DNA of 64,000 nt, taken from Microbacterium oryzae (GTDB lineage: Bacteria > Actinomycetota > Actinomycetes > Actinomycetales > Microbacteriaceae). Below, one piece after another: positions 1 through 64,000 of the stretch; position 1 is the first letter of the stretch, and each line of letters starts with the position of its first letter. The DNA lies in assembly GCF_009735645.1 (NCBI RefSeq), contig NZ_CP032550.1, positions 2,170,001 to 2,234,000 on the forward strand. The letters run 5' to 3'. A program made the position numbers and the translations under genes. The notes beneath the pieces were generated by a model that ran no database searches, had not been told where the DNA came from, and saw only the letters and a list, made by a program, of their open reading frames with translations.

Positions 1-365
1 TCGCCCGCCGTCCGCAGCAGCGAGGCGACGTCGGAGACGGCCTCGACGCGCTCGAGGAGCGGAGCGAGGGGCGCGGCTCCCTGGGCGTCGACGCGCGCGG
101 TGTCCATGAAGCTCGCGTAGAGGTCGCCGACCTTGCGCGTCTCGGTGCCGGGGTCGGCGCCCTGCGCCTCCTCGACGATCGCGCGCACGTCCTTCTCGGC
201 CTGCTCGGCGAGCTGGTGGAAGGCCCCCCACCGCGCCTTATCGCCGGGGATCTCGGTGCGATCGATCCACGCGCCGTTGACGTGGCGGTAGAGGTCGTCC
301 TGCGGCCGGATCCCCTCACTGAGCTCGTCGAGGGCGATACCGGAGGGGAGCGATTCAGCCGTCAT
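1..365 (-). CDS. M13 family (neprilysin/PepO-like) metallopeptidase, N-terminal fragment
   Basis: Only the first ~121 codons lie in the window; the gene runs off the left edge. The visible N-terminus (SGIALDELDEGIRPQDDLYRHVNGAW) has the 'P-DD-Y-HVNG-W' signature that opens M13 zinc endopeptidases of actinobacteria, followed by the helical segment with 'Y-S-MD'. The catalytic HExxH lies outside the window and cannot be checked. The start at 365 is chosen because a TACGAT box sits exactly 7 nt upstream; an in-frame ATG at 374 is the alternative. It is divergent from the MATE gene. Family call is from motif recognition only. Confidence 0.8.
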   Translation of the reverse strand, partial: MTAESLPSGIALDELSEGIRPQDDLYRHVNGAWIDRTEIPGDKARWGAFHQLAEQAEKDVRAIVEEAQGADPGTETRKVGDLYASFMDTARVDAQGAAPLAPLLERVEAVSDVASLLRTAG

Positions 366-372
366 GCGCTCC

Positions 373-378
373 ATCGTA
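373..378 (-). promoter_or_regulatory. -10 box for M13 peptidase gene (leaderless)
   Basis: TACGAT on the minus strand, followed by 7 nt and then ATG at 365. This spacing puts the transcription start at or next to the start codon. Confidence 0.5.
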
Positions 379-407
379 GGCACAATGCCGGCAGCCGCGG
401 CGGGCCC

Positions 408-413
408 TAGGCT
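408..413 (+). promoter_or_regulatory. -10 box for MATE gene (leaderless)
   Basis: TAGGCT, 6 nt, then GTG at 420. There is no Shine-Dalgarno sequence, which fits a leaderless transcript. Confidence 0.55.
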
Positions 414-419
414 CGGACG

Positions 420-1739
420 GTGACCGACCGCCGCGCCCTCGACCGCGACATCCTGCGACTCGCGGTCCCGGCGCTCGGCTCGCTCATCGCCGAGCCGATC
501 TTCCTCGCCGTCGACGCCGCCATGGTCGGCCATCTCGGGGTCGCCGAGCTCGCGGGCCTCGGCATCGCGTCGGCCGTTCTCACCACGGTCGTCGGGCTCA
601 TGGTCTTCCTCGCGTACTCCACCACACCGGCCGTCGCGCGGCGCTTCGGCGCGGGTGACCTGCGCGGCGCGGTGTCGGTCGGCATCGACGGACTGTGGCT
701 CGCCCTCGCGATCGGAGCCGTGCTGGGGGTCGCGGGATTCCTCGCCGCGCCCGCGCTCGTCGCGGCCTTCGCGCCGACGGCCGACGTCGCGCCGCACGCT
801 CAGGCGTACCTGGCCGTCTCGATGGTGGGCCTGCCGGCCATGCTGCTCGTCTTCGCCGCGACGGGCCTCCTCCGCGGACTCCAGGACACGGTCACCCCGC
901 TCCGGGTCGCCGTCGTCGGATTCACCGCGAACGCGCTCCTCAACGCCCTGTTCATCTACGGGTTCGGGTGGGGCGTGGCAGGCTCCGCGGCCGGCACGGT
1001 CGTCGTGCAATGGGGGATGGTCGCGGCGTACGCGCTCCTCATCGGGCGCCTCGCGCGACGTCACGGCGCACCGCTCCGCCCGCACCGCGCCGGGCTGCGG
1101 GGCTCCGCGCGCTCGGGCGGGTGGATGTTCCTCCGCACCGCGAGCCTGCGCCTGGCGACGCTCGCCACCGTCTGGGTCGCGACCGGGCTCGGCACGCGCG
1201 AGCTCGCCGGCTGGCAGGTCGTCTTCACCATCTTCACGACCGCGGCCTTCGCGCTCGACGCGCTCGCGATCGCCGCGCAGGCGCTCGTGGGCAAGGCGCT
1301 CGGCGAGGGCGACCCCGACGCCGTGCGGGCGGTCACCGGCCGCACGATGCGCTGGGGCGTGTGGTCGGGCGTCGTGGCGGGGGCGGCCATCGCCGCGCTC
1401 TCCGGCGTCATCGGGCTGCTCTTCACGGGCGACCGCGCGATGGCCGACTTCGTGCAGCCCGCGCTCCTCGTGCTGGCGGTGTCGCAGCCGATCGCCGCCT
1501 TCGTGTTCGTGCTCGACGGCGTGCTCATGGGCGCCGACGACGCGCGCTATCTCGCGCTGGCGGGAGGTCTGAACCTCCTCCCCTACCTGCCGGCCCTCTT
1601 CGCGCTCGCCTGGCTCTCGCCATCCGGCCCCAGCGGGCTCACCTGGCTCGCTGCCGCGTTCGGCGGAGTGTTCATGGTCGCGCGCGGCATCACGCTCGGC
1701 CTGCGCGTGCGCGGGCGGGCGTGGCTCGGAACCGCGTGA
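420..1739 (+). CDS. MATE family efflux transporter (DinF-like)
   Basis: A 439-residue, very hydrophobic protein with about 12 membrane segments, the usual MATE length. The N-terminus 'ILRLAVPALGSLIAEPIFLAVDAAMVGHLG' is the typical MATE helix 1 with the conserved P and 'D-A-MVGHLG', repeated with variation in the second half. Such proteins sit in the inner membrane and export cationic drugs or metabolites in exchange for H+ or Na+; the substrate here cannot be told. The GTG start at 420 is set by the N-terminal motif and the adjacent -10 box. It stands alone and ends 3 nt from the convergent VOC gene. Confidence 0.9.
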   Translation: MTDRRALDRDILRLAVPALGSLIAEPIFLAVDAAMVGHLGVAELAGLGIASAVLTTVVGLMVFLAYSTTPAVARRFGAGDLRGAVSVGIDGLWLALAIGAVLGVAGFLAAPALVAAFAPTADVAPHAQAYLAVSMVGLPAMLLVFAATGLLRGLQDTVTPLRVAVVGFTANALLNALFIYGFGWGVAGSAAGTVVVQWGMVAAYALLIGRLARRHGAPLRPHRAGLRGSARSGGWMFLRTASLRLATLATVWVATGLGTRELAGWQVVFTIFTTAAFALDALAIAAQALVGKALGEGDPDAVRAVTGRTMRWGVWSGVVAGAAIAALSGVIGLLFTGDRAMADFVQPALLVLAVSQPIAAFVFVLDGVLMGADDARYLALAGGLNLLPYLPALFALAWLSPSGPSGLTWLAAAFGGVFMVARGITLGLRVRGRAWLGTA

Positions 1740-1742
1740 GGA

Positions 1743-2210
1743 TCAGGCGCTCTCGAGCTCGGCGATGACGATCTTCTTCTGCTGCATCATCACCTGGATG
1801 GCCGCGGGCGTCTTCATGAGGGCGCTCATGTCGCGCGGGATGATCTGCCAGCTGACCCCGAACCGGTCCTTGCACCATCCGCACTGCTCGGCCTCGGGCA
1901 CGTGCGAGAGGGCCGCCCAGTAGCGGTCGATCTCCGTCTGGTCGGCGCAGGTGATGACGAAGGAGATCGCCTCGTTGAAGCGGAACAGCGGTCCGCCGTC
2001 GAAGCAGATGAAATCGAGTCCGTTCAGCGTCACCTGGCCGTTGATGACCTTGCCGCTCATGTTCGCGAAGTGCTCGTCGAGCTTCTCGTCGGGGTACTCC
2101 TCGATGCTGCGGATGCGGGAGTTCGGGAACACGCTGACGTAGTACTCCATCGCCTCGCGCGCGTCGTCGTCGAACCACAGGCAGGGCTGGATGGGTGAGA
2201 GATCGGCCAT
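1743..2210 (-). CDS. VOC family protein (PhnB-like, 3-demethylubiquinone methyltransferase-like fold)
   Basis: 155 residues. 'PIQPCLWFDDDAREAMEYYVSVFPNSRI' and 'LNGLDFICFDGGPLFRFNEAISFVITC' and 'CGWCKDRFGVSWQIIP' match the PhnB / '3-dmu-9_3-mt' branch of the vicinal-oxygen-chelate superfamily. Most members have no known reaction. The ATG at 2210 is preferred over upstream codons because it follows a strong AGGAGGAG ribosome site and matches the family N-terminus. It is a single gene, convergent with MATE. Confidence 0.85.
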   Translation of the reverse strand: MADLSPIQPCLWFDDDAREAMEYYVSVFPNSRIRSIEEYPDEKLDEHFANMSGKVINGQVTLNGLDFICFDGGPLFRFNEAISFVITCADQTEIDRYWAALSHVPEAEQCGWCKDRFGVSWQIIPRDMSALMKTPAAIQVMMQQKKIVIAELESA

Positions 2211-2274
2211 GACTCCTCCTCGAATCGGCTCCTTCGCGCTCACCGTACGCCCGCGCGCACCCACCGGTCGAGCC

Positions 2275-2904
2275 TCAGGCGTGGCGCCGCGCCCACTCGT
2301 ACATCACGATGGCGCCGGCGGCGGAGGCGTTGATGGAACGGGTGGAGCCGTACTGCGTGATCTCGATGTGCGCGGACGCCGCGGCGAGCGCCTCCTCCGT
2401 CAGCCCCGGGCCCTCCTGCCCGAAGAGCAGCACGCACCGCTCGGGGAGGTCGGCCCGGTCGACGGGAACCGCGTCGCCCACGTTGTCCACGGCGATGATG
2501 GGCAGGTCCTCGGCGGCCGCCCACGCGGCGAAGGCGGCGACATCCGGATGGTGCACGACGTGCTGATAGCGGTCGGTCACCATCGCGCCGCGCCGGTTCC
2601 AGCGCTTGCGGCCGATGATGTGCACGGTGTCGGCGAGGAACGCGTTGGCGCTGCGCACGATCGAGCCGATGTTCATGTCGTGCTGCCAGTTCTCGATGGC
2701 GACGTGGAACGGGTGCCGCCGGGTGTCGAGATCGGCGACGATCGCCTCCATGCGCCAGTACCGGTAGCCGTCGACGACGTTGCGGGAGTCGCCGTTCGCG
2801 AGAAGCTCCGGGTCGTAGTGGTCGCCCTCCGGCCACGCCCCCGGCCAGGGCCCGACGCCGTGGGTGGACGCCTCACGGCTGGGCTCTGGCTGGGGGTCGC
2901 TCAC
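2275..2904 (-). CDS. TrmH/SpoU family RNA 2'-O-methyltransferase
   Basis: 209 residues with the three knotted-SPOUT motifs in order: 'NIGSIVRSANAF' (motif 1), 'LLFGQEGPGLTEEAL' (motif 2) and 'GSTRSINASAAGAIVMYEWAR' (motif 3, the SAM-binding trefoil knot). The enzyme methylates the ribose of a tRNA or rRNA nucleotide in the cytosol; the target site is not predictable from sequence. The N-terminal ~60 residues are an extension before the catalytic domain. The GTG start is supported by a TACGCT box 6 nt upstream, with no ribosome site. Confidence 0.85.
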   Translation of the reverse strand: MSDPQPEPSREASTHGVGPWPGAWPEGDHYDPELLANGDSRNVVDGYRYWRMEAIVADLDTRRHPFHVAIENWQHDMNIGSIVRSANAFLADTVHIIGRKRWNRRGAMVTDRYQHVVHHPDVAAFAAWAAAEDLPIIAVDNVGDAVPVDRADLPERCVLLFGQEGPGLTEEALAAASAHIEITQYGSTRSINASAAGAIVMYEWARRHA

Positions 2905-2910
2905 CGCTCG

Positions 2911-2916
2911 AGCGTA
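2911..2916 (-). promoter_or_regulatory. -10 box for SpoU methyltransferase gene (leaderless)
   Basis: TACGCT on the minus strand, 6 nt, then GTG at 2904. Confidence 0.5.
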
Positions 2917-2922
2917 ACCGGG

Positions 2923-4797
2923 TCAGAGATAGAGACGCTGGTGCGCCTTCTCCTCGTCGTACTCGGCACGGGCGCGGATGGTCGACTCGAGTTCGGAGAC
3001 CTCCGCCACCGGGACATCCCACCAGGCGCCCGAACCTCCGAAGCGGCCCTGTGCGTCGACCTGCACGTACACGACGCTCGTGCCATCGCAGGCCTTCGCC
3101 TCCTCGAGGGCCGCGCGGAAGCCATCTGCGGTGTCGGCCGACCAGACGCGCGCGCCGTAGCTGGCGGCGTTCGCCGCGAAGTCGACCTCGATGCGCGCGC
3201 CGTCATGGCGGCCGTCGCCCCCGCGCTCGTGGAAGCGGGTGCCGAAGGCCTGCGCGCCGCGCGTCTCCGACAGGGCCGCGATAGAGCCGTACCCGTAGTT
3301 GTCGACGATGACGAAGGTGATCGCGAGGTGCTCCTGCACCGCCGTCATGATCTCCTGCGACAGCATGAGGTACGTGCCGTCGCCGATGAGACCGAAGACG
3401 CGACGCGAGCGATCGGCGAGGGCGTTGCCGATGGCGCCCGGGATCTCGTACCCCATGCAGGAGTTGCCGTACTCGATGTCGTAGCCCTTGAGCGAGCCCG
3501 GTCGCCACAGGCGGTGCAGATCGCCGGGCATCGAGCCCGCCGCGTTCACGACCACGTCGCGCTCGCCGGCGGCCTCGTTGAGGATGCCGAGCATCTGCGC
3601 CTGGGACAGCGTCGGGCTGCCGTCGAGCTCGATGATGCGGTCGATCTCGGTGCGCCAGGCGGTGGCCGACGCGACGGCGGCCTCGCGCGCCGACGCGTCG
3701 ACCGACCAGCCGTCGAGCGCGGTCAGGAGCTCCTCGAGCGTCTCGCGGGCGTCGCCGAGAAGCGCGGTGGCCGACTCCTTGTGCACGTCGATCTCGGCGA
3801 CGTTGATGTTGACGAACTTGACGTCGGGGTTCCGGAAGAGCGTGTTGGACGCGGTGGTGAAGTCGGTGTACCGCGTGCCGATGCCGATGACGACGTCGGC
3901 CTCGCCCGCGGGACCGTTGGCGTACTGCGACCCGCTCGCGCCCAGCGCGCCGAGGGCGAGCTCGTGGTCGTGCGGGAACGAGGCCTTGCCGGCCTGGGTG
4001 ACGCCCACGCCGATGCCGGTGGATTCGGCGAAGCGACGCAGCGCATCCGCGGCGTCGGAGTAGATGACGCCGCCGCCCGAGATGATGACCGCCTTCGAGG
4101 CGGACCGGATGATCTCCGCCGCGCGCTGGATGGCCGCGCGGTCGGCCCGGTTGCGTGCGACGTGCCAGACGCGCTCGCGGAAGAGATCGACGGGGAAGTC
4201 GTGTGCTTCGGCCTGCACGTCCTGCGGCAGCGCGATGGTCACCGCTCCCGTGTCGGCGGGGCTCGTGAGGACGCGCATCGCCTCGAGCAGTGCGGGGGCG
4301 AGCTGCTCGGGGCGCCAGACCCGGTCGAAGTAGCGGCTGACGGCCCGGAATGCGTCGTTGGCCGTCACGTCCTGCGCGTACGGCATCTCCTGCTGCTGGA
4401 GCACGGCGCCGGTGCTGCGGGTCGCGAACACGTCGGAGGGGAGCAGCAGCACGGGAAGGTGGTTCACCGACGCGGTGCCGGCTCCCGTCACCATGTTCGT
4501 CGCCCCCGGGCCGATGGAGGTGCTCACCGCGAGGGCGCCGAGTCGGTTGCGCATCTTCGCGTAGCCGATCGCGATGTGCACCATGCCCTGCTCGTTGCGG
4601 CCCTGGTAGTAGGGGAACTCGTCCTGGTACTCGAGCATCGCCTGGCCGATGCCCGCCACGTTGCCGTGGCCGAAGATCCCGAAGGCGCCGCCGAAGAAGC
4701 GCTCGGTCACGCCGTCGCGCTCCACGAACTGCGCGTTCAGGAACCGGATCACGGCCTGACCGACGGTGAGGCGGATGGATTGAGGCTGGTGCGTCAT
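2923..4797 (-). CDS. iolD: 3D-(3,5/4)-trihydroxycyclohexane-1,2-dione hydrolase
   Basis: 624 residues, the normal IolD length. It is a thiamine-diphosphate enzyme that opens the ring of the diketo-inositol intermediate in myo-inositol breakdown. Visible motifs: 'YYQGRNEQGMVHIAIGYAK' with the ThDP-activating Glu near residue 69, 'TSIGPGATNMVTGAGTA', and the cofactor motif GDG at about 472 followed by DNYGYG at about 499. 'FGGSGAWWDVPVAEVS' near the C-terminus is typical of IolD rather than acetolactate synthase. It lies downstream of two IclR genes on the same strand, with a 75-bp gap that may hold its own promoter. Confidence 0.93.
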   Translation of the reverse strand: MTHQPQSIRLTVGQAVIRFLNAQFVERDGVTERFFGGAFGIFGHGNVAGIGQAMLEYQDEFPYYQGRNEQGMVHIAIGYAKMRNRLGALAVSTSIGPGATNMVTGAGTASVNHLPVLLLPSDVFATRSTGAVLQQQEMPYAQDVTANDAFRAVSRYFDRVWRPEQLAPALLEAMRVLTSPADTGAVTIALPQDVQAEAHDFPVDLFRERVWHVARNRADRAAIQRAAEIIRSASKAVIISGGGVIYSDAADALRRFAESTGIGVGVTQAGKASFPHDHELALGALGASGSQYANGPAGEADVVIGIGTRYTDFTTASNTLFRNPDVKFVNINVAEIDVHKESATALLGDARETLEELLTALDGWSVDASAREAAVASATAWRTEIDRIIELDGSPTLSQAQMLGILNEAAGERDVVVNAAGSMPGDLHRLWRPGSLKGYDIEYGNSCMGYEIPGAIGNALADRSRRVFGLIGDGTYLMLSQEIMTAVQEHLAITFVIVDNYGYGSIAALSETRGAQAFGTRFHERGGDGRHDGARIEVDFAANAASYGARVWSADTADGFRAALEEAKACDGTSVVYVQVDAQGRFGGSGAWWDVPVAEVSELESTIRARAEYDEEKAHQRLYL

Positions 4798-4872
4798 TGC
4801 AGCTCGCTTTCTCGATGAGCGGATGTCACCGACAGTACCGAGAAGCGGACCCGCTGTCCATTGTCCGAGAAG

Positions 4873-5604
4873 CTACGCGGGCGAGATGCGCGTCACCGCG
4901 TCCCGCAGGACGCCGACGTACTCCTCCTCCGCCTCTCGGATGGCCTCGGCGAAGCCGCTCAGCGAGAGGCTCGCGCGAACCGCTCCTCGCGCGTCGCGGA
5001 CGGGGACGCCCAGCGCCCCGATGCCGACCGTGACGTCCTCGTCGGAGACCGAGTAGCCGCGCTTCCGCGTCGCGGCGATGTCCGCGCGCAGGGCGTCGGC
5101 GTCGACCAGAGTGCGCGGCGTGAGCGCCGGGAGCGGCGCGTCGGCGATCAGGGCCTCGGGGTCGGGCTGCTGGAAAGCGAGCAGCACGCGCCCCGCCGCA
5201 CCTGCGTGGTACGGCAGCGACCGACCCGGCTTCAGCAGCAGGACCCCCACCCCCCGGCCGGGTGACCAGGCGACGCAGACGGCGCCGTTCGCGCGCGGGA
5301 CACTGAGGAACGCGGTCTGCCCGGTCGCGTCCACGATGCCGTCGAGCACGGCATCGACGCCCGCCCACTCCGTCGTCGCCGACCGCGCCGCGTCGGCGAG
5401 GTGCAGCCACCGGCGGCTGAGGGCGATGCGGGCGTCGGGAAGGGTCTCGACGAGGTCGACGGCCTCGAGCGCTCCCGCGAGACGGTACACGCTCGGGCGC
5501 GGAACGCGGATGAGCTCCGCGGCCTCCGCCGGCGAGAGGGGGCCGTGCTCGGCCAGCGCGTCCACGAGCTGCCGCGCATTGGCGAGGACCTTGATGGTGG
5601 CCAT
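4873..5604 (-). CDS. IclR family transcriptional regulator (second of pair)
   Basis: 243 residues. The N-terminal winged HTH ('ALAEHGPLSPAEAAELIRVPRPSVYRLAGALEAVDLVE') is followed by an IclR effector domain ending 'GIGALGVPVRDARGAVRASLSLSG'. Its ATG overlaps the stop of the upstream IclR gene (ATGA), so the two are co-translated. Sitting between iolD and the transketolase/iolB operon, it probably senses an inositol-pathway intermediate. Effector and site are unknown. A longer open frame reading upstream is not part of the gene. Confidence 0.88.
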   Translation of the reverse strand: MATIKVLANARQLVDALAEHGPLSPAEAAELIRVPRPSVYRLAGALEAVDLVETLPDARIALSRRWLHLADAARSATTEWAGVDAVLDGIVDATGQTAFLSVPRANGAVCVAWSPGRGVGVLLLKPGRSLPYHAGAAGRVLLAFQQPDPEALIADAPLPALTPRTLVDADALRADIAATRKRGYSVSDEDVTVGIGALGVPVRDARGAVRASLSLSGFAEAIREAEEEYVGVLRDAVTRISPA

Positions 5605-6383
5605 CAGCGCTCCTCCTCGCGGAAGCCGAGCTGCGCACTGGCGGCGCGCGCCGCCGATCGCACGCGCTCCGGCACGTCGAGCGCGGGATCCAGCACCTGC
5701 CCGCGGATGCCACTCACGGAGATGGCGGCGGCGACCTGACCGCGGTGGTCGAAGACGGGGGCGCCGACGGCGGCGATCCCGGGGGTGACGTCGCCGTCCG
5801 ACAGCGTCGATCCCGCCGCGCGCACGGCAGCGACCATCCGCTCGATCTCCTCGTCCGTCTCGGTCACCGGGTCCGACCGGTCCGTGCGCAGCGAAGCGAC
5901 CACGGCCATCCGCTCGGCCTGCGGCAGGAACGCGAACAGCGCCTGCGGCGCCGCGCCCCGGTGCAGCGGAAGCGACTGCCCGAGCGCGAGGGCGAGCGAG
6001 CGGACGTCGCGGCCGTCGAAGCGCTCGACGCACACCGCGCGGTCGCCCGCGCGGATGCAGAGGAAGCTCGTGAGACCCGTGTCCGCCAAGAGGCGGCGCA
6101 GGCCCGGCACGGCGGCCTCCCGCACGCTCAGTCGATCCTCGACGGCGCCGCCGATCCGCATGAGGTCGACGGAGAGGCGGAACCTGCCGCGCGCGGGGGC
6201 CGATTCGATGAGGTCCACGGCCGCCAGACTCGTCAGCAGCCGGTAGGTGGAGCTCGTCGGCTCGCCCACCGCGGCGGCGATCTCGGCGGCGGACAGGTCG
6301 TTCTCCGCCGTGAGCACTCGAAGCACGGCGTCGGCCTTGTCGATGATCTCGAGGCCCGGACGGGCGGCGGTATCGGAGGTCAC
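5604..6383 (-). CDS. IclR family transcriptional regulator (first of pair)
   Basis: 259 residues. It has the standard IclR layout: HTH ('LSAAEIAAAVGEPTSSTYRLLTSLAAVDLIES') then effector domain ('GQSLPLHRGAAPQALFAFLP', 'GIAAVGAPVFDHRGQVAAAISVSG'). The GTG start at 6383 gives the expected N-terminus. It is divergent from the transketolase operon across 113 bp, the classical position for a local regulator. The protein is clearly related to its coupled neighbour but not nearly identical to it, so this is an old duplication or separate recruitment rather than a recent copy. Confidence 0.88.
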   Translation of the reverse strand: MTSDTAARPGLEIIDKADAVLRVLTAENDLSAAEIAAAVGEPTSSTYRLLTSLAAVDLIESAPARGRFRLSVDLMRIGGAVEDRLSVREAAVPGLRRLLADTGLTSFLCIRAGDRAVCVERFDGRDVRSLALALGQSLPLHRGAAPQALFAFLPQAERMAVVASLRTDRSDPVTETDEEIERMVAAVRAAGSTLSDGDVTPGIAAVGAPVFDHRGQVAAAISVSGIRGQVLDPALDVPERVRSAARAASAQLGFREEER

Positions 6384-6496
6384 GCGGCAACTCTCTCACG
6401 GAGCGGACAGCAGGAGAACCTATTCTCTCTCGCTTAGTGGACATTACGTTCGTCTTGCAGTAGGAATGACGCACTACGTCGATTCGAGGAGGAACC

Positions 6497-7384
6497 ATGG
6501 ACGCTGCTGCCACCCGGCCGCCCAACGACGAGCTCGCCGCGCTCGCGCGGGAGGCCCGCTGGAGGATCGTGGAGACGGTCGCGGCGAGCAAGGCGGGTCA
6601 CATCGGCGGCCCGCTCTCGGCGACGGACCTCCTCATCGCGCTGTACTTCGCCCAGCTCGCTATCGACCCCGCTGACCCGCAGCGGGAGGATCGCGACCGC
6701 TTCATCCTCTCGAAGGGGCACTCGGCCATCGGGCTCTACGCCGTCCTCGCCCTGCGGGGCTACTTCCCCGTCGAGGAGCTCGCCACCTTCGACCACGGCG
6801 ACTCGCGCCTGCAGGGCCACCCCGACATGCTCCTCACCCCCGGCATCGACGCCTCGACCGGGTCGCTCGGCCAGGGTCTGTCGGCGGGCGCCGGGATGGC
6901 CCTCGGCGCCAAGCGACTGGGCCGCGACTTCCACACCTGGGTGATGGTCGGCGACGGGGAGCTGGAGGAGGGGATGGTCTGGGAGACCGTGCTCTCGGCC
7001 CCGCGCTTCGGCCTGGACAACCTCACCCTCATCATCGACCTCAACGGGCTGCAGCAGTACGGCTGGCCGGCGGGCGACGCCGACCGGTTCGACCGCAGCG
7101 AGCCCGTCGGACACGTGGACCTCGAGCGCGTGTTCACGGGCTTCGGCTGGAACGCGCTGACCATCGACGGGCACGACTTCGACGCCATCCTGGGCGCCTT
7201 CGACCGCGTGACCGCTGACCGGGGCGTCTCCGGCCGGCCCACGGTCATCATCGCCCGCACGGCGAAGGGGCGCGGCATCTCCTTCACGGAGGGGACCTAC
7301 AGGTGGCACAACGGCGTGGCCACGGAGGAACAGCTCGAGACGGCTCGCACGGAGCTGCTCGGAGCGACGGGAGCGGGTCGATGA
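6497..7384 (+). CDS. Transketolase, N-terminal (ThDP-binding) subunit
   Basis: 295 residues, corresponding to the first half of a full transketolase. It carries 'SKAGHIGGPLSATDLLIALYF', 'SKGHSAIGLYAVLA', 'STGSLGQGLSAGAGMALGAK' and the ThDP motif 'GDGELEEGMVWE' with the trailing 'DLNGLQQYG'. It needs the C-terminal subunit encoded next door (ATGA overlap). Split transketolases of this kind occur in catabolic islands for branched sugars and inositols; here it is transcribed with iolB, so the substrate is probably a ketose (phosphate) from this pathway rather than the pentose-phosphate cycle. A strong GAGGAGGA ribosome site precedes the ATG. Confidence 0.88.
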   Translation: MDAAATRPPNDELAALAREARWRIVETVAASKAGHIGGPLSATDLLIALYFAQLAIDPADPQREDRDRFILSKGHSAIGLYAVLALRGYFPVEELATFDHGDSRLQGHPDMLLTPGIDASTGSLGQGLSAGAGMALGAKRLGRDFHTWVMVGDGELEEGMVWETVLSAPRFGLDNLTLIIDLNGLQQYGWPAGDADRFDRSEPVGHVDLERVFTGFGWNALTIDGHDFDAILGAFDRVTADRGVSGRPTVIIARTAKGRGISFTEGTYRWHNGVATEEQLETARTELLGATGAGR

Positions 7385-8313
7385 AGGCACAGCGGGTGGT
7401 GTGGGGCGAGACGATCGCGGACCTCGCCGCGACGGACGACCGGGTGGTCGTCCTCGACGGCGACCTGGCGACCTCGACCAGGGCCGACATCGTCGCGGAT
7501 CGCGTCCCCGACGCGTTCGTCCAGGTCGGCATCGCCGAGCAGAACATGGTGGGGATGGCCTTCGGGCTCTCCACACTCGGGTACCGGCCGTGGCTGTCGA
7601 CGTTCGGGGTGTTCCTCACGCATCGGGCGGTCGACCAGATCCGCATGCTCGTCTCTCAGACGAAGGCGCCCGTGCGCATCGCCTCCGCCTACAGCGGGCT
7701 GCTGAACGGCTCCAGCGGCAAGACCCACCAGGACATCGAGGACCTCGCGATCATGCGCGCCATGCCGAACATGACCGTCATCGCGCCCGCCGACGAGGTC
7801 GAGGCCGAAGCGGTCTTCCGCTGGGCGGCAGACTTCGACGGGCCCGTCTACGTGCGCGTGGCACGCGACGCCGTCACCCCGGTGTTCGAGGCGCCCTACA
7901 CGTTCGAGCCGGGGCAGCCGCTGCTCGTCGCGGACGGCGAGGATGTCACGCTCATCTCCACCGGCGTGCAGACGTCCCGCACGCTCGACGCGGTGCGCAT
8001 CCTCGCAGAGCGCGGCGTGCGCGCGAAGCTCATCCACCTGCCCACCCTCAAGCCGCTGGACGCCGACGCACTGTGCGCGCTCGTCGGAGATGCCCGCGAG
8101 GTCGTGACCGTCGAGGAGCACAGCCGCATCGGCGGACTGGGCGGACTCGTCGCGGAGGTGCTGTCGGAGCGCGGCACCGCGCGGCTCGTGCGGATCGGAC
8201 TCGAGGACCGCTGGTCGGAGTCGGCGCCGAACGACTTCCTCCTCGACAAGTACGGGCTCTCGCCCGAGCGCGTCGCGGACGCGGTGCTCGCGCAGACCGC
8301 CGTCGCCGTCTGA
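7381..8313 (+). CDS. Transketolase, C-terminal (pyrimidine-binding/C-domain) subunit
   Basis: 310 residues. It has 'DGDLATSTRADIVADRVPDAFVQVGIAEQNMVGMAFGLS' (the conserved GIAEQNM, whose Glu activates the thiamine ring), 'RAVDQIRMLVSQT', and the C-terminal regulatory-type domain ('TLKPLDADALCALV', 'EEHSRIGGLGGLVAEVLSE'). The ATG overlaps the stop of the N-terminal subunit gene. Together the two subunits equal one transketolase of about 605 residues. Confidence 0.88.
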   Translation: MKAQRVVWGETIADLAATDDRVVVLDGDLATSTRADIVADRVPDAFVQVGIAEQNMVGMAFGLSTLGYRPWLSTFGVFLTHRAVDQIRMLVSQTKAPVRIASAYSGLLNGSSGKTHQDIEDLAIMRAMPNMTVIAPADEVEAEAVFRWAADFDGPVYVRVARDAVTPVFEAPYTFEPGQPLLVADGEDVTLISTGVQTSRTLDAVRILAERGVRAKLIHLPTLKPLDADALCALVGDAREVVTVEEHSRIGGLGGLVAEVLSERGTARLVRIGLEDRWSESAPNDFLLDKYGLSPERVADAVLAQTAVAV

Positions 8314-8318
8314 TCGCC

Positions 8319-9215
8319 ATGGGCACTTCCACGACACCCTGGCTGCATCCGCAGGGATCGCTCTCCGACGGCCCCTGGGAGACCGTCGTCGACGACTCCC
8401 TCGAGGGCTGGCAGCACACCGGACTGCGCGTCGCCGAGCTCGATGGGAACACGGCGGAGCTCCCCGCCGGCGACATCGAGCGCATCGTCGTCCCCCTCTC
8501 CGGGTCGTTCAGCGTGACGTACGCCGAGGAGGACGGTGACGAGCAGACTCAGGAGCTCGTCGGACGCCCGACGGTGTTCTCCGGCCCCACCGACGTGCTG
8601 TTCCTCGGCGCGGGAACGCGCGCGACGCTGACGGGAGCCGGCCGCGTGGCGGTGGCGGAGGCGCCGACCGCCACCCGCACCCCGGCGCGCTATCTTCCCG
8701 CGACCGACATCGCCGTGGAGCTGCGCGGCGCGGGCCGCTCGTCGCGGCAGGTGCACGGATTCGGCCTGCCGGGCGCCATGGACGAGCCGGCGAAGCTCCT
8801 GGTGTGCGAGGTCATCACCCCCGCCGACAACTGGTCGTCGTATCCGCCGCACAAGCACGACGAGGATCGGCCGGGGCACGAGGCGGTGCTGGAGGAGATC
8901 TACTACTTCGAGTCGTCACGCGACCCCGGGCGCGCCCGCGACGACGACGCCCTCGGCGTCTTCCACACCTATCCGGCGGCGGGCGACGACATCCGCATCG
9001 ACGCCGTCGTCCGCTCCGGCGACGTCGCCCTGGTGCCGCGCGGGTACCACGGGCCGGCAGCCGCTGTCCCCGGCTACCACCTCTACTACCTCAACGTCAT
9101 GGCCGGCCCCGGCGACGCCCGGGCGTGGGTCGTGGCGGACGACCCCGCGCACGCGTGGGTGCGGGGGAGCTGGGACGACCAGCCCCTGGACGAGCGTCTC
9201 CCGTTCACGCGCTGA
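8319..9215 (+). CDS. iolB: 5-deoxy-glucuronate isomerase
   Basis: 298 residues, cupin fold. 'SSYPPHKHDED' and 'LEEIYYFE' supply the metal-binding His/Glu set seen in IolB, and 'VPRGYHGPAAAVPGYHLYYLNVMAG' is the typical C-terminal cupin strand with its His. It converts 5-deoxy-glucuronate, the product of IolD, to 2-deoxy-5-keto-gluconate. It starts 5 nt after the transketolase C-subunit stop, so it is in the same operon. Confidence 0.93.
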   Translation: MGTSTTPWLHPQGSLSDGPWETVVDDSLEGWQHTGLRVAELDGNTAELPAGDIERIVVPLSGSFSVTYAEEDGDEQTQELVGRPTVFSGPTDVLFLGAGTRATLTGAGRVAVAEAPTATRTPARYLPATDIAVELRGAGRSSRQVHGFGLPGAMDEPAKLLVCEVITPADNWSSYPPHKHDEDRPGHEAVLEEIYYFESSRDPGRARDDDALGVFHTYPAAGDDIRIDAVVRSGDVALVPRGYHGPAAAVPGYHLYYLNVMAGPGDARAWVVADDPAHAWVRGSWDDQPLDERLPFTR

Positions 9216-9242
9216 CGACGCCGAGAGGAGAGGGCTGTCGGC

Positions 9243-10088
9243 TCACGCCCGAGCGAGCGTCTCCGCGGCCGTCGCGTACGCGACGCGCATGGCCTCGTCG
9301 AGGGGGCGGCGCCGATGCTCGGCGGAGAGGATCTCCACTCCCCACGGGCCCCGGTAGCCGATCTCGCGGATCGTCCGGATGAAGCCGACCACGTCCTGCG
9401 CGCCCTCGCCGATCAGCCGCCGATTGTCGCGCGTGTCCTCGAAGAGCGTCCCGCTGACCTCGAACTCGGCATCGCTGAGCTCGACGCCGAAGAGGATGGC
9501 CGGGTCCAGCACCTCGCGGAGCTCCGCGAAGGAGGTGCCCGGTCGGAAGACGTGCCAGAAATCCACGAGCAGGCCGAGGGCGGGATGGTCGGCCGCGCGC
9601 ACCGCCTGCACGCCCTGCGGGATGGTCGCGATGGTTCCGAAGGGGAAGGGCTCGAGGGCCACCCGCGTCCCCGCGTCGGCCGCCTCCTCCGCGAGGCGGC
9701 GCAGCGGCGCGGCGAACACCGTCACGTCGGCCGGCGGCTCGCCCATCCCGGGACCCGCCTTGATGAACACGGCGCTGAGGTCGTGGGCGGCGTCGAGCAG
9801 CAGATCCCACGTGCCACGCCAGGCGTCATCCTCACGCCACCAGTCCGTGGCGAGCTCCACCTCGACGTGCGACAGCCCGGCGTCGTCGATCTCCGCGCGG
9901 AGCGCCGCGAAGCCGATCGTGTCGCGCGCGTGACGCAGGTCGTCCTGCCCGAACCCGATCCCCGACCATCCGGCCGCGGCAGTCGCCCGCACCCGATCGA
10001 GGATCGGGAACGGGCTGAGCTCGCGGCCCTGCGGCTGCGCATCGCCGGCGCTCGTCCAGCAGGTGGCGACGAGGCGGTCCGCGCTCAT
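9243..10088 (-). CDS. Sugar phosphate isomerase/epimerase (xylose-isomerase-like TIM barrel)
   Basis: 281 residues, AP-endonuclease-2-type TIM barrel. 'VALEPFPFGTIATIPQG', 'LGLLVDFWHVFRPGTS', 'FGVELSDAEFEVSG' and 'GYRGPWGVEILSAEHRRRPLDE' place metal-binding Glu, Asp, His and Glu at the ends of barrel strands. It is a candidate inosose isomerase or epimerase (IolI/IolH-like). It is last in the minus-strand iol operon, overlapping iolG by ATGA. The sequence alone does not fix the substrate. Confidence 0.8.
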   Translation of the reverse strand: MSADRLVATCWTSAGDAQPQGRELSPFPILDRVRATAAAGWSGIGFGQDDLRHARDTIGFAALRAEIDDAGLSHVEVELATDWWREDDAWRGTWDLLLDAAHDLSAVFIKAGPGMGEPPADVTVFAAPLRRLAEEAADAGTRVALEPFPFGTIATIPQGVQAVRAADHPALGLLVDFWHVFRPGTSFAELREVLDPAILFGVELSDAEFEVSGTLFEDTRDNRRLIGEGAQDVVGFIRTIREIGYRGPWGVEILSAEHRRRPLDEAMRVAYATAAETLARA

Positions 10089-11098
10089 GCGCTCAGGTCC
10101 ACCGCGACGGAGACGCCCTCGGCCGCTGAGCGCACGGCGGCGTCGGCGAGGACGAGGGCGGCGCGGCCGTCCTCGAAGCCGGGGCTGCGATCCTCGCCGC
10201 CCCGGATGAGGTCGGCGAACGCCTCGAGTTCGAGCCGGTACGCGTCCGCGTAGCGCTCGAGGAAGAACCGGCGGTAGGGCGCGAGGCCCTCCACCTGCGC
10301 GCCCGTGTAGGCGCGCACCTGCGTCGCCGGGATGTTCCCGACCTGGAGCAGGCCCTGGGGCCCGAACGCCTCGATGCGCTGGTCGTAGCCGTACGCGCTG
10401 TGGCGCGAGTTCGTGATCGTGATGAGCTCGCCGCCGGCGCCGCGGAGGGTGACCACGACCGCGTCGTAGTCGCCGGCCGCCGCGATCGCCGCGTCGAACT
10501 GGCGGGCGCCCCGCGCGGTGACCTCGACGATGTCGGGGACGAAGAACCGCGCCATGTCGAAGTCGTGGATGGTCATGTCGCGGAAGATGCCGCCCGACAC
10601 CGCGATGTAGGCCGCCGGCGGCGCCTCGGGGTCGCGGCTCGTGATCGAGAGCTGCTCGAGCGCGCCGATCTCGCCGTCCGCGACACGACGGCGGAGGTCG
10701 GCGAAGTGCGGGTCGAAGCGGCGGTTGAAGCCGAGCACGACCGGCGTCGACGACGACGCGGCCTTCTCGCGCAGCGCGTCGACGCGCACGATGTCGAGGT
10801 CGATGGGCTTCTCGCACAGCACCGGAACGCCGGCGTCGATGGCGGCATCGATGAGGTCGACATGCGTGGGGGTGGGCGAGGCGATGATCACGCCGTCGAC
10901 CTCTCCCGAGCGGATGGCCTCGAGCGGGTCGGCGGTGACGTTCGCGCCGCCGTAGCGGCGGGCGGTCTCGGCCGCGCCGTCGATGAACGGGTCGGCGACC
11001 CACGACAGCTCGGTGCCCGGGATGGCGGCGACGCTCGCGGCGTGCACCTGGCCGATGCGGCCGGTGCCGATGAGCCCGAAGCGGAGGGAGGAGGTCAT
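10085..11098 (-). CDS. iolG: Inositol 2-dehydrogenase-like Gfo/Idh/MocA oxidoreductase
   Basis: 337 residues. Rossmann motif 'GLIGTGRIGQVHAASV' at residues 8-23, the 'CEKPIDLD' Lys-Pro motif and 'DMTIHDFDMARFFV' with the catalytic Asp/His pair are all as in bacterial myo-inositol dehydrogenase. Of the three related dehydrogenases in the operon this one looks most like IolG (N-terminus, length, and the 'AYKRFFLERY'-type region near the end). It oxidises the C2 hydroxyl of myo-inositol with NAD+. The symbol is an inference. Confidence 0.78.
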   Translation of the reverse strand: MTSSLRFGLIGTGRIGQVHAASVAAIPGTELSWVADPFIDGAAETARRYGGANVTADPLEAIRSGEVDGVIIASPTPTHVDLIDAAIDAGVPVLCEKPIDLDIVRVDALREKAASSSTPVVLGFNRRFDPHFADLRRRVADGEIGALEQLSITSRDPEAPPAAYIAVSGGIFRDMTIHDFDMARFFVPDIVEVTARGARQFDAAIAAAGDYDAVVVTLRGAGGELITITNSRHSAYGYDQRIEAFGPQGLLQVGNIPATQVRAYTGAQVEGLAPYRRFFLERYADAYRLELEAFADLIRGGEDRSPGFEDGRAALVLADAAVRSAAEGVSVAVDLSA

Positions 11099-11122
11099 GA
11101 CGGCCTTTCGTGGGGAGGGATG

Positions 11123-12136
11123 TCAGAGAAGGGAGACGGTCTCGCCGGTGCGGAGCGATCGTGCGGCGGCGTCGGCGATCCGCAGGGCGACCACGCCCTC
11201 GCGCGGCGGGGTGAGGTTCGCGCCGACACCGGCCACGAGGTCGACGAACGCGCGCATCTCCGCGCGGAACGCGGGAGCGAAGCGCTCGGCGAAGTCCTCG
11301 TACCCCCGAGCGGGTGCAGGGACGCCCGGCTCGGCGGACGTGACCGGGGTGCGGGCGTCGAGGCCGACCGCGGCGGTGTCCCGCGTGCCGAACACCTCGA
11401 GGCGCACGTCCTGCCCCGCGCCGTTGCGGCGCACGCCGCTGACCGTGGCCGTCGCGCCCGACTCGAGCACGAGCACGGCGAGCGCGGTGTCGACGTCGTC
11501 GTGCTCCGCATGCACCGGGGCGTCCAGCACGGAGCCGGCACCCCAGACCGACACGACCCGCTGGCCGGTCACCCACGGGATGCTGTCGAAATCGTGGACG
11601 AGCATGTCGTGCCAGATGCCGCCGGAGACCGGGACGTAGTCGACGGGGAGCGCGTGGTGATCGTGCCCGGTGGCGCGGACCGCGCGGACAACGCCCAGCT
11701 CGCCCGACCCCACGCGGCGGCGGAGCTCCTGATGCGCGGGGTCGTAGCGCCGGTGGAAGGCGACCATCACCTCGGAGCCCGTCGCCTCGATCTCGTCCGC
11801 CAGACGCTCCAGGCTCGCGACGTCCAGCGCGAGCGGCTTCTCCACGAGCGCGGGCACCCCCGCGCGCGCGGCCCGCCGCGCGAAATCCGGGTGGGTGCTC
11901 GTCGTGGTGGCGACGACCACCCCGTCGAGGCGATCGAGCTCGGCGTCCCACCCGTCGCCGGCCACGAGCGGCGCGGCGCATGCCCCGAGCCCAGCGAGGT
12001 CGACCCGCTGCCGGAACTCCTCGGCCCGTTCGCGCGAGCGGCCGATGAGCACGACCTCGTCGACGCCGGCCGTGGCCGCGAGGTTCCGGGCGTGCATGGC
12101 GCCGATGCGCCCCAGGCCGACGACGCCGATCCTCAT
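11123..12136 (-). CDS. Gfo/Idh/MocA family oxidoreductase
   Basis: 337 residues. 'MRIGVVGLGRIGAMHARNLA' (NAD(P) binding), 'ALVEKPLALD' and 'DMLVHDFDSIPWVTG' give the full dehydrogenase motif set. It is a paralogue of the neighbouring iolG-like gene, probably acting on another inositol isomer (for example scyllo- or D-chiro-inositol) or on a pathway keto-intermediate. Its ATG lies 2 nt from the stop of the iolE-like gene. Confidence 0.82.
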   Translation of the reverse strand: MRIGVVGLGRIGAMHARNLAATAGVDEVVLIGRSRERAEEFRQRVDLAGLGACAAPLVAGDGWDAELDRLDGVVVATTTSTHPDFARRAARAGVPALVEKPLALDVASLERLADEIEATGSEVMVAFHRRYDPAHQELRRRVGSGELGVVRAVRATGHDHHALPVDYVPVSGGIWHDMLVHDFDSIPWVTGQRVVSVWGAGSVLDAPVHAEHDDVDTALAVLVLESGATATVSGVRRNGAGQDVRLEVFGTRDTAAVGLDARTPVTSAEPGVPAPARGYEDFAERFAPAFRAEMRAFVDLVAGVGANLTPPREGVVALRIADAAARSLRTGETVSLL

Positions 12137-12137
12137 G

Positions 12138-13022
12138 TCAGCCCTCCCGCTCCGCGAGGAGGGCGCGGAGGTACTCGACGCTCGCGCGGGCGTCCTCGAT
12201 CGGGCCCTCGCCCTCGGCGGGCTCCATGGCGACGACCTTGTCCTGCTCCAGGACGAACCAGCCGGTGTACCCGGCGTCGACGAGGCTCGCCACGATCGCG
12301 CGCACGTCCACGTCGCCCTGCCCGAGCGGGCGGTAGAGCCGATCCGCCGCGATCGCGTCGAAGTAGGTCAGATCGCCGGCCTTCACCCGCTGCATGCCGT
12401 CGAGCGACACGTCCTTGAGGTGGGTGTGCGCGATCCGCGACGCGTGGTCCCGCGCGAACGCGACGGGGTCCACCCCGCCGATCATGAGGTGGCCCGTGTC
12501 GAAGCAGAACAGCGCGGAGGAGCCCGCGATGACGCGCTCGACGTCGTCGGCGGTCTCCACGACGGTTCCGACATGCGGGTGGATGGCCGCGGTCACGCCG
12601 CGAAGAGCCGCGCGCTCGCGGATGGCGTCGAGATTGCGGAAGAGGGTCTCCCACTCGGCGTCGGTCAGCGCCTCGCGCTGCACGTCGTAGCCGTCCTGAC
12701 CGGTGACCGCCGCGACGATGAGCACGTCGGCACCCGTGGCGGCGTAGTCGTCGAGCTCGCGCTCGATGCGGGGCAGCGGGTCGGACGCGACATCGTGCAG
12801 CACGACCGGCACGAAGCTCCCCACCGCGGTGATGCCGAACCGCGCGAGCTCCGACGCCTTGGCCGCCGGCGCCGGCGGGAGGAAGCCGTCGGGCCCGAGC
12901 TCGGTGGCGGTGTGGCCGAGCGCGCGCATCTCGCCGAGGACCCGCTCTGGCGCGAATTGGAAGCCCCAGTCGGGGACCTCGCTGATGCCCCAGCTGATGG
13001 GAGCGGTGGCGATCCTCGCCAT
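12138..13022 (-). CDS. iolE: Inosose dehydratase-like TIM-barrel protein
   Basis: 294 residues. The opening 'ATAPISWGISEVPDWGFQF' is the hallmark of IolE (2-keto-myo-inositol dehydratase), and 'AAIHPHVGTVVET', 'FCFDTGHLMIGG' and 'IAHTHLKDV' give the metal ligands of the barrel. It dehydrates inosose to the diketone that IolD hydrolyses. It sits between two Gfo/Idh/MocA genes with 1-2 nt spacing. Confidence 0.85.
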   Translation of the reverse strand: MARIATAPISWGISEVPDWGFQFAPERVLGEMRALGHTATELGPDGFLPPAPAAKASELARFGITAVGSFVPVVLHDVASDPLPRIERELDDYAATGADVLIVAAVTGQDGYDVQREALTDAEWETLFRNLDAIRERAALRGVTAAIHPHVGTVVETADDVERVIAGSSALFCFDTGHLMIGGVDPVAFARDHASRIAHTHLKDVSLDGMQRVKAGDLTYFDAIAADRLYRPLGQGDVDVRAIVASLVDAGYTGWFVLEQDKVVAMEPAEGEGPIEDARASVEYLRALLAEREG

Positions 13023-13023
13023 G

Positions 13024-14223
13024 TCATGCCCCCTTCACGTTGCCGGTGTGCCCCTCGACGACCGGGGTCGCCACCCACTGGCCCGATGCCGCCGACTCCT
13101 CGGCCGCGGTCAGGACCTGCGCCGATGCCAGCGCGTCGTGGATGGTCGAGTTGTCGGACGACCCGCCCGTTGCGGCGAGGAGGAACTTCTTCGCCTCGAT
13201 GGTCTTGAGGTCGTCGTAGCCCATCGGCGTGCCCGATCCGGGCTGGAAGCGCGAGTACTCCGGGAAGGTGTCGTCGGCGAACAGGCGCGTGTAGCCGAGG
13301 CTCTGCCCGGGGCGACGGATGGCCAGCTCGAGCTCGTTCATGCGCTCGAAGTCCCAGCGCAGCGACCCCTCCGTGCCGAAGATCTCGATCGCGTACTCGG
13401 CCTTCGGACCGACGGCGAGCCACGAGGCGTCGAGTGTGCCGAGCGCCCCGGCCGCCACGGCCGAGTCGTCGAAGCGGAGGAGCATGTTCGCGTAGTCCTC
13501 GTTCTCGACGGGCAGCATGCGCCCCTCATCGGGCGTGCCCGGCAGCCCCGGACGCTCGGTGATGTACGTGCCGGTCGAGGCCGTCACCGACGAGACCGGC
13601 CCGAGCAGGAAGTGCACGAGGTCGACGAGGTGGCCCATGAGGTCGCCGAGGACGCCGGATCCGCTCTGCTCGCGGACGAATCGCCACGCCCGCGGAGACT
13701 GCGGGTCGGCGCTGAAGCCGCCGAAGAAGCGCCCGCGGACGTTGGTGATCTGCCCGAGCGCGCCCTCGCTGATGAGCTGCCGGGCCCGCTGGATGGCCGG
13801 CGGCTGCCGGTAGTTGAACCCGATGCTCGAGGTCACGCCCGCGGCGATGACGGCGCCGCGGATGGCCGCGGTCTCATGCGCGCCGCGTCCGACCGGCTTC
13901 TCGATCCAGATGTGCTTGCCCGCCTGCGCGGCGGCGATGCCGACCTCCGCGTGCAGGAAGTTGGGCGCGCAGATCGACACCACGTCGACCTCCGGGTTCG
14001 CAAGCACCTCCCGGTAGTCCGAGACCGCGGAGTCGTAGCCGAGCACCTCGGTCGCGTACGCGCGGCCGGCTTCCGCGGTGTCGGCGGCCTGCACGAGGCG
14101 CGGCGTGATGCCGAGCTCGGGGTAGACGAGCGGGAGGTTGGCGTAGGCGCGGCTGTGGAGGCGGCCCATCCAGCCGACGCTGACGAGACCGACGCCGAGA
14201 GGGCGCGAGGGGGTGGTGGCCAT
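13024..14223 (-). CDS. Gfo/Idh/MocA family oxidoreductase, first gene of the iol operon
   Basis: 399 residues, longer than the other two dehydrogenases in the operon. Motifs: 'GVGLVSVGWMGRLHSRAY', 'IWIEKPVGRG', 'SIGFNYRQPPAIQRARQLI' and 'LGDLMGHLVDLVHFLLG' (Asp/His of the active site). The C-terminal 'GYDDLKTIEAKKFLLA' is common in IolX/IolW-type scyllo-inositol or sugar dehydrogenases. It is the promoter-proximal gene, directly downstream of the LacI-type operator. Confidence 0.82.
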   Translation of the reverse strand: MATTPSRPLGVGLVSVGWMGRLHSRAYANLPLVYPELGITPRLVQAADTAEAGRAYATEVLGYDSAVSDYREVLANPEVDVVSICAPNFLHAEVGIAAAQAGKHIWIEKPVGRGAHETAAIRGAVIAAGVTSSIGFNYRQPPAIQRARQLISEGALGQITNVRGRFFGGFSADPQSPRAWRFVREQSGSGVLGDLMGHLVDLVHFLLGPVSSVTASTGTYITERPGLPGTPDEGRMLPVENEDYANMLLRFDDSAVAAGALGTLDASWLAVGPKAEYAIEIFGTEGSLRWDFERMNELELAIRRPGQSLGYTRLFADDTFPEYSRFQPGSGTPMGYDDLKTIEAKKFLLAATGGSSDNSTIHDALASAQVLTAAEESAASGQWVATPVVEGHTGNVKGA

Positions 14224-14284
14224 GACGGGCTCCTGGAGGACAGGGCGGCGTCGGGTCCTGCGCGACGCTGCGCCGAGTAAGTTC

Positions 14285-14296
14285 TGGACCGGTCCA
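14285..14296. promoter_or_regulatory. LacI-type operator of the iol operon
   Basis: TGGACCGGTCCA is a perfect 12-bp palindrome with the central CG expected for LacI/GalR proteins. It begins where the -10 box of the iol operon promoter ends, so a bound repressor would cover the transcription start. The lacI-type gene lies just upstream. Confidence 0.75.
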
Positions 14297-14324
14297 AAGT
14301 AGCGTCGGCACTCACCCTTGTCAA
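14296..14324 (-). promoter_or_regulatory. Promoter of the minus-strand iol operon
   Basis: On the minus strand: -35 TTGACA (14324-14319), a 17-bp spacer, and -10 TACTTT (14301-14296). This is the best sigma-70-like promoter in the window; it drives the five genes from 14223 to 9243. Confidence 0.75.
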
Positions 14325-14349
14325 GACATGGGTGAACGAACCGCTCGCC

Positions 14350-15366
14350 TCAGCGCGGCGATGGCGTCGAGGTGCGCACCACCAGCCGGGGGGCGATGAG
14401 CGTCTCGGGCTGCTGCGGCGCCGCACCGCCCTCCACCTCGATGACGCATCCGGCCGCAGCGGCGCCGATCTCCGCATTGCGCGGGTCGACGCTCGTGAGT
14501 CCGACCTGCGGCAGGCGGGCCACCTGCGAGTCGTCGTACCCCGTCACCGCCATCGCGACGCCCGCGCCGGACGCCGCGGCGAGCGCGCCCACCGCCGCCA
14601 GATCGTTCACGGCGACGATCCCCGTCGGCCGGTCCCGGCCATCCGCCTCGAGCAGCTCTCGAGTCGCCGTGTATCCGGCGCGCTCCGTGAAGTCGGCGGG
14701 CGCGACCAGCGGCTCGATCCCGTGCTCGGCCACGACGGCGAGGTAGGTCTCGAGACGCCGCTCGGCGACGACCCCGCCCCGGCCGCCGATGTGCGCGATG
14801 CGGCGGTGGCCCTGCTCCAGAAGGTGCTCGACGGCGAGCCGGATGCCGGCGGCGTCGTCGGAGCGGACGGTCGCGGCGACGGGGACGTGCTCGCCGACGG
14901 CGCTCGCGACCACGAGGGGCGTGCCCGCGATGATCTCGGTCAGGGCGGCGAGGTCGGGGATCGAGCCGACCACGAGGATGCTCCGGGGGCGGAGGTCGTG
15001 GAAGACCGCGAGGGCGCGCTCGTCGAGGTGCGGCACGCCGTCGGGGTCGGGCATCATCGCCGAGGTGAGGAGCGCGCTGCGTCCGTGGCGCGCCAGCTCG
15101 GCGCGCGCGGCGTCGACGACCTCGGCGAACACCGAGTTGTGCAGGTCGGCCACCAGGACGCCCGTGAAGCCGCCATCCGCCGACGACAGCGCCCGCGCCG
15201 TCAGGTTCGGCCGGAACCCGAGCCGGTCGGCCGCGGCGAGGATGCGCTCGCGGCGTTCGGGCCCAACGCTTCCGCCCGCGTAGAGGAGGGACACGAGGGA
15301 CTTCGACACCCCGGCCGCCGCGGCGACGTCGCGGATCGTCGGCCGCCTGCTCGCGCCATCCTCCAT
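14350..15366 (-). CDS. LacI family transcriptional repressor
   Basis: 338 residues. HTH 'PTIRDVAAAAGVSKSLVSLLYAGG' at the N-terminus, hinge region 'NLTARALSS', then a periplasmic-binding-like effector domain ('GVLVADLHNSVFAEVVDAA', 'GYDDSQVARLPQVGLTSVDP'). The gene lies upstream of and on the same strand as the iol operon, with the operator palindrome in the 126-bp gap. It most likely represses that operon and is released by an inositol or derived sugar. The start has no well-spaced ribosome site; CACAAT sits 6 nt upstream. Confidence 0.9.
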   Translation of the reverse strand: MEDGASRRPTIRDVAAAAGVSKSLVSLLYAGGSVGPERRERILAAADRLGFRPNLTARALSSADGGFTGVLVADLHNSVFAEVVDAARAELARHGRSALLTSAMMPDPDGVPHLDERALAVFHDLRPRSILVVGSIPDLAALTEIIAGTPLVVASAVGEHVPVAATVRSDDAAGIRLAVEHLLEQGHRRIAHIGGRGGVVAERRLETYLAVVAEHGIEPLVAPADFTERAGYTATRELLEADGRDRPTGIVAVNDLAAVGALAAASGAGVAMAVTGYDDSQVARLPQVGLTSVDPRNAEIGAAAAGCVIEVEGGAAPQQPETLIAPRLVVRTSTPSPR

Positions 15367-15416
15367 CTCCTCATTGTGCCCGGGGTCCGGACAGCTCGGT
15401 GTGATCTCCTGCCGGG

Positions 15417-16184
15417 ATGGACCGCGTCGGCGAGCTGCTTCACACCCTCGGACAGGCCGTCACCGCCGTCTGGGCGAGCGCGACAGCGCAGGTCGCGCCG
15501 CCGGCCGTCCCGGTCGCGCTCCTCACGGGAGCCGTCGCCCTCGCGGTCGTCCTGTGGCGCCCGGCCTGGCGGGTGACGCGCCACGCCATCACGATCGCCC
15601 ATGAGGGCTTCCACGGCGTGGCAGCCCTGGCGACCGGGCGCAGCCTGCGCGGCATCCGCCTGCACTCCGACACCTCGGGGCTCACCCTGTCGCGCGGCAG
15701 GCCTCGCGGCATCGGCATGGTCCTCACCCTGCTGGCGGGGTACCCGGGGCCGGCACTCGCCGGTCTCGGATCCGCCTGGCTCGTGCACCGCGGCTATCCC
15801 CTGGCGATGCTGTGGCTCGTCGTCGCGCTCCTCTGCCTGCTCCTGCTGCAGATCCGCAACCTGTTCGGGCTGTGGTCGGTCGCCGTCTCAGCGGCGACCC
15901 TGGTCGCCGTGTCGTGGTGGGCGCCCGCGGACGTCCGCGGCGCGGTCGCCGCCACGGTCACGTGGTTCCTCCTCCTCGGGTCGGTGCGTCCGGTGCTGGA
16001 GCTGCAGCTGCAGCGCACCCGGAGGCGGGGCGCGGCCCGCACGTCCGACGCCGATCAACTCGCCGCGCTCACACATCTCCCGGGAGTCGTGTGGATCGGG
16101 GTCTTCCTCGCCCTGTGCCTCACCGCGCTCGCGATCGGCGGGTTCTGGCTCCTCGGCGACCCCCGGCACCTCGCCCTAGGCTGA
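15417..16184 (+). CDS. M50 family (M50B-like) membrane metallopeptidase homologue
   Basis: 255 residues with five to six membrane segments. 'HEGFH' at residues 62-66 fits the zinc HExxH of M50 proteases, placed after the first membrane helix, and 'LAGYPGPALAGLGSAWLV' resembles the second M50 region. Members of this subgroup ('M50 family metallopeptidase' of actinobacteria) have no known substrate. It is followed 4 nt later by the DtxR-type gene. Confidence 0.8.
   Translation: MDRVGELLHTLGQAVTAVWASATAQVAPPAVPVALLTGAVALAVVLWRPAWRVTRHAITIAHEGFHGVAALATGRSLRGIRLHSDTSGLTLSRGRPRGIGMVLTLLAGYPGPALAGLGSAWLVHRGYPLAMLWLVVALLCLLLLQIRNLFGLWSVAVSAATLVAVSWWAPADVRGAVAATVTWFLLLGSVRPVLELQLQRTRRRGAARTSDADQLAALTHLPGVVWIGVFLALCLTALAIGGFWLLGDPRHLALG
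16177..16182 (+). promoter_or_regulatory. -10 box for DtxR-type gene (leaderless)
   Basis: TAGGCT, 6 nt, then GTG at 16189. It overlaps the last codons of the upstream gene. Confidence 0.5.
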
Positions 16185-16188
16185 TCCG

Positions 16189-16821
16189 GTGGCTTCACCC
16201 GCGGCGGACGACTACCTGAAGACGGTGTACTCGCACACCGAATGGCAGGACGACCCCATCACGCCGTCGGTGCTCGCGGGCAAGCTCGGCGTCGCGCCGT
16301 CGAGCGTCACCGAGATGGTGAAGAAGCTCGCCGCCGCGGGCCTCGTCACGCATGTCCCCTACGGCGCGGTGCGTCTCACGCCGGAGGGCGCCCGACGCGC
16401 GGTGGGCATCGTGCGGCGGCACCGGCTCATCGAGACCTGGCTCGTCCGCGAGATGGGCTACGGATGGCACGAGGTGCATGACGAGGCGGAGATCCTCGAG
16501 CACGCGCTGAGCGACCGGCTCCTGGCGCGGATCGATGAACGGCTGGGCCACCCGACGGCCGACCCGCACGGCGACGTGATCCCCGACGCCGACGGCGCCC
16601 GCGAGCGCGAGCCGTTCGTGCTGCTCGCCGACGCGCCCGCCGGCCACACCGGACGCGTGCTCCGGGTCCGCGACCGCGACCCCGAGCTCCTGCGCGAGAT
16701 CGAGGCCGCCGGCATCGACGTCGGCCGCGAGGTCGCGGTCACGGCCACCGGCGTGCGGATCGACGGCGCCGATGTCGCGCTGCCCGTCGGCGCGGCCGAG
16801 GTGATCTGGCTCACGGCGTAG
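16189..16821 (+). CDS. DtxR/MntR family metal-dependent transcriptional regulator
   Basis: 210 residues. The winged HTH ('DDPITPSVLAGKLGVAPSSVTEMVKKLAAAGLVTHVPYGAVRLTPEGARRA') is followed by the dimerisation/metal domain ('RRHRLIETWLVREMGYGWHEVHDEAEILEHALSDRLLARIDERLGHPTADPHGDVIP'). It includes the conserved His/Glu cluster (HEVHDEAE, H-P-DPHGD) and a C-terminal FeoA/SH3-like domain. It represses metal uptake genes when loaded with Mn(II) or Fe(II). No transporter is adjacent, so the regulon lies elsewhere. Confidence 0.9.
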   Translation: MASPAADDYLKTVYSHTEWQDDPITPSVLAGKLGVAPSSVTEMVKKLAAAGLVTHVPYGAVRLTPEGARRAVGIVRRHRLIETWLVREMGYGWHEVHDEAEILEHALSDRLLARIDERLGHPTADPHGDVIPDADGAREREPFVLLADAPAGHTGRVLRVRDRDPELLREIEAAGIDVGREVAVTATGVRIDGADVALPVGAAEVIWLTA

Positions 16822-16832
16822 TACCGCGGTAC
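16821..16832. promoter_or_regulatory. Perfect palindrome upstream of ABC exporter operon
   Basis: GTACCGCGGTAC, 12 bp, overlaps the last base of the DtxR stop and lies 56 bp before the -10 box of the ABC operon. It is a candidate operator for the NarL-type response regulator encoded at 20001-20663; that link is inference. Confidence 0.5.
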
Positions 16833-16888
16833 GAACCCGCCCTCGGATATCCGCCCTGGTGCCGATGCGCGCGACCCCGCCGCCTCCG

Positions 16889-16894
16889 TAGCGT
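16889..16894 (+). promoter_or_regulatory. -10 box for ABC exporter operon
   Basis: TAGCGT, 7 nt, then ATG at 16902. Confidence 0.5.
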
Positions 16895-16901
16895 CGGAGA
16901 C

Positions 16902-17822
16902 ATGATCACGGCAGAGAACCTCACGAAGCGCTTCGGCGCCAAGACGGCGGTCGACGGCATCTCGTTCGAGGTGCGACCGGGGCAGGTGACCGGCTTCCTC
17001 GGCCCGAACGGCGCCGGCAAGTCGACCACGATGCGGATGGTCGTGGGTCTCGATCGCCCGGACGCCGGCTCGGTCACGGTGAACGGACGCCGCTTCGCCG
17101 AGCACGCCGCCCCGATGACGGAGGTCGGCGCGCTCCTCGACGCGAAGGCCGTCCACCCCGGCCGCACGGCCGAGGCGCACCTCGGCATGCTGGCCGCGAC
17201 GCACGGCATCGGGAAGGCGCGCGTCGCGGAGGTCATGGAGCTCACCGGCATCACCGAGGTCGCGCGTCGCCGCATCGGCGGCTTCTCGCTCGGCATGCAC
17301 CAGCGCCTCGGCATCGCGGCGACCATGCTGGGCGACCCGCACACGCTCCTCCTCGACGAGCCGGTGAACGGCCTCGACCCCGAGGGCGTGCACTGGGTGC
17401 GCGGATTCGTCCGCTCGCTGGCGGCCGAGGGGCGCGCGATCTTCCTCTCCTCGCACCTCATGAGCGAGATGGCGCAGACCGCCGACCACATCATCGTGCT
17501 CGGCAAGGGCCGCGTCCTCGCCGATGCGCCGGTGGGCGACTTCCTGCAGGGCGCCGGCCGCGAGCGCACCCGCGTGCGCGCGTCCGACGCGCGGGCGCTC
17601 GGCTCCCTCCTCGCGGCCGACGGCGTGTCCATCACGCAGGTGTCGTCCGACGTCCTCGAGGTCGAGGGTGTTCCCGCGGCACGCATCACGCGCGTCGCCG
17701 TCGGTGCCGACCTCGACGTGCACGAGCTCGTGCCCCTGCGCGGCTCCCTGGAAGACGCGTACCTCGCCCTCACCGGCGACGCCGTCGAGTATCGCAGCGA
17801 CCCGGCCGCCCTCGCGGCCTGA
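16902..17822 (+). CDS. ABC transporter ATP-binding protein (drug/antibiotic exporter type)
   Basis: 306 residues. Walker A 'GPNGAGKST' at residues 34-42, ABC signature 'FSLGMHQR', Walker B 'TLLLDEPVNGLDPEG' and the H-loop 'SSHLMSEM'. The C-terminal ~80 residues are the extra domain seen in DrrA/CcmA-type exporters. It partners with the permease starting 12 nt downstream and is followed by a two-component system, an arrangement typical of self-resistance or cell-envelope stress exporters. Confidence 0.92.
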   Translation: MITAENLTKRFGAKTAVDGISFEVRPGQVTGFLGPNGAGKSTTMRMVVGLDRPDAGSVTVNGRRFAEHAAPMTEVGALLDAKAVHPGRTAEAHLGMLAATHGIGKARVAEVMELTGITEVARRRIGGFSLGMHQRLGIAATMLGDPHTLLLDEPVNGLDPEGVHWVRGFVRSLAAEGRAIFLSSHLMSEMAQTADHIIVLGKGRVLADAPVGDFLQGAGRERTRVRASDARALGSLLAADGVSITQVSSDVLEVEGVPAARITRVAVGADLDVHELVPLRGSLEDAYLALTGDAVEYRSDPAALAA

Positions 17823-17834
17823 ACGGAGACCCTC

Positions 17835-18659
17835 ATGACCACCGCCACCGCCGCTCCGCGCCGCGCCGCCTCGCTGGGCACCCCGCGCCTGTCCTTCTCG
17901 CACCTCATGCGCGCGGAATGGATCAGCCTCCGCAGCCTGCGCGCCACGACCATCTCGCTCCTCATCGGCGGGGTCCTCTCGCTCCTCATCGCCGTGGGCT
18001 TCTCGCTCATGCTCGCCGCCATGGCGCGCGACCAGGGCGCGGGGCTCGCCGCCATGCCCTCGGCGGACACCATGGGCACGAACGCCGTCCTCATCACGCA
18101 GCTGGTGGCCGTCGTGATCGGCGTCGCCGCCTACGCGAAGGAGCACGCGACGGGATCGCTCCGCACGCAGCTCGCCGCCGCTCCCCGACGGGTCTCGATG
18201 CTCGGCGCGAAGGCGGCCGTCGTCGCCCTCGCGATGTTCGTCTGGAGCGCGATCGTCCTCGCGCTGTCGTTCGTCGGCGTGGCGGTCGTCTACGCCGCCT
18301 TCGACTTCCCCCTCCAGCTCTCGGCGGCGCGGGTCGTCGTCCCGATCCTCGGCGGCGCCGCGCTCGTCGCGCTCTCCGGCATCCTCGGCCTCGGCGTCGG
18401 CGCGCTGCTGCGCTCCGAGAACTGGTCGGTGACGGTCGTGCTGGTGTTCCTGCTCCTCGTGCCGACCGTGCTGATGTCGCTCCCGTTCGAGTGGGCTCCG
18501 CAGGTCGCCGACCTGCTCATGGGCGAGACCGGCTCGGCGCTCTACACGGTGCCCGCGGCGTTCGACGCCGACGTCGTCCGCGACATCCTGCTGACGATCG
18601 CCTGGCCGGCCGCCGCGCTCATCGCGGGGATGGCCGTGGTGCGGCGCCGGGACGCGTGA
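17835..18659 (+). CDS. ABC-2 type transporter permease
   Basis: 274 residues with six predicted membrane helices. 'ATGSLRTQLAAAPRR' is the cytoplasmic coupling region typical of ABC-2 permeases working with CcmA-like ATPases. It follows the ATPase gene by 12 nt and ends before a strong hairpin. Confidence 0.9.
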   Translation: MTTATAAPRRAASLGTPRLSFSHLMRAEWISLRSLRATTISLLIGGVLSLLIAVGFSLMLAAMARDQGAGLAAMPSADTMGTNAVLITQLVAVVIGVAAYAKEHATGSLRTQLAAAPRRVSMLGAKAAVVALAMFVWSAIVLALSFVGVAVVYAAFDFPLQLSAARVVVPILGGAALVALSGILGLGVGALLRSENWSVTVVLVFLLLVPTVLMSLPFEWAPQVADLLMGETGSALYTVPAAFDADVVRDILLTIAWPAAALIAGMAVVRRRDA

Positions 18660-18680
18660 CCGCACGCACCCGTCGACTAG

Positions 18681-18702
18681 CCCCCTCCGCAGCCGGAGGG
18701 GG
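18681..18702 (+). terminator. Hairpin after the ABC exporter genes
   Basis: A perfect 9-bp GC-rich stem (CCCCCTCCG / CGGAGGGGG) with a 4-nt loop. No T-run follows, as is common for actinobacterial terminators. It would separate the ABC genes from the kinase genes. Confidence 0.65.
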
Positions 18703-18711
18703 CCATCCGCG

Positions 18712-18717
18712 TAGGGT
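18712..18717 (+). promoter_or_regulatory. -10 box upstream of histidine kinase gene
   Basis: TAGGGT, then 7 nt to a GTG at 18725 that opens an 11-codon frame running into the kinase start. Confidence 0.45.
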
Positions 18718-18724
18718 CGTGACC

Positions 18725-18760
18725 GTGACGCGGACACGACCCCGGGGAGGCTCGGCATGA
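18725..18760 (+). CDS. Possible 11-codon leader ORF coupled to histidine kinase
   Basis: GTG-started frame encoding MTRTRPRGGSA. Its TGA overlaps the ATG of the kinase gene (ATGA), and it contains the kinase ribosome site (GGGGAGG). A -10 box is placed 7 nt before the GTG. It may couple translation or act as a short regulatory peptide; equally it may be a chance frame in a 40-nt leader. No homologue is recognised. Confidence 0.3.
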   Translation: MTRTRPRGGSA

Positions 18761-20004
18761 GCGACTCCGACCTCGCGCTCCCGCGCCCGCCCGGAGTCCT
18801 CCGGCGCTGGCTCGATGCGCACCCGCGGACCGTCGACGGTCTGCTCGTGTTCGCCTGCGAGGTGCTGCCGGCCCTGCTCGCCCTCGTCCTGGCGGCGGCG
18901 GTGCCCGAGGGCGAGGCCGTGCCGGTCTGGACGCTCGTCGCGACGGGAATCGGGATCGCGGCGGGATCGGCCGCTCTCATCGCGCGGCGACGGCGCCCGC
19001 TGACCGCCGCCATCGTGTGCGGCGTGGTCGCCGTCCTGCCGCTGCCCCTCAGCATGGGCGGGCAGCTCGCGGTCTTCGTCGCGCTCTACGCCCTGGGCGT
19101 GCACAGCACGACGCGGCGCGCGTGGACCGGCTACGGGATCGTCGCCGGCATCACCCTCGTCGTCTCGGGGCTCGCGACGTGGCTCGCGCTCACCCGCCCC
19201 GACCTCCCCGCCGATCCGCACTTCAGCGTCAGCTCGCCCGCCACGGCGCTGCCGAACGCCATCGTCTTCCTCGTGCCGACGCTCCTCGGGCTCACCGTCG
19301 GCAACCGCCGTCGCTACATCGACGCCCTCCTCGCCCGCGCCGCCGACCTCGCGCGCGAACGCGATCAGCGTGCGCAGCTCGCGGTGGCCGACGAGCGCGC
19401 GCGCATCGCCCGCGAGATGCACGACATCGTCTCGCACAGCCTCACCGTGATGATCACCCTCTCCGAGGGCGCCGCGGCGCAGGCGGAAGCGGGACGGCCG
19501 GGTGCCCCGGCGGCCATGCGCACGGTGGCGGAGACGGGCCGCGCCTCGCTCGCCGAGATGCGCCGGCTGCTCGGCGTGCTGCGCTCCCCCGACGAGGGCG
19601 CGGCTGTCGCGCCCCTGCCGGGTGCCGACGATCTCGATGCCCTCGTCGAACGGTTCCGGGGAGCGGGCCTCGCCGTCCGCCTCACCAGGGATGGCGCGCC
19701 GATCGCGGACGCCGCGCTCGCGCTCACGGTGTTCCGCATCGTGCAGGAGGGCCTCACGAACGTGCTCCGCCACGCACCCGGGGCCCGACGAGTCGCAGCG
19801 GTCGTGCGCCGTGAGGACGGCCGGGTCGTCGTCGAGATCGTGAACGGGCCGGGCACCCGCCCGGACAGCGGTCCATCGGGCCGCGGCACGGGCATCATCG
19901 GCCTGCGGGAGCGCGCCGCGCTCTACGCGGGCACGATCGAGGCGGGCGCGACGGCGGATGGCGGATGGCGGCTCCACGCGGAGCTGAGGGAGGGACAGGG
20001 ATGA
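18757..20004 (+). CDS. Sensor histidine kinase, NarL/DesK type (HisKA_3)
   Basis: 415 residues. It has about five N-terminal membrane helices, then the dimerisation/phospho-acceptor box 'RIAREMHDIVSHSL' with His near 222, and an HATPase domain with N-box 'GLTNVLRHAPG' and G-box 'GTGIIGLRERAALY'. The stop overlaps the response-regulator ATG (ATGA). It probably senses envelope stress or the exporter substrate through its membrane domain. Confidence 0.93.
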   Translation: MSDSDLALPRPPGVLRRWLDAHPRTVDGLLVFACEVLPALLALVLAAAVPEGEAVPVWTLVATGIGIAAGSAALIARRRRPLTAAIVCGVVAVLPLPLSMGGQLAVFVALYALGVHSTTRRAWTGYGIVAGITLVVSGLATWLALTRPDLPADPHFSVSSPATALPNAIVFLVPTLLGLTVGNRRRYIDALLARAADLARERDQRAQLAVADERARIAREMHDIVSHSLTVMITLSEGAAAQAEAGRPGAPAAMRTVAETGRASLAEMRRLLGVLRSPDEGAAVAPLPGADDLDALVERFRGAGLAVRLTRDGAPIADAALALTVFRIVQEGLTNVLRHAPGARRVAAVVRREDGRVVVEIVNGPGTRPDSGPSGRGTGIIGLRERAALYAGTIEAGATADGGWRLHAELREGQG

Positions 20005-20663
20005 CGAGCGAGCCGATCAGAGTCGCGATCGCCGACGACCAGCAGCTCGTGCGGCTGGGGCTGCGGATGGTCCTCGATGCGCAGCCCGACATCGACGTGG
20101 TCGCCGAGGCCGAGGACGGCGAGGAGGCGGTGGCCATCGCCCGCTCGACCGACCTCGACGTGCTCCTCATGGACGTGCGCATGCCGCGGCTGGACGGCAT
20201 CGGGGCCACCGAGCGCATCGTGGCGCACGGTCCGCGGCCGGGCATCCTCGTGCTCACGACGTTCGACCTCGACGAGTACGCGTTCGCGGCGCTCCGTGCG
20301 GGGGCGAGCGGCTTCCTCCTGAAGGACGCGCTGCCATCCGACCTGCTCACCGCCATCCGCGCCGTCCATGCCGGCGATGCCGTGCTCGCGCCGAGCGTCA
20401 CGCGGCGGATGATCGCGCAGTTCGCGGCGTCCGCGCCCGCCGCACCGCGGCCATCCGCCGCGCTCGCGACGCTCACCCCGCGCGAGCGCGAGGTCTTCGC
20501 GGCCATCGCCGAGGGCCTCACGAACGACGAGATCGCCGAGCGGTTCTTCCTCGCGCCGTCGACCGTGAAGACGCACATCGGCCGCCTGCTGCAGAAGCTC
20601 GACGCGCGCGATCGCGTGCAGCTCGTGATCCTCGCCTACGAGGCCGGCGTGGTCGGCGGCTGA
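20001..20663 (+). CDS. Response regulator, NarL/LuxR type
   Basis: 220 residues. Receiver domain with acidic pair 'ADD', phospho-acceptor Asp near 58 ('LLMDVRMP') and Lys near 108 ('GFLLKD'); LuxR HTH at the C-terminus ('LTPREREVFAAIAEGLTNDEIAERFFLAPSTVKTHIGRLLQKL'). The ATG at 20001 overlaps the kinase stop. It likely controls the ABC genes upstream. Confidence 0.93.
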   Translation: MTSEPIRVAIADDQQLVRLGLRMVLDAQPDIDVVAEAEDGEEAVAIARSTDLDVLLMDVRMPRLDGIGATERIVAHGPRPGILVLTTFDLDEYAFAALRAGASGFLLKDALPSDLLTAIRAVHAGDAVLAPSVTRRMIAQFAASAPAAPRPSAALATLTPREREVFAAIAEGLTNDEIAERFFLAPSTVKTHIGRLLQKLDARDRVQLVILAYEAGVVGG

Positions 20664-20692
20664 CGGGCAGAGGCTGAGGGGCGGCTGACGGG

Positions 20693-20753
20693 GTCAGCGG
20701 CCGACGGGCGGCCGCTGACGGGCAGGGTCAGCGGCCGGGCGAGGTCAGCGGCC
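20693..20753. repeat. Short repeat cluster with hairpin between convergent genes
   Basis: GTCAGCGGCC occurs at 20693, 20727 and 20744 and inverted at 20710. The first copy and the inverted copy form a perfect 10-bp stem with a 7-nt loop (20693-20719). The last copy contains the stop codon of the SDR gene. It probably serves as a two-way terminator. Confidence 0.6.
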
Positions 20754-21734
20754 GGCGAGGCGCGCGGCGCGGGCCAGCGGCCACTCCATGCCGGAGAGCC
20801 GCTCGCACGTCTCCCAGATGCGCTGACGCACCTCGGGGTCGGCGGAGGTCTTCGATGGCTGCTGCAGCGTCGGCAGCCCGCGGGTGAGATGGCGCGGGCC
20901 CCAGTACTCCCCGCCGGAGACCTCAGGATCGACGAGCGCGCGGACGAGCGAGGCCGCACCGTCCTCCTTGGACTGGGAGACGGGCGCCTGCAGGGTGTCC
21001 TTCACGCGCTTCCACAGGCCGGGCTCGTTGACCCCGGTCACGCGCGGCGTGCGACCACCGATCGAGTAGCCCGGGTGCGCGACGACGCTCTCCACCGGCA
21101 CGCCCGCGGCCTTGAGGCGCGCGTCGGCCTCCATCCCGAGCGCCTGCACCACGACCTTCGACTGCACGTACGCGCGCCAGGCCCGGTACCCGCGCTCGAG
21201 CTGGATGTCGACGGGGTCGTAGGCGCCCATCCGCGTCGACATGCTGCCGAGCCAGACCATGCGGGGCGTCCAGGTGCGGCTGGCCGACTTCGACAGGGTG
21301 GTGAGCAGCTCCGCGGCCAGCACGAAGTGGCCGAGCGCGTTCGTCGCGAGGACCAGCTCACGGCCATCCCGCGTCGTCATGCGCTCGCGCGGCGTGTGCA
21401 CGATGCCCGCGTTCAGCAGCACGCCGTCGAGCCGCTGCCGCTTGAAGAGTCCGCCGCGGACGCTGGCGGCGGCGGCGCGGATGGAGCCGCTGTTGCTCAC
21501 GTCGAGCAGCAGCGTCTGCACCGACGCCCCGGGCACGCGCGCCTCGAGCGCGTCGCGCGCGGCGGTGAGGCGGTGCGGGCTGCGACCGCTCAGGATGACG
21601 TGGGCCCGGGCCCGGGCGAGCTGCTCGCTGGCGAAGTATCCGAGGCCGGCGTTGGCGCCGGTGATGAGGAACGTGCGGCCGGACTGGTCGGGCAGGCGCG
21701 CGGGATCCCAGCTCCGGGGCGCGCGTTGGGTCAC
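20745..21734 (-). CDS. SDR family NAD(P)-dependent oxidoreductase (retinol dehydrogenase-like)
   Basis: 329 residues. 'TFLITGANAGLGYFASEQLA' is the Rossmann TGxxxGxG motif; 'LNAGIVH' is the NAG motif; the catalytic Ser ('WLGSMS') and a Tyr-x3-Lys ('YVQSKVV') are present. The size and C-terminal 'GEYWGPRHLTRGLP' match the actinobacterial SDR group annotated as short-chain oxidoreductases of unknown substrate. The GTG at 21734 is preferred because TATCTT lies exactly 6 nt upstream; an ATG at 21773 is possible. Confidence 0.83.
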   Translation of the reverse strand: MTQRAPRSWDPARLPDQSGRTFLITGANAGLGYFASEQLARARAHVILSGRSPHRLTAARDALEARVPGASVQTLLLDVSNSGSIRAAAASVRGGLFKRQRLDGVLLNAGIVHTPRERMTTRDGRELVLATNALGHFVLAAELLTTLSKSASRTWTPRMVWLGSMSTRMGAYDPVDIQLERGYRAWRAYVQSKVVVQALGMEADARLKAAGVPVESVVAHPGYSIGGRTPRVTGVNEPGLWKRVKDTLQAPVSQSKEDGAASLVRALVDPEVSGGEYWGPRHLTRGLPTLQQPSKTSADPEVRQRIWETCERLSGMEWPLARAARLAGR

Positions 21735-21740
21735 GTCATG

Positions 21741-21746
21741 AAGATA
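21741..21746 (-). promoter_or_regulatory. -10 box for SDR gene (leaderless)
   Basis: TATCTT on the minus strand, 6 nt, then GTG at 21734. Confidence 0.5.
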
Positions 21747-21785
21747 CGCGTGAAAGCATGCCTCCGGGAGCATGCCCGCGGAACC

Positions 21786-21791
21786 TAGGCT
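21786..21791 (+). promoter_or_regulatory. -10 box for HAD hydrolase gene (leaderless)
   Basis: TAGGCT, 6 nt, then ATG at 21798. Confidence 0.55.
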
Positions 21792-21797
21792 GACACC

Positions 21798-22616
21798 ATG
21801 GCGCGACGCGATGAGATCGAGTGCTGGCTGACCGACATGGACGGCGTCCTCGTGCACGAGGAGAAGCCGATTCCCGGGGCTCCGGAGCTGCTCGCGCAGT
21901 GGCGCGACACCGGCACGCCCTTCCTCGTGCTGACGAACAACTCGATCTTCACGCCGCGGGATCTCGCGGCCCGGCTGCGCGGCTCGGGCATCGACGTGCC
22001 CGAGGAGAACATCTGGACCAGCGCCCTGGCGACGGCCGCGTTCCTCAAGCAGCAGAGCCCGGGAGGGTCGGCCTTCGTGATCGGCGAGGCCGGCATCCTC
22101 ACCGCCATGCACGAGGCGGGGTTCATCATGACGGAGACGAACCCCGACTACGTCGTCGTCGGGGAGACGCGCAACTACTCCTTCGAGGCGCTGACGAAGG
22201 CGGTGCGCCTCATCAACCGGGGGGCGCGCTTCATCTCCACCAACCCCGACGCCACCGGCCCGAGCGCGGAGGGGGTGCTGCCCGCCACCGGCGCGATCAA
22301 CGCGCTCATCACGAAGGCGACCGGCAAGGAGCCCTACATCGTCGGCAAGCCGAACCCGATGATGTTCCGCTCGGCGCTCAACCGCATCGGCGCGCACAGC
22401 GAGAACACCGGGATGATCGGCGACCGCATGGACACCGACATCGTCGCCGGCATCGAGGCGGGTCTCCACACCGTGCTCGTGATGACCGGCATCAGCTCGC
22501 GGACCTCGATCGAGCAGTACCCGTTCCGCCCCGACGAGATCGTGGCGTCGGTCGCCGACCTGCTGGACCTCCGCGCCGAGGGCGAGGGCGGCGGCGAGCT
22601 CGTGGCCGGGGTCTGA
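21798..22616 (+). CDS. HAD-IIA family hydrolase (NagD-like phosphatase)
   Basis: 272 residues. 'ECWLTDMDGVLVHEEKPIPGAPELL' is HAD motif I with the nucleophile Asp and general acid Asp; 'VLTNNSIFTPRDLAARL' is motif II; 'ATGKEPYIVGKPNPMMF' gives the motif III Lys; and 'GMIGDRMDTDIVAGIEAGLHTVLVMTGISS' is motif IV. It dephosphorylates small phosphorylated metabolites such as nucleotides or glycerol phosphate. Single gene with a leaderless-type promoter. Confidence 0.92.
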   Translation: MARRDEIECWLTDMDGVLVHEEKPIPGAPELLAQWRDTGTPFLVLTNNSIFTPRDLAARLRGSGIDVPEENIWTSALATAAFLKQQSPGGSAFVIGEAGILTAMHEAGFIMTETNPDYVVVGETRNYSFEALTKAVRLINRGARFISTNPDATGPSAEGVLPATGAINALITKATGKEPYIVGKPNPMMFRSALNRIGAHSENTGMIGDRMDTDIVAGIEAGLHTVLVMTGISSRTSIEQYPFRPDEIVASVADLLDLRAEGEGGGELVAGV

Positions 22617-22666
22617 CCGGCACGTCGGTCTCAGCGCGGTCTCGCCGCACTCCGAGCGGGCGCGGG

Positions 22667-22672
22667 TACGAT
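22667..22672 (+). promoter_or_regulatory. -10 box for membrane protein gene
   Basis: TACGAT, 7 nt, then GTG at 22680. Confidence 0.45.
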
Positions 22673-22679
22673 CTCCGGC

Positions 22680-23156
22680 GTGAGTCTGAACGAGGTGCTG
22701 CTGCGCGTCGACCGTCTCGCCGCCGGGCGCCAGCGCGACGTGCGGGTCCCCGCCATCGCCGACCCGACGCTCCGCCGCGACTGGCTCGTCGTGCGGGTGC
22801 TCCTCGGCGTCGCCATGATGCTGGGCGTGAGCGCGATCGGCATCGCGTTCTGGCTCACCATGCAGGGGATGGCCGAGCCGCTTCCCGTCTGGATGCGCAG
22901 CGTGGTCGTGCTGGGGCTGACCGGCGGCCTCGGCTACTTCTCGTTCCGAGCCGAGCAGGGCTGGTACTGGGCGTACGCGCGAATGCGCATGTTCGCGTTC
23001 ATCTTCCCCTGCGTGACCCTCGTCTTCGCGGCCGTCCCGGGGCTCTACCCCGCGTGGATGACGCTCGAGCAGCTCGCCTTCGCCGCGCTCATGCTGACGG
23101 TCGGCGTGCTGCTGACGACACCGCGGATGCGCGCCGCCTACCGGCGCGACGCCTGA
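22680..23156 (+). CDS. Conserved-looking small membrane protein, function unknown
   Basis: 158 residues. About 40 soluble N-terminal residues are followed by four predicted membrane helices (around residues 38-60, 75-92, 104-120 and 128-146) and a short basic tail (RMRAAYRRDA). No enzymatic motif is visible and the family was not recognised. Codon use is like the neighbours. It converges on the ROK kinase gene with a 9-nt gap. Confidence 0.7.
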   Translation: MSLNEVLLRVDRLAAGRQRDVRVPAIADPTLRRDWLVVRVLLGVAMMLGVSAIGIAFWLTMQGMAEPLPVWMRSVVVLGLTGGLGYFSFRAEQGWYWAYARMRMFAFIFPCVTLVFAAVPGLYPAWMTLEQLAFAALMLTVGVLLTTPRMRAAYRRDA

Positions 23157-23165
23157 GCGACCGCG

Positions 23166-24074
23166 TCAGGCGTCGCGGAGGACGAGCGCGCCCGCGCCGA
23201 TGATCGGGCCGTCGCCGCCGAGGGCGCTGCGGACGACGCGCGTCCGCTGCGCGTAGGGCAGCCCAGCCCACTCGCGCAGGGCGGCGCCGACGAGGTCGAC
23301 GTAGTCGTCGGCGACGTTGGAGAACCCGCCAGAGATGGCGATCACCTCGAGGTCGAGCAGCGACGACGCGTCGGCGAGCGCCTGCCCGACCGTCTTCGCC
23401 GACCGCTCGATCGCCGCCCGCGCGACGCGGTCGCCCGCCGCCGCCGCCGTGGCGAGGTCCTCGCCCGTCTCGCCCTGCCATCCCTGCAGCTGCGCCCACC
23501 GCACGCTGGCGGGGCCGGCCGCGATCTCCTCGACCGTGAGCTCGCCGACGTGCATCTGCCCGAGGTGCCCGGCATTGCCCGATGCCCCACCCACGGGGAT
23601 GCCGCCGAGGACGACGCCGCCGCCGACCCCCGTCGACACGACGAGCGAGAGCGACGCGCGGGCTCCCGCCGCGGCGCCCAGCCACGACTCCGCGAGCGCG
23701 AGGCACCCGCCGTCGTGCCGCAGCCGCACGACCGGGTCGAACTCGCCGGTCGAGGCGATGACGGCGTCTCGCACGGCTTCCAGGAGCGCGAACCCGCGCA
23801 CGCTCGGCATGTTGACGGGGTGGATGGCCCCCGCCTGCAGGTCGATCGGCCCCGCGCTGCCGATACCCGCGCCGACGAACCGCGCGCCGTCCGGCAGGTG
23901 CGCGAGCGCGTGCGACACGACCTCGGTGACGGCACGGTGGAGTCCGTCGGGCGTGATCTCCGGGCCGGTGGGCCGGCGGTTGCGGCCCTCGGCGAGGACG
24001 CGTCCGTCGGCGTCGATGAGCGCGGCGTCGATCTTCGTGCCGCCGAGGTCGATGGCGAGTGCGATGCGTGTCAT
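23166..24074 (-). CDS. ROK family kinase/regulator-like protein (probable sugar kinase)
   Basis: 302 residues. 'ALAIDLGGTKIDAALID' is the phosphate-1 ATP motif, 'GAGIGSAGPIDLQAG' is phosphate 2, and 'GNAGHLGQMHV' is the ROK signature region. The usual CxCGxxGC zinc cluster of ROK proteins is missing after the GHxG motif (the sequence runs GHLGQMHVGELTVEEIAAGPASV), so this is a zinc-less variant. There is no N-terminal HTH, so it is a kinase rather than a repressor. It follows pyrE by 6 nt on the same strand. Confidence 0.85.
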   Translation of the reverse strand: MTRIALAIDLGGTKIDAALIDADGRVLAEGRNRRPTGPEITPDGLHRAVTEVVSHALAHLPDGARFVGAGIGSAGPIDLQAGAIHPVNMPSVRGFALLEAVRDAVIASTGEFDPVVRLRHDGGCLALAESWLGAAAGARASLSLVVSTGVGGGVVLGGIPVGGASGNAGHLGQMHVGELTVEEIAAGPASVRWAQLQGWQGETGEDLATAAAAGDRVARAAIERSAKTVGQALADASSLLDLEVIAISGGFSNVADDYVDLVGAALREWAGLPYAQRTRVVRSALGGDGPIIGAGALVLRDA

Positions 24075-24080
24075 CGGGAT

Positions 24081-24659
24081 CTACTGCGCTTCCAGGCCGA
24101 GGTCGTCGAGATCGATCGCGGCGAGCCACTGCAGGCCCTCCGCCTCGATGCGCTCCTGCGCACCGGTCTTCCGGTCGACGATCGTGGCGACGGCCAGGAC
24201 CTCCGCGCCGGCATTCCGCAGCACCTCGACGGCCTTCAGCGGCGAGCCGCCCGTGGTCACCGTGTCATCGAGCACGACGACGCGCTTGCCGGCGACCTCG
24301 GCGCCCTCGATCTGGCGACCGCGGCCGTGGTCCTTCGGCTCCTTGCGCACGACGAAGGCGTCGACCGGACGGCCGGCGGCCACCGAGGCGTGCACCATCG
24401 CGTTGGCGATGGGGTCGGCTCCGAGCGTGAGTCCGCCCACGGCGGAGACCCCGTCGATGTCGCGGATGAGGTCGAGCATGATGCGCCCGATGGCGGGAGC
24501 GGCACGGTGGTCGAGCGTCAGCTTGCGCATGTCGACGTAGTACGTGGCCTGCTTGCCGCTCGAGAGCGTGAAGTCGCCGTGGAAGACGGCGTCCTCCGTG
24601 ACGAGGCGGATGAGCTCCTGCCGGTCGGCTTCGAGTTCGGGCGTGGATGCGATGGCCAT
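24081..24659 (-). CDS. pyrE: Orotate phosphoribosyltransferase
   Basis: 192 residues. 'FTLSSGKQATYYVDMRKLTLDHRAAPAIGRIM' is the orotate/active-site region; 'VVRKEPKDHGRGRQIEGAEVAGKRVVVLDDTVTTGGSPLKAVEVLRNAGAEV' contains the PRPP-binding loop DDTVTTGG. It makes OMP in pyrimidine synthesis. It starts directly behind a TAAGCT box and is divergent from xthA. Confidence 0.94.
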   Translation of the reverse strand: MAIASTPELEADRQELIRLVTEDAVFHGDFTLSSGKQATYYVDMRKLTLDHRAAPAIGRIMLDLIRDIDGVSAVGGLTLGADPIANAMVHASVAAGRPVDAFVVRKEPKDHGRGRQIEGAEVAGKRVVVLDDTVTTGGSPLKAVEVLRNAGAEVLAVATIVDRKTGAQERIEAEGLQWLAAIDLDDLGLEAQ

Positions 24660-24665
24660 GCGACC

Positions 24666-24671
24666 AGCTTA
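24666..24671 (-). promoter_or_regulatory. -10 box for pyrE (leaderless)
   Basis: TAAGCT on the minus strand, 6 nt, then ATG at 24659. Confidence 0.5.
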
Positions 24672-24721
24672 GAGAGCGCCGGGCGGAGACCCCGTCCGCG
24701 AGTGACGGCGGCGGAGCGAAA

Positions 24722-24727
24722 TAGGCT
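24722..24727 (+). promoter_or_regulatory. -10 box for xthA (leaderless)
   Basis: TAGGCT, 6 nt, then ATG at 24734. Confidence 0.55.
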
Positions 24728-24733
24728 GGAGTC

Positions 24734-25576
24734 ATGCGCCTCGCCACCTGGAACGTGAACTCGATCCGCGCCCGCGTCGACCGCATCGTGTCGTTCGCCG
24801 AGCGGGAGAGCATCGACGTGCTCGCGATGCAGGAGATCAAGTGCAAGCCCGAGCAGTTCCCCTATGAGCGCTTCGAGGCCGCGGGGTACCACGTCGAGGC
24901 GCACGGGCTCAATCAGTGGAACGGCGTGGCGATCGCCAGCCGCGAGCCGCTGGAGGACGTGCAGCATGCGTTCGTCGGCATGCCCGGATTCCAGAAGGGG
25001 CATGTAGGCGACGACGCCCCCCAGGAGGCGCGGGCGATCTCCGCTCTTATCGGCGGGGTGCGCGTGTGGAGCCTCTACGTGCCGAACGGCCGCTCGCTGA
25101 ACGACCCGCACTACCAGTACAAGCTGCGATGGCTCGAGGCCCTGCGGGAGGCGACCCGCGCGGAGCTGGCCGCCCAGCCCGACCTGCCGCTCGCCCTCGT
25201 CGGCGACTTCAACATCATCCCGTTCGAGGAGGACAACGGCGACCCCGACATCGTCCAGGGCGTGTCCACGCACGTGTCGCAGCCCGAGCGCGACGCCTTC
25301 TTCGCGCTGGAGACAGCCGGCGTCTCCGACGTCGTGCGCCCCCTCATCCCCTCTGGCTTCACGTACTGGGATTACCAGCGACTGAAGTTCCCGCGCAATC
25401 AGGGCATCCGCATCGACTTCGTGCTGGGATCGCGCGCGCTGGCCGACGCCGTGACCGGCGCCTCCATCGCGCGCGATGAGCGCAAGGGCGAGGCGCCGAG
25501 CGACCACGTGCCGGTCGTCGTCGACCTCGACCTCTCCCCCGAGGACGATGACGACGTGCCGATGATCTTCGGCTGA
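24734..25576 (+). CDS. xthA: Exodeoxyribonuclease III
   Basis: 280 residues of the EEP fold. 'LATWNVNSIRAR' (Asn), 'LAMQEIKCKPEQFP' (Glu), 'SLYVPNGR', 'LVGDFNIIPFEED' (DxN) and 'SDHVPVVVDLDL' (Asp-His) are the full catalytic set of ExoIII-type AP endonucleases. It cuts DNA at abasic sites and trims 3' ends in base-excision repair. The end is slightly acidic (SPEDDDDVP). Confidence 0.93.
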   Translation: MRLATWNVNSIRARVDRIVSFAERESIDVLAMQEIKCKPEQFPYERFEAAGYHVEAHGLNQWNGVAIASREPLEDVQHAFVGMPGFQKGHVGDDAPQEARAISALIGGVRVWSLYVPNGRSLNDPHYQYKLRWLEALREATRAELAAQPDLPLALVGDFNIIPFEEDNGDPDIVQGVSTHVSQPERDAFFALETAGVSDVVRPLIPSGFTYWDYQRLKFPRNQGIRIDFVLGSRALADAVTGASIARDERKGEAPSDHVPVVVDLDLSPEDDDDVPMIFG

Positions 25577-25594
25577 TCGGCCGCGGCGCGCGTC

Positions 25595-26218
25595 TCAGAA
25601 CGAGCCGGTGCGCGGCTCGAGGTCGACGGGCGCGTAGCGGAGGAGCACCGCGCCGCTCTCCCCCACCACCGGAGCGGACGTGAGCCGGAGATTCGCCGGC
25701 GCCGCGCCATCCGGGAAGACCTTCTTCCCCTGGCCGAGCACCACCGGGTACACCCACAGGCACAGCTCGTCGTAGAGCTCGTGCGCGAGCAGCGTGTGCA
25801 CGAGGTCGACGCTGCCGATGACCGCCGTGAGCCGGTGACGGGCGCGGATGGCCGCGATGTCGGCGGCGAGATCCGCTCCGATTCGCTCGCTGCCGCGCCA
25901 GGAGAGGTCGGGCTCGCCGCGGCTGGCCACGTACTTCGGAACCGCGCCGAACTTCACGCCGATCTCGCCGTCCTCGCCGGTCTCATGCTGCGGCCAGTAC
26001 CCCGCGAAGATGTCGTACGTGCGCCGGCCGAGGAGCAGCGCGTCGATCTCGTCGATGGCCCGGCCCACCTCGCGGCCGACCGTCTCGTCGAAGAGCGGCG
26101 CCTGCCATCCGCCATAGGGGAAGCCGCCGGACGGATCCTCCTCCGGACCGCCCGGCGCCTGCGCGACGCCGTCCAGCGTCGTGAAGAGATCGATCCGGAT
26201 CCGGCCCTGCCCGGTCAT
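25595..26218 (-). CDS. Dihydrofolate reductase family protein (RibD C-terminal domain)
   Basis: 207 residues. 'RIDLFTTLDGVAQAPGGPEEDPSGGFPYGGWQAP' and 'EIDALLLGRRTYDIFAGYWP' are standard for the stand-alone RibD_C/DHFR-like proteins common in actinobacteria, with 'LWVYPVVLGQGKKVFPDG' near the end. It is presumed NADPH-dependent, but the reaction is unknown for most members. It is convergent with xthA and starts 4 nt after the VOC gene stop, so the two are one operon. Confidence 0.88.
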   Translation of the reverse strand: MTGQGRIRIDLFTTLDGVAQAPGGPEEDPSGGFPYGGWQAPLFDETVGREVGRAIDEIDALLLGRRTYDIFAGYWPQHETGEDGEIGVKFGAVPKYVASRGEPDLSWRGSERIGADLAADIAAIRARHRLTAVIGSVDLVHTLLAHELYDELCLWVYPVVLGQGKKVFPDGAAPANLRLTSAPVVGESGAVLLRYAPVDLEPRTGSF

Positions 26219-26222
26219 GTCG

Positions 26223-26660
26223 TCAGCCGCCCTGCTGGTCGAAGAACGCCTCGGGGCCGTCCTGCGCGGCGACCGGGTCCATCCACATGAACTCGATGAT
26301 GTTGCCGTCGGGGTCGGCCATGCTCACGGAGTACATGAAGCCGTGGTCCTGCGGCTCCTTGTTCTCGGATCCGCCGGCGGCGAGGATCCGCTCGCGGATG
26401 GCGTCGACCTCCTCGCGGGATTCGCGACTGATCGCGGTGATGACCTGCGCTCCCTCCGTGCCGAGCACGACCGGCCGGGAGGTGAAGGTCGCGAAGTACT
26501 CGCGTGTCAGCAGCATGAAGAAGACGTTCTCATCCCACCGGATGGACGCGGCGTTCTCGTCGGTGAAAGCGGGCACGATCGTCGCGCCGAGGGCCTCGTA
26601 GAACGCCTTCGCCCGGTCGAGGTCGGCGGTGGGGAGATTGACGAAGATCTGTATGGCCGT
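26223..26660 (-). CDS. VOC family protein with non-canonical start codon
   Basis: The conserved VOC N-terminus 'IQIFVNLPTADLDRAKAFYEALGATIVPAFTDENAA' reads in frame from about 26654. The protein continues 'VFFMLLTREYFATFTSRPV' to 'GFMYSVSMADPDGNIIEFMWMDP', a complete glyoxalase-like fold of about 145 residues. No ATG, GTG or TTG occurs in frame before the N-terminal strand. The first ATG (26576) would remove the first strand and helix. ACG at 26660 is 7 nt from an AGGAG ribosome site and is taken as the start; ATA at 26654 is the alternative. It may be a real rare start or a mutated start codon. Confidence 0.7.
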   Translation of the reverse strand, partial: TAIQIFVNLPTADLDRAKAFYEALGATIVPAFTDENAASIRWDENVFFMLLTREYFATFTSRPVVLGTEGAQVITAISRESREEVDAIRERILAAGGSENKEPQDHGFMYSVSMADPDGNIIEFMWMDPVAAQDGPEAFFDQQGG

Positions 26661-26795
26661 GGGAGTGCTCCTCGCATCGTCGCGGTGGCCGCGTCCCTCG
26701 CGGACCTGGCAGAAGCCTCGCGAGCCGCTCGCATCCGTGTCAAGAGCGTCACCGGCTCCGTCACCCGGGGGAGGGAGGCGGGTCCCTCATTCCTC

Positions 26796-26801
26796 TACCG
26801 T
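26796..26801 (+). promoter_or_regulatory. -10 box for second histidine kinase gene (leaderless)
   Basis: TACCGT, 6 nt, then GTG at 26808. Confidence 0.5.
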
Positions 26802-26807
26802 GGAAGG

Positions 26808-28103
26808 GTGACCGCCGCGACCGACGCCCCCCGCGCTGCCGAGCGGAGCGCCGAGGTCGCCCCGCCGATCAGCCCGCAGGATCTGCGGCGCGACGTCCTG
26901 CTCGCCGGAGCCCTCTTCGTGGCCGCCGTGATCAGCATCGCCCTCGCCACGCTCTCTGGCTCGTTCCTCTCCACGCCCGAGAACGCCGGCTGGTCGCTGC
27001 TCGCGAGCGCGTTCATGACATTGCCGCTCGCGCTGCGCCGACGTCTCCCGATCGGCACCGCCGTCGTCGTGTGCAGCGCCTATTTCGTGGCGGCATCGCT
27101 GCAGTTCACGGAGCTGTACGTGAGCCAGGTGGCGATCTTCATCGCGATGTTCACCGTCGGAGCCTGGGTCGAGGACCGCCGACGAGCAGCGCTGTCCCGC
27201 GTGCTCATCATGGTGGGGATGGCGCTGTGGCTGCTCGTGTCGACGTTCACGGGAGCCACGGACGCCGACCATCTGGAGGAGAACTTCGCGGGAGCGCTCT
27301 CCCCGTACGTCGCCTACATGCTGCTCATGTGGCTGATCAACGCCGCCTACTTCGGCGGCGCGTACTACATGGGGAATCGGGCCTATGCCGCCGCCCGCGA
27401 CCGCGCGGTGCTGCAGCGGCGCACGCGCGAGCTGGAGGAGGAGCGCGAGCTCACGGCCGCGCAGGCCGTCGCGCTCGATCGCGTCCGCATCGCGCGGGAG
27501 CTGCACGACGTGGTCGCCCACCACGTCTCCGCGATGGGCGTGCAGGCGGGCGCCGCCCGGACCGTCCTCGACCGCGATCCGGAGTCCGCACGCCGAGCGC
27601 TCGCGGTGGTGGAGGAGTCCGCACGCTCGGCGATCGCCGAGCTGCGGCACCTGCTCGACACGTTGCGCTCTCCCGACGGCGACCCCGACTTCGCCGAGGG
27701 AGCGCCGTCGACCCTGAGCCTGACCAGCCTCTCCGAACTCGCCGAGGCGATGACCGCGTCGGGGACGCCGACGCGTCACGTCGTCGTCGGCGAGCCCGCT
27801 CCCGTTCCCGACATCGTGCAGGTGAACCTGTACCGGATCGCGCAGGAGGCTCTCACGAACGCCCGCAGGCACGGCGGGCCGGAGGCGCGCGCCGAGGTGC
27901 GCGTCCGCTACACCCGGGATGCGGTCGAGCTCGAGGTCACGAACACCGGTCGGATCGCCCTCGGCGCCCGCCCCGGTCTCGGTCAGCTGGGCATGCGCGA
28001 GCGCGCCATCGCATCCGGCGGCGTCCTCGAGCTGCACGCCCGAGAGCAGGGCGGCTACCGCGTGCGGGTGACCGTTCCCCTGCACGCGGGAGCAGAGTCA
28101 TGA
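26808..28103 (+). CDS. Sensor histidine kinase (HisKA_3, DesK type)
   Basis: 431 residues. It has a short hydrophilic N-terminus, about five membrane helices (to ~residue 190), a coiled segment, phospho-acceptor box 'RIARELHDVVAHHV' with His near 233, and HATPase N-box 'ALTNARRHGGPEARAEV' with 'LGQLGMRERAIASGG'. The GTG at 26808 is set by the -10 box 6 nt upstream; the longer upstream frame has no coding look. The stop overlaps the response-regulator start. Confidence 0.92.
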   Translation: MTAATDAPRAAERSAEVAPPISPQDLRRDVLLAGALFVAAVISIALATLSGSFLSTPENAGWSLLASAFMTLPLALRRRLPIGTAVVVCSAYFVAASLQFTELYVSQVAIFIAMFTVGAWVEDRRRAALSRVLIMVGMALWLLVSTFTGATDADHLEENFAGALSPYVAYMLLMWLINAAYFGGAYYMGNRAYAAARDRAVLQRRTRELEEERELTAAQAVALDRVRIARELHDVVAHHVSAMGVQAGAARTVLDRDPESARRALAVVEESARSAIAELRHLLDTLRSPDGDPDFAEGAPSTLSLTSLSELAEAMTASGTPTRHVVVGEPAPVPDIVQVNLYRIAQEALTNARRHGGPEARAEVRVRYTRDAVELEVTNTGRIALGARPGLGQLGMRERAIASGGVLELHAREQGGYRVRVTVPLHAGAES

Positions 28104-28747
28104 CAGCCTCCACTCGCGTCCTCCTCGTCGACGACCACGCCACGATGCGGACCGGCTTCCGGATGATCCTCGAAGCCGCCGGAGTCGACGTCGTCGGCGA
28201 GGCGGGCACCGGTCGGGAGGCCGTCGCGCTCGCCGCCCAGCTGCGCCCGGACGTCGTGTGCATGGACGTGCAGATGCCCGACATGGACGGCATCGAGGCC
28301 ACGCGTCGCATCGTCGCGGCCGGCACCGCCGCCCAGGTGGTCATCGTGACGACCTTCGACCGGGACGACTACCTGTTCTCCGCGCTGGACGCGGGCGCGA
28401 GCGGCTTCCTGCTGAAGAACGCCGGGCCCGAGGAGCTCGTGAACGCCGTCCGCGTGGTCGCCGGCGGCGACGCGCTCCTCGCACCCGAGGTCACCCGGCG
28501 CGTGATCGAGCGGCATGCGCGCACAACTCCGACGCCGGCACCGGCCGCATCCGAGGTTCCGCTCACAGACCGCGAGGCGGAGGTCCTGCAGCTGCTCGCC
28601 CAGGCGATGAGCAACTCCGAGATCGCTCGTGCCCTGTTCATCGGGGAGGCCACCGTGAAGACCCACGTGTCGAACGTGCTGCTGAAGCTCGGGGTCCGCG
28701 ACCGGGTCGCCGCCATCGTCTACGCGCACCGCCATGGGCTGGCGTAG
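28100..28747 (+). CDS. Response regulator, NarL/LuxR type
   Basis: 215 residues. Receiver domain with Asp near 56 ('VVCMDVQMPDMDG') and Lys in 'GFLLKNAG'; LuxR HTH 'LTDREAEVLQLLAQAMSNSEIARALFIGEATVKTHVSNVLLKLGVRDRVAA'. Coupled to the kinase by ATGA. There is no adjacent transporter, so its target is not obvious. Confidence 0.93.
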   Translation: MTASTRVLLVDDHATMRTGFRMILEAAGVDVVGEAGTGREAVALAAQLRPDVVCMDVQMPDMDGIEATRRIVAAGTAAQVVIVTTFDRDDYLFSALDAGASGFLLKNAGPEELVNAVRVVAGGDALLAPEVTRRVIERHARTTPTPAPAASEVPLTDREAEVLQLLAQAMSNSEIARALFIGEATVKTHVSNVLLKLGVRDRVAAIVYAHRHGLA

Positions 28748-28750
28748 GGT
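28745..28750 (+). promoter_or_regulatory. -10 box for small ORF (leaderless)
   Basis: TAGGGT, 6 nt, then ATG at 28757. It contains the response-regulator stop codon. Confidence 0.45.
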
Positions 28751-28756
28751 GCCCTC

Positions 28757-28933
28757 ATGACCGAGCACATCGAAGACCTGGACGTCTACGCCGCCTCCTC
28801 GTATCGCGTGGCTGTCTCCTCCGGCAGTCGCATGCTGCGCAAGGTGCCGCTGTCGGCACGCGTGGACGTCGAGACCGGCGAGGTGACGTTCTACGTGCCG
28901 AAGGAGGACATCCCCACCCTGCGGCGCGACTGA
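28757..28933 (+). CDS. Small protein of 58 residues, function unknown
   Basis: Encodes a protein opening MTEHIEDLDVYAASSYRVAV and ending PKEDIPTLRRD. The composition is that of a small folded beta-rich domain ('SRMLRKVPLSARVDVETGEVTFYVP'), with no membrane segment or signal peptide. Support for it being real: the leaderless-type -10 box, codon use like the neighbours, and exact placement between the two-component genes and the convergent regulator. Not recognised as a known family. Confidence 0.6.
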   Translation: MTEHIEDLDVYAASSYRVAVSSGSRMLRKVPLSARVDVETGEVTFYVPKEDIPTLRRD

Positions 28934-28940
28934 CAGGCAC

Positions 28941-29966
28941 TCAGGAGGCCGCCCGCACGGACGCGAGGCGCGCGGCGGCGGGGTGCGGGATCCAGCCCCG
29001 GCCGACGGCGAGCACTCCGGCCTGGAATCGGCTCTCGGCGCCGAGCATCTCGAACAGGGTGGCGATGTGTCGGCGGCAGGTGCGCACGCTGATGTCGAGA
29101 CGACCGGCGATCGCCTCGTCCGTCAGCCCCATGCTCAGTCCGGAGAGGATGGCCGACTGCACCGCAGTGAGCCCGTGTCCATCGCCGACGCGGGTCTCGT
29201 CCTCCGCATGGAACGGGGAGGCGAACTCCCAGGCCGCGTCGAAGACCGACACGAACGCCGCCACCACGTCGGGCGCCCTGATGACGAGGGCTGCGCGGTC
29301 GTCCGCGTCGCGCTGCCGCCCCACGAGTGCCAGTGAGCGGTCGAAGATCAGCATGCGGAAGGGCACCACCGGGAGTGTGCGGAACCGGGCGCCGAGCGGC
29401 TCCAGCTCTGCGACCGTCCGCTGCGTCGGGATGTGGTCGCGCCGCCGGTCGTGATACAGCGTGCGACGGGCGACACCCTGCGCCAGCAGCTGCCTGTCCT
29501 TCTCGTTCGACTCCTCGTGCCGCTCCACGCTGCCGCTGGCGCCGGGTTGCACGATGAGCACTTCGCGCGACACGCGCCGCCCGATGTCGACGAGAAGGCG
29601 CATGACCGTCTCCGGGTCCTCGACGACCTCGACCTGCGCATCGGTCGCCGCTCCCTCCCTGGCTCGGCGATACGCCGGCAGCAGCGCCATCAGCTCGTTG
29701 CGCCGATGCGCCACCGACGAGCGCAGCTCGTGGATGCGCCGTTCATCGGCGTCGACGAGCTCGGCGAGCGCGACGTCCGGTGCGACGGCGACGAGCGTCG
29801 CTTCGCCCCCGTGCGGCTGCACGAGCAGTCGGCGCTCGCGCAGCTCCTCCCGAGCGGCCTCGAGATCGCGCAGTCGGACGCCCAGGTCCATCGACGCGGA
29901 CTCGATCGTCCAGTCGTCGTGCGCGCACACGTAGAGATACAGGTCCGCCGCGTGTTCGCTGAGCAT
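28941..29966 (-). CDS. LuxR-type HTH regulator next to RiPP cluster (TrmB-like N-terminus)
   Basis: 341 residues. The N-terminal part looks like a TrmB-type winged helix ('LYLYVCAHDDWTIESASMDLGVRLRDLEAAREELRERRLL') followed by a phospholipase-D-like effector region ('EVLIVQPG', 'RTLYHDRRRDHIPTQR'). A LuxR HTH sits at about residues 270-325 ('SGLSMGLTDEAIAGRLDISVRTCRRHIATLFEML'). Stand-alone regulators of this build are frequent beside lanthipeptide and thiopeptide clusters of actinobacteria. It has its own promoter (TAGGAT at 29991) and a GAGGGGAG ribosome site. It probably controls the RiPP operon ending at 30023. Confidence 0.8.
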   Translation of the reverse strand: MLSEHAADLYLYVCAHDDWTIESASMDLGVRLRDLEAAREELRERRLLVQPHGGEATLVAVAPDVALAELVDADERRIHELRSSVAHRRNELMALLPAYRRAREGAATDAQVEVVEDPETVMRLLVDIGRRVSREVLIVQPGASGSVERHEESNEKDRQLLAQGVARRTLYHDRRRDHIPTQRTVAELEPLGARFRTLPVVPFRMLIFDRSLALVGRQRDADDRAALVIRAPDVVAAFVSVFDAAWEFASPFHAEDETRVGDGHGLTAVQSAILSGLSMGLTDEAIAGRLDISVRTCRRHIATLFEMLGAESRFQAGVLAVGRGWIPHPAAARLASVRAAS

Positions 29967-29990
29967 CCGACTCCCCTCGTCGTCCCGTGC

Positions 29991-29996
29991 ATCCTA
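29991..29996 (-). promoter_or_regulatory. -10 box for the RiPP-associated regulator
   Basis: TAGGAT on the minus strand, 24 nt before ATG at 29966, leaving a short leader with a ribosome site. Confidence 0.4.
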
Positions 29997-30022
29997 TCGA
30001 GGGCGGCACCGGGCGACGGGGA

Positions 30023-30175
30023 TCACGGCTGCCAGAGCCGTTCGGCCCACTCGAGGTCACGATGCGCACGCGCCTGCTCGTCGTCTGTGTCGTCATGCCC
30101 GCTGTCGGGATCGAGGTCCGCGTCGGCGGCGGGCCGACCGCGGGGACGAGCGCCCTCGTCTCCCCGGTCAGGCAT
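30023..30175 (-). CDS. Small acidic protein, last gene of the RiPP operon
   Basis: 50 residues, opening MPDRGDEGARPRGRPAADAD and closing DLEWAERLWQP. It is strongly charged, with an acidic Asp-rich centre and a basic/aromatic tail. Its ATG lies inside the end of the upstream membrane protein gene (8-nt overlap), a pattern of translational coupling seen throughout this operon. No homologue is recognised. It could help the adjacent small membrane protein (immunity or export), but that is a guess. Confidence 0.55.
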   Translation of the reverse strand: MPDRGDEGARPRGRPAADADLDPDSGHDDTDDEQARAHRDLEWAERLWQP

Positions 30176-30542
30176 GGCGCCCGCTTCGCGCCGAGACGAC
30201 CGCCAGCACCGCCATCTCGACTGCCACAGCGAGGCAGAAGACCCCGAACACCAGCGCGCCGCCGAGCGCGAACATGGGTGTCATGGCGGCGAGGGCGATC
30301 ATGGGCGAGACCAGCCCCACGACGAGGGCCGGGTCGGGCCGCCCGTGCGAACGGCGTCGCACGAAGCCGACCACGGTCACCGCGGCGGTCGCGACGGCGA
30401 CGAGCAGGACCGCGACGACGAGTCCGAGCGCCTGTGCTCCGGTGAGCAGCAGGGCGGCCAGCCCGGCCCAGCTCGCACTCGCCAGGACGGCGGGAAGCGC
30501 TCCGGAGCCGGCTGCGCGGGCAGCGGAGGTCGATGAGGTCAT
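30168..30542 (-). CDS. Small membrane protein of the RiPP operon
   Basis: 124 residues. Three to four hydrophobic helices with an Arg/His-rich cytoplasmic loop ('VGFVRRRSHGRPDP') in the middle. The ATG overlaps the stop of the SpaB_C gene (ATGA). The position at the end of the operon and the size fit an immunity or accessory export protein. No known family recognised. Confidence 0.65.
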   Translation of the reverse strand: MTSSTSAARAAGSGALPAVLASASWAGLAALLLTGAQALGLVVAVLLVAVATAAVTVVGFVRRRSHGRPDPALVVGLVSPMIALAAMTPMFALGGALVFGVFCLAVAVEMAVLAVVSARSGRHA

Positions 30543-31540
30543 GAGGATGTCCTTTCGTCGGGGGGTCCGTCGGGCCCCGTCTTCTCGCGCTCGGTCGGGC
30601 ACGGCGCCATCCAGTCGCGCGCGTGCATCCCGAGCAGCGCCTCCTCCCTGGGCAGGTATCCCAGGCGGTTCATGAGCATGTGGTTCTGATGGAACGCGAG
30701 ATGCTGCGGCGTGCGCGGCACCGCAAGGGAGCCTGCGGTGGCGAGGTAGTCGTCCATCGCCCGGAACCAGCGTCGACGCCAGGCGTTCACGTCCGGTTTC
30801 GCCGCGACCGCCCGCATGCGCTCGTGCACGACGTGCCGGTGTGCGGACGCGTGGCGCTCGAGGCGGTCCCGCAGCGCGGCCGCGCCGGTGCGCGCGCCGG
30901 TCCACCAGTCGGCGTGCGTCATCCAGTAGTCCCGCCACGACCAGGAGCGGCGCCGCTCCCAGCGCGCGGCACGAGCGCCGTAGCAGAGTGCACCGACCGT
31001 GTCGGCCAGCAGCAGGGCCGCCAGGCCGTCACGGCTGCGTCCCTTCTCATGCTCGCTCACGCCCCACAGCGCGAGCTCCGACGAGAACTCGAACATCTGC
31101 TCGGCGATCTCGACGCCCTCGAGACCGCCGTACTTGTCGATCTCCGGCTCGTAGACCGCGACCCGCTGCCCGACGGTCCTGCGCTCGCTTCCCAGGATCG
31201 CGGCGGCGGCGCCCGGCACGAGTTCGACCTGTCGCGCGCGAGGAGCGGTCGCGATGAGCTCGAGATGCGCACCCAGATCGGTCATCGTCCGGACGAGCCG
31301 GTCGAGGCTGCGCCCGGGTCCGAAGACCCGCAGCCGGATATGCGGCCCGCTCTCATCGAAGTAGCGGATGAAGAACCACCGCGAGGCGCCGAGTGCCCGC
31401 ACCTCGGCCAGCAGCGGTGGGAGGAGTCCGGCGATGACGTCGTCGGCGGCCTCCATGCCGCCGGTGTAGAGGCATGCGTACCACCACTGCGGGGTCGTGG
31501 CGATGTCGTCCGGGTGCGGAGCTGATCCGAAGGTGATCAT
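30539..31540 (-). CDS. Thiopeptide-type bacteriocin biosynthesis protein (SpaB_C / LanB C-terminal domain)
   Basis: 333 residues. 'WWYACLYTGGMEAADDVIAGLLPPLLAEVRALGASRWFFIRYFDESGPHIRLRVFG' is the SpaB_C signature. In split LanB systems, this domain either removes glutamate from glutamylated Ser/Thr to give dehydroalanine/dehydrobutyrine (TbtC, GodG) or performs the [4+2] ring closure (TbtD). Only one such protein is encoded here, so elimination is the required role. The C-terminal ~180 residues ('WERRRSWSWRDYWMTHADWW') are helical. The ATG overlaps the LanB stop (ATGA). Confidence 0.88.
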   Translation of the reverse strand: MITFGSAPHPDDIATTPQWWYACLYTGGMEAADDVIAGLLPPLLAEVRALGASRWFFIRYFDESGPHIRLRVFGPGRSLDRLVRTMTDLGAHLELIATAPRARQVELVPGAAAAILGSERRTVGQRVAVYEPEIDKYGGLEGVEIAEQMFEFSSELALWGVSEHEKGRSRDGLAALLLADTVGALCYGARAARWERRRSWSWRDYWMTHADWWTGARTGAAALRDRLERHASAHRHVVHERMRAVAAKPDVNAWRRRWFRAMDDYLATAGSLAVPRTPQHLAFHQNHMLMNRLGYLPREEALLGMHARDWMAPCPTEREKTGPDGPPDERTSS

Positions 31541-33960
31541 GGGCGCGTCCACGAGAGGAAGACAAGATGCTCGACCGCACGGTGGCCGCCCTCGCGATCG
31601 ACGTGCGGGAACTGCGCCCGACTGGGCAGCGCCTCGGTGATCTCCAGTCCGATGACCGTGTCGTCGATCTCCGCGGCCAGGTGGCGCAGCGCGTGCGGAC
31701 TGCGCAGCTCCACGGGAATGGGCTTGCGCGTCACGGGGTCGAAGCCCGGACGCTCGCGGATGAGGCGCACGAAGACCTCGGGCGGGATGCCGTGCTCGCG
31801 TCGCCATCGTCCTGCTGCCCGCAGCAGTGCGGCGTCGGCGTCGGGGAAGGACGGCAGGAGCTCCCGCGGCACGCTCCATCGCGCTCGCTGAACCACCACG
31901 CTCCCGTCGGTGCGCCGCGGCTCGTCGACGATGCGCTGCGGATCCGAGAGCGTCGGGAACACGCTCGCGCCGACTCGCGGCACCCGCCAGGGGTTCGCGA
32001 GCACAGCGAGGATGCGATCCGGCCCGCTCAGAAGGTGCGACGGCACGAGCCCGAGGTAGAACGGCGCGACAGGCCGCCCCGCCAGGTCGACGAGCTCGAG
32101 GGCGTCAGCGACCGGATCATGGCGGATGGCGAGCGCCGCGACCGCCGTCTCCTCGTCGCCGGCCCTTCTGCAGGGCCCGTCCACGGGCAGCCGCAGGCGG
32201 GGCAGGACGCCGCTCGCGGCCGCCTGCATGCCGTTCACATCCGCCGACGGGACGAACTCCACCGCCCGCGCGCCCGCTGCCAGCCGCCGGGCGCGAGCGG
32301 CCACCCGCGCGGCGATGCCATCCGGGCCGTCGTGCAGGCGGGCGAACCGGGTGGCGATCCCGCCTTGGCCGTCCAGCACCTGGTTGACGACGACGAGCGA
32401 CTCCGGACCGGCGATCTGCACGGTCATCGCGGCCGACGGCATCGGCATCGACGTCCCGCGCGGTCGGTCGGACGCGCTCGCGCGCGGCGCGTGCACCTTC
32501 GACAAGAGCGCCTCGTCGCTGCCGGCCTCCAGAAGCCACGGCCACGCGGACGGCACCGTGGCGCCTGCTCCGTGGCGTGCGACGAAGTGCGCCACGACCG
32601 CCTCGTACGCGGTGGAGCGGCGCACCCGTGCTCCGAGTGCGTCTGCGAAGCGCTCGATCTCCGCCGAGGCGCGCTCCTCCGGACCGGATGCCGCCTCGCC
32701 GGGCGCCGTGTCGACGTACAGCTCGAAGCGGCTGCGGGCCGCACTCGCCCCCCGCTCGCGAAGCGCGCGCTGCGCACGGTCCCGCAAGGAGACGCGGCGG
32801 GTCGCGCGGTCGCGTCCCCGTCCGTCGAGCACACCCTGCGCGCCCTGTACCAGGTCGGACAGCGTCACGCTGAGCGGATGGCCGGGAAGGCGGGTGCGCA
32901 GGTGCTCGGAGAGCACGGCGAGAGCGTCGTGCTCTCCGAGCTTCCACGGCGCGACGACTCGCAGAAGTCCGGAGTCGAGCAGGCGCACGTAGACGGCGAA
33001 CGGGTCCTCTCCGCCGATGATCTCGAGGAGCGCGGACGCGGAGACCCGGCCGACCCGTTGAAGCCGAGCCAGCACCGGCCCTGCCTGCCTGAGATGCACG
33101 ACCGCGCTGCGGCGCCAGATGAACTCGTCGCTCTCGACGAGGACCGGAACCGCCACGGCGTCCGATGCGGGGTCGAGACCCCCGGTGTCGAGGGCCTCGA
33201 CGTCGAAGGCGAGCATCGCGGTCTCGTCGTGCGCGAGGACGTCGAGCCAGGCCGCCGCGTACGCGTGCGTGACCGCCGCGGTCGAGCGAGCCGGCCGCGA
33301 GCCGGCGAGTCCCACGGTGGTGAGTCCCGCGAACGGACTGGTCTTGAGAGCCGCGCGAGTGGCGTAGGCCAGCAGGCTCCGGGCGGCGTGGCGGCCCGGC
33401 AGCAGAGGCTGTCGGCCCGGCGCCGCGGCGAAGTCGCAGCTGGCGTCCGCCACCGCCGACATGAAGTCGTCGTCATCCCGCAGCGCCTCGAGCGCCCGAG
33501 TCGCACGCCGCACACCGGAGGCCGTCGCGGCGACGAGCGCCTCGTCGAGCTCCTCGCAGCGCCGCAGCGCACCGACCCAGGCCTCCAGAGCCGCGGCGTC
33601 CAGGCGATGCCGCTCGAGCGCCCCGTGCACGCGGTCGAGCAGCGGCGGTGCGGGAATCCTGGCCCCCTCGGCACGGGTCGCACGCCGCAGCGCGAGCACG
33701 CCGCGGCGCAGCGCGCGGTCGTCGTCGAGCAGGGGCACCAGCGCATACAGGGCCTCGCTCAGTCGCTCGCCGGTGGCGGCGAGCTCGGCGGCCTGCGCGT
33801 CCAGCAGCGCCGCGAGATCGTCGGCTTCGACGAGCGCGGGAGGCAGCCGCTCCACGGCGAGACCGGCGACCCGGTCGAGCCGCAGCCCGGCATCGGAGGC
33901 CGGGTCCGACGCGGCGACGGGCGCGGCGGCGGCGGGCGCGGAAGTCGAGGACATCATCAT
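31537..33960 (-). CDS. Lantibiotic dehydratase-type protein, glutamylation domain (split LanB N-terminal part)
   Basis: 807 residues. It matches Lant_dehydr_N: 'ATRAALKTSPFAGLTTVGLAG' (a highly conserved LanB segment), 'FELYVDTAPGE', 'ESLVVVNQVLDGQGGIATRFARLH' and the C-terminal 'RWSVPRELLPSFPDADAALLRAAGRWRREHGIPPEVFVRL'. This part transfers glutamate from Glu-tRNA to Ser/Thr side chains of the precursor. The elimination domain is on the next gene, as in thiopeptide and goadsporin clusters. The start is the first of three successive ATG codons, overlapping the M50 gene stop. Confidence 0.92.
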   Translation of the reverse strand: MMMSSTSAPAAAAPVAASDPASDAGLRLDRVAGLAVERLPPALVEADDLAALLDAQAAELAATGERLSEALYALVPLLDDDRALRRGVLALRRATRAEGARIPAPPLLDRVHGALERHRLDAAALEAWVGALRRCEELDEALVAATASGVRRATRALEALRDDDDFMSAVADASCDFAAAPGRQPLLPGRHAARSLLAYATRAALKTSPFAGLTTVGLAGSRPARSTAAVTHAYAAAWLDVLAHDETAMLAFDVEALDTGGLDPASDAVAVPVLVESDEFIWRRSAVVHLRQAGPVLARLQRVGRVSASALLEIIGGEDPFAVYVRLLDSGLLRVVAPWKLGEHDALAVLSEHLRTRLPGHPLSVTLSDLVQGAQGVLDGRGRDRATRRVSLRDRAQRALRERGASAARSRFELYVDTAPGEAASGPEERASAEIERFADALGARVRRSTAYEAVVAHFVARHGAGATVPSAWPWLLEAGSDEALLSKVHAPRASASDRPRGTSMPMPSAAMTVQIAGPESLVVVNQVLDGQGGIATRFARLHDGPDGIAARVAARARRLAAGARAVEFVPSADVNGMQAAASGVLPRLRLPVDGPCRRAGDEETAVAALAIRHDPVADALELVDLAGRPVAPFYLGLVPSHLLSGPDRILAVLANPWRVPRVGASVFPTLSDPQRIVDEPRRTDGSVVVQRARWSVPRELLPSFPDADAALLRAAGRWRREHGIPPEVFVRLIRERPGFDPVTRKPIPVELRSPHALRHLAAEIDDTVIGLEITEALPSRAQFPHVDREGGHRAVEHLVFLSWTRP

Positions 33961-35096
33961 GCGATCGCTCCGATCAGGAAGCCGACGGTGCGGGCGATGC
34001 CCGCCACCAGCAGTGCGAGGAAGGCCAGGCAGGCCAGGCCGTACCAGACGAAGAAGCGCCGGCGAGCGCTCGTGGTCGCGGCCAGGGCCGGGGTCAAGGG
34101 GAGGCGCAGGACACGGTGCGCGAGGTACGACAGCGCCTGTCCGCGCACGTTGACCTCGCCGACGAGGGCGCACACGGCGTGGTACCCGTCCGAGGGGGTG
34201 ACCGGATTGACGTTCATCACCGTCAGGAGCACCTGGAAGATGAGCAGGAGGAAGGCGATGTCGCCGGCTTCGCCGGGCGCTGTCAGCGCGACCGCGCCCG
34301 TCGCGCCGAACCAGATCTGGTCGTTGACGGGACCGGCGAGGGAGAGGAACGCCCGGGAGCGGCGATCCTGCACCCGGTAGGCGTCGGTCCGGTCGACGTA
34401 TCCGACCGGCATGACGTACAGCATGAGGCCGATCCCCGCCTCGCGCACCGGGACCCGGAGGTACTGGCAGACGAGCGCGTGCGAGAGCTCGTGCGCCGCG
34501 ATCTGAGCGAACACGATCGGGTAGATGAGCCACGCGTGCGCGGGTGGTTGCCATCCGGCCCCCGCTGTCGTCAGGGCGACGGCCCCGACCACGAGGCCGA
34601 CGAGGGCCACAGATGTCCAGATCGCGACGAGCACCGAGCCCGGGACGCTGCGGATGGGGGCCACCGCAGGCTCCAGCACACGTCCCACGGAGCGGGTGAG
34701 CGGCAGCCGCAGGAGGTGCTCGCGGCGCATGAAGCGGGCGACGCCGCGGCGACCGCCGAGGCGCTCCGGTGGCTCAGCGAGGGCCCCCGCCTGGCGCAGA
34801 CCATGGAGAAGACGGGCCAGCCGGTCCTCGACGAGATCCTCCGGTCGTCCGCCGCCGATCTCGGCGGCGAGCTCCGAGCCGGTGCACCGGCCGTCGAGAC
34901 GCGGCAGCAGCGGCACGACATCGCGGCCGACCGCCACATAGCGACCCGACTCGCCGATGAACAGCAGCGGACGCTCGTCGAGTCCTTCGAGCAGCTCGAC
35001 GTCGTCGCGCAGCCGCGGCCGGCACTCGCGGAACCAGGCGACAGGCGCCGACTCGGCGGACTCCGTCGCCTCGCGGCGGGGGACTGTGGTGCTCAT
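33957..35096 (-). CDS. RRE (PqqD-like)-M50 metallopeptidase fusion of the RiPP cluster
   Basis: 379 residues. Residues ~18-110 resemble a PqqD-like precursor-recognition element ('CRPRLRDDVELLEG' to 'LRQAGALAEPP'). The rest is a polytopic M50 protease with zinc site 'AAHELSHAL' and 'NVNPVTPSDGYHAV' (the NxxPxxxxDG motif). It is the best candidate for the leader peptidase: the recognition domain would hold the leader while the membrane protease cuts. The ATG at 35096 is chosen for the CGAGGA ribosome site. It follows the precursor genes after a 13-bp hairpin. Confidence 0.85.
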   Translation of the reverse strand: MSTTVPRREATESAESAPVAWFRECRPRLRDDVELLEGLDERPLLFIGESGRYVAVGRDVVPLLPRLDGRCTGSELAAEIGGGRPEDLVEDRLARLLHGLRQAGALAEPPERLGGRRGVARFMRREHLLRLPLTRSVGRVLEPAVAPIRSVPGSVLVAIWTSVALVGLVVGAVALTTAGAGWQPPAHAWLIYPIVFAQIAAHELSHALVCQYLRVPVREAGIGLMLYVMPVGYVDRTDAYRVQDRRSRAFLSLAGPVNDQIWFGATGAVALTAPGEAGDIAFLLLIFQVLLTVMNVNPVTPSDGYHAVCALVGEVNVRGQALSYLAHRVLRLPLTPALAATTSARRRFFVWYGLACLAFLALLVAGIARTVGFLIGAIA

Positions 35097-35118
35097 GGAT
35101 TCCTCGATTCGGGGTGAG

Positions 35119-35149
35119 GGGTGCGGTCCGGCCGTGCCGGACCGCACCC
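35119..35149 (-). terminator. Hairpin between precursor genes and downstream enzymes
   Basis: Perfect 13-bp stem (GGGTGCGGTCCGG / CCGGACCGCACCC) with a 5-nt loop, 5 nt after the third precursor stop and before the M50 gene. No T-run. It is placed to act as a partial terminator or mRNA-end stabiliser that makes precursor message more abundant than enzyme message. Confidence 0.7.
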
Positions 35150-35154
35150 GCATT

Positions 35155-35334
35155 TCAGTCGCCGGCGCTGGAGAAGCTGCTGCCCGTCGACGCCGACGAG
35201 GCGGGGCAGGAGGCGGAGCCTCCGGTCGCGAAGGAGCCGGCCGTGGTGAAGCCGGCGGCCACCTGGTTGTCGAGCTCCTCGACCGTGAGGTCCTGAGCGA
35301 AGAGGTCCTGGTTCTCACCGGGAATGTGCGACAT
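35155..35334 (-). CDS. RiPP precursor peptide 3 (thiopeptide/LAP type)
   Basis: 59 residues, opening MSHIPGENQDLFAQDLTVEE. The leader is acidic ('DLTVEELDNQVA') and is followed by a Ser/Thr/Gly-rich core ending GSSFSSAGD. The core holds the shared block SASCPASSAST with the only Cys of the peptide. Ser/Thr would become dehydroalanine/dehydrobutyrine or oxazoles, Cys a thiazole. Good ribosome site (AAAGGA). Sits beside two homologous precursors and all needed enzymes, which is the main evidence. Confidence 0.88.
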   Translation of the reverse strand: MSHIPGENQDLFAQDLTVEELDNQVAAGFTTAGSFATGGSASCPASSASTGSSFSSAGD

Positions 35335-35382
35335 GGTTGTTGTCCTTTCGGTGGTGCGTGTGGTGGTGGTCGGAGTGAGAGG

Positions 35383-35559
35383 TCAGCCGAACGAGGAGGC
35401 GGATCCGCCGGAGCTCGCCGTCGATGCGGGGCAGGACGCCGAGCTGAAGGTGCCGGCGGAGCCCCAGGTGCCCAGGGCCGTCTGCGCGTCGAGCTCGTCG
35501 ATGCCGAAGTCGCCGTCGAGGTCCTGCGCGGTGAGGTCGTCGCGATTCATGTCGGTCAT
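35383..35559 (-). CDS. RiPP precursor peptide 2 (thiopeptide/LAP type)
   Basis: 58 residues, opening MTDMNRDDLTAQDLDGDFGI. The leader carries 'FGIDELDAQTALGT'; the core holds SASCPASTASS and ends SGGSASSFG. One Cys. The leader differs from its neighbours while the Ala-Ser-Cys-Pro-Ala-Ser centre is kept. AAGGA ribosome site 8 nt before the ATG. Middle gene of the precursor tandem. Confidence 0.88.
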   Translation of the reverse strand: MTDMNRDDLTAQDLDGDFGIDELDAQTALGTWGSAGTFSSASCPASTASSGGSASSFG

Positions 35560-35599
35560 GAGGGTTCCTTCTTCGTGAGGGGTGGAGGGATGGGAGGGG

Positions 35600-35779
35600 T
35601 CAGCCGAAGCAGCCGACGGTGCCGAGCGTCGACGCCGACGAGGCGGGGCAGGAGGCGGAGCCGACGGTCGAGCCGCTGCTCAAGGAGGCGAGCGCCGCGT
35701 CGCTGGGCAGCTCGCCCACCTCCAGGTCCTCGATCTCGACGGAGAAGAGATCCTCGCGGGGTGCGTCGTGGTGGGTCAT
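35600..35779 (-). CDS. RiPP precursor peptide 1 (thiopeptide/LAP type)
   Basis: 59 residues, opening MTHHDAPREDLFSVEIEDLE. The leader ('EDLEVGELPSDAALASLSS') closely resembles thiopeptide leaders. The core holds SASCPASSAST and ends LGTVGCFG, giving a second Cys three residues from the end that the other two precursors lack. It is the first precursor transcribed, 34 nt after the dehydrogenase gene, with an AAAGGA ribosome site. Confidence 0.9.
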   Translation of the reverse strand: MTHHDAPREDLFSVEIEDLEVGELPSDAALASLSSGSTVGSASCPASSASTLGTVGCFG

Positions 35780-35813
35780 GATGGTGTCCTTTCTGAGGGA
35801 GGGGTGATGCGCC

Positions 35814-36590
35814 TCAACGAGGCCGGCCCGTGAAGGCCTCGCCGCCGTCGACCGGATGGCCGAAGGAGGCAGCGAACAGCTGCGCGTTCGCGTAGCCGTC
35901 GACGTCGAGGAGCCGACGGAGTCCTGAGGTGAGGAAGCCCGCGAAGGGGCTTCCGACGAGACCGAGCGCGGCGGCCTCGTGCAGGGCGGCCGCGATCGCG
36001 GCGCCGGAGCGGATGTTCACGAGGCGCTCGCCGTGGTCGCCCCAGCGATCGAGGGCGTCAGCGAGGGGCGCCACGGCCATGAGGATCACCGGCGACCACG
36101 CGTACTCGATCTGGAGCACGAGGTCGTCCGCGTCGTCGAGGGGCGCGAGCGGCGTGAAGCCGCCCTCCTCGAGTCGGTAGATCGCGGGAGCGGCGCCGGC
36201 CATCCGCCGGGCGGCGACGATGAGGTCGATCCCGAGGCCTGCCTCCGCCTCGGCCGGCCACGCCGTCGCGTCCGCGTGCCGTCCAGCCCGCACGACCTGC
36301 GCGACCGTCCGCGCTGCGACGGGCTCCTCGCGGTAGAAGCGCACCGACTCCCGGCGATCCAGCACGTCGTCGAGGCTGTCCCCCGGCTGGGACGGCGCCG
36401 CGGTCAACGGGACGAAGGGCAGCTCCACCGGCGCCGCCCCGGTCGTCCGCGGCCGCGAGGAATGGGCACGCGGCCGGGCGGCGAGTTCCGCGGGCCCCTG
36501 GCGGGCGCTGCGCTGCAGCTCCGCGATGAGCGCGTGCTGCGGCGCGAGTCGCTGCAGCGGCGTCGCCCCTGCGGGGGTGGTGGAGGTCAT
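35814..36590 (-). CDS. SagB-type azoline dehydrogenase (nitroreductase family)
   Basis: 258 residues. 'LDDVLDRRESVRFYREEPVAARTVAQVVRAG' has the RRSxRxF-like FMN motif of SagB/nitroreductases; 'AAIAAALHEAAALGLVGSPFAGFLTSGLRRLL' is the C-terminal FMN region. It uses FMN to oxidise azolines to azoles in the precursor. The first ~70 residues are a Pro/Ala/Arg-rich extension. The ATG overlaps the stop of the fusion gene upstream (ATGA). This is the second dehydrogenase of the cluster. Confidence 0.85.
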   Translation of the reverse strand: MTSTTPAGATPLQRLAPQHALIAELQRSARQGPAELAARPRAHSSRPRTTGAAPVELPFVPLTAAPSQPGDSLDDVLDRRESVRFYREEPVAARTVAQVVRAGRHADATAWPAEAEAGLGIDLIVAARRMAGAAPAIYRLEEGGFTPLAPLDDADDLVLQIEYAWSPVILMAVAPLADALDRWGDHGERLVNIRSGAAIAAALHEAAALGLVGSPFAGFLTSGLRRLLDVDGYANAQLFAASFGHPVDGGEAFTGRPR

Positions 36591-38242
36591 CTGCGGCTCC
36601 CTTCGGGGCGGCGCGTCGTCAGCGAGACGACGGCGGTGATCGGCTCGGCATCCTGGTCGATGCCGAGGAGTGCGGCGACGGCGTCGTCATCCCACGCGGG
36701 CGCGACTTCGGTGTGCACGCCGTGAGCGGCGGCCAGCAGGCGGGCCTGAGCGAGCGCGACGCCGGCGTCGAGGTGCACGATGCGCCAGGAGAAGGCCGCG
36801 TACTTCGACGCCACGCGACCCAGTGCTCCCGTCAGCACGAGCACCGCGTCGGCAGACTCCGACACTCCCGCCAGATCGGCGGACGGGTCCGCCCAGGGCA
36901 GCAGCGCGTAGGAATCGTCTCCGCGCTGGTACCCGTACACGCCGGCGGCGAGGCCGTCCACGCGGCGCGCGAGCACATAGGCCTGCACGGAGCCGAGGTT
37001 TCCGCCGGTGGCCGCCCACCGGCGGACCTTGCCCTCGCGCGGCGTGCCCTCGTCGCGATTGCCGGCGGTCCGAGTGACGATGTCCGCCAGCATCCCCGCC
37101 GTGAGATCCGTGGCCGTCGCCGGAGCGGCGGGATCGGGAAGGCCGTCGACCTGCCGGATGGCGGCGCGCTGCGTAAGCGGAGTGGTGGGCGCGCTCGGCC
37201 ACCGTTTCGACTCGCGCTGCAGGACGATGTTCGACTGCTTGTAGTGCACCTGGTGGTCCTTCGGCGAGGCGAGGGACCGCGGTGGGAACGCCGTGGACGC
37301 CTCGAACGCGTACGCGAGCGGGATCCCGTCGGGCGTCGACGAGACGGCGACGAGCCGCTCCTGCACGAGAGTGCGCAGATCCAGCCGCACGAGTGACTGC
37401 TGGGAGGGCACGGCGCCCACGCGCGAGAGCAGTGCGAGCACATCGCCCGCCACCATCGCGGCGGCGAACGCCGGCTCGTCCGTCGGCTCCGCCGTCCCCG
37501 CCTCCGCGTCGATCTGGAGAGCGAGGTCGTCGTAGTGCGGGGTGTACGACGGTTCCACGAACGGGCCGTACAGCAGCTGCTCGCCGTCGAGGCGCACCGG
37601 GTAGGCGCCGGCGCCCTCGGCAGCGGCCGCTGCAGCGGTCCGGCTCAGCAGGGGTGACGCCCCGACGAGCAGGACGAGGGCGCTGTCGACGGCGGTCGAT
37701 CCCGCGTCGACCAGGTCGACGCTGCCCACTCCGCCTGCCGTGAGCTCGGCGGCGATCATCTCGGCGAAGCCCCGTGAGCGAGCGTCGGCGGCCACGACCG
37801 CACGACTGGCGCGGAGGCGCTGCATGGCCTGCGCACCGGACGCGTTCACCCGCGTGGAGTCGATCGTCCGCGCATAGAACGCGATCGCCTGCGGATCGGC
37901 GTCGCCGACCTCGGGAGCGACCGCGCCATCCTCGAGGAGCCCGCTGGCGTACAGCAGCGCGACCGTCGCGTGAGTGTCGGCGAGGGAGCGCCCGGACTCC
38001 GCCGCGAGCTCCTCCAGCCCGTGCTCGCCGTCGAGCAGGGGAATGAGACGGTCCAGGACGGCGGCCGCGGATCTCCCTCCGAGCAGCTGGCGGGTGGGGC
38101 CGCCCTCCACGATCACTCCGCCGTCCGAGGGGACGACGACGAGCCCCTCCGCGAACCGGGGCCGTGACGGGAGCCGGAACTGCGGGTCGCTGAGGGCGGC
38201 GTGGCTCATCGCGACGGCTTCGAGCACTCCGGAGTCAGACAT
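36587..38242 (-). CDS. RRE/ThiF-like leader-binding domain fused to azoline dehydrogenase
   Basis: 551 residues. Residues ~20-105 form the PqqD-like recognition element of ocin-ThiF-like proteins ('FRLPSRPRFAEGLVVV' to 'LLYASGLLEDG'). Residues ~130-240 are a degenerate ThiF/E1-like domain ('QLLYGPFVEPSYTPHYDDL') that lacks the usual CxxC zinc Cys. Residues ~385-545 are a nitroreductase-type domain ('RRWAATGGNLGSVQAYVLAR'). So leader binding and dehydrogenation are joined on one chain. The ATG at 38242 overlaps the preceding gene by 8 nt. Confidence 0.85.
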   Translation of the reverse strand: MSDSGVLEAVAMSHAALSDPQFRLPSRPRFAEGLVVVPSDGGVIVEGGPTRQLLGGRSAAAVLDRLIPLLDGEHGLEELAAESGRSLADTHATVALLYASGLLEDGAVAPEVGDADPQAIAFYARTIDSTRVNASGAQAMQRLRASRAVVAADARSRGFAEMIAAELTAGGVGSVDLVDAGSTAVDSALVLLVGASPLLSRTAAAAAAEGAGAYPVRLDGEQLLYGPFVEPSYTPHYDDLALQIDAEAGTAEPTDEPAFAAAMVAGDVLALLSRVGAVPSQQSLVRLDLRTLVQERLVAVSSTPDGIPLAYAFEASTAFPPRSLASPKDHQVHYKQSNIVLQRESKRWPSAPTTPLTQRAAIRQVDGLPDPAAPATATDLTAGMLADIVTRTAGNRDEGTPREGKVRRWAATGGNLGSVQAYVLARRVDGLAAGVYGYQRGDDSYALLPWADPSADLAGVSESADAVLVLTGALGRVASKYAAFSWRIVHLDAGVALAQARLLAAAHGVHTEVAPAWDDDAVAALLGIDQDAEPITAVVSLTTRRPEGSRR

Positions 38243-38918
38243 GCGCGAGACCCTCCTCGGACACGGCGCCGAATGCGGCGGCGAGGTCGGCCCACGACGC
38301 GTCGGCCCGGGGCGCTCCGCATCGCGCACAGCCGTGCACGGGGATCAGCTCGCTGCGGTGGGTGGTGCCCTGCAGCAGGTGCAGGGCGCGCACGACGTTG
38401 CGCTCGTCATCGAGGTGCCCCGTCCTCGCCTGGCGCGCCACCTGGTCCAGCAGCGCCACGGCGGCCGAGACATGGTGGGGCAGGTATCCGAGCGGGCCGG
38501 CGGTCGCGTCCTCGTCGTAGCGTCGCCACAGCGGCTCGGCCTTAGCGATTCCGGCATCGTGCTGGCGCTGACGACCCTCGAAGCAGCGCTGGCATCCGCC
38601 GGCGGCGTCGGCCGATCCGCCTGATCCTCGCGGGACGACGGTCGGGCCGACACGCAGGCGAGGGTGCGCGAAGACGGCCTGCGTGTACGGCACGCCGGTC
38701 TCGGCCGACGAGCGGTCCACCGCCTCGAGGAGCGCGCGCGACTCCCGCCACGCCACGACGATCCTGAGGTCGGCGTGCGGCCACAGCGACGGATCCACCG
38801 CGACGCGGCCGACGGCGTCGTCGATCCGCACGACGTCCCCCTGAGATCGCAGGGAGGCCGCGAGCCGGGCGGCGACCGCCTGGGCCACGGGGCCGGCCGC
38901 GAGCAGATGCACTCTCAT
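38235..38918 (-). CDS. Ocin-ThiF-like cyclodehydratase partner with Cys4 zinc site
   Basis: 227 residues. E1-like fold without an obvious N-terminal recognition domain. 'LRVGPTVVP' and the zinc pairs 'GCQRC' and 'GCARCGAP' match the C-terminal half of TOMM cyclodehydratase partner proteins (TbtF-like). It works with the YcaO protein to form azolines from Cys (and possibly Ser/Thr). The ATG at 38918 follows AAGGA by 7 nt; an in-frame TTG at 38924 is too close to that site. A GTCT microsatellite lies directly upstream. Confidence 0.85.
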   Translation of the reverse strand: MRVHLLAAGPVAQAVAARLAASLRSQGDVVRIDDAVGRVAVDPSLWPHADLRIVVAWRESRALLEAVDRSSAETGVPYTQAVFAHPRLRVGPTVVPRGSGGSADAAGGCQRCFEGRQRQHDAGIAKAEPLWRRYDEDATAGPLGYLPHHVSAAVALLDQVARQARTGHLDDERNVVRALHLLQGTTHRSELIPVHGCARCGAPRADASWADLAAAFGAVSEEGLAHV

Positions 38919-38930
38919 GTCCAAGTCCTT

Positions 38931-38951
38931 GTCTGTCTGTCTGTCTGTCTG
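38931..38951. repeat. GTCT tetranucleotide microsatellite
   Basis: Five perfect GTCT units plus one base, followed by imperfect copies up to about 38968. It lies in the 59-bp gap between the YcaO stop and the cyclodehydratase-partner gene, just upstream of that gene's ribosome site on the minus strand. Confidence 0.85.
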
Positions 38952-38977
38952 TGTGTCTGCGTCTGTCCGCTCGCCGC

Positions 38978-40330
38978 TCAGGCGAACGGCTGCGGCAGGG
39001 GATTGATGCCGGCCTCGTCGGCCACGGGATAGCCCATCGCCCGCGGCGCCTCGTACAGGCGCGGATGAGCGAGGTAGCGCCCGGTGTGGACGAAGGAGAG
39101 CGGCATGAGCTCCGGAACGATCACCCGCACCACTCGGAATCCGGCGGCCCGCGCCTCGTCCGTCGTGATCTCGACGACGAGCACCTCGGCGCCGATGCGC
39201 TCGAGGCGGGCGACCATCTGCCGCAGCTCCTCGTCGGCGTCCCCGGTGAGCTGACTGGGGATCTCCGAGAGCCGACGGGTGCTGTCGGACCCCGTGAGGA
39301 AGTCGTAGTCGCGGATGCGCTCCGGCTCCCCCATATAGCTGGCGCCGTGGAAGACGGAGGTGAACTCGTCGATGTCATCGGGCCTGCCTCGGGACGCCTG
39401 CATGGCGATGCGCGACGACGCCGACTCGCGCATCATCTTGGCGACGGAGTCGACCGGATCGAGCGAGGTGTTGCACATGACGAGCTGGCCCAGCACCTCG
39501 TTGTCGGGAGTGACGTCCATCGAGTAGAAGGTGGGAACGCCGACGTCGGTGGTGGCGTCGAAGAAGAGCGTCTTCACGTGACTGGACCGATAGCGCTCCG
39601 TGAAGGGGGCGAGGCGCTCGTCCTCGACGTCGATCTCGAGGCGGGGCCACGGGATCCGCTGCAGCCAGGTCAGGGCGATCGAGTCGCGTTCGATGACCTC
39701 GCTCAGGCCGTTGATGACGGCCTGGGTCAGCGAGGTGTGCGTGGCGCATCCGGTCGAGATGGGCATCGTGAAGCGCTCGGCCATGGTGCGCGCGGGGATG
39801 TGCAGCCACGTCGAGACCGCCGGGACGTAGACGGCCCTGCCCCTGGTGAGCGACCAGCCGCGAACCCATCGGATCGGCGCCGCGGTGTCCACCGGTGCGT
39901 GGATGGAGCGCGGATTGCGCAGCTCCGCGTCGGAGCACTGCGGGAAGCGCCGGAGATCGACGGCCTCGTCTCCGAGCTCGTCGCTGCTCGCCCACACGAG
40001 CTGGTCCTCGGGGACGAAACAGGAGGCGTATCGCTCCACGGCCTCGGCGAGGCAGAGACGCGACGCCTTCTCGGCGTCGAGAGCGCCGCCGGCTCCGTCG
40101 ATCTGACCTCGCGTGGAGGCGCCCGCCGTGGACTCGGCGACGTTCGCCGAGAGCGGGGTGAGGTCGCCGATCTGAGCGACGTAGATCGGGAAGCCCGGCT
40201 CGCCCGGATGATTCGGAAGGCGGTCGACCCCGTGCACGACCCCGTACGGACCGACGAGCTGGTCGAGGTCGGCGAGCTTGCCGAGGTCGTGCTGGGCGCC
40301 GGGAGCGGCCGTGGCGGTTCGGAGGTCCAT
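38978..40330 (-). CDS. YcaO-domain azoline-forming cyclodehydratase (TOMM type)
   Basis: 450 residues. 'AESTAGASTRGQIDGAGGALDAEKASRLCLAEAVERYAS' is the YcaO ATP/Mg-binding region; 'ISTGCATHTSLTQAVINGLSEVIERDSIALTWL' is the second conserved block; the chain ends PLPQPFA, the Pro-rich C-terminus typical of TOMM YcaO proteins. It uses ATP to phosphorylate the amide backbone and cyclise Cys/Ser/Thr. The ATG at 40330 has an AAGGAG site; an upstream ATG at 40384 overlapping the permease stop would add 18 residues. Confidence 0.92.
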   Translation of the reverse strand: MDLRTATAAPGAQHDLGKLADLDQLVGPYGVVHGVDRLPNHPGEPGFPIYVAQIGDLTPLSANVAESTAGASTRGQIDGAGGALDAEKASRLCLAEAVERYASCFVPEDQLVWASSDELGDEAVDLRRFPQCSDAELRNPRSIHAPVDTAAPIRWVRGWSLTRGRAVYVPAVSTWLHIPARTMAERFTMPISTGCATHTSLTQAVINGLSEVIERDSIALTWLQRIPWPRLEIDVEDERLAPFTERYRSSHVKTLFFDATTDVGVPTFYSMDVTPDNEVLGQLVMCNTSLDPVDSVAKMMRESASSRIAMQASRGRPDDIDEFTSVFHGASYMGEPERIRDYDFLTGSDSTRRLSEIPSQLTGDADEELRQMVARLERIGAEVLVVEITTDEARAAGFRVVRVIVPELMPLSFVHTGRYLAHPRLYEAPRAMGYPVADEAGINPLPQPFA

Positions 40331-40380
40331 GTGCGCTCCTTGCGAGGCGGAGGTGGGAAGCGGAAGGGGAAGGGAGGAGC

Positions 40381-41424
40381 TCATCGCCGCTCCCCCTGGT
40401 CCCATCGGAAGAGAGCCGTGGCGAGCAGCGCTGCCGCGATGGCGACGCCGGCCATCACCATCCAGGCGATGGGGAGGTTCGCGGCGCTCGAGTCTCCGAC
40501 GAGGTCGACGGCGAGAGCGTCGGCGAGCACAGTCGTCGGCAGCCAGCCGATGACCTCTGCGACCTGCGGTGGGAAGACCTCGAGCGGGATGACCGACCCG
40601 GAGAGCATGAGCGCCACCGGGATGAGCAGCGAGACCACCGTCGTCGTCGCCTCCGCGTTGCCGGCTCGGGAGCCGATCAGGTAGCCGAGGGCGAAGAGCA
40701 TGATGAGTCCGAGCAGCGCCGTGAGGATGAGACGGGGGACGGCGCCGGGGCTGAGGTACCCCAGGGCGGCCGTGACCGTCACCACGAGCGCGAGCTGGGC
40801 GATGCCGAGCAGGAACCGCGAGGGGGTCTGCGCGGCGATGAAGGTCGCGCGTCGCAGCGGCGTCGTGCCGAGCAGGCGCAGCGTGCCCTTCCCACGCAAT
40901 GCGACGACGGGCACCGATGTGCCGAGCATCGCGAGCGTGAGGAAGGAGACCATGACGATCGAGGCGAGACTGCTGCGCAGCGGATCGAAGACCGCGCGTC
41001 CGTCGCTGTACGCGGTGGCGATGTCGGCCTTCGCGATGCCGGTGCCGGCCACGGCGTCGACCAGGCCGCGCCACTGCGGCTCCTCCTCGGCGTCCAGCAG
41101 CACGGTCGCCGACGAGCCCTCGACACTGACGATCGCGGTGGCTTCGTCGGTCGTCCGACCGTCCGGCAGCTCGGAGACGGTGAAGCCGGCTTCCTCGAGC
41201 TCGTTCACGACGGCTTCGCTGCCCGAGGATGCGGTGACCGCGACCACCGGCTGCGGAGACTCCGCGTCGATCGTATGAGCGAGGAACCAGAACAGGCCGA
41301 GGAAGAACAGCGGGAAGAAGAGGATGAAGAACATCGTCTTCCCGTCACGCAGGAGCTCCCGCGCGTTGGTCATGCTGAGTTCTGCGAAGGCCGCGCGCGG
41401 CTGCTTCGTGAGGAGGGCGCTCAT
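40381..41424 (-). CDS. ABC-2 type permease of the RiPP cluster
   Basis: 347 residues. One N-terminal helix, a large extracytoplasmic domain (residues ~55-170), then five C-terminal helices, the YhgE/NatB-like ABC-2 layout. 'LRGKGTLRLLGTTPLRRATFIAAQ' is the coupling helix region. It probably exports the mature peptide or gives immunity. The ATG overlaps the ATPase gene stop. Confidence 0.88.
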   Translation of the reverse strand: MSALLTKQPRAAFAELSMTNARELLRDGKTMFFILFFPLFFLGLFWFLAHTIDAESPQPVVAVTASSGSEAVVNELEEAGFTVSELPDGRTTDEATAIVSVEGSSATVLLDAEEEPQWRGLVDAVAGTGIAKADIATAYSDGRAVFDPLRSSLASIVMVSFLTLAMLGTSVPVVALRGKGTLRLLGTTPLRRATFIAAQTPSRFLLGIAQLALVVTVTAALGYLSPGAVPRLILTALLGLIMLFALGYLIGSRAGNAEATTTVVSLLIPVALMLSGSVIPLEVFPPQVAEVIGWLPTTVLADALAVDLVGDSSAANLPIAWMVMAGVAIAAALLATALFRWDQGERR

Positions 41425-42431
41425 CGGCTCGACCGTCCTTTCCGCTTCTTCCCGCGATCGCTCCGGGAGTCGTAGTCGCTCGTCTCCGCGAGCGCGAGGA
41501 AGACGTCCTCGAGCGTCTGGGCCGCGATCGTGAGATCGCGGGCGTGGAGCCCCAGGGCCGGGAGATCGACGAGGAGAGCGTCGGAATCCGACGTGACCAC
41601 CGTGATCCGGTCGCCGGTGGCCGTGCTCACGGCCTCGACGGAGACGACGGATGGTCGTCGGCGCAGGTTCTCGAGGCTCGCGCCATCCGGAACCGTGAAC
41701 GAGACGCTGCGCTGCTGCGAGCGCTGGCGGATGAGTTCGTCGGGCGCTCCCAGTGCGACGACCGCGCCGTCCACGACGATGGCGACCCGGTCGCACAGCA
41801 CCGTCGCCTCGTCCATGTGGTGCGTCGTGATGAGGACCGTGGTGCCACGCTCGCGGAGCGAGGCGATGAGCGACCACAGGGCCTGACGCGCCGCGGGGTC
41901 GAGCCCCGCCGACGGCTCGTCGAGCACGACGACCTCCGGGTCTCCGATGATCGCGACGCCGAGAAGCAGGCGTCGGCGCTGGCCGCCCGAGAGCTTCTTC
42001 ACGCGGACTCCGGCCTGCTCGTCGAGGCCGATCGAATGGGCGATCTCCTCCACGGGCCGCGGGCCGGCGTGGAACGAGGCGAACAGCCGCAGCGTCTCGG
42101 CGACGGTCAGACTCTCGAAGAGGCTCGCCTCCTGCGGCTGCACGGCGACGCGAGCGGTGAACTCCGCACGATCCGCCGACGGGTCGAGTCCGAGCACCCG
42201 GACCGTGCCCTCGGTGGGCGTGCGCAGCCCGACCAGGAGGTCGATCGTGGTGGTCTTGCCCGCTCCGTTAGGTCCCAGCAGTCCGAAGATCTCGCCGCGC
42301 GCCACCTCGAGGTCGATTCCGGCGACGGCGCGGAATCCGTCGTACGTCTTCACCAGGCCGTCCACGGCGATGACGGGTGCGCCCTCGTCGTGGGGCCTCA
42401 TCGCCTGTCCGGTCTTCTCCAGCGTCTTCAT
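41421..42431 (-). CDS. ABC transporter ATP-binding protein of the RiPP cluster
   Basis: 336 residues. Walker A 'GPNGAGKTT', signature 'LSGGQRRRLLLGVAI', Walker B 'VVVLDEPSAGLDP', H-loop 'TTHHMDEA'. The C-terminal extension is as in DrrA/NatA proteins and ends in a basic tail (RGKKRKGRSSR). The ATG at 42431 has a GGAGGAG site. It is preceded by the small secreted protein gene and followed by the permease (ATGA). Confidence 0.92.
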   Translation of the reverse strand: MKTLEKTGQAMRPHDEGAPVIAVDGLVKTYDGFRAVAGIDLEVARGEIFGLLGPNGAGKTTTIDLLVGLRTPTEGTVRVLGLDPSADRAEFTARVAVQPQEASLFESLTVAETLRLFASFHAGPRPVEEIAHSIGLDEQAGVRVKKLSGGQRRRLLLGVAIIGDPEVVVLDEPSAGLDPAARQALWSLIASLRERGTTVLITTHHMDEATVLCDRVAIVVDGAVVALGAPDELIRQRSQQRSVSFTVPDGASLENLRRRPSVVSVEAVSTATGDRITVVTSDSDALLVDLPALGLHARDLTIAAQTLEDVFLALAETSDYDSRSDRGKKRKGRSSR

Positions 42432-42472
42432 GCTCCTCCTCCGTCCGTCGATCCGGTCGCGACGTCGTCGCG

Positions 42473-42643
42473 TCACCAGTCCCAGATCTGCGCGGCGACC
42501 CGGGCGCCGCCGACGGAGACCTCCACGCTCGCGCTACTCGTCTCGACCGGCGCTTCGGAGGTGGCCGCGAGTGCCGGCGTGCCGACGGCGACGATGCCGA
42601 AGGCGAGAGCGGCGGTGAGGAGGATGCGGGGGGACTTCGACAT
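42473..42643 (-). CDS. Small secreted protein, first gene of the RiPP operon
   Basis: 56 residues. A classical Sec signal peptide (SPRILLTAALAFGIVAVGTPALA, cut after ALA at about residue 26) is followed by about 30 residues rich in Ser/Val that end QIWDW. AAGGAG ribosome site. It is too short to be an enzyme. Position at the head of the operon suggests a role outside the membrane, such as immunity or a partner of the exporter. No family recognised. Confidence 0.7.
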   Translation of the reverse strand: MSKSPRILLTAALAFGIVAVGTPALAATSEAPVETSSASVEVSVGGARVAAQIWDW

Positions 42644-42745
42644 GACGTGCTCCTTGTGTGCGTCGATTCGTGATGTCGTCCCGGTTCCCGGCTTCCGAAG
42701 CGGTGGCGACAGGACGAGGCTCGCGGGCGACGCAGGGCGCGCACA

Positions 42746-42779
42746 ACGTCAGCTTCCGGGCATGGCCGGAAGCTGACGT
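42746..42779. promoter_or_regulatory. 14-bp inverted repeat upstream of the RiPP operon
   Basis: ACGTCAGCTTCCGG and its exact complement are separated by 6 nt (GCATGG). It lies 103 bp upstream of the first gene of the operon. It could be an operator for the cluster regulator or an RNA hairpin in a long leader. The rest of the 298-bp gap 42644-42941 holds only the terminator at 42890 and no convincing gene. Confidence 0.6.
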
Positions 42780-42889
42780 CGGCAGCGGGCACGACCGCGA
42801 GAAGCCCGGGCGGCAGGCGGGTTCAGCGCTCCTCGCACACCGTCGGCAGGTTGTGGACACGGCCCGTTCCGGCCACCCCCGATATGCCG

Positions 42890-42924
42890 AAAGCCGGCCC
42901 GGGGAAGATCCCCGGACCGGCTTT
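42890..42924 (-). terminator. Terminator after the FMN reductase gene
   Basis: Stem AAAGCCGG-C-CCGGGG against CCCCGG-A-CCGGCTTT (14 pairs with one mismatch), 5-nt loop, with T-tracts on both sides so that it can work in both directions. Confidence 0.8.
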
Positions 42925-42941
42925 GTCTGCTTCAGGCTGCG

Positions 42942-43499
42942 TTACGCGTACGCCTTCTCCACCCGCTCGATGAGCGCGACGAAGGCGGCGAGGTAACCGG
43001 TGAGGAACTCGCGTGTGCCCTCGTTCGTGATCTCGCGGTCCTCGGAGATGAGGCCCGGCGTCGCCTGGATCATGCCCTCCGGCTGACCCATGACGATCGC
43101 GTTGAAGTGACCCATGATCGCGCGGAGGTGCTGCTGCGCCGCGGCGGTCGAGATCGGGCCGCCCGAGGCGCCGATGATGGCGACGGGCTTGCCGCTGAAC
43201 GACATCTCGCCGTAGGGGCGCGTGGACCAGTCGAAGGCGTTCTTCAGCACGCCGGGGATCGAGCGGCTGTACTCGGGCGTGGCGATGAGCACGCCGTCGA
43301 CATCGGCGATGGCCTGCTTGAAGTCCCGTGCGACCTGGGGGAAGTCCGCCTCGAGATCCTGCGAGTAGAACGGCAGGTCCTTGATCGGGATCTCGACGAG
43401 CTCGACGCCCTCGGGGGCCAGTCGGGTCATCGCCTCGACGAGGGCGCGGTTGATGGACGTGCTCGACAGGCTGCCGACGATGTAGCCGATCTTCGTCAC
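42942..43499 (-). CDS. NADPH-dependent FMN reductase
   Basis: 185 residues of flavodoxin fold. 'KIGYIVGSLSSTSINRAL' is the FMN phosphate loop; 'VLIATPEYSRSIPGVLKNAFDW' is the signature of the NADPH-dependent FMN reductase/ArsH-like family; 'VAIIGASGGPISTAAAQQHLR' follows. It supplies reduced flavin or reduces quinones or chromate. The GTG at 43499 has a GAGGAG site. A 20-bp palindrome lies 27 bp upstream. Confidence 0.9.
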   Translation of the reverse strand: MTKIGYIVGSLSSTSINRALVEAMTRLAPEGVELVEIPIKDLPFYSQDLEADFPQVARDFKQAIADVDGVLIATPEYSRSIPGVLKNAFDWSTRPYGEMSFSGKPVAIIGASGGPISTAAAQQHLRAIMGHFNAIVMGQPEGMIQATPGLISEDREITNEGTREFLTGYLAAFVALIERVEKAYA

Positions 43500-43526
43500 G
43501 GGCTTCTCCTCAGGGGGTGGGGGGAC

Positions 43527-43546
43527 GGACGTGTCGATACACGTCC
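43527..43546. promoter_or_regulatory. Palindromic operator candidate upstream of FMN reductase
   Basis: GGACGTGT-CGAT-ACACGTCC, two perfect 8-bp arms, in the leader/promoter region of the reductase gene. The shape fits a TetR- or MarR-type site. No regulator gene of those families is adjacent. The remaining part of the 213-bp gap shows only the -10-like TAGCGT at 43675. Confidence 0.55.
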
Positions 43547-43674
43547 ATTCAAGTGAAAGCACGCAGGGCCATCCGCTATTCCCTCCCACGCTCTCCCCCT
43601 TGAGGCGGATGGCGCGGGTGCGGTCGTCGGGGGAATCCGTCGGGAGGCGGAGGCGGCGGGGGCGCGCGGATCAA

Positions 43675-43680
43675 TAGCGT
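43675..43680 (+). promoter_or_regulatory. Possible -10 box of the NatA/NatB-like operon
   Basis: TAGCGT, 32 nt before the ATG at 43713; no clear -35 box. Confidence 0.35.
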
Positions 43681-43712
43681 GGGAGCACACACCGAGAAGG
43701 AAGGCGACGCGG

Positions 43713-44597
43713 ATGCTCAGACTGCGTGGGATCAGCAAGCGGTACGGCGAGCGGCAGGTGCTCGACGACGTCTCGTTCGACGTCGCCCCCGGGCGCCTCA
43801 CTGGCTTCGTGGGAGGCAACGGCGCCGGCAAGACGACGACCATGCGCATCGTGCTCGGCCTCCTCGCCCGCGACGCCGGCGAGGTGACGCTCGGCGGCGC
43901 GCCCCTCAGCCCCGAGGAGCGCCACCACTTCGGGTACATGCCAGAGGAGCGCGGCCTCTACCCGAAGATGAAGGTGCTCGAGCACATCGTGTACCTCGCA
44001 CGGCTCCACGGGTTCGACAAGGCGGACGCCACGCGGCGAGCCACCGAGCTCCTCGAGCAGCTCGGCCTCGGCGAGCGCCTCGGCGACAACATCGAGTCGC
44101 TCTCGCTCGGCAACCAGCAGCGCGCGCAGATCGCGGCCTCGCTCGTCCACGGCCCGAACGTGCTCATCCTCGACGAGCCGTTCTCGGGGCTCGACCCGCT
44201 CGCGGTCGAGGTCGTCGCGAACGTCCTGCAGCAGCGCGCGGCCGACGGCGTCGCCGTGCTCTTCTCGTCGCATCAGCTCGACGTCGTCGAGCGGCTGTGC
44301 GACGACCTCGTCATCATCGCCGACGGCACCATCCGCGCGGCGGGCGGGCGTGACGCGCTGCGCGAGCAGCACTCGTCGCACCGCTACGAGCTGGTGACGG
44401 ATGGCGATGCCGGCTGGCTGCGGACGGAGCCGGGCGTGCAGGTGGTCGACTTCGAGGGCGGCTTCGCCCGCTTCGACGTCGACTCCGACACGACCGCCCA
44501 GCGCGTTCTCCGTCGCGCCGTCGAACTCGGCGCGGTCGCGAGCTTCGCCCCGCAGCACCCCTCGCTCTCGCAGATCTTCAAGGAGGTCATCCGATGA
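43713..44597 (+). CDS. ABC transporter ATP-binding protein (NatA-like)
   Basis: 294 residues. Walker A 'GGNGAGKTTTM', signature 'LSLGNQQRAQIAASL', Walker B 'VLILDEPFSGLDP', 'SSHQLDVVERLCD' H-loop, and a C-terminal domain ('QRVLRRAVELGAVASFAPQHPSLSQIFKEVIR') characteristic of NatA/YhaQ-type exporters. The stop overlaps the permease ATG. No link to the RiPP operon is evident except proximity. Confidence 0.92.
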   Translation: MLRLRGISKRYGERQVLDDVSFDVAPGRLTGFVGGNGAGKTTTMRIVLGLLARDAGEVTLGGAPLSPEERHHFGYMPEERGLYPKMKVLEHIVYLARLHGFDKADATRRATELLEQLGLGERLGDNIESLSLGNQQRAQIAASLVHGPNVLILDEPFSGLDPLAVEVVANVLQQRAADGVAVLFSSHQLDVVERLCDDLVIIADGTIRAAGGRDALREQHSSHRYELVTDGDAGWLRTEPGVQVVDFEGGFARFDVDSDTTAQRVLRRAVELGAVASFAPQHPSLSQIFKEVIR

Positions 44598-45715
44598 ACA
44601 CGCCGGCCGCGGTCCGCACCACGCACCGCACCCCCACGCTGACCACGCCGCAGAGCATCTGGCTGGTCGCCGAACGCGAGCTCGGCGCGAAGCTGCGCAG
44701 CAAGGCGTTCCTCATCTCCACGGCCATCCTCGTGATCGGCGCCCTGGCGGCCGTCATCTGGCTGGGCTTCACCGCTTCGAGTTCGGGGGCCACCCCGGTG
44801 GCGGCGACGCCCGGCGTCGTCTCGCAGCTGGAGGGCGCACCCGGCTTCGAGGTCACCGAGGTCGCCGACCGCGCGGAGGCCGAGGAGCTCGTCTCCTCGG
44901 GCGAGGTCGACGCCGCCGTCGTGTCCGACGACACCTCGCCGACCGGGGTGACGGTCGTCGCCGAGAGCGAGGCGCCGTCATCGCTCGTGGCAGCCCTCTC
45001 CGTCTCCCCCACCGTCGACCTGCTCGACCCGCAGGGCGAGAGCGAGGAGGGCATGCGCTACATCCTCGGGATCATCTTCGGCCTGGTGTTCATGATGGCC
45101 GCCATGACGTTCGGCACCCCCATCACGCAGAGCGTCATCGAGGAGAAGCAGACGCGCGTCGTCGAGATCCTCATCTCGGCCATCCCCGCTCGCGTGCTGC
45201 TGGCCGGGAAGGTGCTCGGCAACACGATCCTCGCGATCGGACAGATCCTGCTGCTCATCGCGGTCGCCGTGATCGGGATGATCGTCACCGGTCAGACGGA
45301 GTTCCTGCGCGGGCTCGGGGCGCCGATGGTGTGGTTCGCCGTCTTCTTCCTGTTCGGGTTCATCCTGCTCGCGGCGATGTTCGCCGCCGCCGGATCGCTC
45401 GTCTCGCGCCAGGAGGACTCGGGGCCGACCCTGACCCCGCTCATCTACATCACGATGATCCCGTACTTCCTCGTGATCTTCTTCGGCGACAACCCGCTGG
45501 TGATGGGCATCCTCTCGTACGTGCCCTTCTCCGCGGCCGTGGCCATGCCCATCCGCCTGTTCTTCAACGAGGCCGGATGGTGGGAGCCGCTGCTGTCGCT
45601 CGTCGTGCTGCTGGCGTCGTGCGTCGTCGTGATCATCCTCGGCGCGAAGATCTACGAGAACTCGCTGCTGCGCATGGGCGCCCGCGTGAAGCTGAAGGAC
45701 GCGCTGAAGAGCTGA
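44594..45715 (+). CDS. ABC transporter permease (NatB-like)
   Basis: 373 residues. 'ERELGAKLRSKAFLISTAILVIG' is the NatB/YhaP opening, followed by an extracytoplasmic domain (~residues 60-150) and about five helices. 'VIEEKQTRVVEILISAIPARVLLAGKVLGN' is the conserved coupling region of this family. Partner of the ATPase upstream; it exports Na+ or a peptide or drug. Confidence 0.9.
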   Translation: MNTPAAVRTTHRTPTLTTPQSIWLVAERELGAKLRSKAFLISTAILVIGALAAVIWLGFTASSSGATPVAATPGVVSQLEGAPGFEVTEVADRAEAEELVSSGEVDAAVVSDDTSPTGVTVVAESEAPSSLVAALSVSPTVDLLDPQGESEEGMRYILGIIFGLVFMMAAMTFGTPITQSVIEEKQTRVVEILISAIPARVLLAGKVLGNTILAIGQILLLIAVAVIGMIVTGQTEFLRGLGAPMVWFAVFFLFGFILLAAMFAAAGSLVSRQEDSGPTLTPLIYITMIPYFLVIFFGDNPLVMGILSYVPFSAAVAMPIRLFFNEAGWWEPLLSLVVLLASCVVVIILGAKIYENSLLRMGARVKLKDALKS

Positions 45716-45728
45716 CGGCCTGCCCGCG

Positions 45729-45761
45729 AGAGGCCGCCATCCCACGCGGATGGCGGCCTCT
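45729..45761 (+). terminator. Terminator after the NatA/NatB-like operon
   Basis: Perfect 14-bp stem (AGAGGCCGCCATCC / GGATGGCGGCCTCT) with a 5-nt loop, 13 nt after the permease stop. Confidence 0.8.
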
Positions 45762-45891
45762 TCTCGTGGCGCCGTGTTGCGTCGCGTGGGGGAAGATCAT
45801 GCGTCGGAATACACTCGGCCTGCCGGAGGTTGAAGCGTCCGACAGGGCAACGGCGCCCGACCAGATCCCCCTGAACAGAAGGAGCACCGAC

Positions 45892-46479
45892 ATGGGCGCC
45901 ACCACCCTCGACCGCACCGCGGCCACCGACCACCCCGTCCTCGACGTCCTCGCGGAGCGCTGGAGCCCCCGCGCGTACGACGCCGCGGCTCCGATCGACG
46001 AGCAGAAGCTCGCGAGCGCCCTCGAGGCCGCGCGCTGGACCCCGTCGGCCAACAACACGCAGCCGTGGCGCTTCATCGTCGCGCGCCGTGGCACCGCCGA
46101 GCACGCCGCCATCGCCGAGTCGCTCGCCGGCTTCAACGCGCTGTGGGCGCCCTCGGCCGCCGTGCTCATCGTCGCCGTGGCGGAGACCGCCGCCGAGGAC
46201 GGCACCCCCTACACGCACGCGGGCTACGACCTGGGTCAGGCCGTCGCGCACCTCTCGGTGCAGGCCCACCACGACGGCCTCGTCGTGCACCAGATGAGCG
46301 GCTTCGACCCCGCCGTCGTGCGCGAGCGCTTCGAGCTGCCCGAGCGCTTCGCCCCGACGACCGTCATCGCCCTCGGCGAGCTCGGCGACATCGACGCCCT
46401 CCCCGACGCGCTGCGTGAGCGCGAGCTCGCTCCCCGCGTGCGCCGCGCGGTCGCCGACTCGGTCATCGTCGACGCCTGA
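45892..46479 (+). CDS. Nitroreductase family protein
   Basis: 195 residues. 'VLDVLAERWSPRAYDAAAPIDEQKLASALEAARWTPSANNTQPWRFIVA' is the FMN-binding N-terminus (RWSPRxY variant, SANNxQPW), with 'TYTHAGYDLGQAVAHLSVQAHHDGLVVHQMSGFD' in the middle. It is an FMN-dependent NAD(P)H oxidoreductase of unknown substrate. AAGGAG ribosome site. It is single, followed by a large palindrome, and unrelated to the azoline dehydrogenases beyond the superfamily. Confidence 0.9.
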   Translation: MGATTLDRTAATDHPVLDVLAERWSPRAYDAAAPIDEQKLASALEAARWTPSANNTQPWRFIVARRGTAEHAAIAESLAGFNALWAPSAAVLIVAVAETAAEDGTPYTHAGYDLGQAVAHLSVQAHHDGLVVHQMSGFDPAVVRERFELPERFAPTTVIALGELGDIDALPDALRERELAPRVRRAVADSVIVDA

Positions 46480-46509
46480 CCCCGTCCTCGCTCGTTGAGC
46501 GAGCGAAGC

Positions 46510-46561
46510 GAGACGAAACGCCGCGACCAGTTCTCGAGAATCGGTCGCGGCGTTTCGTCTC
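46510..46561. terminator. 52-bp near-perfect palindrome between convergent genes
   Basis: Two perfect 19-bp arms (46510-46528 and 46543-46561) enclose the 10-bp palindrome TTCTCGAGAA with one dinucleotide on each side. Flanking GAGCGAAGCGAG-like sequences also repeat outwards. It is probably a bidirectional terminator and looks like an interspersed intergenic repeat. Confidence 0.75.
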
Positions 46562-46578
46562 CTCACTGCGCTCGTCGC

Positions 46579-48747
<2,169 letters not shown>

Positions 48748-48773
48748 TCGGTCCTCCGAGGATCTCCTTCAAA

Positions 48774-48794
48774 CTTGAGTAGGTCTGACTCAAG
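48774..48794. promoter_or_regulatory. HAIR operator (HspR binding site) of clpB
   Basis: CTTGAGT-N7-ACTCAAG, a perfect match to the HAIR consensus. It overlaps a TAAACT -10-like box at 48793-48798 on the minus strand, so HspR would block the start of clpB transcription. Confidence 0.92.
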
Positions 48795-48829
48795 TTTAGC
48801 AGTGCGCGGATGGTCGAGGAAGAGGCGTT

Positions 48830-49432
48830 CTAGATCCATCCGTTGGTCTCGGCGAGCAGCACCGCCTGCTGGCGCGTCTCGACGCCGAGTTTGCCCAGCA
48901 CCATGGAGATGTGATTGCGCACGGTGCCCGGAGCAAGCGACAGCGCGCGCGCCATCTGCCCCGTGGTCTCCCCCGACCGACCGACGCGCAGCACGTCGAG
49001 CTCCCGATCCGTCAGCGGGCACCGCTCGTTCGTCAGCGCATCCGCGGCGACTTCGGGGTCGATGTACCTCTCGCCGGCCGCGACGCGTCGCACCACGCGG
49101 GCGACCTCGTCCGCTCCCCGCGACTTGGGGAGGAAGCCCGCGACCCCTGCGGCGAGAGCGCGGCGCAGCACACCGGGCCGCGCGTGCCGCGTCACGACGA
49201 CACACCGCGACGCGACGGCGCCCCGCAGGCGAGCGGCGACCTCGACCCCGTCCAGCTCGGGCATCTCGAGGTCGAGCACGCAGACGTCCGGCTCGAGACG
49301 CAGCGCCTCTGCCACCGCCTCCTCTCCGTCGGCGCACTCGGCCACGACATCGATGTCGTCCTCAAGGCGCAGCAGAGCGGCCAGGGCAGAGCGGATCATC
49401 GCCTCGTCATCCGCGAGCAGGACTCGGATCAT
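48830..49432 (-). CDS. Response regulator, NarL/DesR type
   Basis: 200 residues. Receiver with Asp near 54 ('VCVLDLEMPELDG') and 'GFLPKSRG' Lys; LuxR HTH 'LTDRELDVLRVGRSGETTGQMARALSLAPGTVRNHISMVLGKLGVETRQQAV'. The ATG overlaps the kinase stop (ATGA). It resembles DesR, but no desaturase gene is adjacent. Confidence 0.92.
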   Translation of the reverse strand: MIRVLLADDEAMIRSALAALLRLEDDIDVVAECADGEEAVAEALRLEPDVCVLDLEMPELDGVEVAARLRGAVASRCVVVTRHARPGVLRRALAAGVAGFLPKSRGADEVARVVRRVAAGERYIDPEVAADALTNERCPLTDRELDVLRVGRSGETTGQMARALSLAPGTVRNHISMVLGKLGVETRQQAVLLAETNGWI

Positions 49433-50679
49433 CGGTTTCCCTCCGCGGGGATGAGGACGGTCAGGGCGAACACATCGCCGCCGCGGTGGACCTCGACGCT
49501 GCCCCCGACCTCGCCCGCTCGCCGTCGGATGCCCTCGAGGCCCGCGCCATCATTCCGTTCGGAGGCGTTCGCCCCGCGGTCGTTCTCGATCGTGTACCGC
49601 CAATCGTCCGCCACCCGATCGAGGGAGAGGTTCGCCCATCCGCCCCCGCCATGGCGCAGCACGTTGGTCGTCGTCTCGCGAACGATCGGACCGAGGACCC
49701 TCGCGGGAGCGCCGTGGAAAAGGGGAACGGAGTCGCTGCGGGACGCGGACCCGAGGCCCGGCGCGGGCTCGTCGTCGGGCGCGAGGCGCAGCGTGACCGC
49801 GATGCCCGCCGCTTTCAGCAGATCGCGCGCATTGGCGAGCTCGTCGCCGAGCGGCACGGCCCGGAAAGTCGCCGCGAGATCGCGCGTGCCCTGCGTCGCC
49901 TCCGCCACACTCGCCCGCGCGGCCCGGACCTGCTCGAGGGACATCTCCGGATCGCGCGGCATGAGCTTCTCCGCGAGTTCCAGCTGCAGCGCGATGACCT
50001 GAAGGTGATGTCCCTGGAGATCGTGGACGTCTGTCGCCACCCGCAGGCGCTCCTGAGTTGCCGCGAGTCGTGCCTCGGCGGTGCGTGCTCGGTCGAGCGC
50101 GACAAGCACGTCCCACCACCAGAGCGAGGTCACGGACATCGCGGGGAGGAGCACCGAGTACACCGAGGCGACCCACCCGGCGCTCTCGGCCGCGAGCTGC
50201 GGCGCGAGCAGGCGGGCGTCGACCAACCAGCAGCAGACGAGTGCGACGGTGAGCAGGGTCACCACGCGGAGCCGAATTCCGCGCGGCCAGTTCAGAAGCG
50301 CGATCGATTGCGCCACCATGACCGTTGGCCACAGTGCGCTCCCGGTCACAGCGAGCAGCACCACAGCGCATGCCGTCGCAATCAGCAGCGCCGGCAGCTG
50401 GCGCAGGGTGGTGAGGGGCGCGACCTCGGTGCGGCCGCGATAGGCAGACAGCAGCGGCAGCGTGGCCCCGACCCAGACGAGCGCTGCACCGCCCACGAGG
50501 ATGAACCCGCTCGCCGACTCGGGCACCGTTCGCCAGATCACCGCCCAGACCGTCCCGAGAACGAGCTCGAAGAACAGAACCGCGGTCGCTGTGTACCACC
50601 AGGTGGCGGAGATCCCACGTGTCAGGTCGACGGCATGCCGACCACCTTCCGCCCGCGCTTCCACCGCTGTGCTGCTCAC
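49429..50679 (-). CDS. Sensor histidine kinase, DesK type
   Basis: 416 residues. It has about five membrane helices, then a phospho-acceptor box 'RVATDVHDLQGHHLQV' with His near 219 (a DLQGH variant of the usual DxxGH) and an HATPase domain ('ETTTNVLRHGGGGWANLSL', 'GAGLEGIRRRAGEVGGSVEV'). The GTG at 50679 is supported by a TAGCCT box 6 nt upstream. Confidence 0.92.
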   Translation of the reverse strand: MSSTAVEARAEGGRHAVDLTRGISATWWYTATAVLFFELVLGTVWAVIWRTVPESASGFILVGGAALVWVGATLPLLSAYRGRTEVAPLTTLRQLPALLIATACAVVLLAVTGSALWPTVMVAQSIALLNWPRGIRLRVVTLLTVALVCCWLVDARLLAPQLAAESAGWVASVYSVLLPAMSVTSLWWWDVLVALDRARTAEARLAATQERLRVATDVHDLQGHHLQVIALQLELAEKLMPRDPEMSLEQVRAARASVAEATQGTRDLAATFRAVPLGDELANARDLLKAAGIAVTLRLAPDDEPAPGLGSASRSDSVPLFHGAPARVLGPIVRETTTNVLRHGGGGWANLSLDRVADDWRYTIENDRGANASERNDGAGLEGIRRRAGEVGGSVEVHRGGDVFALTVLIPAEGNR

Positions 50680-50685
50680 GACTCC

Positions 50686-50691
50686 AGGCTA
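50686..50691 (-). promoter_or_regulatory. -10 box for DesK-type kinase gene (leaderless)
   Basis: TAGCCT on the minus strand, 6 nt, then GTG at 50679. Confidence 0.55.
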
Positions 50692-50769
50692 GGCGCAGCC
50701 CTCCCGCACACCTGGCCCTCGGCCTTCGGAGCGCCCTGGCAAGGCCAGGTGATGTCGATCTGCTCCGAC

Positions 50770-53298
50770 TCATCGTTCATCCTCGTCGGAACCGGAGAGG
50801 CGGGCTGCGTCTGAGGAGTCGGCGACGCTGGCTGGGTCCGCCGGGGTATCCGCCGCAGTGGCCTCGCGCTTGGCGTTATCGACGATGTGGAAGCGGACTT
50901 GTGGGAGGGGGTGGTCGACGTAGCGGCGGCCGGTGGGGCTTGTCCATTCGAGGACGCCAGGGCGGATCTGCCGCACCGTCCACGGGGTGTGGTGCTTGTC
51001 CTTGTGACACCCCGGACACAGCGCCTCGAGGTTCGAGATATGGGTGCTCCCGCCTTGGGAGTAGGGGATGGTGTGATCGAGGTCGGCGTGGATGGCGAGG
51101 TTCTCACATCCCGGGGTGCGGCACACCTCGTCCCGGGCGCGGAGGAACCGCTTCTGCGCCGGGGTTGGCGTGTACCGGTCGACAGTCTCCAACGCCCCCG
51201 TGTCGGGGTTCAGGAACAGGCGGTCCCAGCCGGGTTGATCGCTGGCGAGGTGTCTGGCGGTGGCGGGGTCGACGGGCCCGTTGCCGGTGAGGAATCCGGG
51301 CTCGTCGCTGATTCCGGCGAGGATGGTGGCAGGGACGGTGACCTGGATATTCGCCCGAATGGCGCCGAGGGCGAGGTCTTCCCCGTTCATCCGGGAATGC
51401 GCGTCGACGGTTCCGGTGAGGAGCATCTCCAACGCCATGTCGGAGGCGACCTGCGCCCGGGTGCGCTCATCCGCCCACGCCTCGGCCCGCTGCCGGTACT
51501 CGGCGACTCTCTCCAGGTCGGCGGGCTCGGACACAGCCCTCGCCAGCGAGCCGGGAGCCGAGCCTGCAGAGCCGGGGGCTGAGTCGGATCCCTCGTCCGG
51601 GCCGAAGTCGCCCAGAGCCTCCCAGGTGTGTTCGCCCGTGCTCTGCCGCCACAGCTCTTCCGCCATCCCCGCGAGCAGGTCGGACTCCTCCGGGACGTCA
51701 GGGGCTACGTCGGCCGGGTCGACGTCGGCGGGATCCGCGTCAGGGGAATCCGCTGACCACCAGGGATCCCCGGGTTCGGCGTGGAGGATCCGGTCCTCGA
51801 TGGACCGCAGCCAGTCCTCCACCTCCTCCACACTCGCGACCGCCACGAAATCGACATCCTCTGCTTCGTCGTCCAGCCACGCATCTGGCGACGATCCGTC
51901 GGGAGGCCCTTCGGAAGGCCCGTCGGAAGGCCCGTCGACGATGGGACCCGAAGCAGGAGCGCCGTTTATGCCCGCCAAGGAATCCGTTCCGTCGCTCCGG
52001 CCGGCGCCCATGCCGTACCGGGTATCGGGTCGGTTCGCCGTTCCGCGGAGTCTTCCGCCGTTGCCCGTGCACGAGGCTTCGAGGAGCTCGCCGAAGAGCT
52101 TCTCGTCCTCCTCCGAGACGTTCAACCACCACCGATCCACCCCCGGGTCACCACCCTTCGGCTTGCCCGAGGACTGCGAGGGCTCCGAGGCGTCCGAGGA
52201 ACCCGAGGGCTGCGACGGATTCGACGAGGTCGCGTCGTCCTCCGTTTCCGGAGAGAAAGCTTCCGCCTGCGCCTCACCGGAGCCCGCCTGCTCAGATGGC
52301 TCCCGCTCCTCACGCTCCCGTTCCGACTGCTCGGCCTCCGTGCGTCCAGCGCGCTCTTGTGCTGCTGCCGACTCGCCTTCCGACCGCTCGGGCTCGACCG
52401 GCTCGCCATCCGCTCGCTCAGTGGCGGCCCTCTCACTCTGCCCCTGCTCGGCGTGCTCGCCCTGACCCTGCTCACGCTCGGCTTGATCCCGCTCGGCTTG
52501 CTCGCGCTCGGTCTGCTCACGCTCGGCCCGCTCGCGTTCGGCTTGCTCCCATTCGCGCTGCTCCCGGTCGGCGCGCTCTTGCTCGGCGGCTTGCTCGCGC
52601 TCTCGTTGACGTTCCTGCGCGCGCACGTACCGGGTGTACGCGCGCGCCATCCGCTGCAACCGGTCGCGGACGGCGTGGATCTTCACCGCATCCCCCACCA
52701 CGTGCAACTCCGCGAGGCCGTCGGGGAGGTCCTCGGACCACACCGTCCGCCGCTTCAACGCGTCCTGCTGCCGCTCCCGGAACGACCGCGGATTCAACTC
52801 CTCCGCCACCCGCACCGCGAAACCCCGCAACACCCCCGGCGACACCTCCTCCGCCACCGGAAGAAGAGCCTCCTCGAACAGGCCCAGCACCTCCTCCGGC
52901 AGGTTCCCCGACTCCCGCCGGATCACATCCGCGTGGCGGAGCGTGATCCGCCCCTCCCGGAGTGCTTCCACCGTGGTGGGGAACCGTTTCGACAGCTCAT
53001 CCGCGTCCGCCATCCGCGTCTGGGTGCGGCCCTTCGACTCATGCACCGCCGCGGCGATCTCCCCCGCCATCGACCGCATCGGGAACACGTACCGCGAATC
53101 CGACTCCGCCCGCCCCATCTGCCCCCACGCGATCGAAGACGCCTCCGCGAGAGCATTGACCTCCATCGCATCCGCCACCGCCCGCAACCGACGCGCCTCC
53201 ACCAACCGGTCCAGCACGTGAAGAGTCGCCGAGATCTCAGCGTCCGTGGGCTCCCACGGAACCCCCGACACCTCACCCGGCTCTGTCCCCTTCGACAT
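50770..53298 (-). CDS. DUF222 / HNH endonuclease signature protein (13E12 repeat type)
   Basis: 842 residues, much longer than the usual ~450-500. Residues ~1-220 and ~370-700 form the DUF222 domain, and an HNH motif lies at about 726-770 (CRTPGCENLAIHADLDH, then NLEALCPGCHKDKH). Residues ~220-370 are a low-complexity Glu/Gln/Arg/Ala insertion rich in repeated EREQAERE-like units, then Ser/Pro-rich sequence, likely a long charged helix or disordered linker. These genes occur in many copies in actinobacteria and their role is unproven. A TAGCGT box lies 6 nt before the ATG. Confidence 0.88.
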   Translation of the reverse strand: MSKGTEPGEVSGVPWEPTDAEISATLHVLDRLVEARRLRAVADAMEVNALAEASSIAWGQMGRAESDSRYVFPMRSMAGEIAAAVHESKGRTQTRMADADELSKRFPTTVEALREGRITLRHADVIRRESGNLPEEVLGLFEEALLPVAEEVSPGVLRGFAVRVAEELNPRSFRERQQDALKRRTVWSEDLPDGLAELHVVGDAVKIHAVRDRLQRMARAYTRYVRAQERQREREQAAEQERADREQREWEQAERERAEREQTEREQAERDQAEREQGQGEHAEQGQSERAATERADGEPVEPERSEGESAAAQERAGRTEAEQSEREREEREPSEQAGSGEAQAEAFSPETEDDATSSNPSQPSGSSDASEPSQSSGKPKGGDPGVDRWWLNVSEEDEKLFGELLEASCTGNGGRLRGTANRPDTRYGMGAGRSDGTDSLAGINGAPASGPIVDGPSDGPSEGPPDGSSPDAWLDDEAEDVDFVAVASVEEVEDWLRSIEDRILHAEPGDPWWSADSPDADPADVDPADVAPDVPEESDLLAGMAEELWRQSTGEHTWEALGDFGPDEGSDSAPGSAGSAPGSLARAVSEPADLERVAEYRQRAEAWADERTRAQVASDMALEMLLTGTVDAHSRMNGEDLALGAIRANIQVTVPATILAGISDEPGFLTGNGPVDPATARHLASDQPGWDRLFLNPDTGALETVDRYTPTPAQKRFLRARDEVCRTPGCENLAIHADLDHTIPYSQGGSTHISNLEALCPGCHKDKHHTPWTVRQIRPGVLEWTSPTGRRYVDHPLPQVRFHIVDNAKREATAADTPADPASVADSSDAARLSGSDEDER

Positions 53299-53304
53299 AC
53301 CCCC

Positions 53305-53310
53305 ACGCTA
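53305..53310 (-). promoter_or_regulatory. -10 box for DUF222/HNH gene (leaderless)
   Basis: TAGCGT on the minus strand, 6 nt, then ATG at 53298. Confidence 0.5.
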
Positions 53311-53413
53311 CGAACCACCACCGACATTCCCGCCAGTTATCCACAGGGCAGAAGCGCGGAGATTCAGAACGTCTCACCGGCCTCTCGTCCCGCCGCTGAC
53401 TGAACCACTAAGA

Positions 53414-53429
53414 GGTGACACTTGTCACC
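53414..53429. promoter_or_regulatory. 16-bp inverted repeat upstream of small multidrug-export gene
   Basis: GGTGACA-CT-TGTCACC with perfect 7-bp arms. A further half-site GGTGACA occurs at 53458-53464. Candidate operator of an unknown regulator in the 244-bp divergent region. Nothing else was recognised in that gap. Confidence 0.5.
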
Positions 53430-53542
53430 CCTGGCACATGCGGATCTCACGAGAACCGGTGACAGGGGGGCACTGCCGCGCGCCGACGTCCCGCGATGGA
53501 CTGAGAACACCACCAAGGCCACAGCCGAGACAGGAGCAGCTC

Positions 53543-54091
53543 ATGACCCTCATCCACACCTTCCAGGACCTCGTCGACCAGGTGCCCGACCTCGTCCAGC
53601 CGCTCATCGTCGCCGCAGCCGGCGCCGTTCCCTTCATCGAGGGAGAGGGCGCCGTGGCCGTCGGGATCATGGGCGGCATCCACCCCGCCACCGCGGCGGT
53701 CGCCGCGATGCTCGGCAACTTCCTCTGCGTCGCGGCGCTGGTGATCCTGAGCTCGGGAGCGCGCCGCGCGATCGTCACCCGCCGCAGTGCGCGCGTCGCT
53801 GCGCGCGAACACGCCTTCGCCGGGGCGCCGACGACCGTCGCCGCCCCGCCGACCGAGACCGCGGCGCCCTCCCCGCGGCGCGTCAAGTTCCAGCGCGCGT
53901 TCGAGCGCTATGGCGTCCCCGGCGTGAGCCTGCTCGGACCGCTGCTTCTCCCCACCCACTTCACCGCGACCATGCTGGCAGCCGCCGGCATCGGCAAGGT
54001 GCGCATTCTCGCGTGGCAGGCTGTCGCCATCGCCGGATGGACGACCGTCATCGCCCTGCTCATCGCCGGAGCGGTCGCCGCGGTCGGCTGA
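53543..54091 (+). CDS. Small multi-drug export protein-like membrane protein
   Basis: 182 residues with four to five helices. 'AVPFIEGEGAVAVGIMGGIHPATAAVAAMLGNFLCVAALVIL' and 'RYGVPGVSLLGPLLLPTHFTATMLAAAGIGKVRILAWQAVAIAGWT' match the Sm_multidrug_ex (DUF-type) family; its transport role is not proven. The ATG at 53543 has an AGGAG site. A Pro/Thr-rich cytoplasmic loop joins the halves. Convergent with the glycosyltransferase operon. Confidence 0.82.
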   Translation: MTLIHTFQDLVDQVPDLVQPLIVAAAGAVPFIEGEGAVAVGIMGGIHPATAAVAAMLGNFLCVAALVILSSGARRAIVTRRSARVAAREHAFAGAPTTVAAPPTETAAPSPRRVKFQRAFERYGVPGVSLLGPLLLPTHFTATMLAAAGIGKVRILAWQAVAIAGWTTVIALLIAGAVAAVG

Positions 54092-54099
54092 GCCCTTCC

Positions 54100-55317
54100 T
54101 CAGCCCCGCAGCACCCGCTCGTAGACCGCGATCATCGCCGCCGTGCGCGACGACTGCAGAAACTCCTCGGCGACCCGAGCGGATGGCACGGGCGCGGTTC
54201 CCGACGAGATCTCGCCGGCCGCCTGCCGCAGGACCGCGGCGAGCGCGGCCATCCGCTCGGGCTCGCCGGAAGCCGACGGAACCGGCCAGATGCCGCCGTC
54301 GAACTCGCCCGCGACGTCGGGGTCGCTGATGATCGCCGGCGTGCCGAGGGTCGCGGCTTCGAAGGGGGTCATCCCCTGGGTCTCGAATCCGATCGACGTC
54401 TGCACGAGCGCGTCGGCAGAAGCGATGCGCGACAGCGTCTCCTCGTACGGGAGCCGCCCCGCGAACGTCACCCGGTCGCCGAGCCCGCGCTGCGCGACCA
54501 GCCGGCGAGCGCGCTCGAGCTCTCCCCCGCCCCCGACGATCTCGAGGTCGGCATCGACGCCCGAGGACGCGAAGGCCTCCAGCATCGGTAGAAGGCGCTT
54601 CTCGGGCGACATGCGTCCGAGCCAGATGAACCGAGGCCGCGCCGGCATCCGCTGCGCAGGAGCGGCCGCGAGCACGCGCTCGCGCACCTCGTCGTCGATC
54701 CCGTTCCACACGACATCCACCGACGGGAAGACCCCGTGCTCCTCGAGGCGCCGCGCGAAGTGGTGGGATGGCGCGGTGACGGCCGACGCCTCCCGCGCGA
54801 ATCCGCGGAGGTAGTCCCACCCGGACGATCCCCCACCCGACCCCGGCAGCGCGCGGCTGCGCCAGAGGTTCAGCGCGCGCAGGACGACGTGCGGGAAGGG
54901 CGCGGTCGCCTCGATGCCGACGTCCACGCGGTTGTGCATCGTGTGGACGACGGGCACCCGCAGGCGCCGCGCGAGACGGTAGCCGAGCACTGCGCCCCAG
55001 AAGTCAGCCTGCACATGCACGAGGTCCGGCATCGGCGTCCCGGAAGCGACGCGACGGGTCAGCGCGCGGTCGATGAAGGCGTCGGTCGATCGCCCCGGCC
55101 ATCCGAACGAGTACTCGCGGTCGAGAGTCACCGGAACCGACGGGATGTCGAGGTATCCGGGATCGTCGGCGTTCGGCCTCTCCCGCGACCAGCGCCTCGG
55201 CGCGACGACCGTGACGACGTGCCCCGCGCGCTCGAGGTGCTGCCGCTGCAGCCGGGCGGAGACCTGGGCGCCCCCGAGGGTCTCCAGGTGCTGGTCTCCG
55301 AAGAAGACGACGTGCAC
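54100..55317 (-). CDS. GT4 family glycosyltransferase
   Basis: 405 residues of GT-B fold. 'FFGDQHLETLGGAQVSARLQRQHLERAGHVVTVVAP' is the acceptor-domain start; 'PRFIWLGRMSPEKRLLPMLEAF' and 'ADALVQTSIGFETQGMTPFEAATLGTPAIISD' contain the nucleotide-sugar site with an E-x7-E-like motif. It is translated 5 nt after the next glycosyltransferase gene, so the two probably add successive sugars to one lipid or polysaccharide. Confidence 0.87.
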   Translation of the reverse strand: MHVVFFGDQHLETLGGAQVSARLQRQHLERAGHVVTVVAPRRWSRERPNADDPGYLDIPSVPVTLDREYSFGWPGRSTDAFIDRALTRRVASGTPMPDLVHVQADFWGAVLGYRLARRLRVPVVHTMHNRVDVGIEATAPFPHVVLRALNLWRSRALPGSGGGSSGWDYLRGFAREASAVTAPSHHFARRLEEHGVFPSVDVVWNGIDDEVRERVLAAAPAQRMPARPRFIWLGRMSPEKRLLPMLEAFASSGVDADLEIVGGGGELERARRLVAQRGLGDRVTFAGRLPYEETLSRIASADALVQTSIGFETQGMTPFEAATLGTPAIISDPDVAGEFDGGIWPVPSASGEPERMAALAAVLRQAAGEISSGTAPVPSARVAEEFLQSSRTAAMIAVYERVLRG

Positions 55318-55322
55318 GACGC

Positions 55323-56525
55323 CTACGCGGGGATCGGCTCGCCGCGGTACAGCGCCTCGAAGGTGTCGAGGGTGCGCGTGATGTCGTGCGCCTCGACCAT
55401 CCGCAGCGAGGCCCGCTGCATGCGCCCCCGGTCCTCGGCAGACGCCGTCAGCACCGTCGTGAGCCGCTCGGCGAGGCCGTCGACGTCACCCGGTGCGAAG
55501 AGGTAGCCGTTCTCGCCCTCGTGCACGAGGTGCGGCAGCGCGACCGCGTCGGCCGCGACGATCGGCAGCCCCGACGCCATCGCCTCCATGGTCGCAATGG
55601 ACTGCAGCTCGGCGATCGAGGCGATCGCGAACACCGATGCGCGCGTGAGCGCTCCGCGCAGCACCTCGTCGGTGGTGTGCCCGTGAAAGGTGATGCGATC
55701 GCGGATGGCCAGCTCGTCCGCGAGCTTCTCCAGCGACGGCCGCTGGTCGCCATCCCCCACCAGCTCGAGGTGCACGTCGAGCGCGGGGTCGAGCTTCGCG
55801 ACCGCTCGCAGGATGACGTCCACCTGCTTCTCGCTCGTGAGGCGTCCGACGAAGACGATCCGGTTCTCCGTGCGCGGCTCGAGATCGGGCGTGTACTGCG
55901 ACATGTCGATGCCGCAGCTGACCGGCAGGACCCCGGCGACGTCGATCGTCTTCTCGAGGAAGTCCGCGGCCTTCTGCGTCGGCGTCGTGACCGCGGCGGT
56001 CAGCTGGAAGGTGCGACGGGCATCCGCCCATGCCAACTTCACGAAGACGCGGTTGAGCGCATCCGGCAGCCTGGTGAAGTCGAGGATGTTCTCCGGCATC
56101 ACGTGGTTGGTGGCGATCACCGGGATGCCGCGCTTGCGAGCGATCCGCGCGAGCCCGCGCCCGATGACGATGTGCGACTGGATGTGCACGACGTCGGGGC
56201 GCACCTCGTCGAGCACGCGTCGCGCCCAGTGCTTCGCACGCCACGGCCAGACGAAGCGCAGCCACTCGTGCCACCAGAGCTTCACGGAGGGCAGCCGATG
56301 CATGATGAGCGGCTCGCCCTCGATGACCTCGGTGCGCGCGGGCACATGCCGCCATGCGGTGTTCGGAGCGCTGACGTGCACCTCGTGGCCTCGCTGCACG
56401 AGGCCCGCTGCCAGGCGCTCCGCGAAGCGGGCCGCGCCGTTGATGTCGGGCGAGAACGTGTCGCAGCCCAGCAGGATGGTGAGCGCGCCGGGCGCCCGTT
56501 CGATCTCGGGCTCGGTAGGGGTCAC
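55323..56525 (-). CDS. GT4 family glycosyltransferase (PimB/MgtA-like)
   Basis: 400 residues. 'LLGCDTFSPDINGAARFAERLAAGLVQRGHEVHVSAP', 'HIQSHIVIGRGLARIARKRGIPVIATNHVMPENI' and 'RIVFVGRLTSEKQVDVILRAVAKL', then 'FAIASIAELQSIATMEAMASGLPIVAADAVALPHLV' with the E-x7-E motif. It resembles actinobacterial mannosyl/glucosyltransferases making glycolipids. The GTG at 56525 has a GAGG site; a TAGGCT promoter lies about 55 bp upstream. Confidence 0.87.
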   Translation of the reverse strand: MTPTEPEIERAPGALTILLGCDTFSPDINGAARFAERLAAGLVQRGHEVHVSAPNTAWRHVPARTEVIEGEPLIMHRLPSVKLWWHEWLRFVWPWRAKHWARRVLDEVRPDVVHIQSHIVIGRGLARIARKRGIPVIATNHVMPENILDFTRLPDALNRVFVKLAWADARRTFQLTAAVTTPTQKAADFLEKTIDVAGVLPVSCGIDMSQYTPDLEPRTENRIVFVGRLTSEKQVDVILRAVAKLDPALDVHLELVGDGDQRPSLEKLADELAIRDRITFHGHTTDEVLRGALTRASVFAIASIAELQSIATMEAMASGLPIVAADAVALPHLVHEGENGYLFAPGDVDGLAERLTTVLTASAEDRGRMQRASLRMVEAHDITRTLDTFEALYRGEPIPA

Positions 56526-56580
56526 GGATGCCTCGCAGTGCAGTTCGTGGCGGCGCCATGCAGCCGGGGACGTCCTCTCG

Positions 56581-56586
56581 AGCCTA
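56581..56586 (-). promoter_or_regulatory. -10 box for the glycosyltransferase operon
   Basis: TAGGCT on the minus strand, 55 nt upstream of the GTG at 56525. It would give a leader of about 48 nt. Confidence 0.4.
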
Positions 56587-56677
56587 TGCCACCACCTGGG
56601 AGGAGCCCGAGAGGCGTGCCGCCTGCTCATGCCGGTCAGCCCCGGTCGGCCCCGGGCTCAGCCCGACTCGACCCCGT

Positions 56678-58105
56678 TCAGCCCTGCTCGGTCCACCAGG
56701 CGCGCAGGCGCCGCGCGGCCTCCTCGGGGCCCAGGGCGCCCTCGTCGAGCCGCAGGTCGAGGAGGAAGCGATAGGCCTTACCGACGAGTGGGCCGGGAGC
56801 GATGTCGAGGATCTGCTGGATCTCGTTGCCGTCGAGATCCGGGCGGATGGCGTCGAGCTCCTCCTGCTCGCGGAGCGTCGCGATGCGCGCCTCGATGTCG
56901 TCGTACGCGCCGGCGAGACGCGCGGCCTTGCGGCGGTTGCGTGTGGTGACGTCGGCGCGCGTGAGGATGTGGAGCCGGTCGAGCTCCTCCCCCGCGTCGC
57001 GCACGTAGCGCCGCACGGCCGAGTCGGTCCAGGCGCCCTCCGCGTAGCCGAAGAAGCGCAGGTGCAGCTCGATGAGCTTCGTCACCGACCCGATCGTGTC
57101 GCCGTCGTAACGCAGCGCCTGGAGCCGCTTTCTCGCCATCCGCGCCCCCACGAGATCGTGGTGGTGGAACGAGACCGCACCACCCGGCTCCAGCTTGCGC
57201 GTGCGCGGCTTGCCGATGTCGTGCAGGAGAGCTGCCAGTCGCAGGGGCACGTCAAGCTCGGCATCCGGATGGCGGAGCTTCTCATGCTCGATGGCCTGCG
57301 CGAGCACGGTGAGGGAGTGCTCGTACACGTCCTTGTGGTGGTGATGCTCGTCGACCTCGAGCCGCAGGGCGGGGATCTCGGGCAGGAACTGCTCGATGAG
57401 CTGCGTCTCGACGAGCGCGCGGAGACCCCGCACCGGGTCGTCGGTCTGCAGGAGCCGCGTGAGCTCGGCCTGGATGCGCTCGGGGCTGACGATCGTGAGC
57501 GTCTCGCGGAGGTCGCCGATCGCCTGCAGCGTGCCGGGCTCGATGTCGAACTCGAGCTGCGAGGAGAAGCGCGCGGCCCGCAGCATGCGCAGCGGATCGT
57601 CGCCGAAGCTCACGCGCGGCTCGATGGGCGTGCGCAGGACACCGGCCACGAGGTCCTCGACGCCGCCCGTGGGGTCGACGAGCGTGACCGCGGGCACCCG
57701 CAGGGCCATCGCGTTGACGGTGAAATCGCGTCGGGTGAGGTCGGCCTCGAGCGTGTCGCCGAACTCCACGGTCGGCTTCCGGGTCTCCCCGTCGTAGCTG
57801 TCGGCGCGGTAGGTCGTGATCTCGACCTGCTCGCCCCTGACGCGCGCGCCGATCGTGCCGAACGCGCGTCCGATGTCCCACTGCGCCGACGAGATGGGCG
57901 TGACGATGCGCAGGATGTCGTCCGGTCGCGCGTCGGTGGTGAAGTCGAGGTCGTGCGTGCGGCGCCCGAGCAGCGCGTCGCGCACGGGCCCGCCGACCAC
58001 GGCGAGGTCGAATCCGGCGTCGGCGAACGCCTGCGCGAGCGATGCGACGACGGGCGATGCCGCGAGGTCGCCCAGGCGCGCGAGACCGGCGGCCATGTTG
58101 AGCAT
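56678..58105 (-). CDS. CCA tRNA nucleotidyltransferase
   Basis: 475 residues. Nucleotidyltransferase motif 'LAVVGGPVRDALLGRRTHDLDFTTDA' (GGxVRD and DxD), 'RRDFTVNAMALRV', 'RMLRAARFSSQLEFDIEPGTL', then an HD domain ('HHHHKDVYEHSL', 'LLHDIGK', 'FHHHDLVGARMA'). It adds or repairs the 3' CCA end of tRNAs. The ATG at 58105 has a TACCCT box 7 nt upstream. Confidence 0.93.
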   Translation of the reverse strand: MLNMAAGLARLGDLAASPVVASLAQAFADAGFDLAVVGGPVRDALLGRRTHDLDFTTDARPDDILRIVTPISSAQWDIGRAFGTIGARVRGEQVEITTYRADSYDGETRKPTVEFGDTLEADLTRRDFTVNAMALRVPAVTLVDPTGGVEDLVAGVLRTPIEPRVSFGDDPLRMLRAARFSSQLEFDIEPGTLQAIGDLRETLTIVSPERIQAELTRLLQTDDPVRGLRALVETQLIEQFLPEIPALRLEVDEHHHHKDVYEHSLTVLAQAIEHEKLRHPDAELDVPLRLAALLHDIGKPRTRKLEPGGAVSFHHHDLVGARMARKRLQALRYDGDTIGSVTKLIELHLRFFGYAEGAWTDSAVRRYVRDAGEELDRLHILTRADVTTRNRRKAARLAGAYDDIEARIATLREQEELDAIRPDLDGNEIQQILDIAPGPLVGKAYRFLLDLRLDEGALGPEEAARRLRAWWTEQG

Positions 58106-58112
58106 GGCTTCC

Positions 58113-58118
58113 AGGGTA
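58113..58118 (-). promoter_or_regulatory. -10 box for CCA-adding enzyme gene
   Basis: TACCCT on the minus strand, 7 nt, then ATG at 58105. Lies beside the right edge of the 40-bp repeat. Confidence 0.45.
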
Positions 58119-58125
58119 TCCGGTG

Positions 58126-58165
58126 CGCTCAGGCCGGAGCGAGGAAGCCGTCGAGCACGAGCTCG
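58126..58165. repeat. 40-bp direct repeat, copy 1 (orphan 3' end of methyltransferase gene)
   Basis: Identical over 40 bp to 59291-59330. The copy contains the last codons and stop of the methyltransferase gene (residues VLDGFLAPA) without the rest of the gene. It lies between the cca and adh genes. Confidence 0.95.
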
Positions 58166-58208
58166 GCCCGGCCGGAGACGAACGCCGCCGGCCGAACCCG
58201 CGCTCGCG

Positions 58209-59255
58209 TCAGCTCTGGTGGGGAACGACCACCGCACGTCCGGACAGCTGCCCGGACTCCAGCTTGCGGTAGGCCTCGAGCGCCTCATCGAGCGAGTAGC
58301 GCTCGACGTCGGGACGGATCTGCCCCTTGCGGTACATGGCCACGACCTCGTGCAGCTCCTCGATGGTGCCCCAGTAGGTGTTGGTGATCGTCGACTCGTA
58401 CGGGGTGGCGAAGAACGACCACTCCGTCACGCCGCCTGCGATGCCGACGACCGTGAGCCGCCCCATCTGGGCCATCGAGGCCTGCGCGGTCTTGATGGTC
58501 GGCGTCGCTCCGACGAAGTCGAAGGCGGCGTCCACTCCGCGGCCGCCAGTGATCTCGCGGATGCGCTCGACCTGACCCTCGCCGCCGGCCACCGTGATCG
58601 CGCCGTTCGCCTCCGCACGCCGCATGGCGTCTTCCTTCATGTCGGTCGCGATCACCGTCGCGCCGGTGAGCGCGGTGAGGATCTGCACCGCGATCTGCCC
58701 GAGGCCCCCGAGGCCGATCACGAGGGCGAATCGACCGCCCCCGGAGAGGTTGGGGAGGGAGTTCTTGATGGCGTGGTACGGGGTGAGAGCGGCGTCGCTG
58801 AGCGGCGCAGCGTCGACCGGGTCCGCATCGCCGAGGGGCACGAGGTTGCGCGCGGGCACGACGACGTACTCGGCCATCCCGCCATCGCGCCCAATCCCCG
58901 TCGCGAGGTACGGCATGGTCGCTGCGTTCTCGCAATACGTGTCCTGGCCGCGCGAGCACGCCTTGCAGTGGCCACAGCCGATCGGACCGTACACGAGGTG
59001 CGCCTCGCCCTGCGCGAAGCCTTCGACGCCGGGGCCGACCTCCTCGACCCATCCCGACACCTCGTGCCCGAGGACGAAGGGAGGGTTCTGCGCGCCCGGG
59101 GCGCCCTCGTCGAACTCGTTGTAGATGGCGACGTCGGAGTGGCACGCGCCGGAGCCGGCCACCTTCAGCAGCACCTCACCGGCGCCGGGCACCGGCTTCT
59201 CGACCTCCGTGAGCGAAGGGAATGTGTGGAACTTCTCGAAGACGACTGCTCGCAT
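58209..59255 (-). CDS. Zinc-dependent alcohol dehydrogenase (NAD(P)-dependent)
   Basis: 348 residues of the medium-chain family. Catalytic zinc ligands Cys38-His39 ('GACHSD') and 'GHEVSG' (His64, Glu65); structural zinc Cys94, Cys97, Cys100, Cys108 ('CGHCKACSRGQDTYC'); Rossmann motif 'VIGLGGLGQIAVQ'. It oxidises or reduces a primary or secondary alcohol/aldehyde. The gene lies between two 40-bp direct repeats, suggesting it was inserted here. A TAGCCT box is 6 nt before the ATG. Confidence 0.93.
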   Translation of the reverse strand: MRAVVFEKFHTFPSLTEVEKPVPGAGEVLLKVAGSGACHSDVAIYNEFDEGAPGAQNPPFVLGHEVSGWVEEVGPGVEGFAQGEAHLVYGPIGCGHCKACSRGQDTYCENAATMPYLATGIGRDGGMAEYVVVPARNLVPLGDADPVDAAPLSDAALTPYHAIKNSLPNLSGGGRFALVIGLGGLGQIAVQILTALTGATVIATDMKEDAMRRAEANGAITVAGGEGQVERIREITGGRGVDAAFDFVGATPTIKTAQASMAQMGRLTVVGIAGGVTEWSFFATPYESTITNTYWGTIEELHEVVAMYRKGQIRPDVERYSLDEALEAYRKLESGQLSGRAVVVPHQS

Positions 59256-59261
59256 ACCGAA

Positions 59262-59267
59262 AGGCTA
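59262..59267 (-). promoter_or_regulatory. -10 box for adh (leaderless)
   Basis: TAGCCT on the minus strand, 6 nt, then ATG at 59255. Confidence 0.5.
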
Positions 59268-59290
59268 CGCCTGTCGAAGAACGCGGGACT

Positions 59291-59330
59291 CGCTCAGGCC
59301 GGAGCGAGGAAGCCGTCGAGCACGAGCTCG
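59291..59330. repeat. 40-bp direct repeat, copy 2 (real 3' end of methyltransferase gene)
   Basis: Identical to 58126-58165. It covers the last 12 codons of the methyltransferase gene and 3 bp beyond its stop. Confidence 0.95.
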
Positions 59331-60817
59331 CGCACGGAGGGCAGGAGCGCGGTCCGCAGTGCCGCCTCGTCCACCTCCAGCAGCTGCGCGAGCGCGGCGA
59401 CGATCTGCCCCAGTGACAGTTCGCCGTCGCTCGCGCCGACCAGCGCGGCCAGCGCGGGATCGGCCTGGACCGAGCGGCCGAATCCGCCGCCCTGCCGCAG
59501 CTCGATCACGCTGGGGTCGGCCGCGCCCGGCAGGTGGTGCCGCGACTCCGTCACGTCGGACGCCGTCTTCAGGTGCAGGGCGAGCAGCGCGTGGTCGTCG
59601 AGTGCGGCCACGCGGTCGTGCGCGGCCAGGACCGCGGCCAGGTGCGACCCCAGCGCGCCCTCTGACGGGATGGCCTGCGTCACCCGCTCGTAGCGCGCGA
59701 GGGTCGGCGCGCTCTCGGCTCGCCGCAGCAGGACGTAGCCGAAGCCGATGGCGCTGACCTTCCGCTCGGCGAAGTCGTCGAGCCATGCGTCGAGCAGGCG
59801 GTCGTGCTCGGGCGAGCCGGGAATCGTGCCGCCGTCTCTGATCCACATCTCGGCATACGCGATCGGGTCGAGCTCCTCGCGCTCGACGATCCAGGCGTCG
59901 AGAGGGATACCGGCGGACTCCACCCAGCCGCGCAGTCGGTCGAGTCCGTCGACGCCGGCGCGCGTCTCCCAGTTGCCCAGGAACTGCGCGACTCCGCCGG
60001 GAGCGAGATGAGCGCCCACGCCCTCGACCACGCTCTGCATGAGCGCATCGCCGACGAGCCCGCCGTCGCGGTACTCGTACTCGGGAACGCCCTGCACGCG
60101 CGGCGTGATGACGAACGGCGGGTTCGAGACGATGCGCTCGAAGGTCTCCCCGGCGACCGGCTCGAACAGCGATCCGCGACGCGTCTCGATCGCGCCCGTT
60201 CCCGCGAGCGCCGCGTTCAGATCCGTGAAGCGGAGCGCGCGCTCGGAGATGTCGGTGGCGACGACCCGGTCCGCGTAGCGGCACGCGCGCAGAGCCTGCA
60301 CCCCGCAGCCGGTGCCGAGGTCGAGCAGGGAGGCGGCGGATGCGGGCAGCTGCAGCCCCGCCAGGGTGAGCGATGCTCCGCCCGCGCCGAGCACGTGGTC
60401 CTCGGCGAGCGCGCCGCCGCCCAGGGCGATCTCGTCGAGGTCGCTGGCGAGCAGCCACTCCCCGGGGCCGCGATCATCATGGAACGACTGCGGGCGGAGG
60501 ACGGCGCGCGGCGTGACGACATCGGCGTCCAGCGTGGCGAGTCCGAGGTCGGCCAGCCCGCGGGCGCCGACGCGCGGAAGCGCTCGGTCGACGTCGGCGA
60601 CCGGCTGCGCGACGCCGAAGATGAGCACCCGTGCGAGCACGGCGAGCGCGTCGTCGCGGTCTCGGATGGCGCGGAGGGCCGGGGCGCGCAGGCTGCGGCC
60701 GATCGCGTCATCCGCTGCCACTCCCCACATCGCGCGCAACGCCTCCGAGCGGAAGCGCGCGGCCGCGAGGTCGGCGGCGAGGTCGCGGGCGAGGGGGAGG
60801 TCGGGATGCGAGGTCAC
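59294..60817 (-). CDS. SAM-dependent methyltransferase (HemK/RlmG-like, NPPF motif)
   Basis: 507 residues. 'SLLDLGTGCGVQALRACRYADRVVATDISERAL' is the SAM-binding motif, and 'FERIVSNPPFVITP' is the NPPF/Y motif of N-methyltransferases acting on bases or Gln. An N-terminal domain of ~150 residues and a C-terminal winged-helix-like tail ('EVDEAALRTALLPSVRELVLDGFLAPA') surround it, as in the actinobacterial DUF7059-type methyltransferases. Target unknown. The GTG at 60817 is chosen; TTG at 60829 is possible. Its 3' end is duplicated beyond the adh gene. Confidence 0.85.
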   Translation of the reverse strand: MTSHPDLPLARDLAADLAAARFRSEALRAMWGVAADDAIGRSLRAPALRAIRDRDDALAVLARVLIFGVAQPVADVDRALPRVGARGLADLGLATLDADVVTPRAVLRPQSFHDDRGPGEWLLASDLDEIALGGGALAEDHVLGAGGASLTLAGLQLPASAASLLDLGTGCGVQALRACRYADRVVATDISERALRFTDLNAALAGTGAIETRRGSLFEPVAGETFERIVSNPPFVITPRVQGVPEYEYRDGGLVGDALMQSVVEGVGAHLAPGGVAQFLGNWETRAGVDGLDRLRGWVESAGIPLDAWIVEREELDPIAYAEMWIRDGGTIPGSPEHDRLLDAWLDDFAERKVSAIGFGYVLLRRAESAPTLARYERVTQAIPSEGALGSHLAAVLAAHDRVAALDDHALLALHLKTASDVTESRHHLPGAADPSVIELRQGGGFGRSVQADPALAALVGASDGELSLGQIVAALAQLLEVDEAALRTALLPSVRELVLDGFLAPA

Positions 60818-60875
60818 CCGCCCATTCAACCGCCTCCACCCTCAAGCGATCTCGAAGCGAGCTCTCAGCGCACTT

Positions 60876-60902
60876 TTAGCACTCTTCCCATGAGAGTGCT
60901 AA
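60876..60902. promoter_or_regulatory. CIRCE element (HrcA binding site) of hsp20
   Basis: TTAGCACTC-N9-GAGTGCTAA, a perfect CIRCE inverted repeat, 68 bp upstream of the hsp20 start. Confidence 0.95.
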
Positions 60903-60909
60903 AACTGAA

Positions 60910-60930
60910 GTTGAGTCAGCAAGACTCAAG
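60910..60930. promoter_or_regulatory. HAIR-like element (HspR binding site) of hsp20
   Basis: GTTGAGT-N7-ACTCAAG, one mismatch from the HAIR consensus and arranged exactly like the clpB site. It follows the CIRCE element by 7 bp. Confidence 0.85.
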
Positions 60931-60970
60931 AAACATCCGGACACCGCCGAGCAGAGGGAGGACGATCACC

Positions 60971-61402
60971 ATGGCGATGTTCTTCGATCCGTTCCGGGAG
61001 TTCGACCGCATGGCCGACCAGCTCATGGACCGTCAGGCGCCGCGGCTCATGCCGATGGACCTGTACCGGGAAGGCGACCACTACGTCCTGAGCGCCGACC
61101 TGCCGGGCATCGACCCCGGGAGCGTGGACATCGATGTCGACGGGCAGCTCCTGACCATCCGCGCGCAGCGCACCGGCCGGGGCGGCGAGGGCGTGAAGTG
61201 GATCACGCGCGAGCGCTCCACCGGCTCGTTCCTGCGGCAGCTGAACCTCGGTCAGGGCATCGACACGGAGGGCATCACGGCGACGTATGAGAACGGCGTG
61301 ATGAGCGTGCTCATCCCGATCAGCGAGAAGGCCAAGCCGCGCAAGATCGAGGTGCAGCAGTCGGGCGAGGGCGCGCAGACGCTCACGCAGATCACCTCCT
61401 GA
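60971..61402 (+). CDS. Hsp20/alpha-crystallin family small heat-shock protein
   Basis: 143 residues. Short N-terminus 'MAMFFDPFREFDRMADQLM', then an alpha-crystallin domain ('PMDLYREGDHYVLSADLPGIDPGSVDIDVDGQLLTIRAQR' to 'ATYENGVMSVLIPISEKAKPRKIEV', with the GVL-type A-x-x-x-NGVM-x-V-x-IP motif). ATP-independent holdase that keeps unfolding proteins soluble. Ribosome site GGGAGG. Directly downstream of CIRCE and HAIR. Confidence 0.95.
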   Translation: MAMFFDPFREFDRMADQLMDRQAPRLMPMDLYREGDHYVLSADLPGIDPGSVDIDVDGQLLTIRAQRTGRGGEGVKWITRERSTGSFLRQLNLGQGIDTEGITATYENGVMSVLIPISEKAKPRKIEVQQSGEGAQTLTQITS

Positions 61403-61415
61403 TCCCGCAGACCGG

Positions 61416-61448
61416 AGAAGGGCCGAGGCCGGTGGCGTCGGCCCTTCT
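61416..61448. terminator. Terminator between hsp20 and galK
   Basis: Stem AGAAGGGCCGA / TCGGCCCTTCT (11 bp) with an 11-nt loop, ending in a short T/C-rich stretch. It serves the convergent genes from both sides. Confidence 0.7.
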
Positions 61449-61460
61449 TCCTGCGCGGGG

Positions 61461-62683
<1,223 letters not shown>

Positions 62684-62687
<4 letters not shown>

Positions 62688-63832
62688 GCGTTCACCGCCT
62701 CGCGCAGCCGATCTGCGGACTGCTCCGGCGGCACATCGCCGATCCACGCGCCCATGGCGGCCTCCGATCCGGCGAGGTACTTCAGCTTGTCCGCCGCGCG
62801 CCGCGGCGACGTCAGCTGCAGGTGCAGCCGCACGGTGTCGCGCGCGACGTCGACGGGCGCCTGATGCCAGGCGGCGATGTACGGCGTCGGGGTGTCGTAG
62901 AGACGGTCGACGCCGCGGAGAAGTCTGAGGTAGACGGACGCGAGCTCATCGCGCTCGGCCTCGGTCAGCGCGGCGAAGTCGGGAGCGTGCCGGCGCGGCG
63001 CGAGATGCACCTCGACGGGCCAGCGCGCCGCGAACGGCACGTACGCGATCCAGTGCTCGGCCTCGAGCACCACGCGCGGGCCCTCCTCCTCGAAGGCGAT
63101 GATCCGCTCGAACAGGTCGGCGCCCTCGCGCTCGATCGCCGCGAGCAGCAGCTTGGTCCGCGGCGTGATGTAGGGATACGCGTAGATCTGGCCGTGCGGA
63201 TGGTGCAGCGTCACGCCGATCTGCTCGCCCCGGTTCTCGAAGGGGAAGACCTGACGGATGCCCGGCAGGGCCGACAGCGCGGCGGTGCGGTCGGCCCACG
63301 CCTCAATGACGGTGCGCGCGCGGGTGACCGACTGCGTGCCGAACGAGCCCTCGCGCTCGGGGCTGAAGCAGACGACCTCGCAGCGGCCGACCGAAGTGCG
63401 ACTGCGACCGAGGCCGGGGGCGTCGAGGTCCGCCAGGCCCTGCGGCGGGTCGACGGCGACCGGAGCGTCGCCAGTGGCGGCGTCGAGCGCGGGCCCGAAC
63501 GACGGCGACTTGTTCTCGAAGACCGCGACGTCGTAGAGGTCGGGCACCTCCGAGGGGTTCGTCGGGCTCTGCGGCGCGAGCGGGTCGAGGTCGGCGGGCG
63601 GCAGGAACGCCCGGTTCTGCCGTGCGGCGGCGACCGAGATCCAGTCGCCCGTGAGCACGTCGCGGCGCATGGTGGCGGTCTCGGGGCGGCCGCCGAGCTC
63701 GCGCTCGTCCAGGCGCCGCGCGGCGGGCAGCGTCGTGCCGGGGTCGTCGTAGTAGATGAGCTCGCGCCCGTCCGCGAGGCGCGACACGCGCTTCACGACT
63801 CCGGCGCCCAGCGTCGTGGCCGGTGCCTCCAT
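62684..63832 (-). CDS. galT: Galactose-1-phosphate uridylyltransferase
   Basis: 382 residues. 'PFENRGEQIGVTLHHPHGQIYAYPYITPR' contains the HxHxQ active site (HPHGQ, ~211-215, nucleophile His). 'CEVVCFSPER' and 'AARWPVEVHLAPRRHAPDFAAL' are the other family motifs. Exchanges UMP between UDP-glucose and galactose-1-phosphate. First gene of galT-galK; TAAGGAG ribosome site. Confidence 0.95.
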
Positions 63833-63861
63833 GGCTTCTCCTTACCGCGCGAAGCCGCGCG

Positions 63862-63875
63862 TGTTGACGTCAACA
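63862..63875. promoter_or_regulatory. LacI-type operator between galT and lacI-type gene
   Basis: TGTTGACGTCAACA, a perfect 14-bp palindrome with central CG. It begins 2 bp after a TACCCT -10-like box (63883-63878) on the minus strand, so it would overlap the galT transcription start. Confidence 0.75.
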
Positions 63876-63915
63876 TGAGGGTAGTGCAAAGTGGGTCGGA
63901 GGAGAAGGGAGCGCC

Positions 63916-64000
63916 ATGCCTCAGGTCTCGGCGGCTGACGTCGCCCGGCTCGCCGGCGTCTCCGGACAGACCGTCTCGCGCGTGGCGAACGGCTCCCCCC
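63916..64000 (+). CDS. LacI family regulator, N-terminal fragment
   Basis: Only 28 codons are in the window; the gene runs off the right edge. 'VSAADVARLAGVSGQTVSRVANGSP' is a complete LacI HTH with the recognition helix. It has a GAAGGGA ribosome site. Divergent from galT across the palindromic operator, so it probably represses galTK and itself. Confidence 0.88.
   Translation, partial: MPQVSAADVARLAGVSGQTVSRVANGSP

Follow-up and report, generated by a model that had tools for sequence, protein, structure and literature searches.

What the RiPP cluster at 28941–42643 on the minus strand makes of its three precursor peptides is the question raised by this locus. It lies in the window (the whole 64 000-nucleotide stretch of DNA analysed) from the GC-rich, 3.04 Mb genome of Microbacterium oryzae, and an earlier note had called it both a complete thiopeptide cluster and goadsporin-type. 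Reading of the open reading frames places every gene listed in that note there, all on the one strand, and the frames of the cluster genes are all open (Table 1). The ATPase gene more likely starts at the ATG at 42431, which is preceded by GGAGG.

Table 1. Genes of the cluster, with window positions and the matches on which each assignment rests.
Feature	Position	Strand	Evidence
sp56, 56-aa peptide, first gene of the operon	42473..42643	-	signal-peptide-like N-terminus, C-terminal IWDW
ABC transporter ATPase, DrrA type	41421..42476	-	PF00005; TIGR01188 231 bits (cut-off 312)
ABC-2 type permease	40381..41424	-	PF12698, PF01061
YcaO cyclodehydratase, azoline-forming type	38978..40330	-	TIGR03604 317 bits (cut-off 219); C-terminal PLPQPFA
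Partner protein, TIGR03882-like, two CxxC	38235..38918	-	TIGR03882 34.4 bits (cut-off 36.9)
SagB-type FMN dehydrogenase, long N-terminal extension	36587..38242	-	TIGR03605 61 bits (cut-off 78.4); PF00881
Second nitroreductase-type dehydrogenase	35814..36590	-	PF00881 30.9 bits
Precursor 1 (type A)	35600..35779	-	NF033482 58.2 bits; triplet grammar
Precursor 2 (type B)	35383..35559	-	NF033482 65.6 bits; triplet grammar
Precursor 3 (type C)	35155..35334	-	NF033482 50.7 bits; triplet grammar
M50-family intramembrane metalloprotease, RRE at its N-terminus; predicted to remove the leader	33957..35096	-	PF02163; NF041824 129 bits (cut-off 300); predicted fold
LanB N-terminal half (LanB-N, GodF-like), putative tRNA-Glu-dependent glutamylation	31537..33960	-	profile match to GodF, TbtB
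LanB C-terminal half, putative glutamate elimination	30539..31540	-	PF14028 125 bits; TIGR03891 94 bits; residue check
124-aa membrane-like protein	30168..30542	-	matches in L036, L038; no Pfam match
LuxR-type HTH regulator	28941..29966	-	PF00196 29.3 bits

All three precursors score above the 25-bit cut-off of NF033482, which NCBI names ‘thiocillin family RiPP’. The third-position GC of their genes is 0.93–0.97, AGGA-containing ribosome-binding sites precede them and pN/pS is below 1 in 9/9 of the precursor orthologue pairs computed (range 0.09–0.84), all of which bears out the three peptides of the earlier note. Its further suggestion that the product is probably undescribed may hold for the exact sequences; the precursor family, however, already has a name in NCBIfam, 555 relatives match at E values of up to 0.01, and the chemotype is already known from goadsporin, the spongiicolazolicins and nostatin A, judging from the accessible parts of those reports. 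A search of titles and abstracts, with subscription literature mostly outside its reach, returned no paper describing the precursor family.

The cores follow a fixed grammar of nine Ser/Thr/Cys sites with a period of three, anchored on an invariant Cys-Pro and laid out as five triplets, one spacer and four triplets. Precursors were read in 16 cluster regions (the window included), of which L010, L014 and L018 were dropped as near copies; L004 and L015 lay outside this reading, and other-frame ORFs that passed the Ser/Thr/Cys filter were removed by eye before counting. The grammar is present in 50 of the resulting 51 curated precursors from 13 clusters (three of the 51 are those of the window); the single exception, the fourth precursor of L008, is one residue short after Cys-Pro, which shifts the last four sites by one. 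It is also present in 99/99 further relatives (891/891 cells), namely those among the best 120 of the 555 matches that are distinct from the 51 over their final 40 residues (21 near copies were dropped), the ranking that left 435 matches outside the 120 coming from a profile that itself contains the pattern. Shuffling the window peptides with Cys-Pro fixed (200 000 trials) gave the pattern in 0.05, 0.06 and 0.13% of trials, and in no trial jointly across the three.

Read from the sequences, this grammar is the X1-(S/T/C)-X2 rule of goadsporin extended to nine probable rings, and this is the new point of the analysis. According to the accessible text of the goadsporin work, azole formation on GodA requires X1-S/T/C-X2, Dha formation requires an azole directly after, and Glu, Arg, Tyr and Trp at X1 are not accepted by GodD/E in vitro. 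These four residues are never seen at X1 in the 459 cells of the 51 curated precursors, and X2 is Ser, Thr or Cys in just 25 of the 891 cells of the 99 relatives taken from the best 120 of the 555 matches. Two features count against the extension, both on points that the goadsporin rules in the same text do not cover: X1 is Phe at −10 in 11/51 curated precursors, and X2 after the Cys is Pro in 51/51. About every third residue of the three peptides would most likely become an aromatic ring, and the predicted products are linear 29–30-mers carrying nine azoles plus five or six dehydro residues. For free termini and a core that begins at −13, the calculated neutral monoisotopic masses are 2277.853 Da for precursor 1 and 2298.778 Da for precursor 2, each counted with nine azoles and five Dha, and 2324.778 Da for precursor 3, counted with nine azoles and six dehydro residues; an unmodified N-terminal Thr would add 18.011 Da to the last value.

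All 13 curated clusters carry 3–5 such paralogues. When four clusters from three genera were compared, each of the three paralogues paired with its counterpart as reciprocal best match in 18/18 comparisons (three of them within one genus), and the best one-to-one assignment gives identities of 0.72–0.84 in the four cluster pairs computed, against 0.39–0.46 between paralogues inside those clusters. Such constancy is consistent with a multi-component system whose three peptides would work jointly, as partners do in two-peptide lantibiotics; this is compatible with a goadsporin-type pathway, and we consider it possible, if on the unlikely side. Kept paralogues could instead serve different targets or conditions. 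Reciprocal matches fall to 1–3 between many distant clusters, three order-level genomes have a single precursor match each, and a review, in the part accessible, describes the spongiicolazolicins as lacking antibacterial activity. Matching to the Streptomyces sets is weak (0.54 versus 0.50 for the second-best assignment). In its boldest form, which is likewise possible but rather unlikely, a single set of enzymes would turn the three peptides (four or five in other clusters) into a multi-component polyazole system: stiff rods of nine rings, all of one length but differing in the faces that their side chains present, which selection keeps together because they act on one target as a matched set.

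The same gene set recurs in Microbacteriaceae and also in Streptomyces, Kitasatospora and Nonomuraea, and the cluster lies between genes that are adjacent to each other in seven of the 12 congeners checked. A silent or decaying cluster without a product might show this patchy spread, with LanB-N found in 1/35 genomes of the genus (its own included), but the open reading frames of the cluster genes and the pN/pS values given above make this reading very unlikely.

The ring-forming genes are those of a goadsporin-type pathway, with an azoline-forming YcaO and azoline dehydrogenases, of which the SagB model scores under its cut-off. The YcaO assignment of the earlier note stood; the best PDB matches are MusD, LynD and TruD, and the C-terminus was compared among relatives. 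Both of the proposed dehydrogenases match PF00881, the SagB-type region being the C-terminus of the larger one. The claim of ‘ThiF-like partners’ did not hold: family-profile scans matched no ThiF-named family in either partner protein, and the TIGR03882-like partner falls just under the cut-off of that model. Two CxxC motifs are present in the partner protein of 15/15 relatives.

LanB-N has no Pfam or NCBIfam match at E values of up to 1. A profile built from it and nine relatives matches GodF (PDB entry 9jhq) with 303 bits and TbtB (PDB entry 6ec7) with 134 bits which, together with the PF14028/TIGR03891 protein and its elimination residues, confirms a split LanB pair, i.e. separate glutamylation and elimination proteins. 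The profile also supports, with the grammar and the enzyme set, the description of the pathway as goadsporin-type and making azoles and dehydroamino acids. The residue check relies on NisB residue roles that we assume, including that of the Arg826 position; this position is Lys in 17/17 elimination relatives, which counts against a goadsporin-type pathway, as does the Amycolatopsis locus L015, where no elimination gene was found in the stretch examined. The predicted model of the elimination protein (pLDDT of 87) matches MibB (E = 1.4e-8) and pyridine synthases (E = 3e-8 to 3e-6) alike, and the fold was therefore set aside as evidence for elimination.

A thiopeptide requires a pyridine synthase, a [4+2] aza-cyclase, besides an elimination protein. 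The whole genome holds one TIGR03891 protein, that of the cluster, with elimination residues, and no pyridine synthase or other cycloaddition enzyme above the NF045556 cut-off, and none of the 17 relatives (0/17) exceeds it; the claim of a complete thiopeptide cluster thus fails. It is highly improbable that the only Lant_dehydr_C protein works as a pyridine synthase, or as a bifunctional enzyme, forming a macrocycle with release of the leader, since the predicted fold resembling PbtD/TbtD as well as MibB, a weak NF045556 match of 34.5 bits and the NCBI ‘thiocillin family’ label are set against a cut-off of 325 bits, elimination residues in place of which the pyridine-synthase-like L042:6633-7595 (309 bits) reads HLRVYV and YLHLTR, an RRE-M50 protease gene beside the precursors and a linear nine-triplet grammar.

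The cluster very probably encodes a pathway of the goadsporin type that acts on three distinct substrates to make linear azole peptides, because of the nine-site grammar, the LanB-N profile closest to GodF, the genome free of pyridine synthases above the cut-off and the recurring gene set. In this pathway the partner protein would hold the leader while the YcaO converts the Ser, Thr or Cys at the centre of every X1-(S/T/C)-X2 triplet to an azoline. The dehydrogenases would then oxidize the azolines to azoles, so that each peptide gains nine rings, five ahead of the one-residue spacer behind Cys-Pro and four beyond it. The GodF-like protein would next glutamylate Ser or Thr at X1, directly ahead of a ring, and the elimination protein would yield Dha or Dhb. 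The RRE-M50 protease may cleave the leader near a conserved Ala-Leu-(Gly/Ala), the ABC pair may export the linear 29–30-residue products and the LuxR-type protein may regulate the operon. We infer this enzyme order, as well as the ring and Dha positions, the cleavage site and the transporter and regulator roles.

The M50 protease with a recognition domain agrees with the earlier note: HELSH and NPVTPSDG are present alongside the PF02163 match, and the N-terminus has an RRE-like predicted fold (against a lasso B1 protein, TM score of 0.72 and E = 0.037). The ATPase and permease pair likewise matches the proposed ABC exporter, export being its presumed role. The LuxR-type regulator, with relatives in L010, L011, L017, L037 and L038, stood as a family assignment, but its place in a tight operon did not, as a gap of ∼200 bp separates it from the ORF for the 124-aa protein. 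This membrane-like ORF was absent from the earlier list; a similarly placed ORF occurs in L037. L037 and L038 have peptides like sp56, ending in VWEWDEWE, at the corresponding position, and a profile of the three peptides found no further place with E < 0.04 in 13 genomes (G277/L036 included).

Goadsporin itself (god cluster, Streptomyces sp. TP-A0584) shares, in the accessible text, the YcaO-type cyclodehydratase, dehydrogenase and split LanB, the X1-(S/T/C)-X2 motifs, the central spacer and Dha before azole. It differs in having six azoles rather than nine triplets, one precursor rather than three, and a GodB peptidase–ABC fusion where here there are RRE-M50 and separate ABC genes; the separate partner protein and second dehydrogenase are features of the present cluster. 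Neither a GodB-like fusion nor a GodH counterpart (acetyltransferase) was found among the cluster genes scanned, which sets the cluster apart from that of goadsporin itself. From one strain, Streptomyces sp. CWH03, a review describes two linear azole peptides, spongiicolazolicins A and B, with 29 and 28 residues, close to the predicted core length; by length and description they may belong to the present precursor family. The azole proteusins nostatin A and carnazolamide share Dha/Dhb-azole-X tripeptide blocks. Nostatin A has a 30-residue core that, by our own division, can be read as nine triplets flanking a central Pro, and the eight azoles of carnazolamide are accompanied by eight added Dha residues, each of which precedes an azole. 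Their accessible descriptions differ in giving nitrile-hydratase-like leaders, a LanM-type dehydratase and an epimerase, not a split LanB. Thiopeptides (thiomuracin, lactazole) share YcaO and split LanB, whereas the present cluster encodes a predicted leader-removing protease and no pyridine synthase exceeds the cut-off. The daptides (mpa of Microbacterium paraoxydans) have, in the part of the report available, an RRE fused to an intramembrane protease, as here; NF041824 is the best M50 model for the cluster protease, yet scores below its cut-off, and the daptide decarboxylase (oxidative), aminotransferase and methyltransferase have no match among the cluster genes scanned, leaving only the protease in common. 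Dehydrazoles, with their LanM route, and coryneazolisins, set apart by their description alone, were also considered and are not supported.

The name ‘thiocillin family RiPP’ is misleading for these precursors, which in the clusters read here belong to goadsporin-like and not thiopeptide pathways. The goadsporin authors, in the accessible text, expected the triplet rule to occur elsewhere, and the family supplies natural candidates for it; with the nine-triplet grammar fixed, the sequence allows a prediction of where rings and Dha lie and of the masses. The conserved sets of paralogues prompt a question that can be put to experiment, namely why several products so nearly identical would be made together.

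The 64 kb window (positions 2170001–2234000; GC 69–75%) lies within a single-contig genome of 3.04 Mb and holds no tRNA genes. The cluster is real and its reading frames are open: location, the single strand and the family scans, which match YcaO, two nitroreductase-type dehydrogenases, Lant_dehydr_C, the M50 protease, the ABC pair and the LuxR-type HTH, bear out the genes that the earlier note had named. LanB-N gave no family match at E values up to 1 in these scans. Against the PDB, a LanB-N profile of ten sequences matched GodF of the goadsporin pathway (9jhq) with 303 bits versus 134 bits for TbtB of a thiopeptide pathway (6ec7), and nothing else at E values up to 1. These scores and the triplet grammar of the cores uphold the proposed goadsporin type; the cluster is goadsporin-like and belongs to an already known kind. 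The LanB-N protein of L036, one of three other clusters from the family of the window genome (L036, L037 and L038), resembles that of Rathayibacter rathayi (P0004) at its N-terminal start, so this family is probably Microbacteriaceae. The C-terminus of YcaO is PQPFA in 14 of the 16 loci listed and PQPVA in L015 (Amycolatopsis); the YcaO of L039, which is not a cluster of the window kind, is only 29% identical and has another C-terminus. The partner protein has two CxxC motifs in all 15 relatives. By sequence statistics (third-position GC, ribosome-binding sites and pN/pS) the three precursor genes appear to be coding, with pN/pS below 1 in all nine pairs computed (0.09–0.84).

Two small reading frames were also seen. 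One encodes a small peptide whose start resembles a signal peptide and whose C-terminus bears a W-E/D-W motif; possibly a secreted signal or immunity peptide, it comes first in the operon in three of the four family clusters. The other, a membrane-like ORF of 124 residues, has relatives that adjoin the L036 and L038 versions of the cluster, and L037 has an ORF similarly placed.

Features in the window and in the loci of relatives
Feature	Locus	Position	Strand	Remark
Named cluster genes	window	28941–42643	(-)	all on one strand
W-E/D-W peptide	window	42473–42643	(-)
W-E/D-W peptide	L037	2222–2413
W-E/D-W peptide	L038	near 16845	(-)
124-residue ORF	window	30168–30542	(-)	no Pfam match
Sensor-kinase gene	window	near 26800–28100
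Antisense ORF	window	26787–28085	(-)
FMN reductase gene	window	42942
DrrA-like ATPase and ABC-2 permease	window	43713–45715	(+)
Nonomuraea sediminis cluster	L042	5869–7595
Elimination-like protein	L042	5869–6633
Pyridine-synthase-like protein	L042	6633–7595

The claim of a complete thiopeptide cluster fell. The genome encodes a single protein matching TIGR03891 (the LanB C-terminal half) and has no match over cut-off to NF045556 (the pyridine synthase model), and the thiopeptide reading was rejected on these grounds and on the elimination residues of that single protein. One TIGR03891 protein lies inside the cluster in 17 of the 18 LanB-N-carrying genomes, our own included; the fetched stretch of L015 has none, the only matches of that genome being elsewhere, and several of the large genomes carry extra ones on other contigs. 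Among the 17 relatives no pyridine synthase exceeds the cut-off; the nearest (309 bits against 325) is in the L006 genome, N. sediminis, on a contig other than that of the cluster. Aligned with NisB, the window elimination protein has R71 at Arg786 and K136 at Arg826, and we take H287 to be His961; all three are unchanged across the 17 relatives. Its AlphaFold model (pLDDT 87) is compatible with both the elimination and the pyridine-synthase classes and favours neither. As a separate observation, L042 of N. sediminis has an elimination-like protein, with residues matching Arg786 and His961, followed by the near-cut-off pyridine synthase (309 bits), without them; this is possibly a true thiopeptide-type cluster. 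In the same alignment the L043, L044 and L046 proteins have only some of these residues.

We aligned 51 precursors of 13 clusters, that of the window included, on the invariant Cys-Pro (Cys at site 0). Ser, Thr or Cys occupies -12, -9, -6, -3 and 0 in all 51, and +4, +7, +10 and +13 in 50, the lone exception missing one residue after Cys-Pro; the last residue is +15 in 44 precursors and +16 in the other seven. All nine sites are kept in 99/99 relatives (those that are not near-copies among the best 120 of 555), in which the following residue is Ser, Thr or Cys in 25 of 891 cells. The three window peptides have none in this phase, and shuffling them gave the pattern in all three at once in 0/200 000 trials. 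According to PMC5303826, GodD/E require X1-(S/T/C)-X2, refuse E, R, Y and W at X1, tolerate R, Y and W but refuse E at X2, and act on one to twelve motifs; goadsporin has Dha at S4/S14 only with azoles at residues 5/15, and its central region may have one to three residues. X1 is E, R, Y or W in 0/459 cells of the 51 precursors. Applying these rules to the window peptides predicts nine azoles in each, with no more than five or six Dha/Dhb. Nostatin A has tripeptide blocks of the same kind (PMC11583998); the spongiicolazolicins have 29 and 28 residues (PMC8838263).

In reciprocal tests across four clusters from three genera (the window, L036 and the congeneric L037 and L038), each precursor found its own counterpart in 18/18. 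Types B and C each cluster with L011 and L017 peptides at one of three clustering cuts, a weak grouping. We hypothesize a multi-component action of the paralogues.

The M50 protease, the predicted leader peptidase, keeps HExxH and NPxxPxDG in 17/17 relatives, and its model (pLDDT 83.5) begins with three strands and three helices. Against the PDB this N-terminus had no match at E values up to 0.001; the top matches were RRE proteins of lasso-peptide pathways (E = 0.037 and probability 1.00, with a TM-score of 0.72 normalized to target length), so that the modelled fold is consistent with the recognition domain ascribed to this protease. Of the curated models, that of the daptide protease fits best, with a score under its cut-off. 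M50 adjoins precursors matching NF033482 (the 'thiocillin family RiPP' model) in nine of ten genomes tested, five of which had supplied rows to the M50 profile, and in four of the five outside it (the exception is G319).

LanB-N was matched in three of 58 genomes, our own included and one weakly (E = 1.2e-6), and in none of the other 34 congeners. NF033482 exceeded the cut-off in 5/299 family genomes, one with an internal stop, and in 6/198 genomes of the order. In R. toxicus, according to PMC7143919, a thiopeptide-type cluster is confined to one population. The FMN reductase and sensor-kinase genes are separated by 14.9 kb in the window and, with their orientation unchanged, by 0.77–1.08 kb in seven of 12 congeners that we chose (G271, G025, G379, G012, G374, G015 and G373; reductase identity 49–59%, kinase 39–46%); their orthology is presumed. 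They are 3.1 kb apart in G013, swapped in G007 and G024, and not together in G004 and G008. Since the flanks adjoin in the seven, the cluster looks like an island, gained or lost between neighbour genes. Outside it, just past the reductase, is a second DrrA-like ABC ATPase with an ABC-2 permease. A long antisense ORF is open across the sensor-kinase gene; this reading is matched in 12/12 congeners searched, stop-free in nine, and is a gene-finder trap in high-GC genomes.

The database label of the cluster's precursors is misleading; what is worth testing is their common core grammar, together with the conserved precursor sets.
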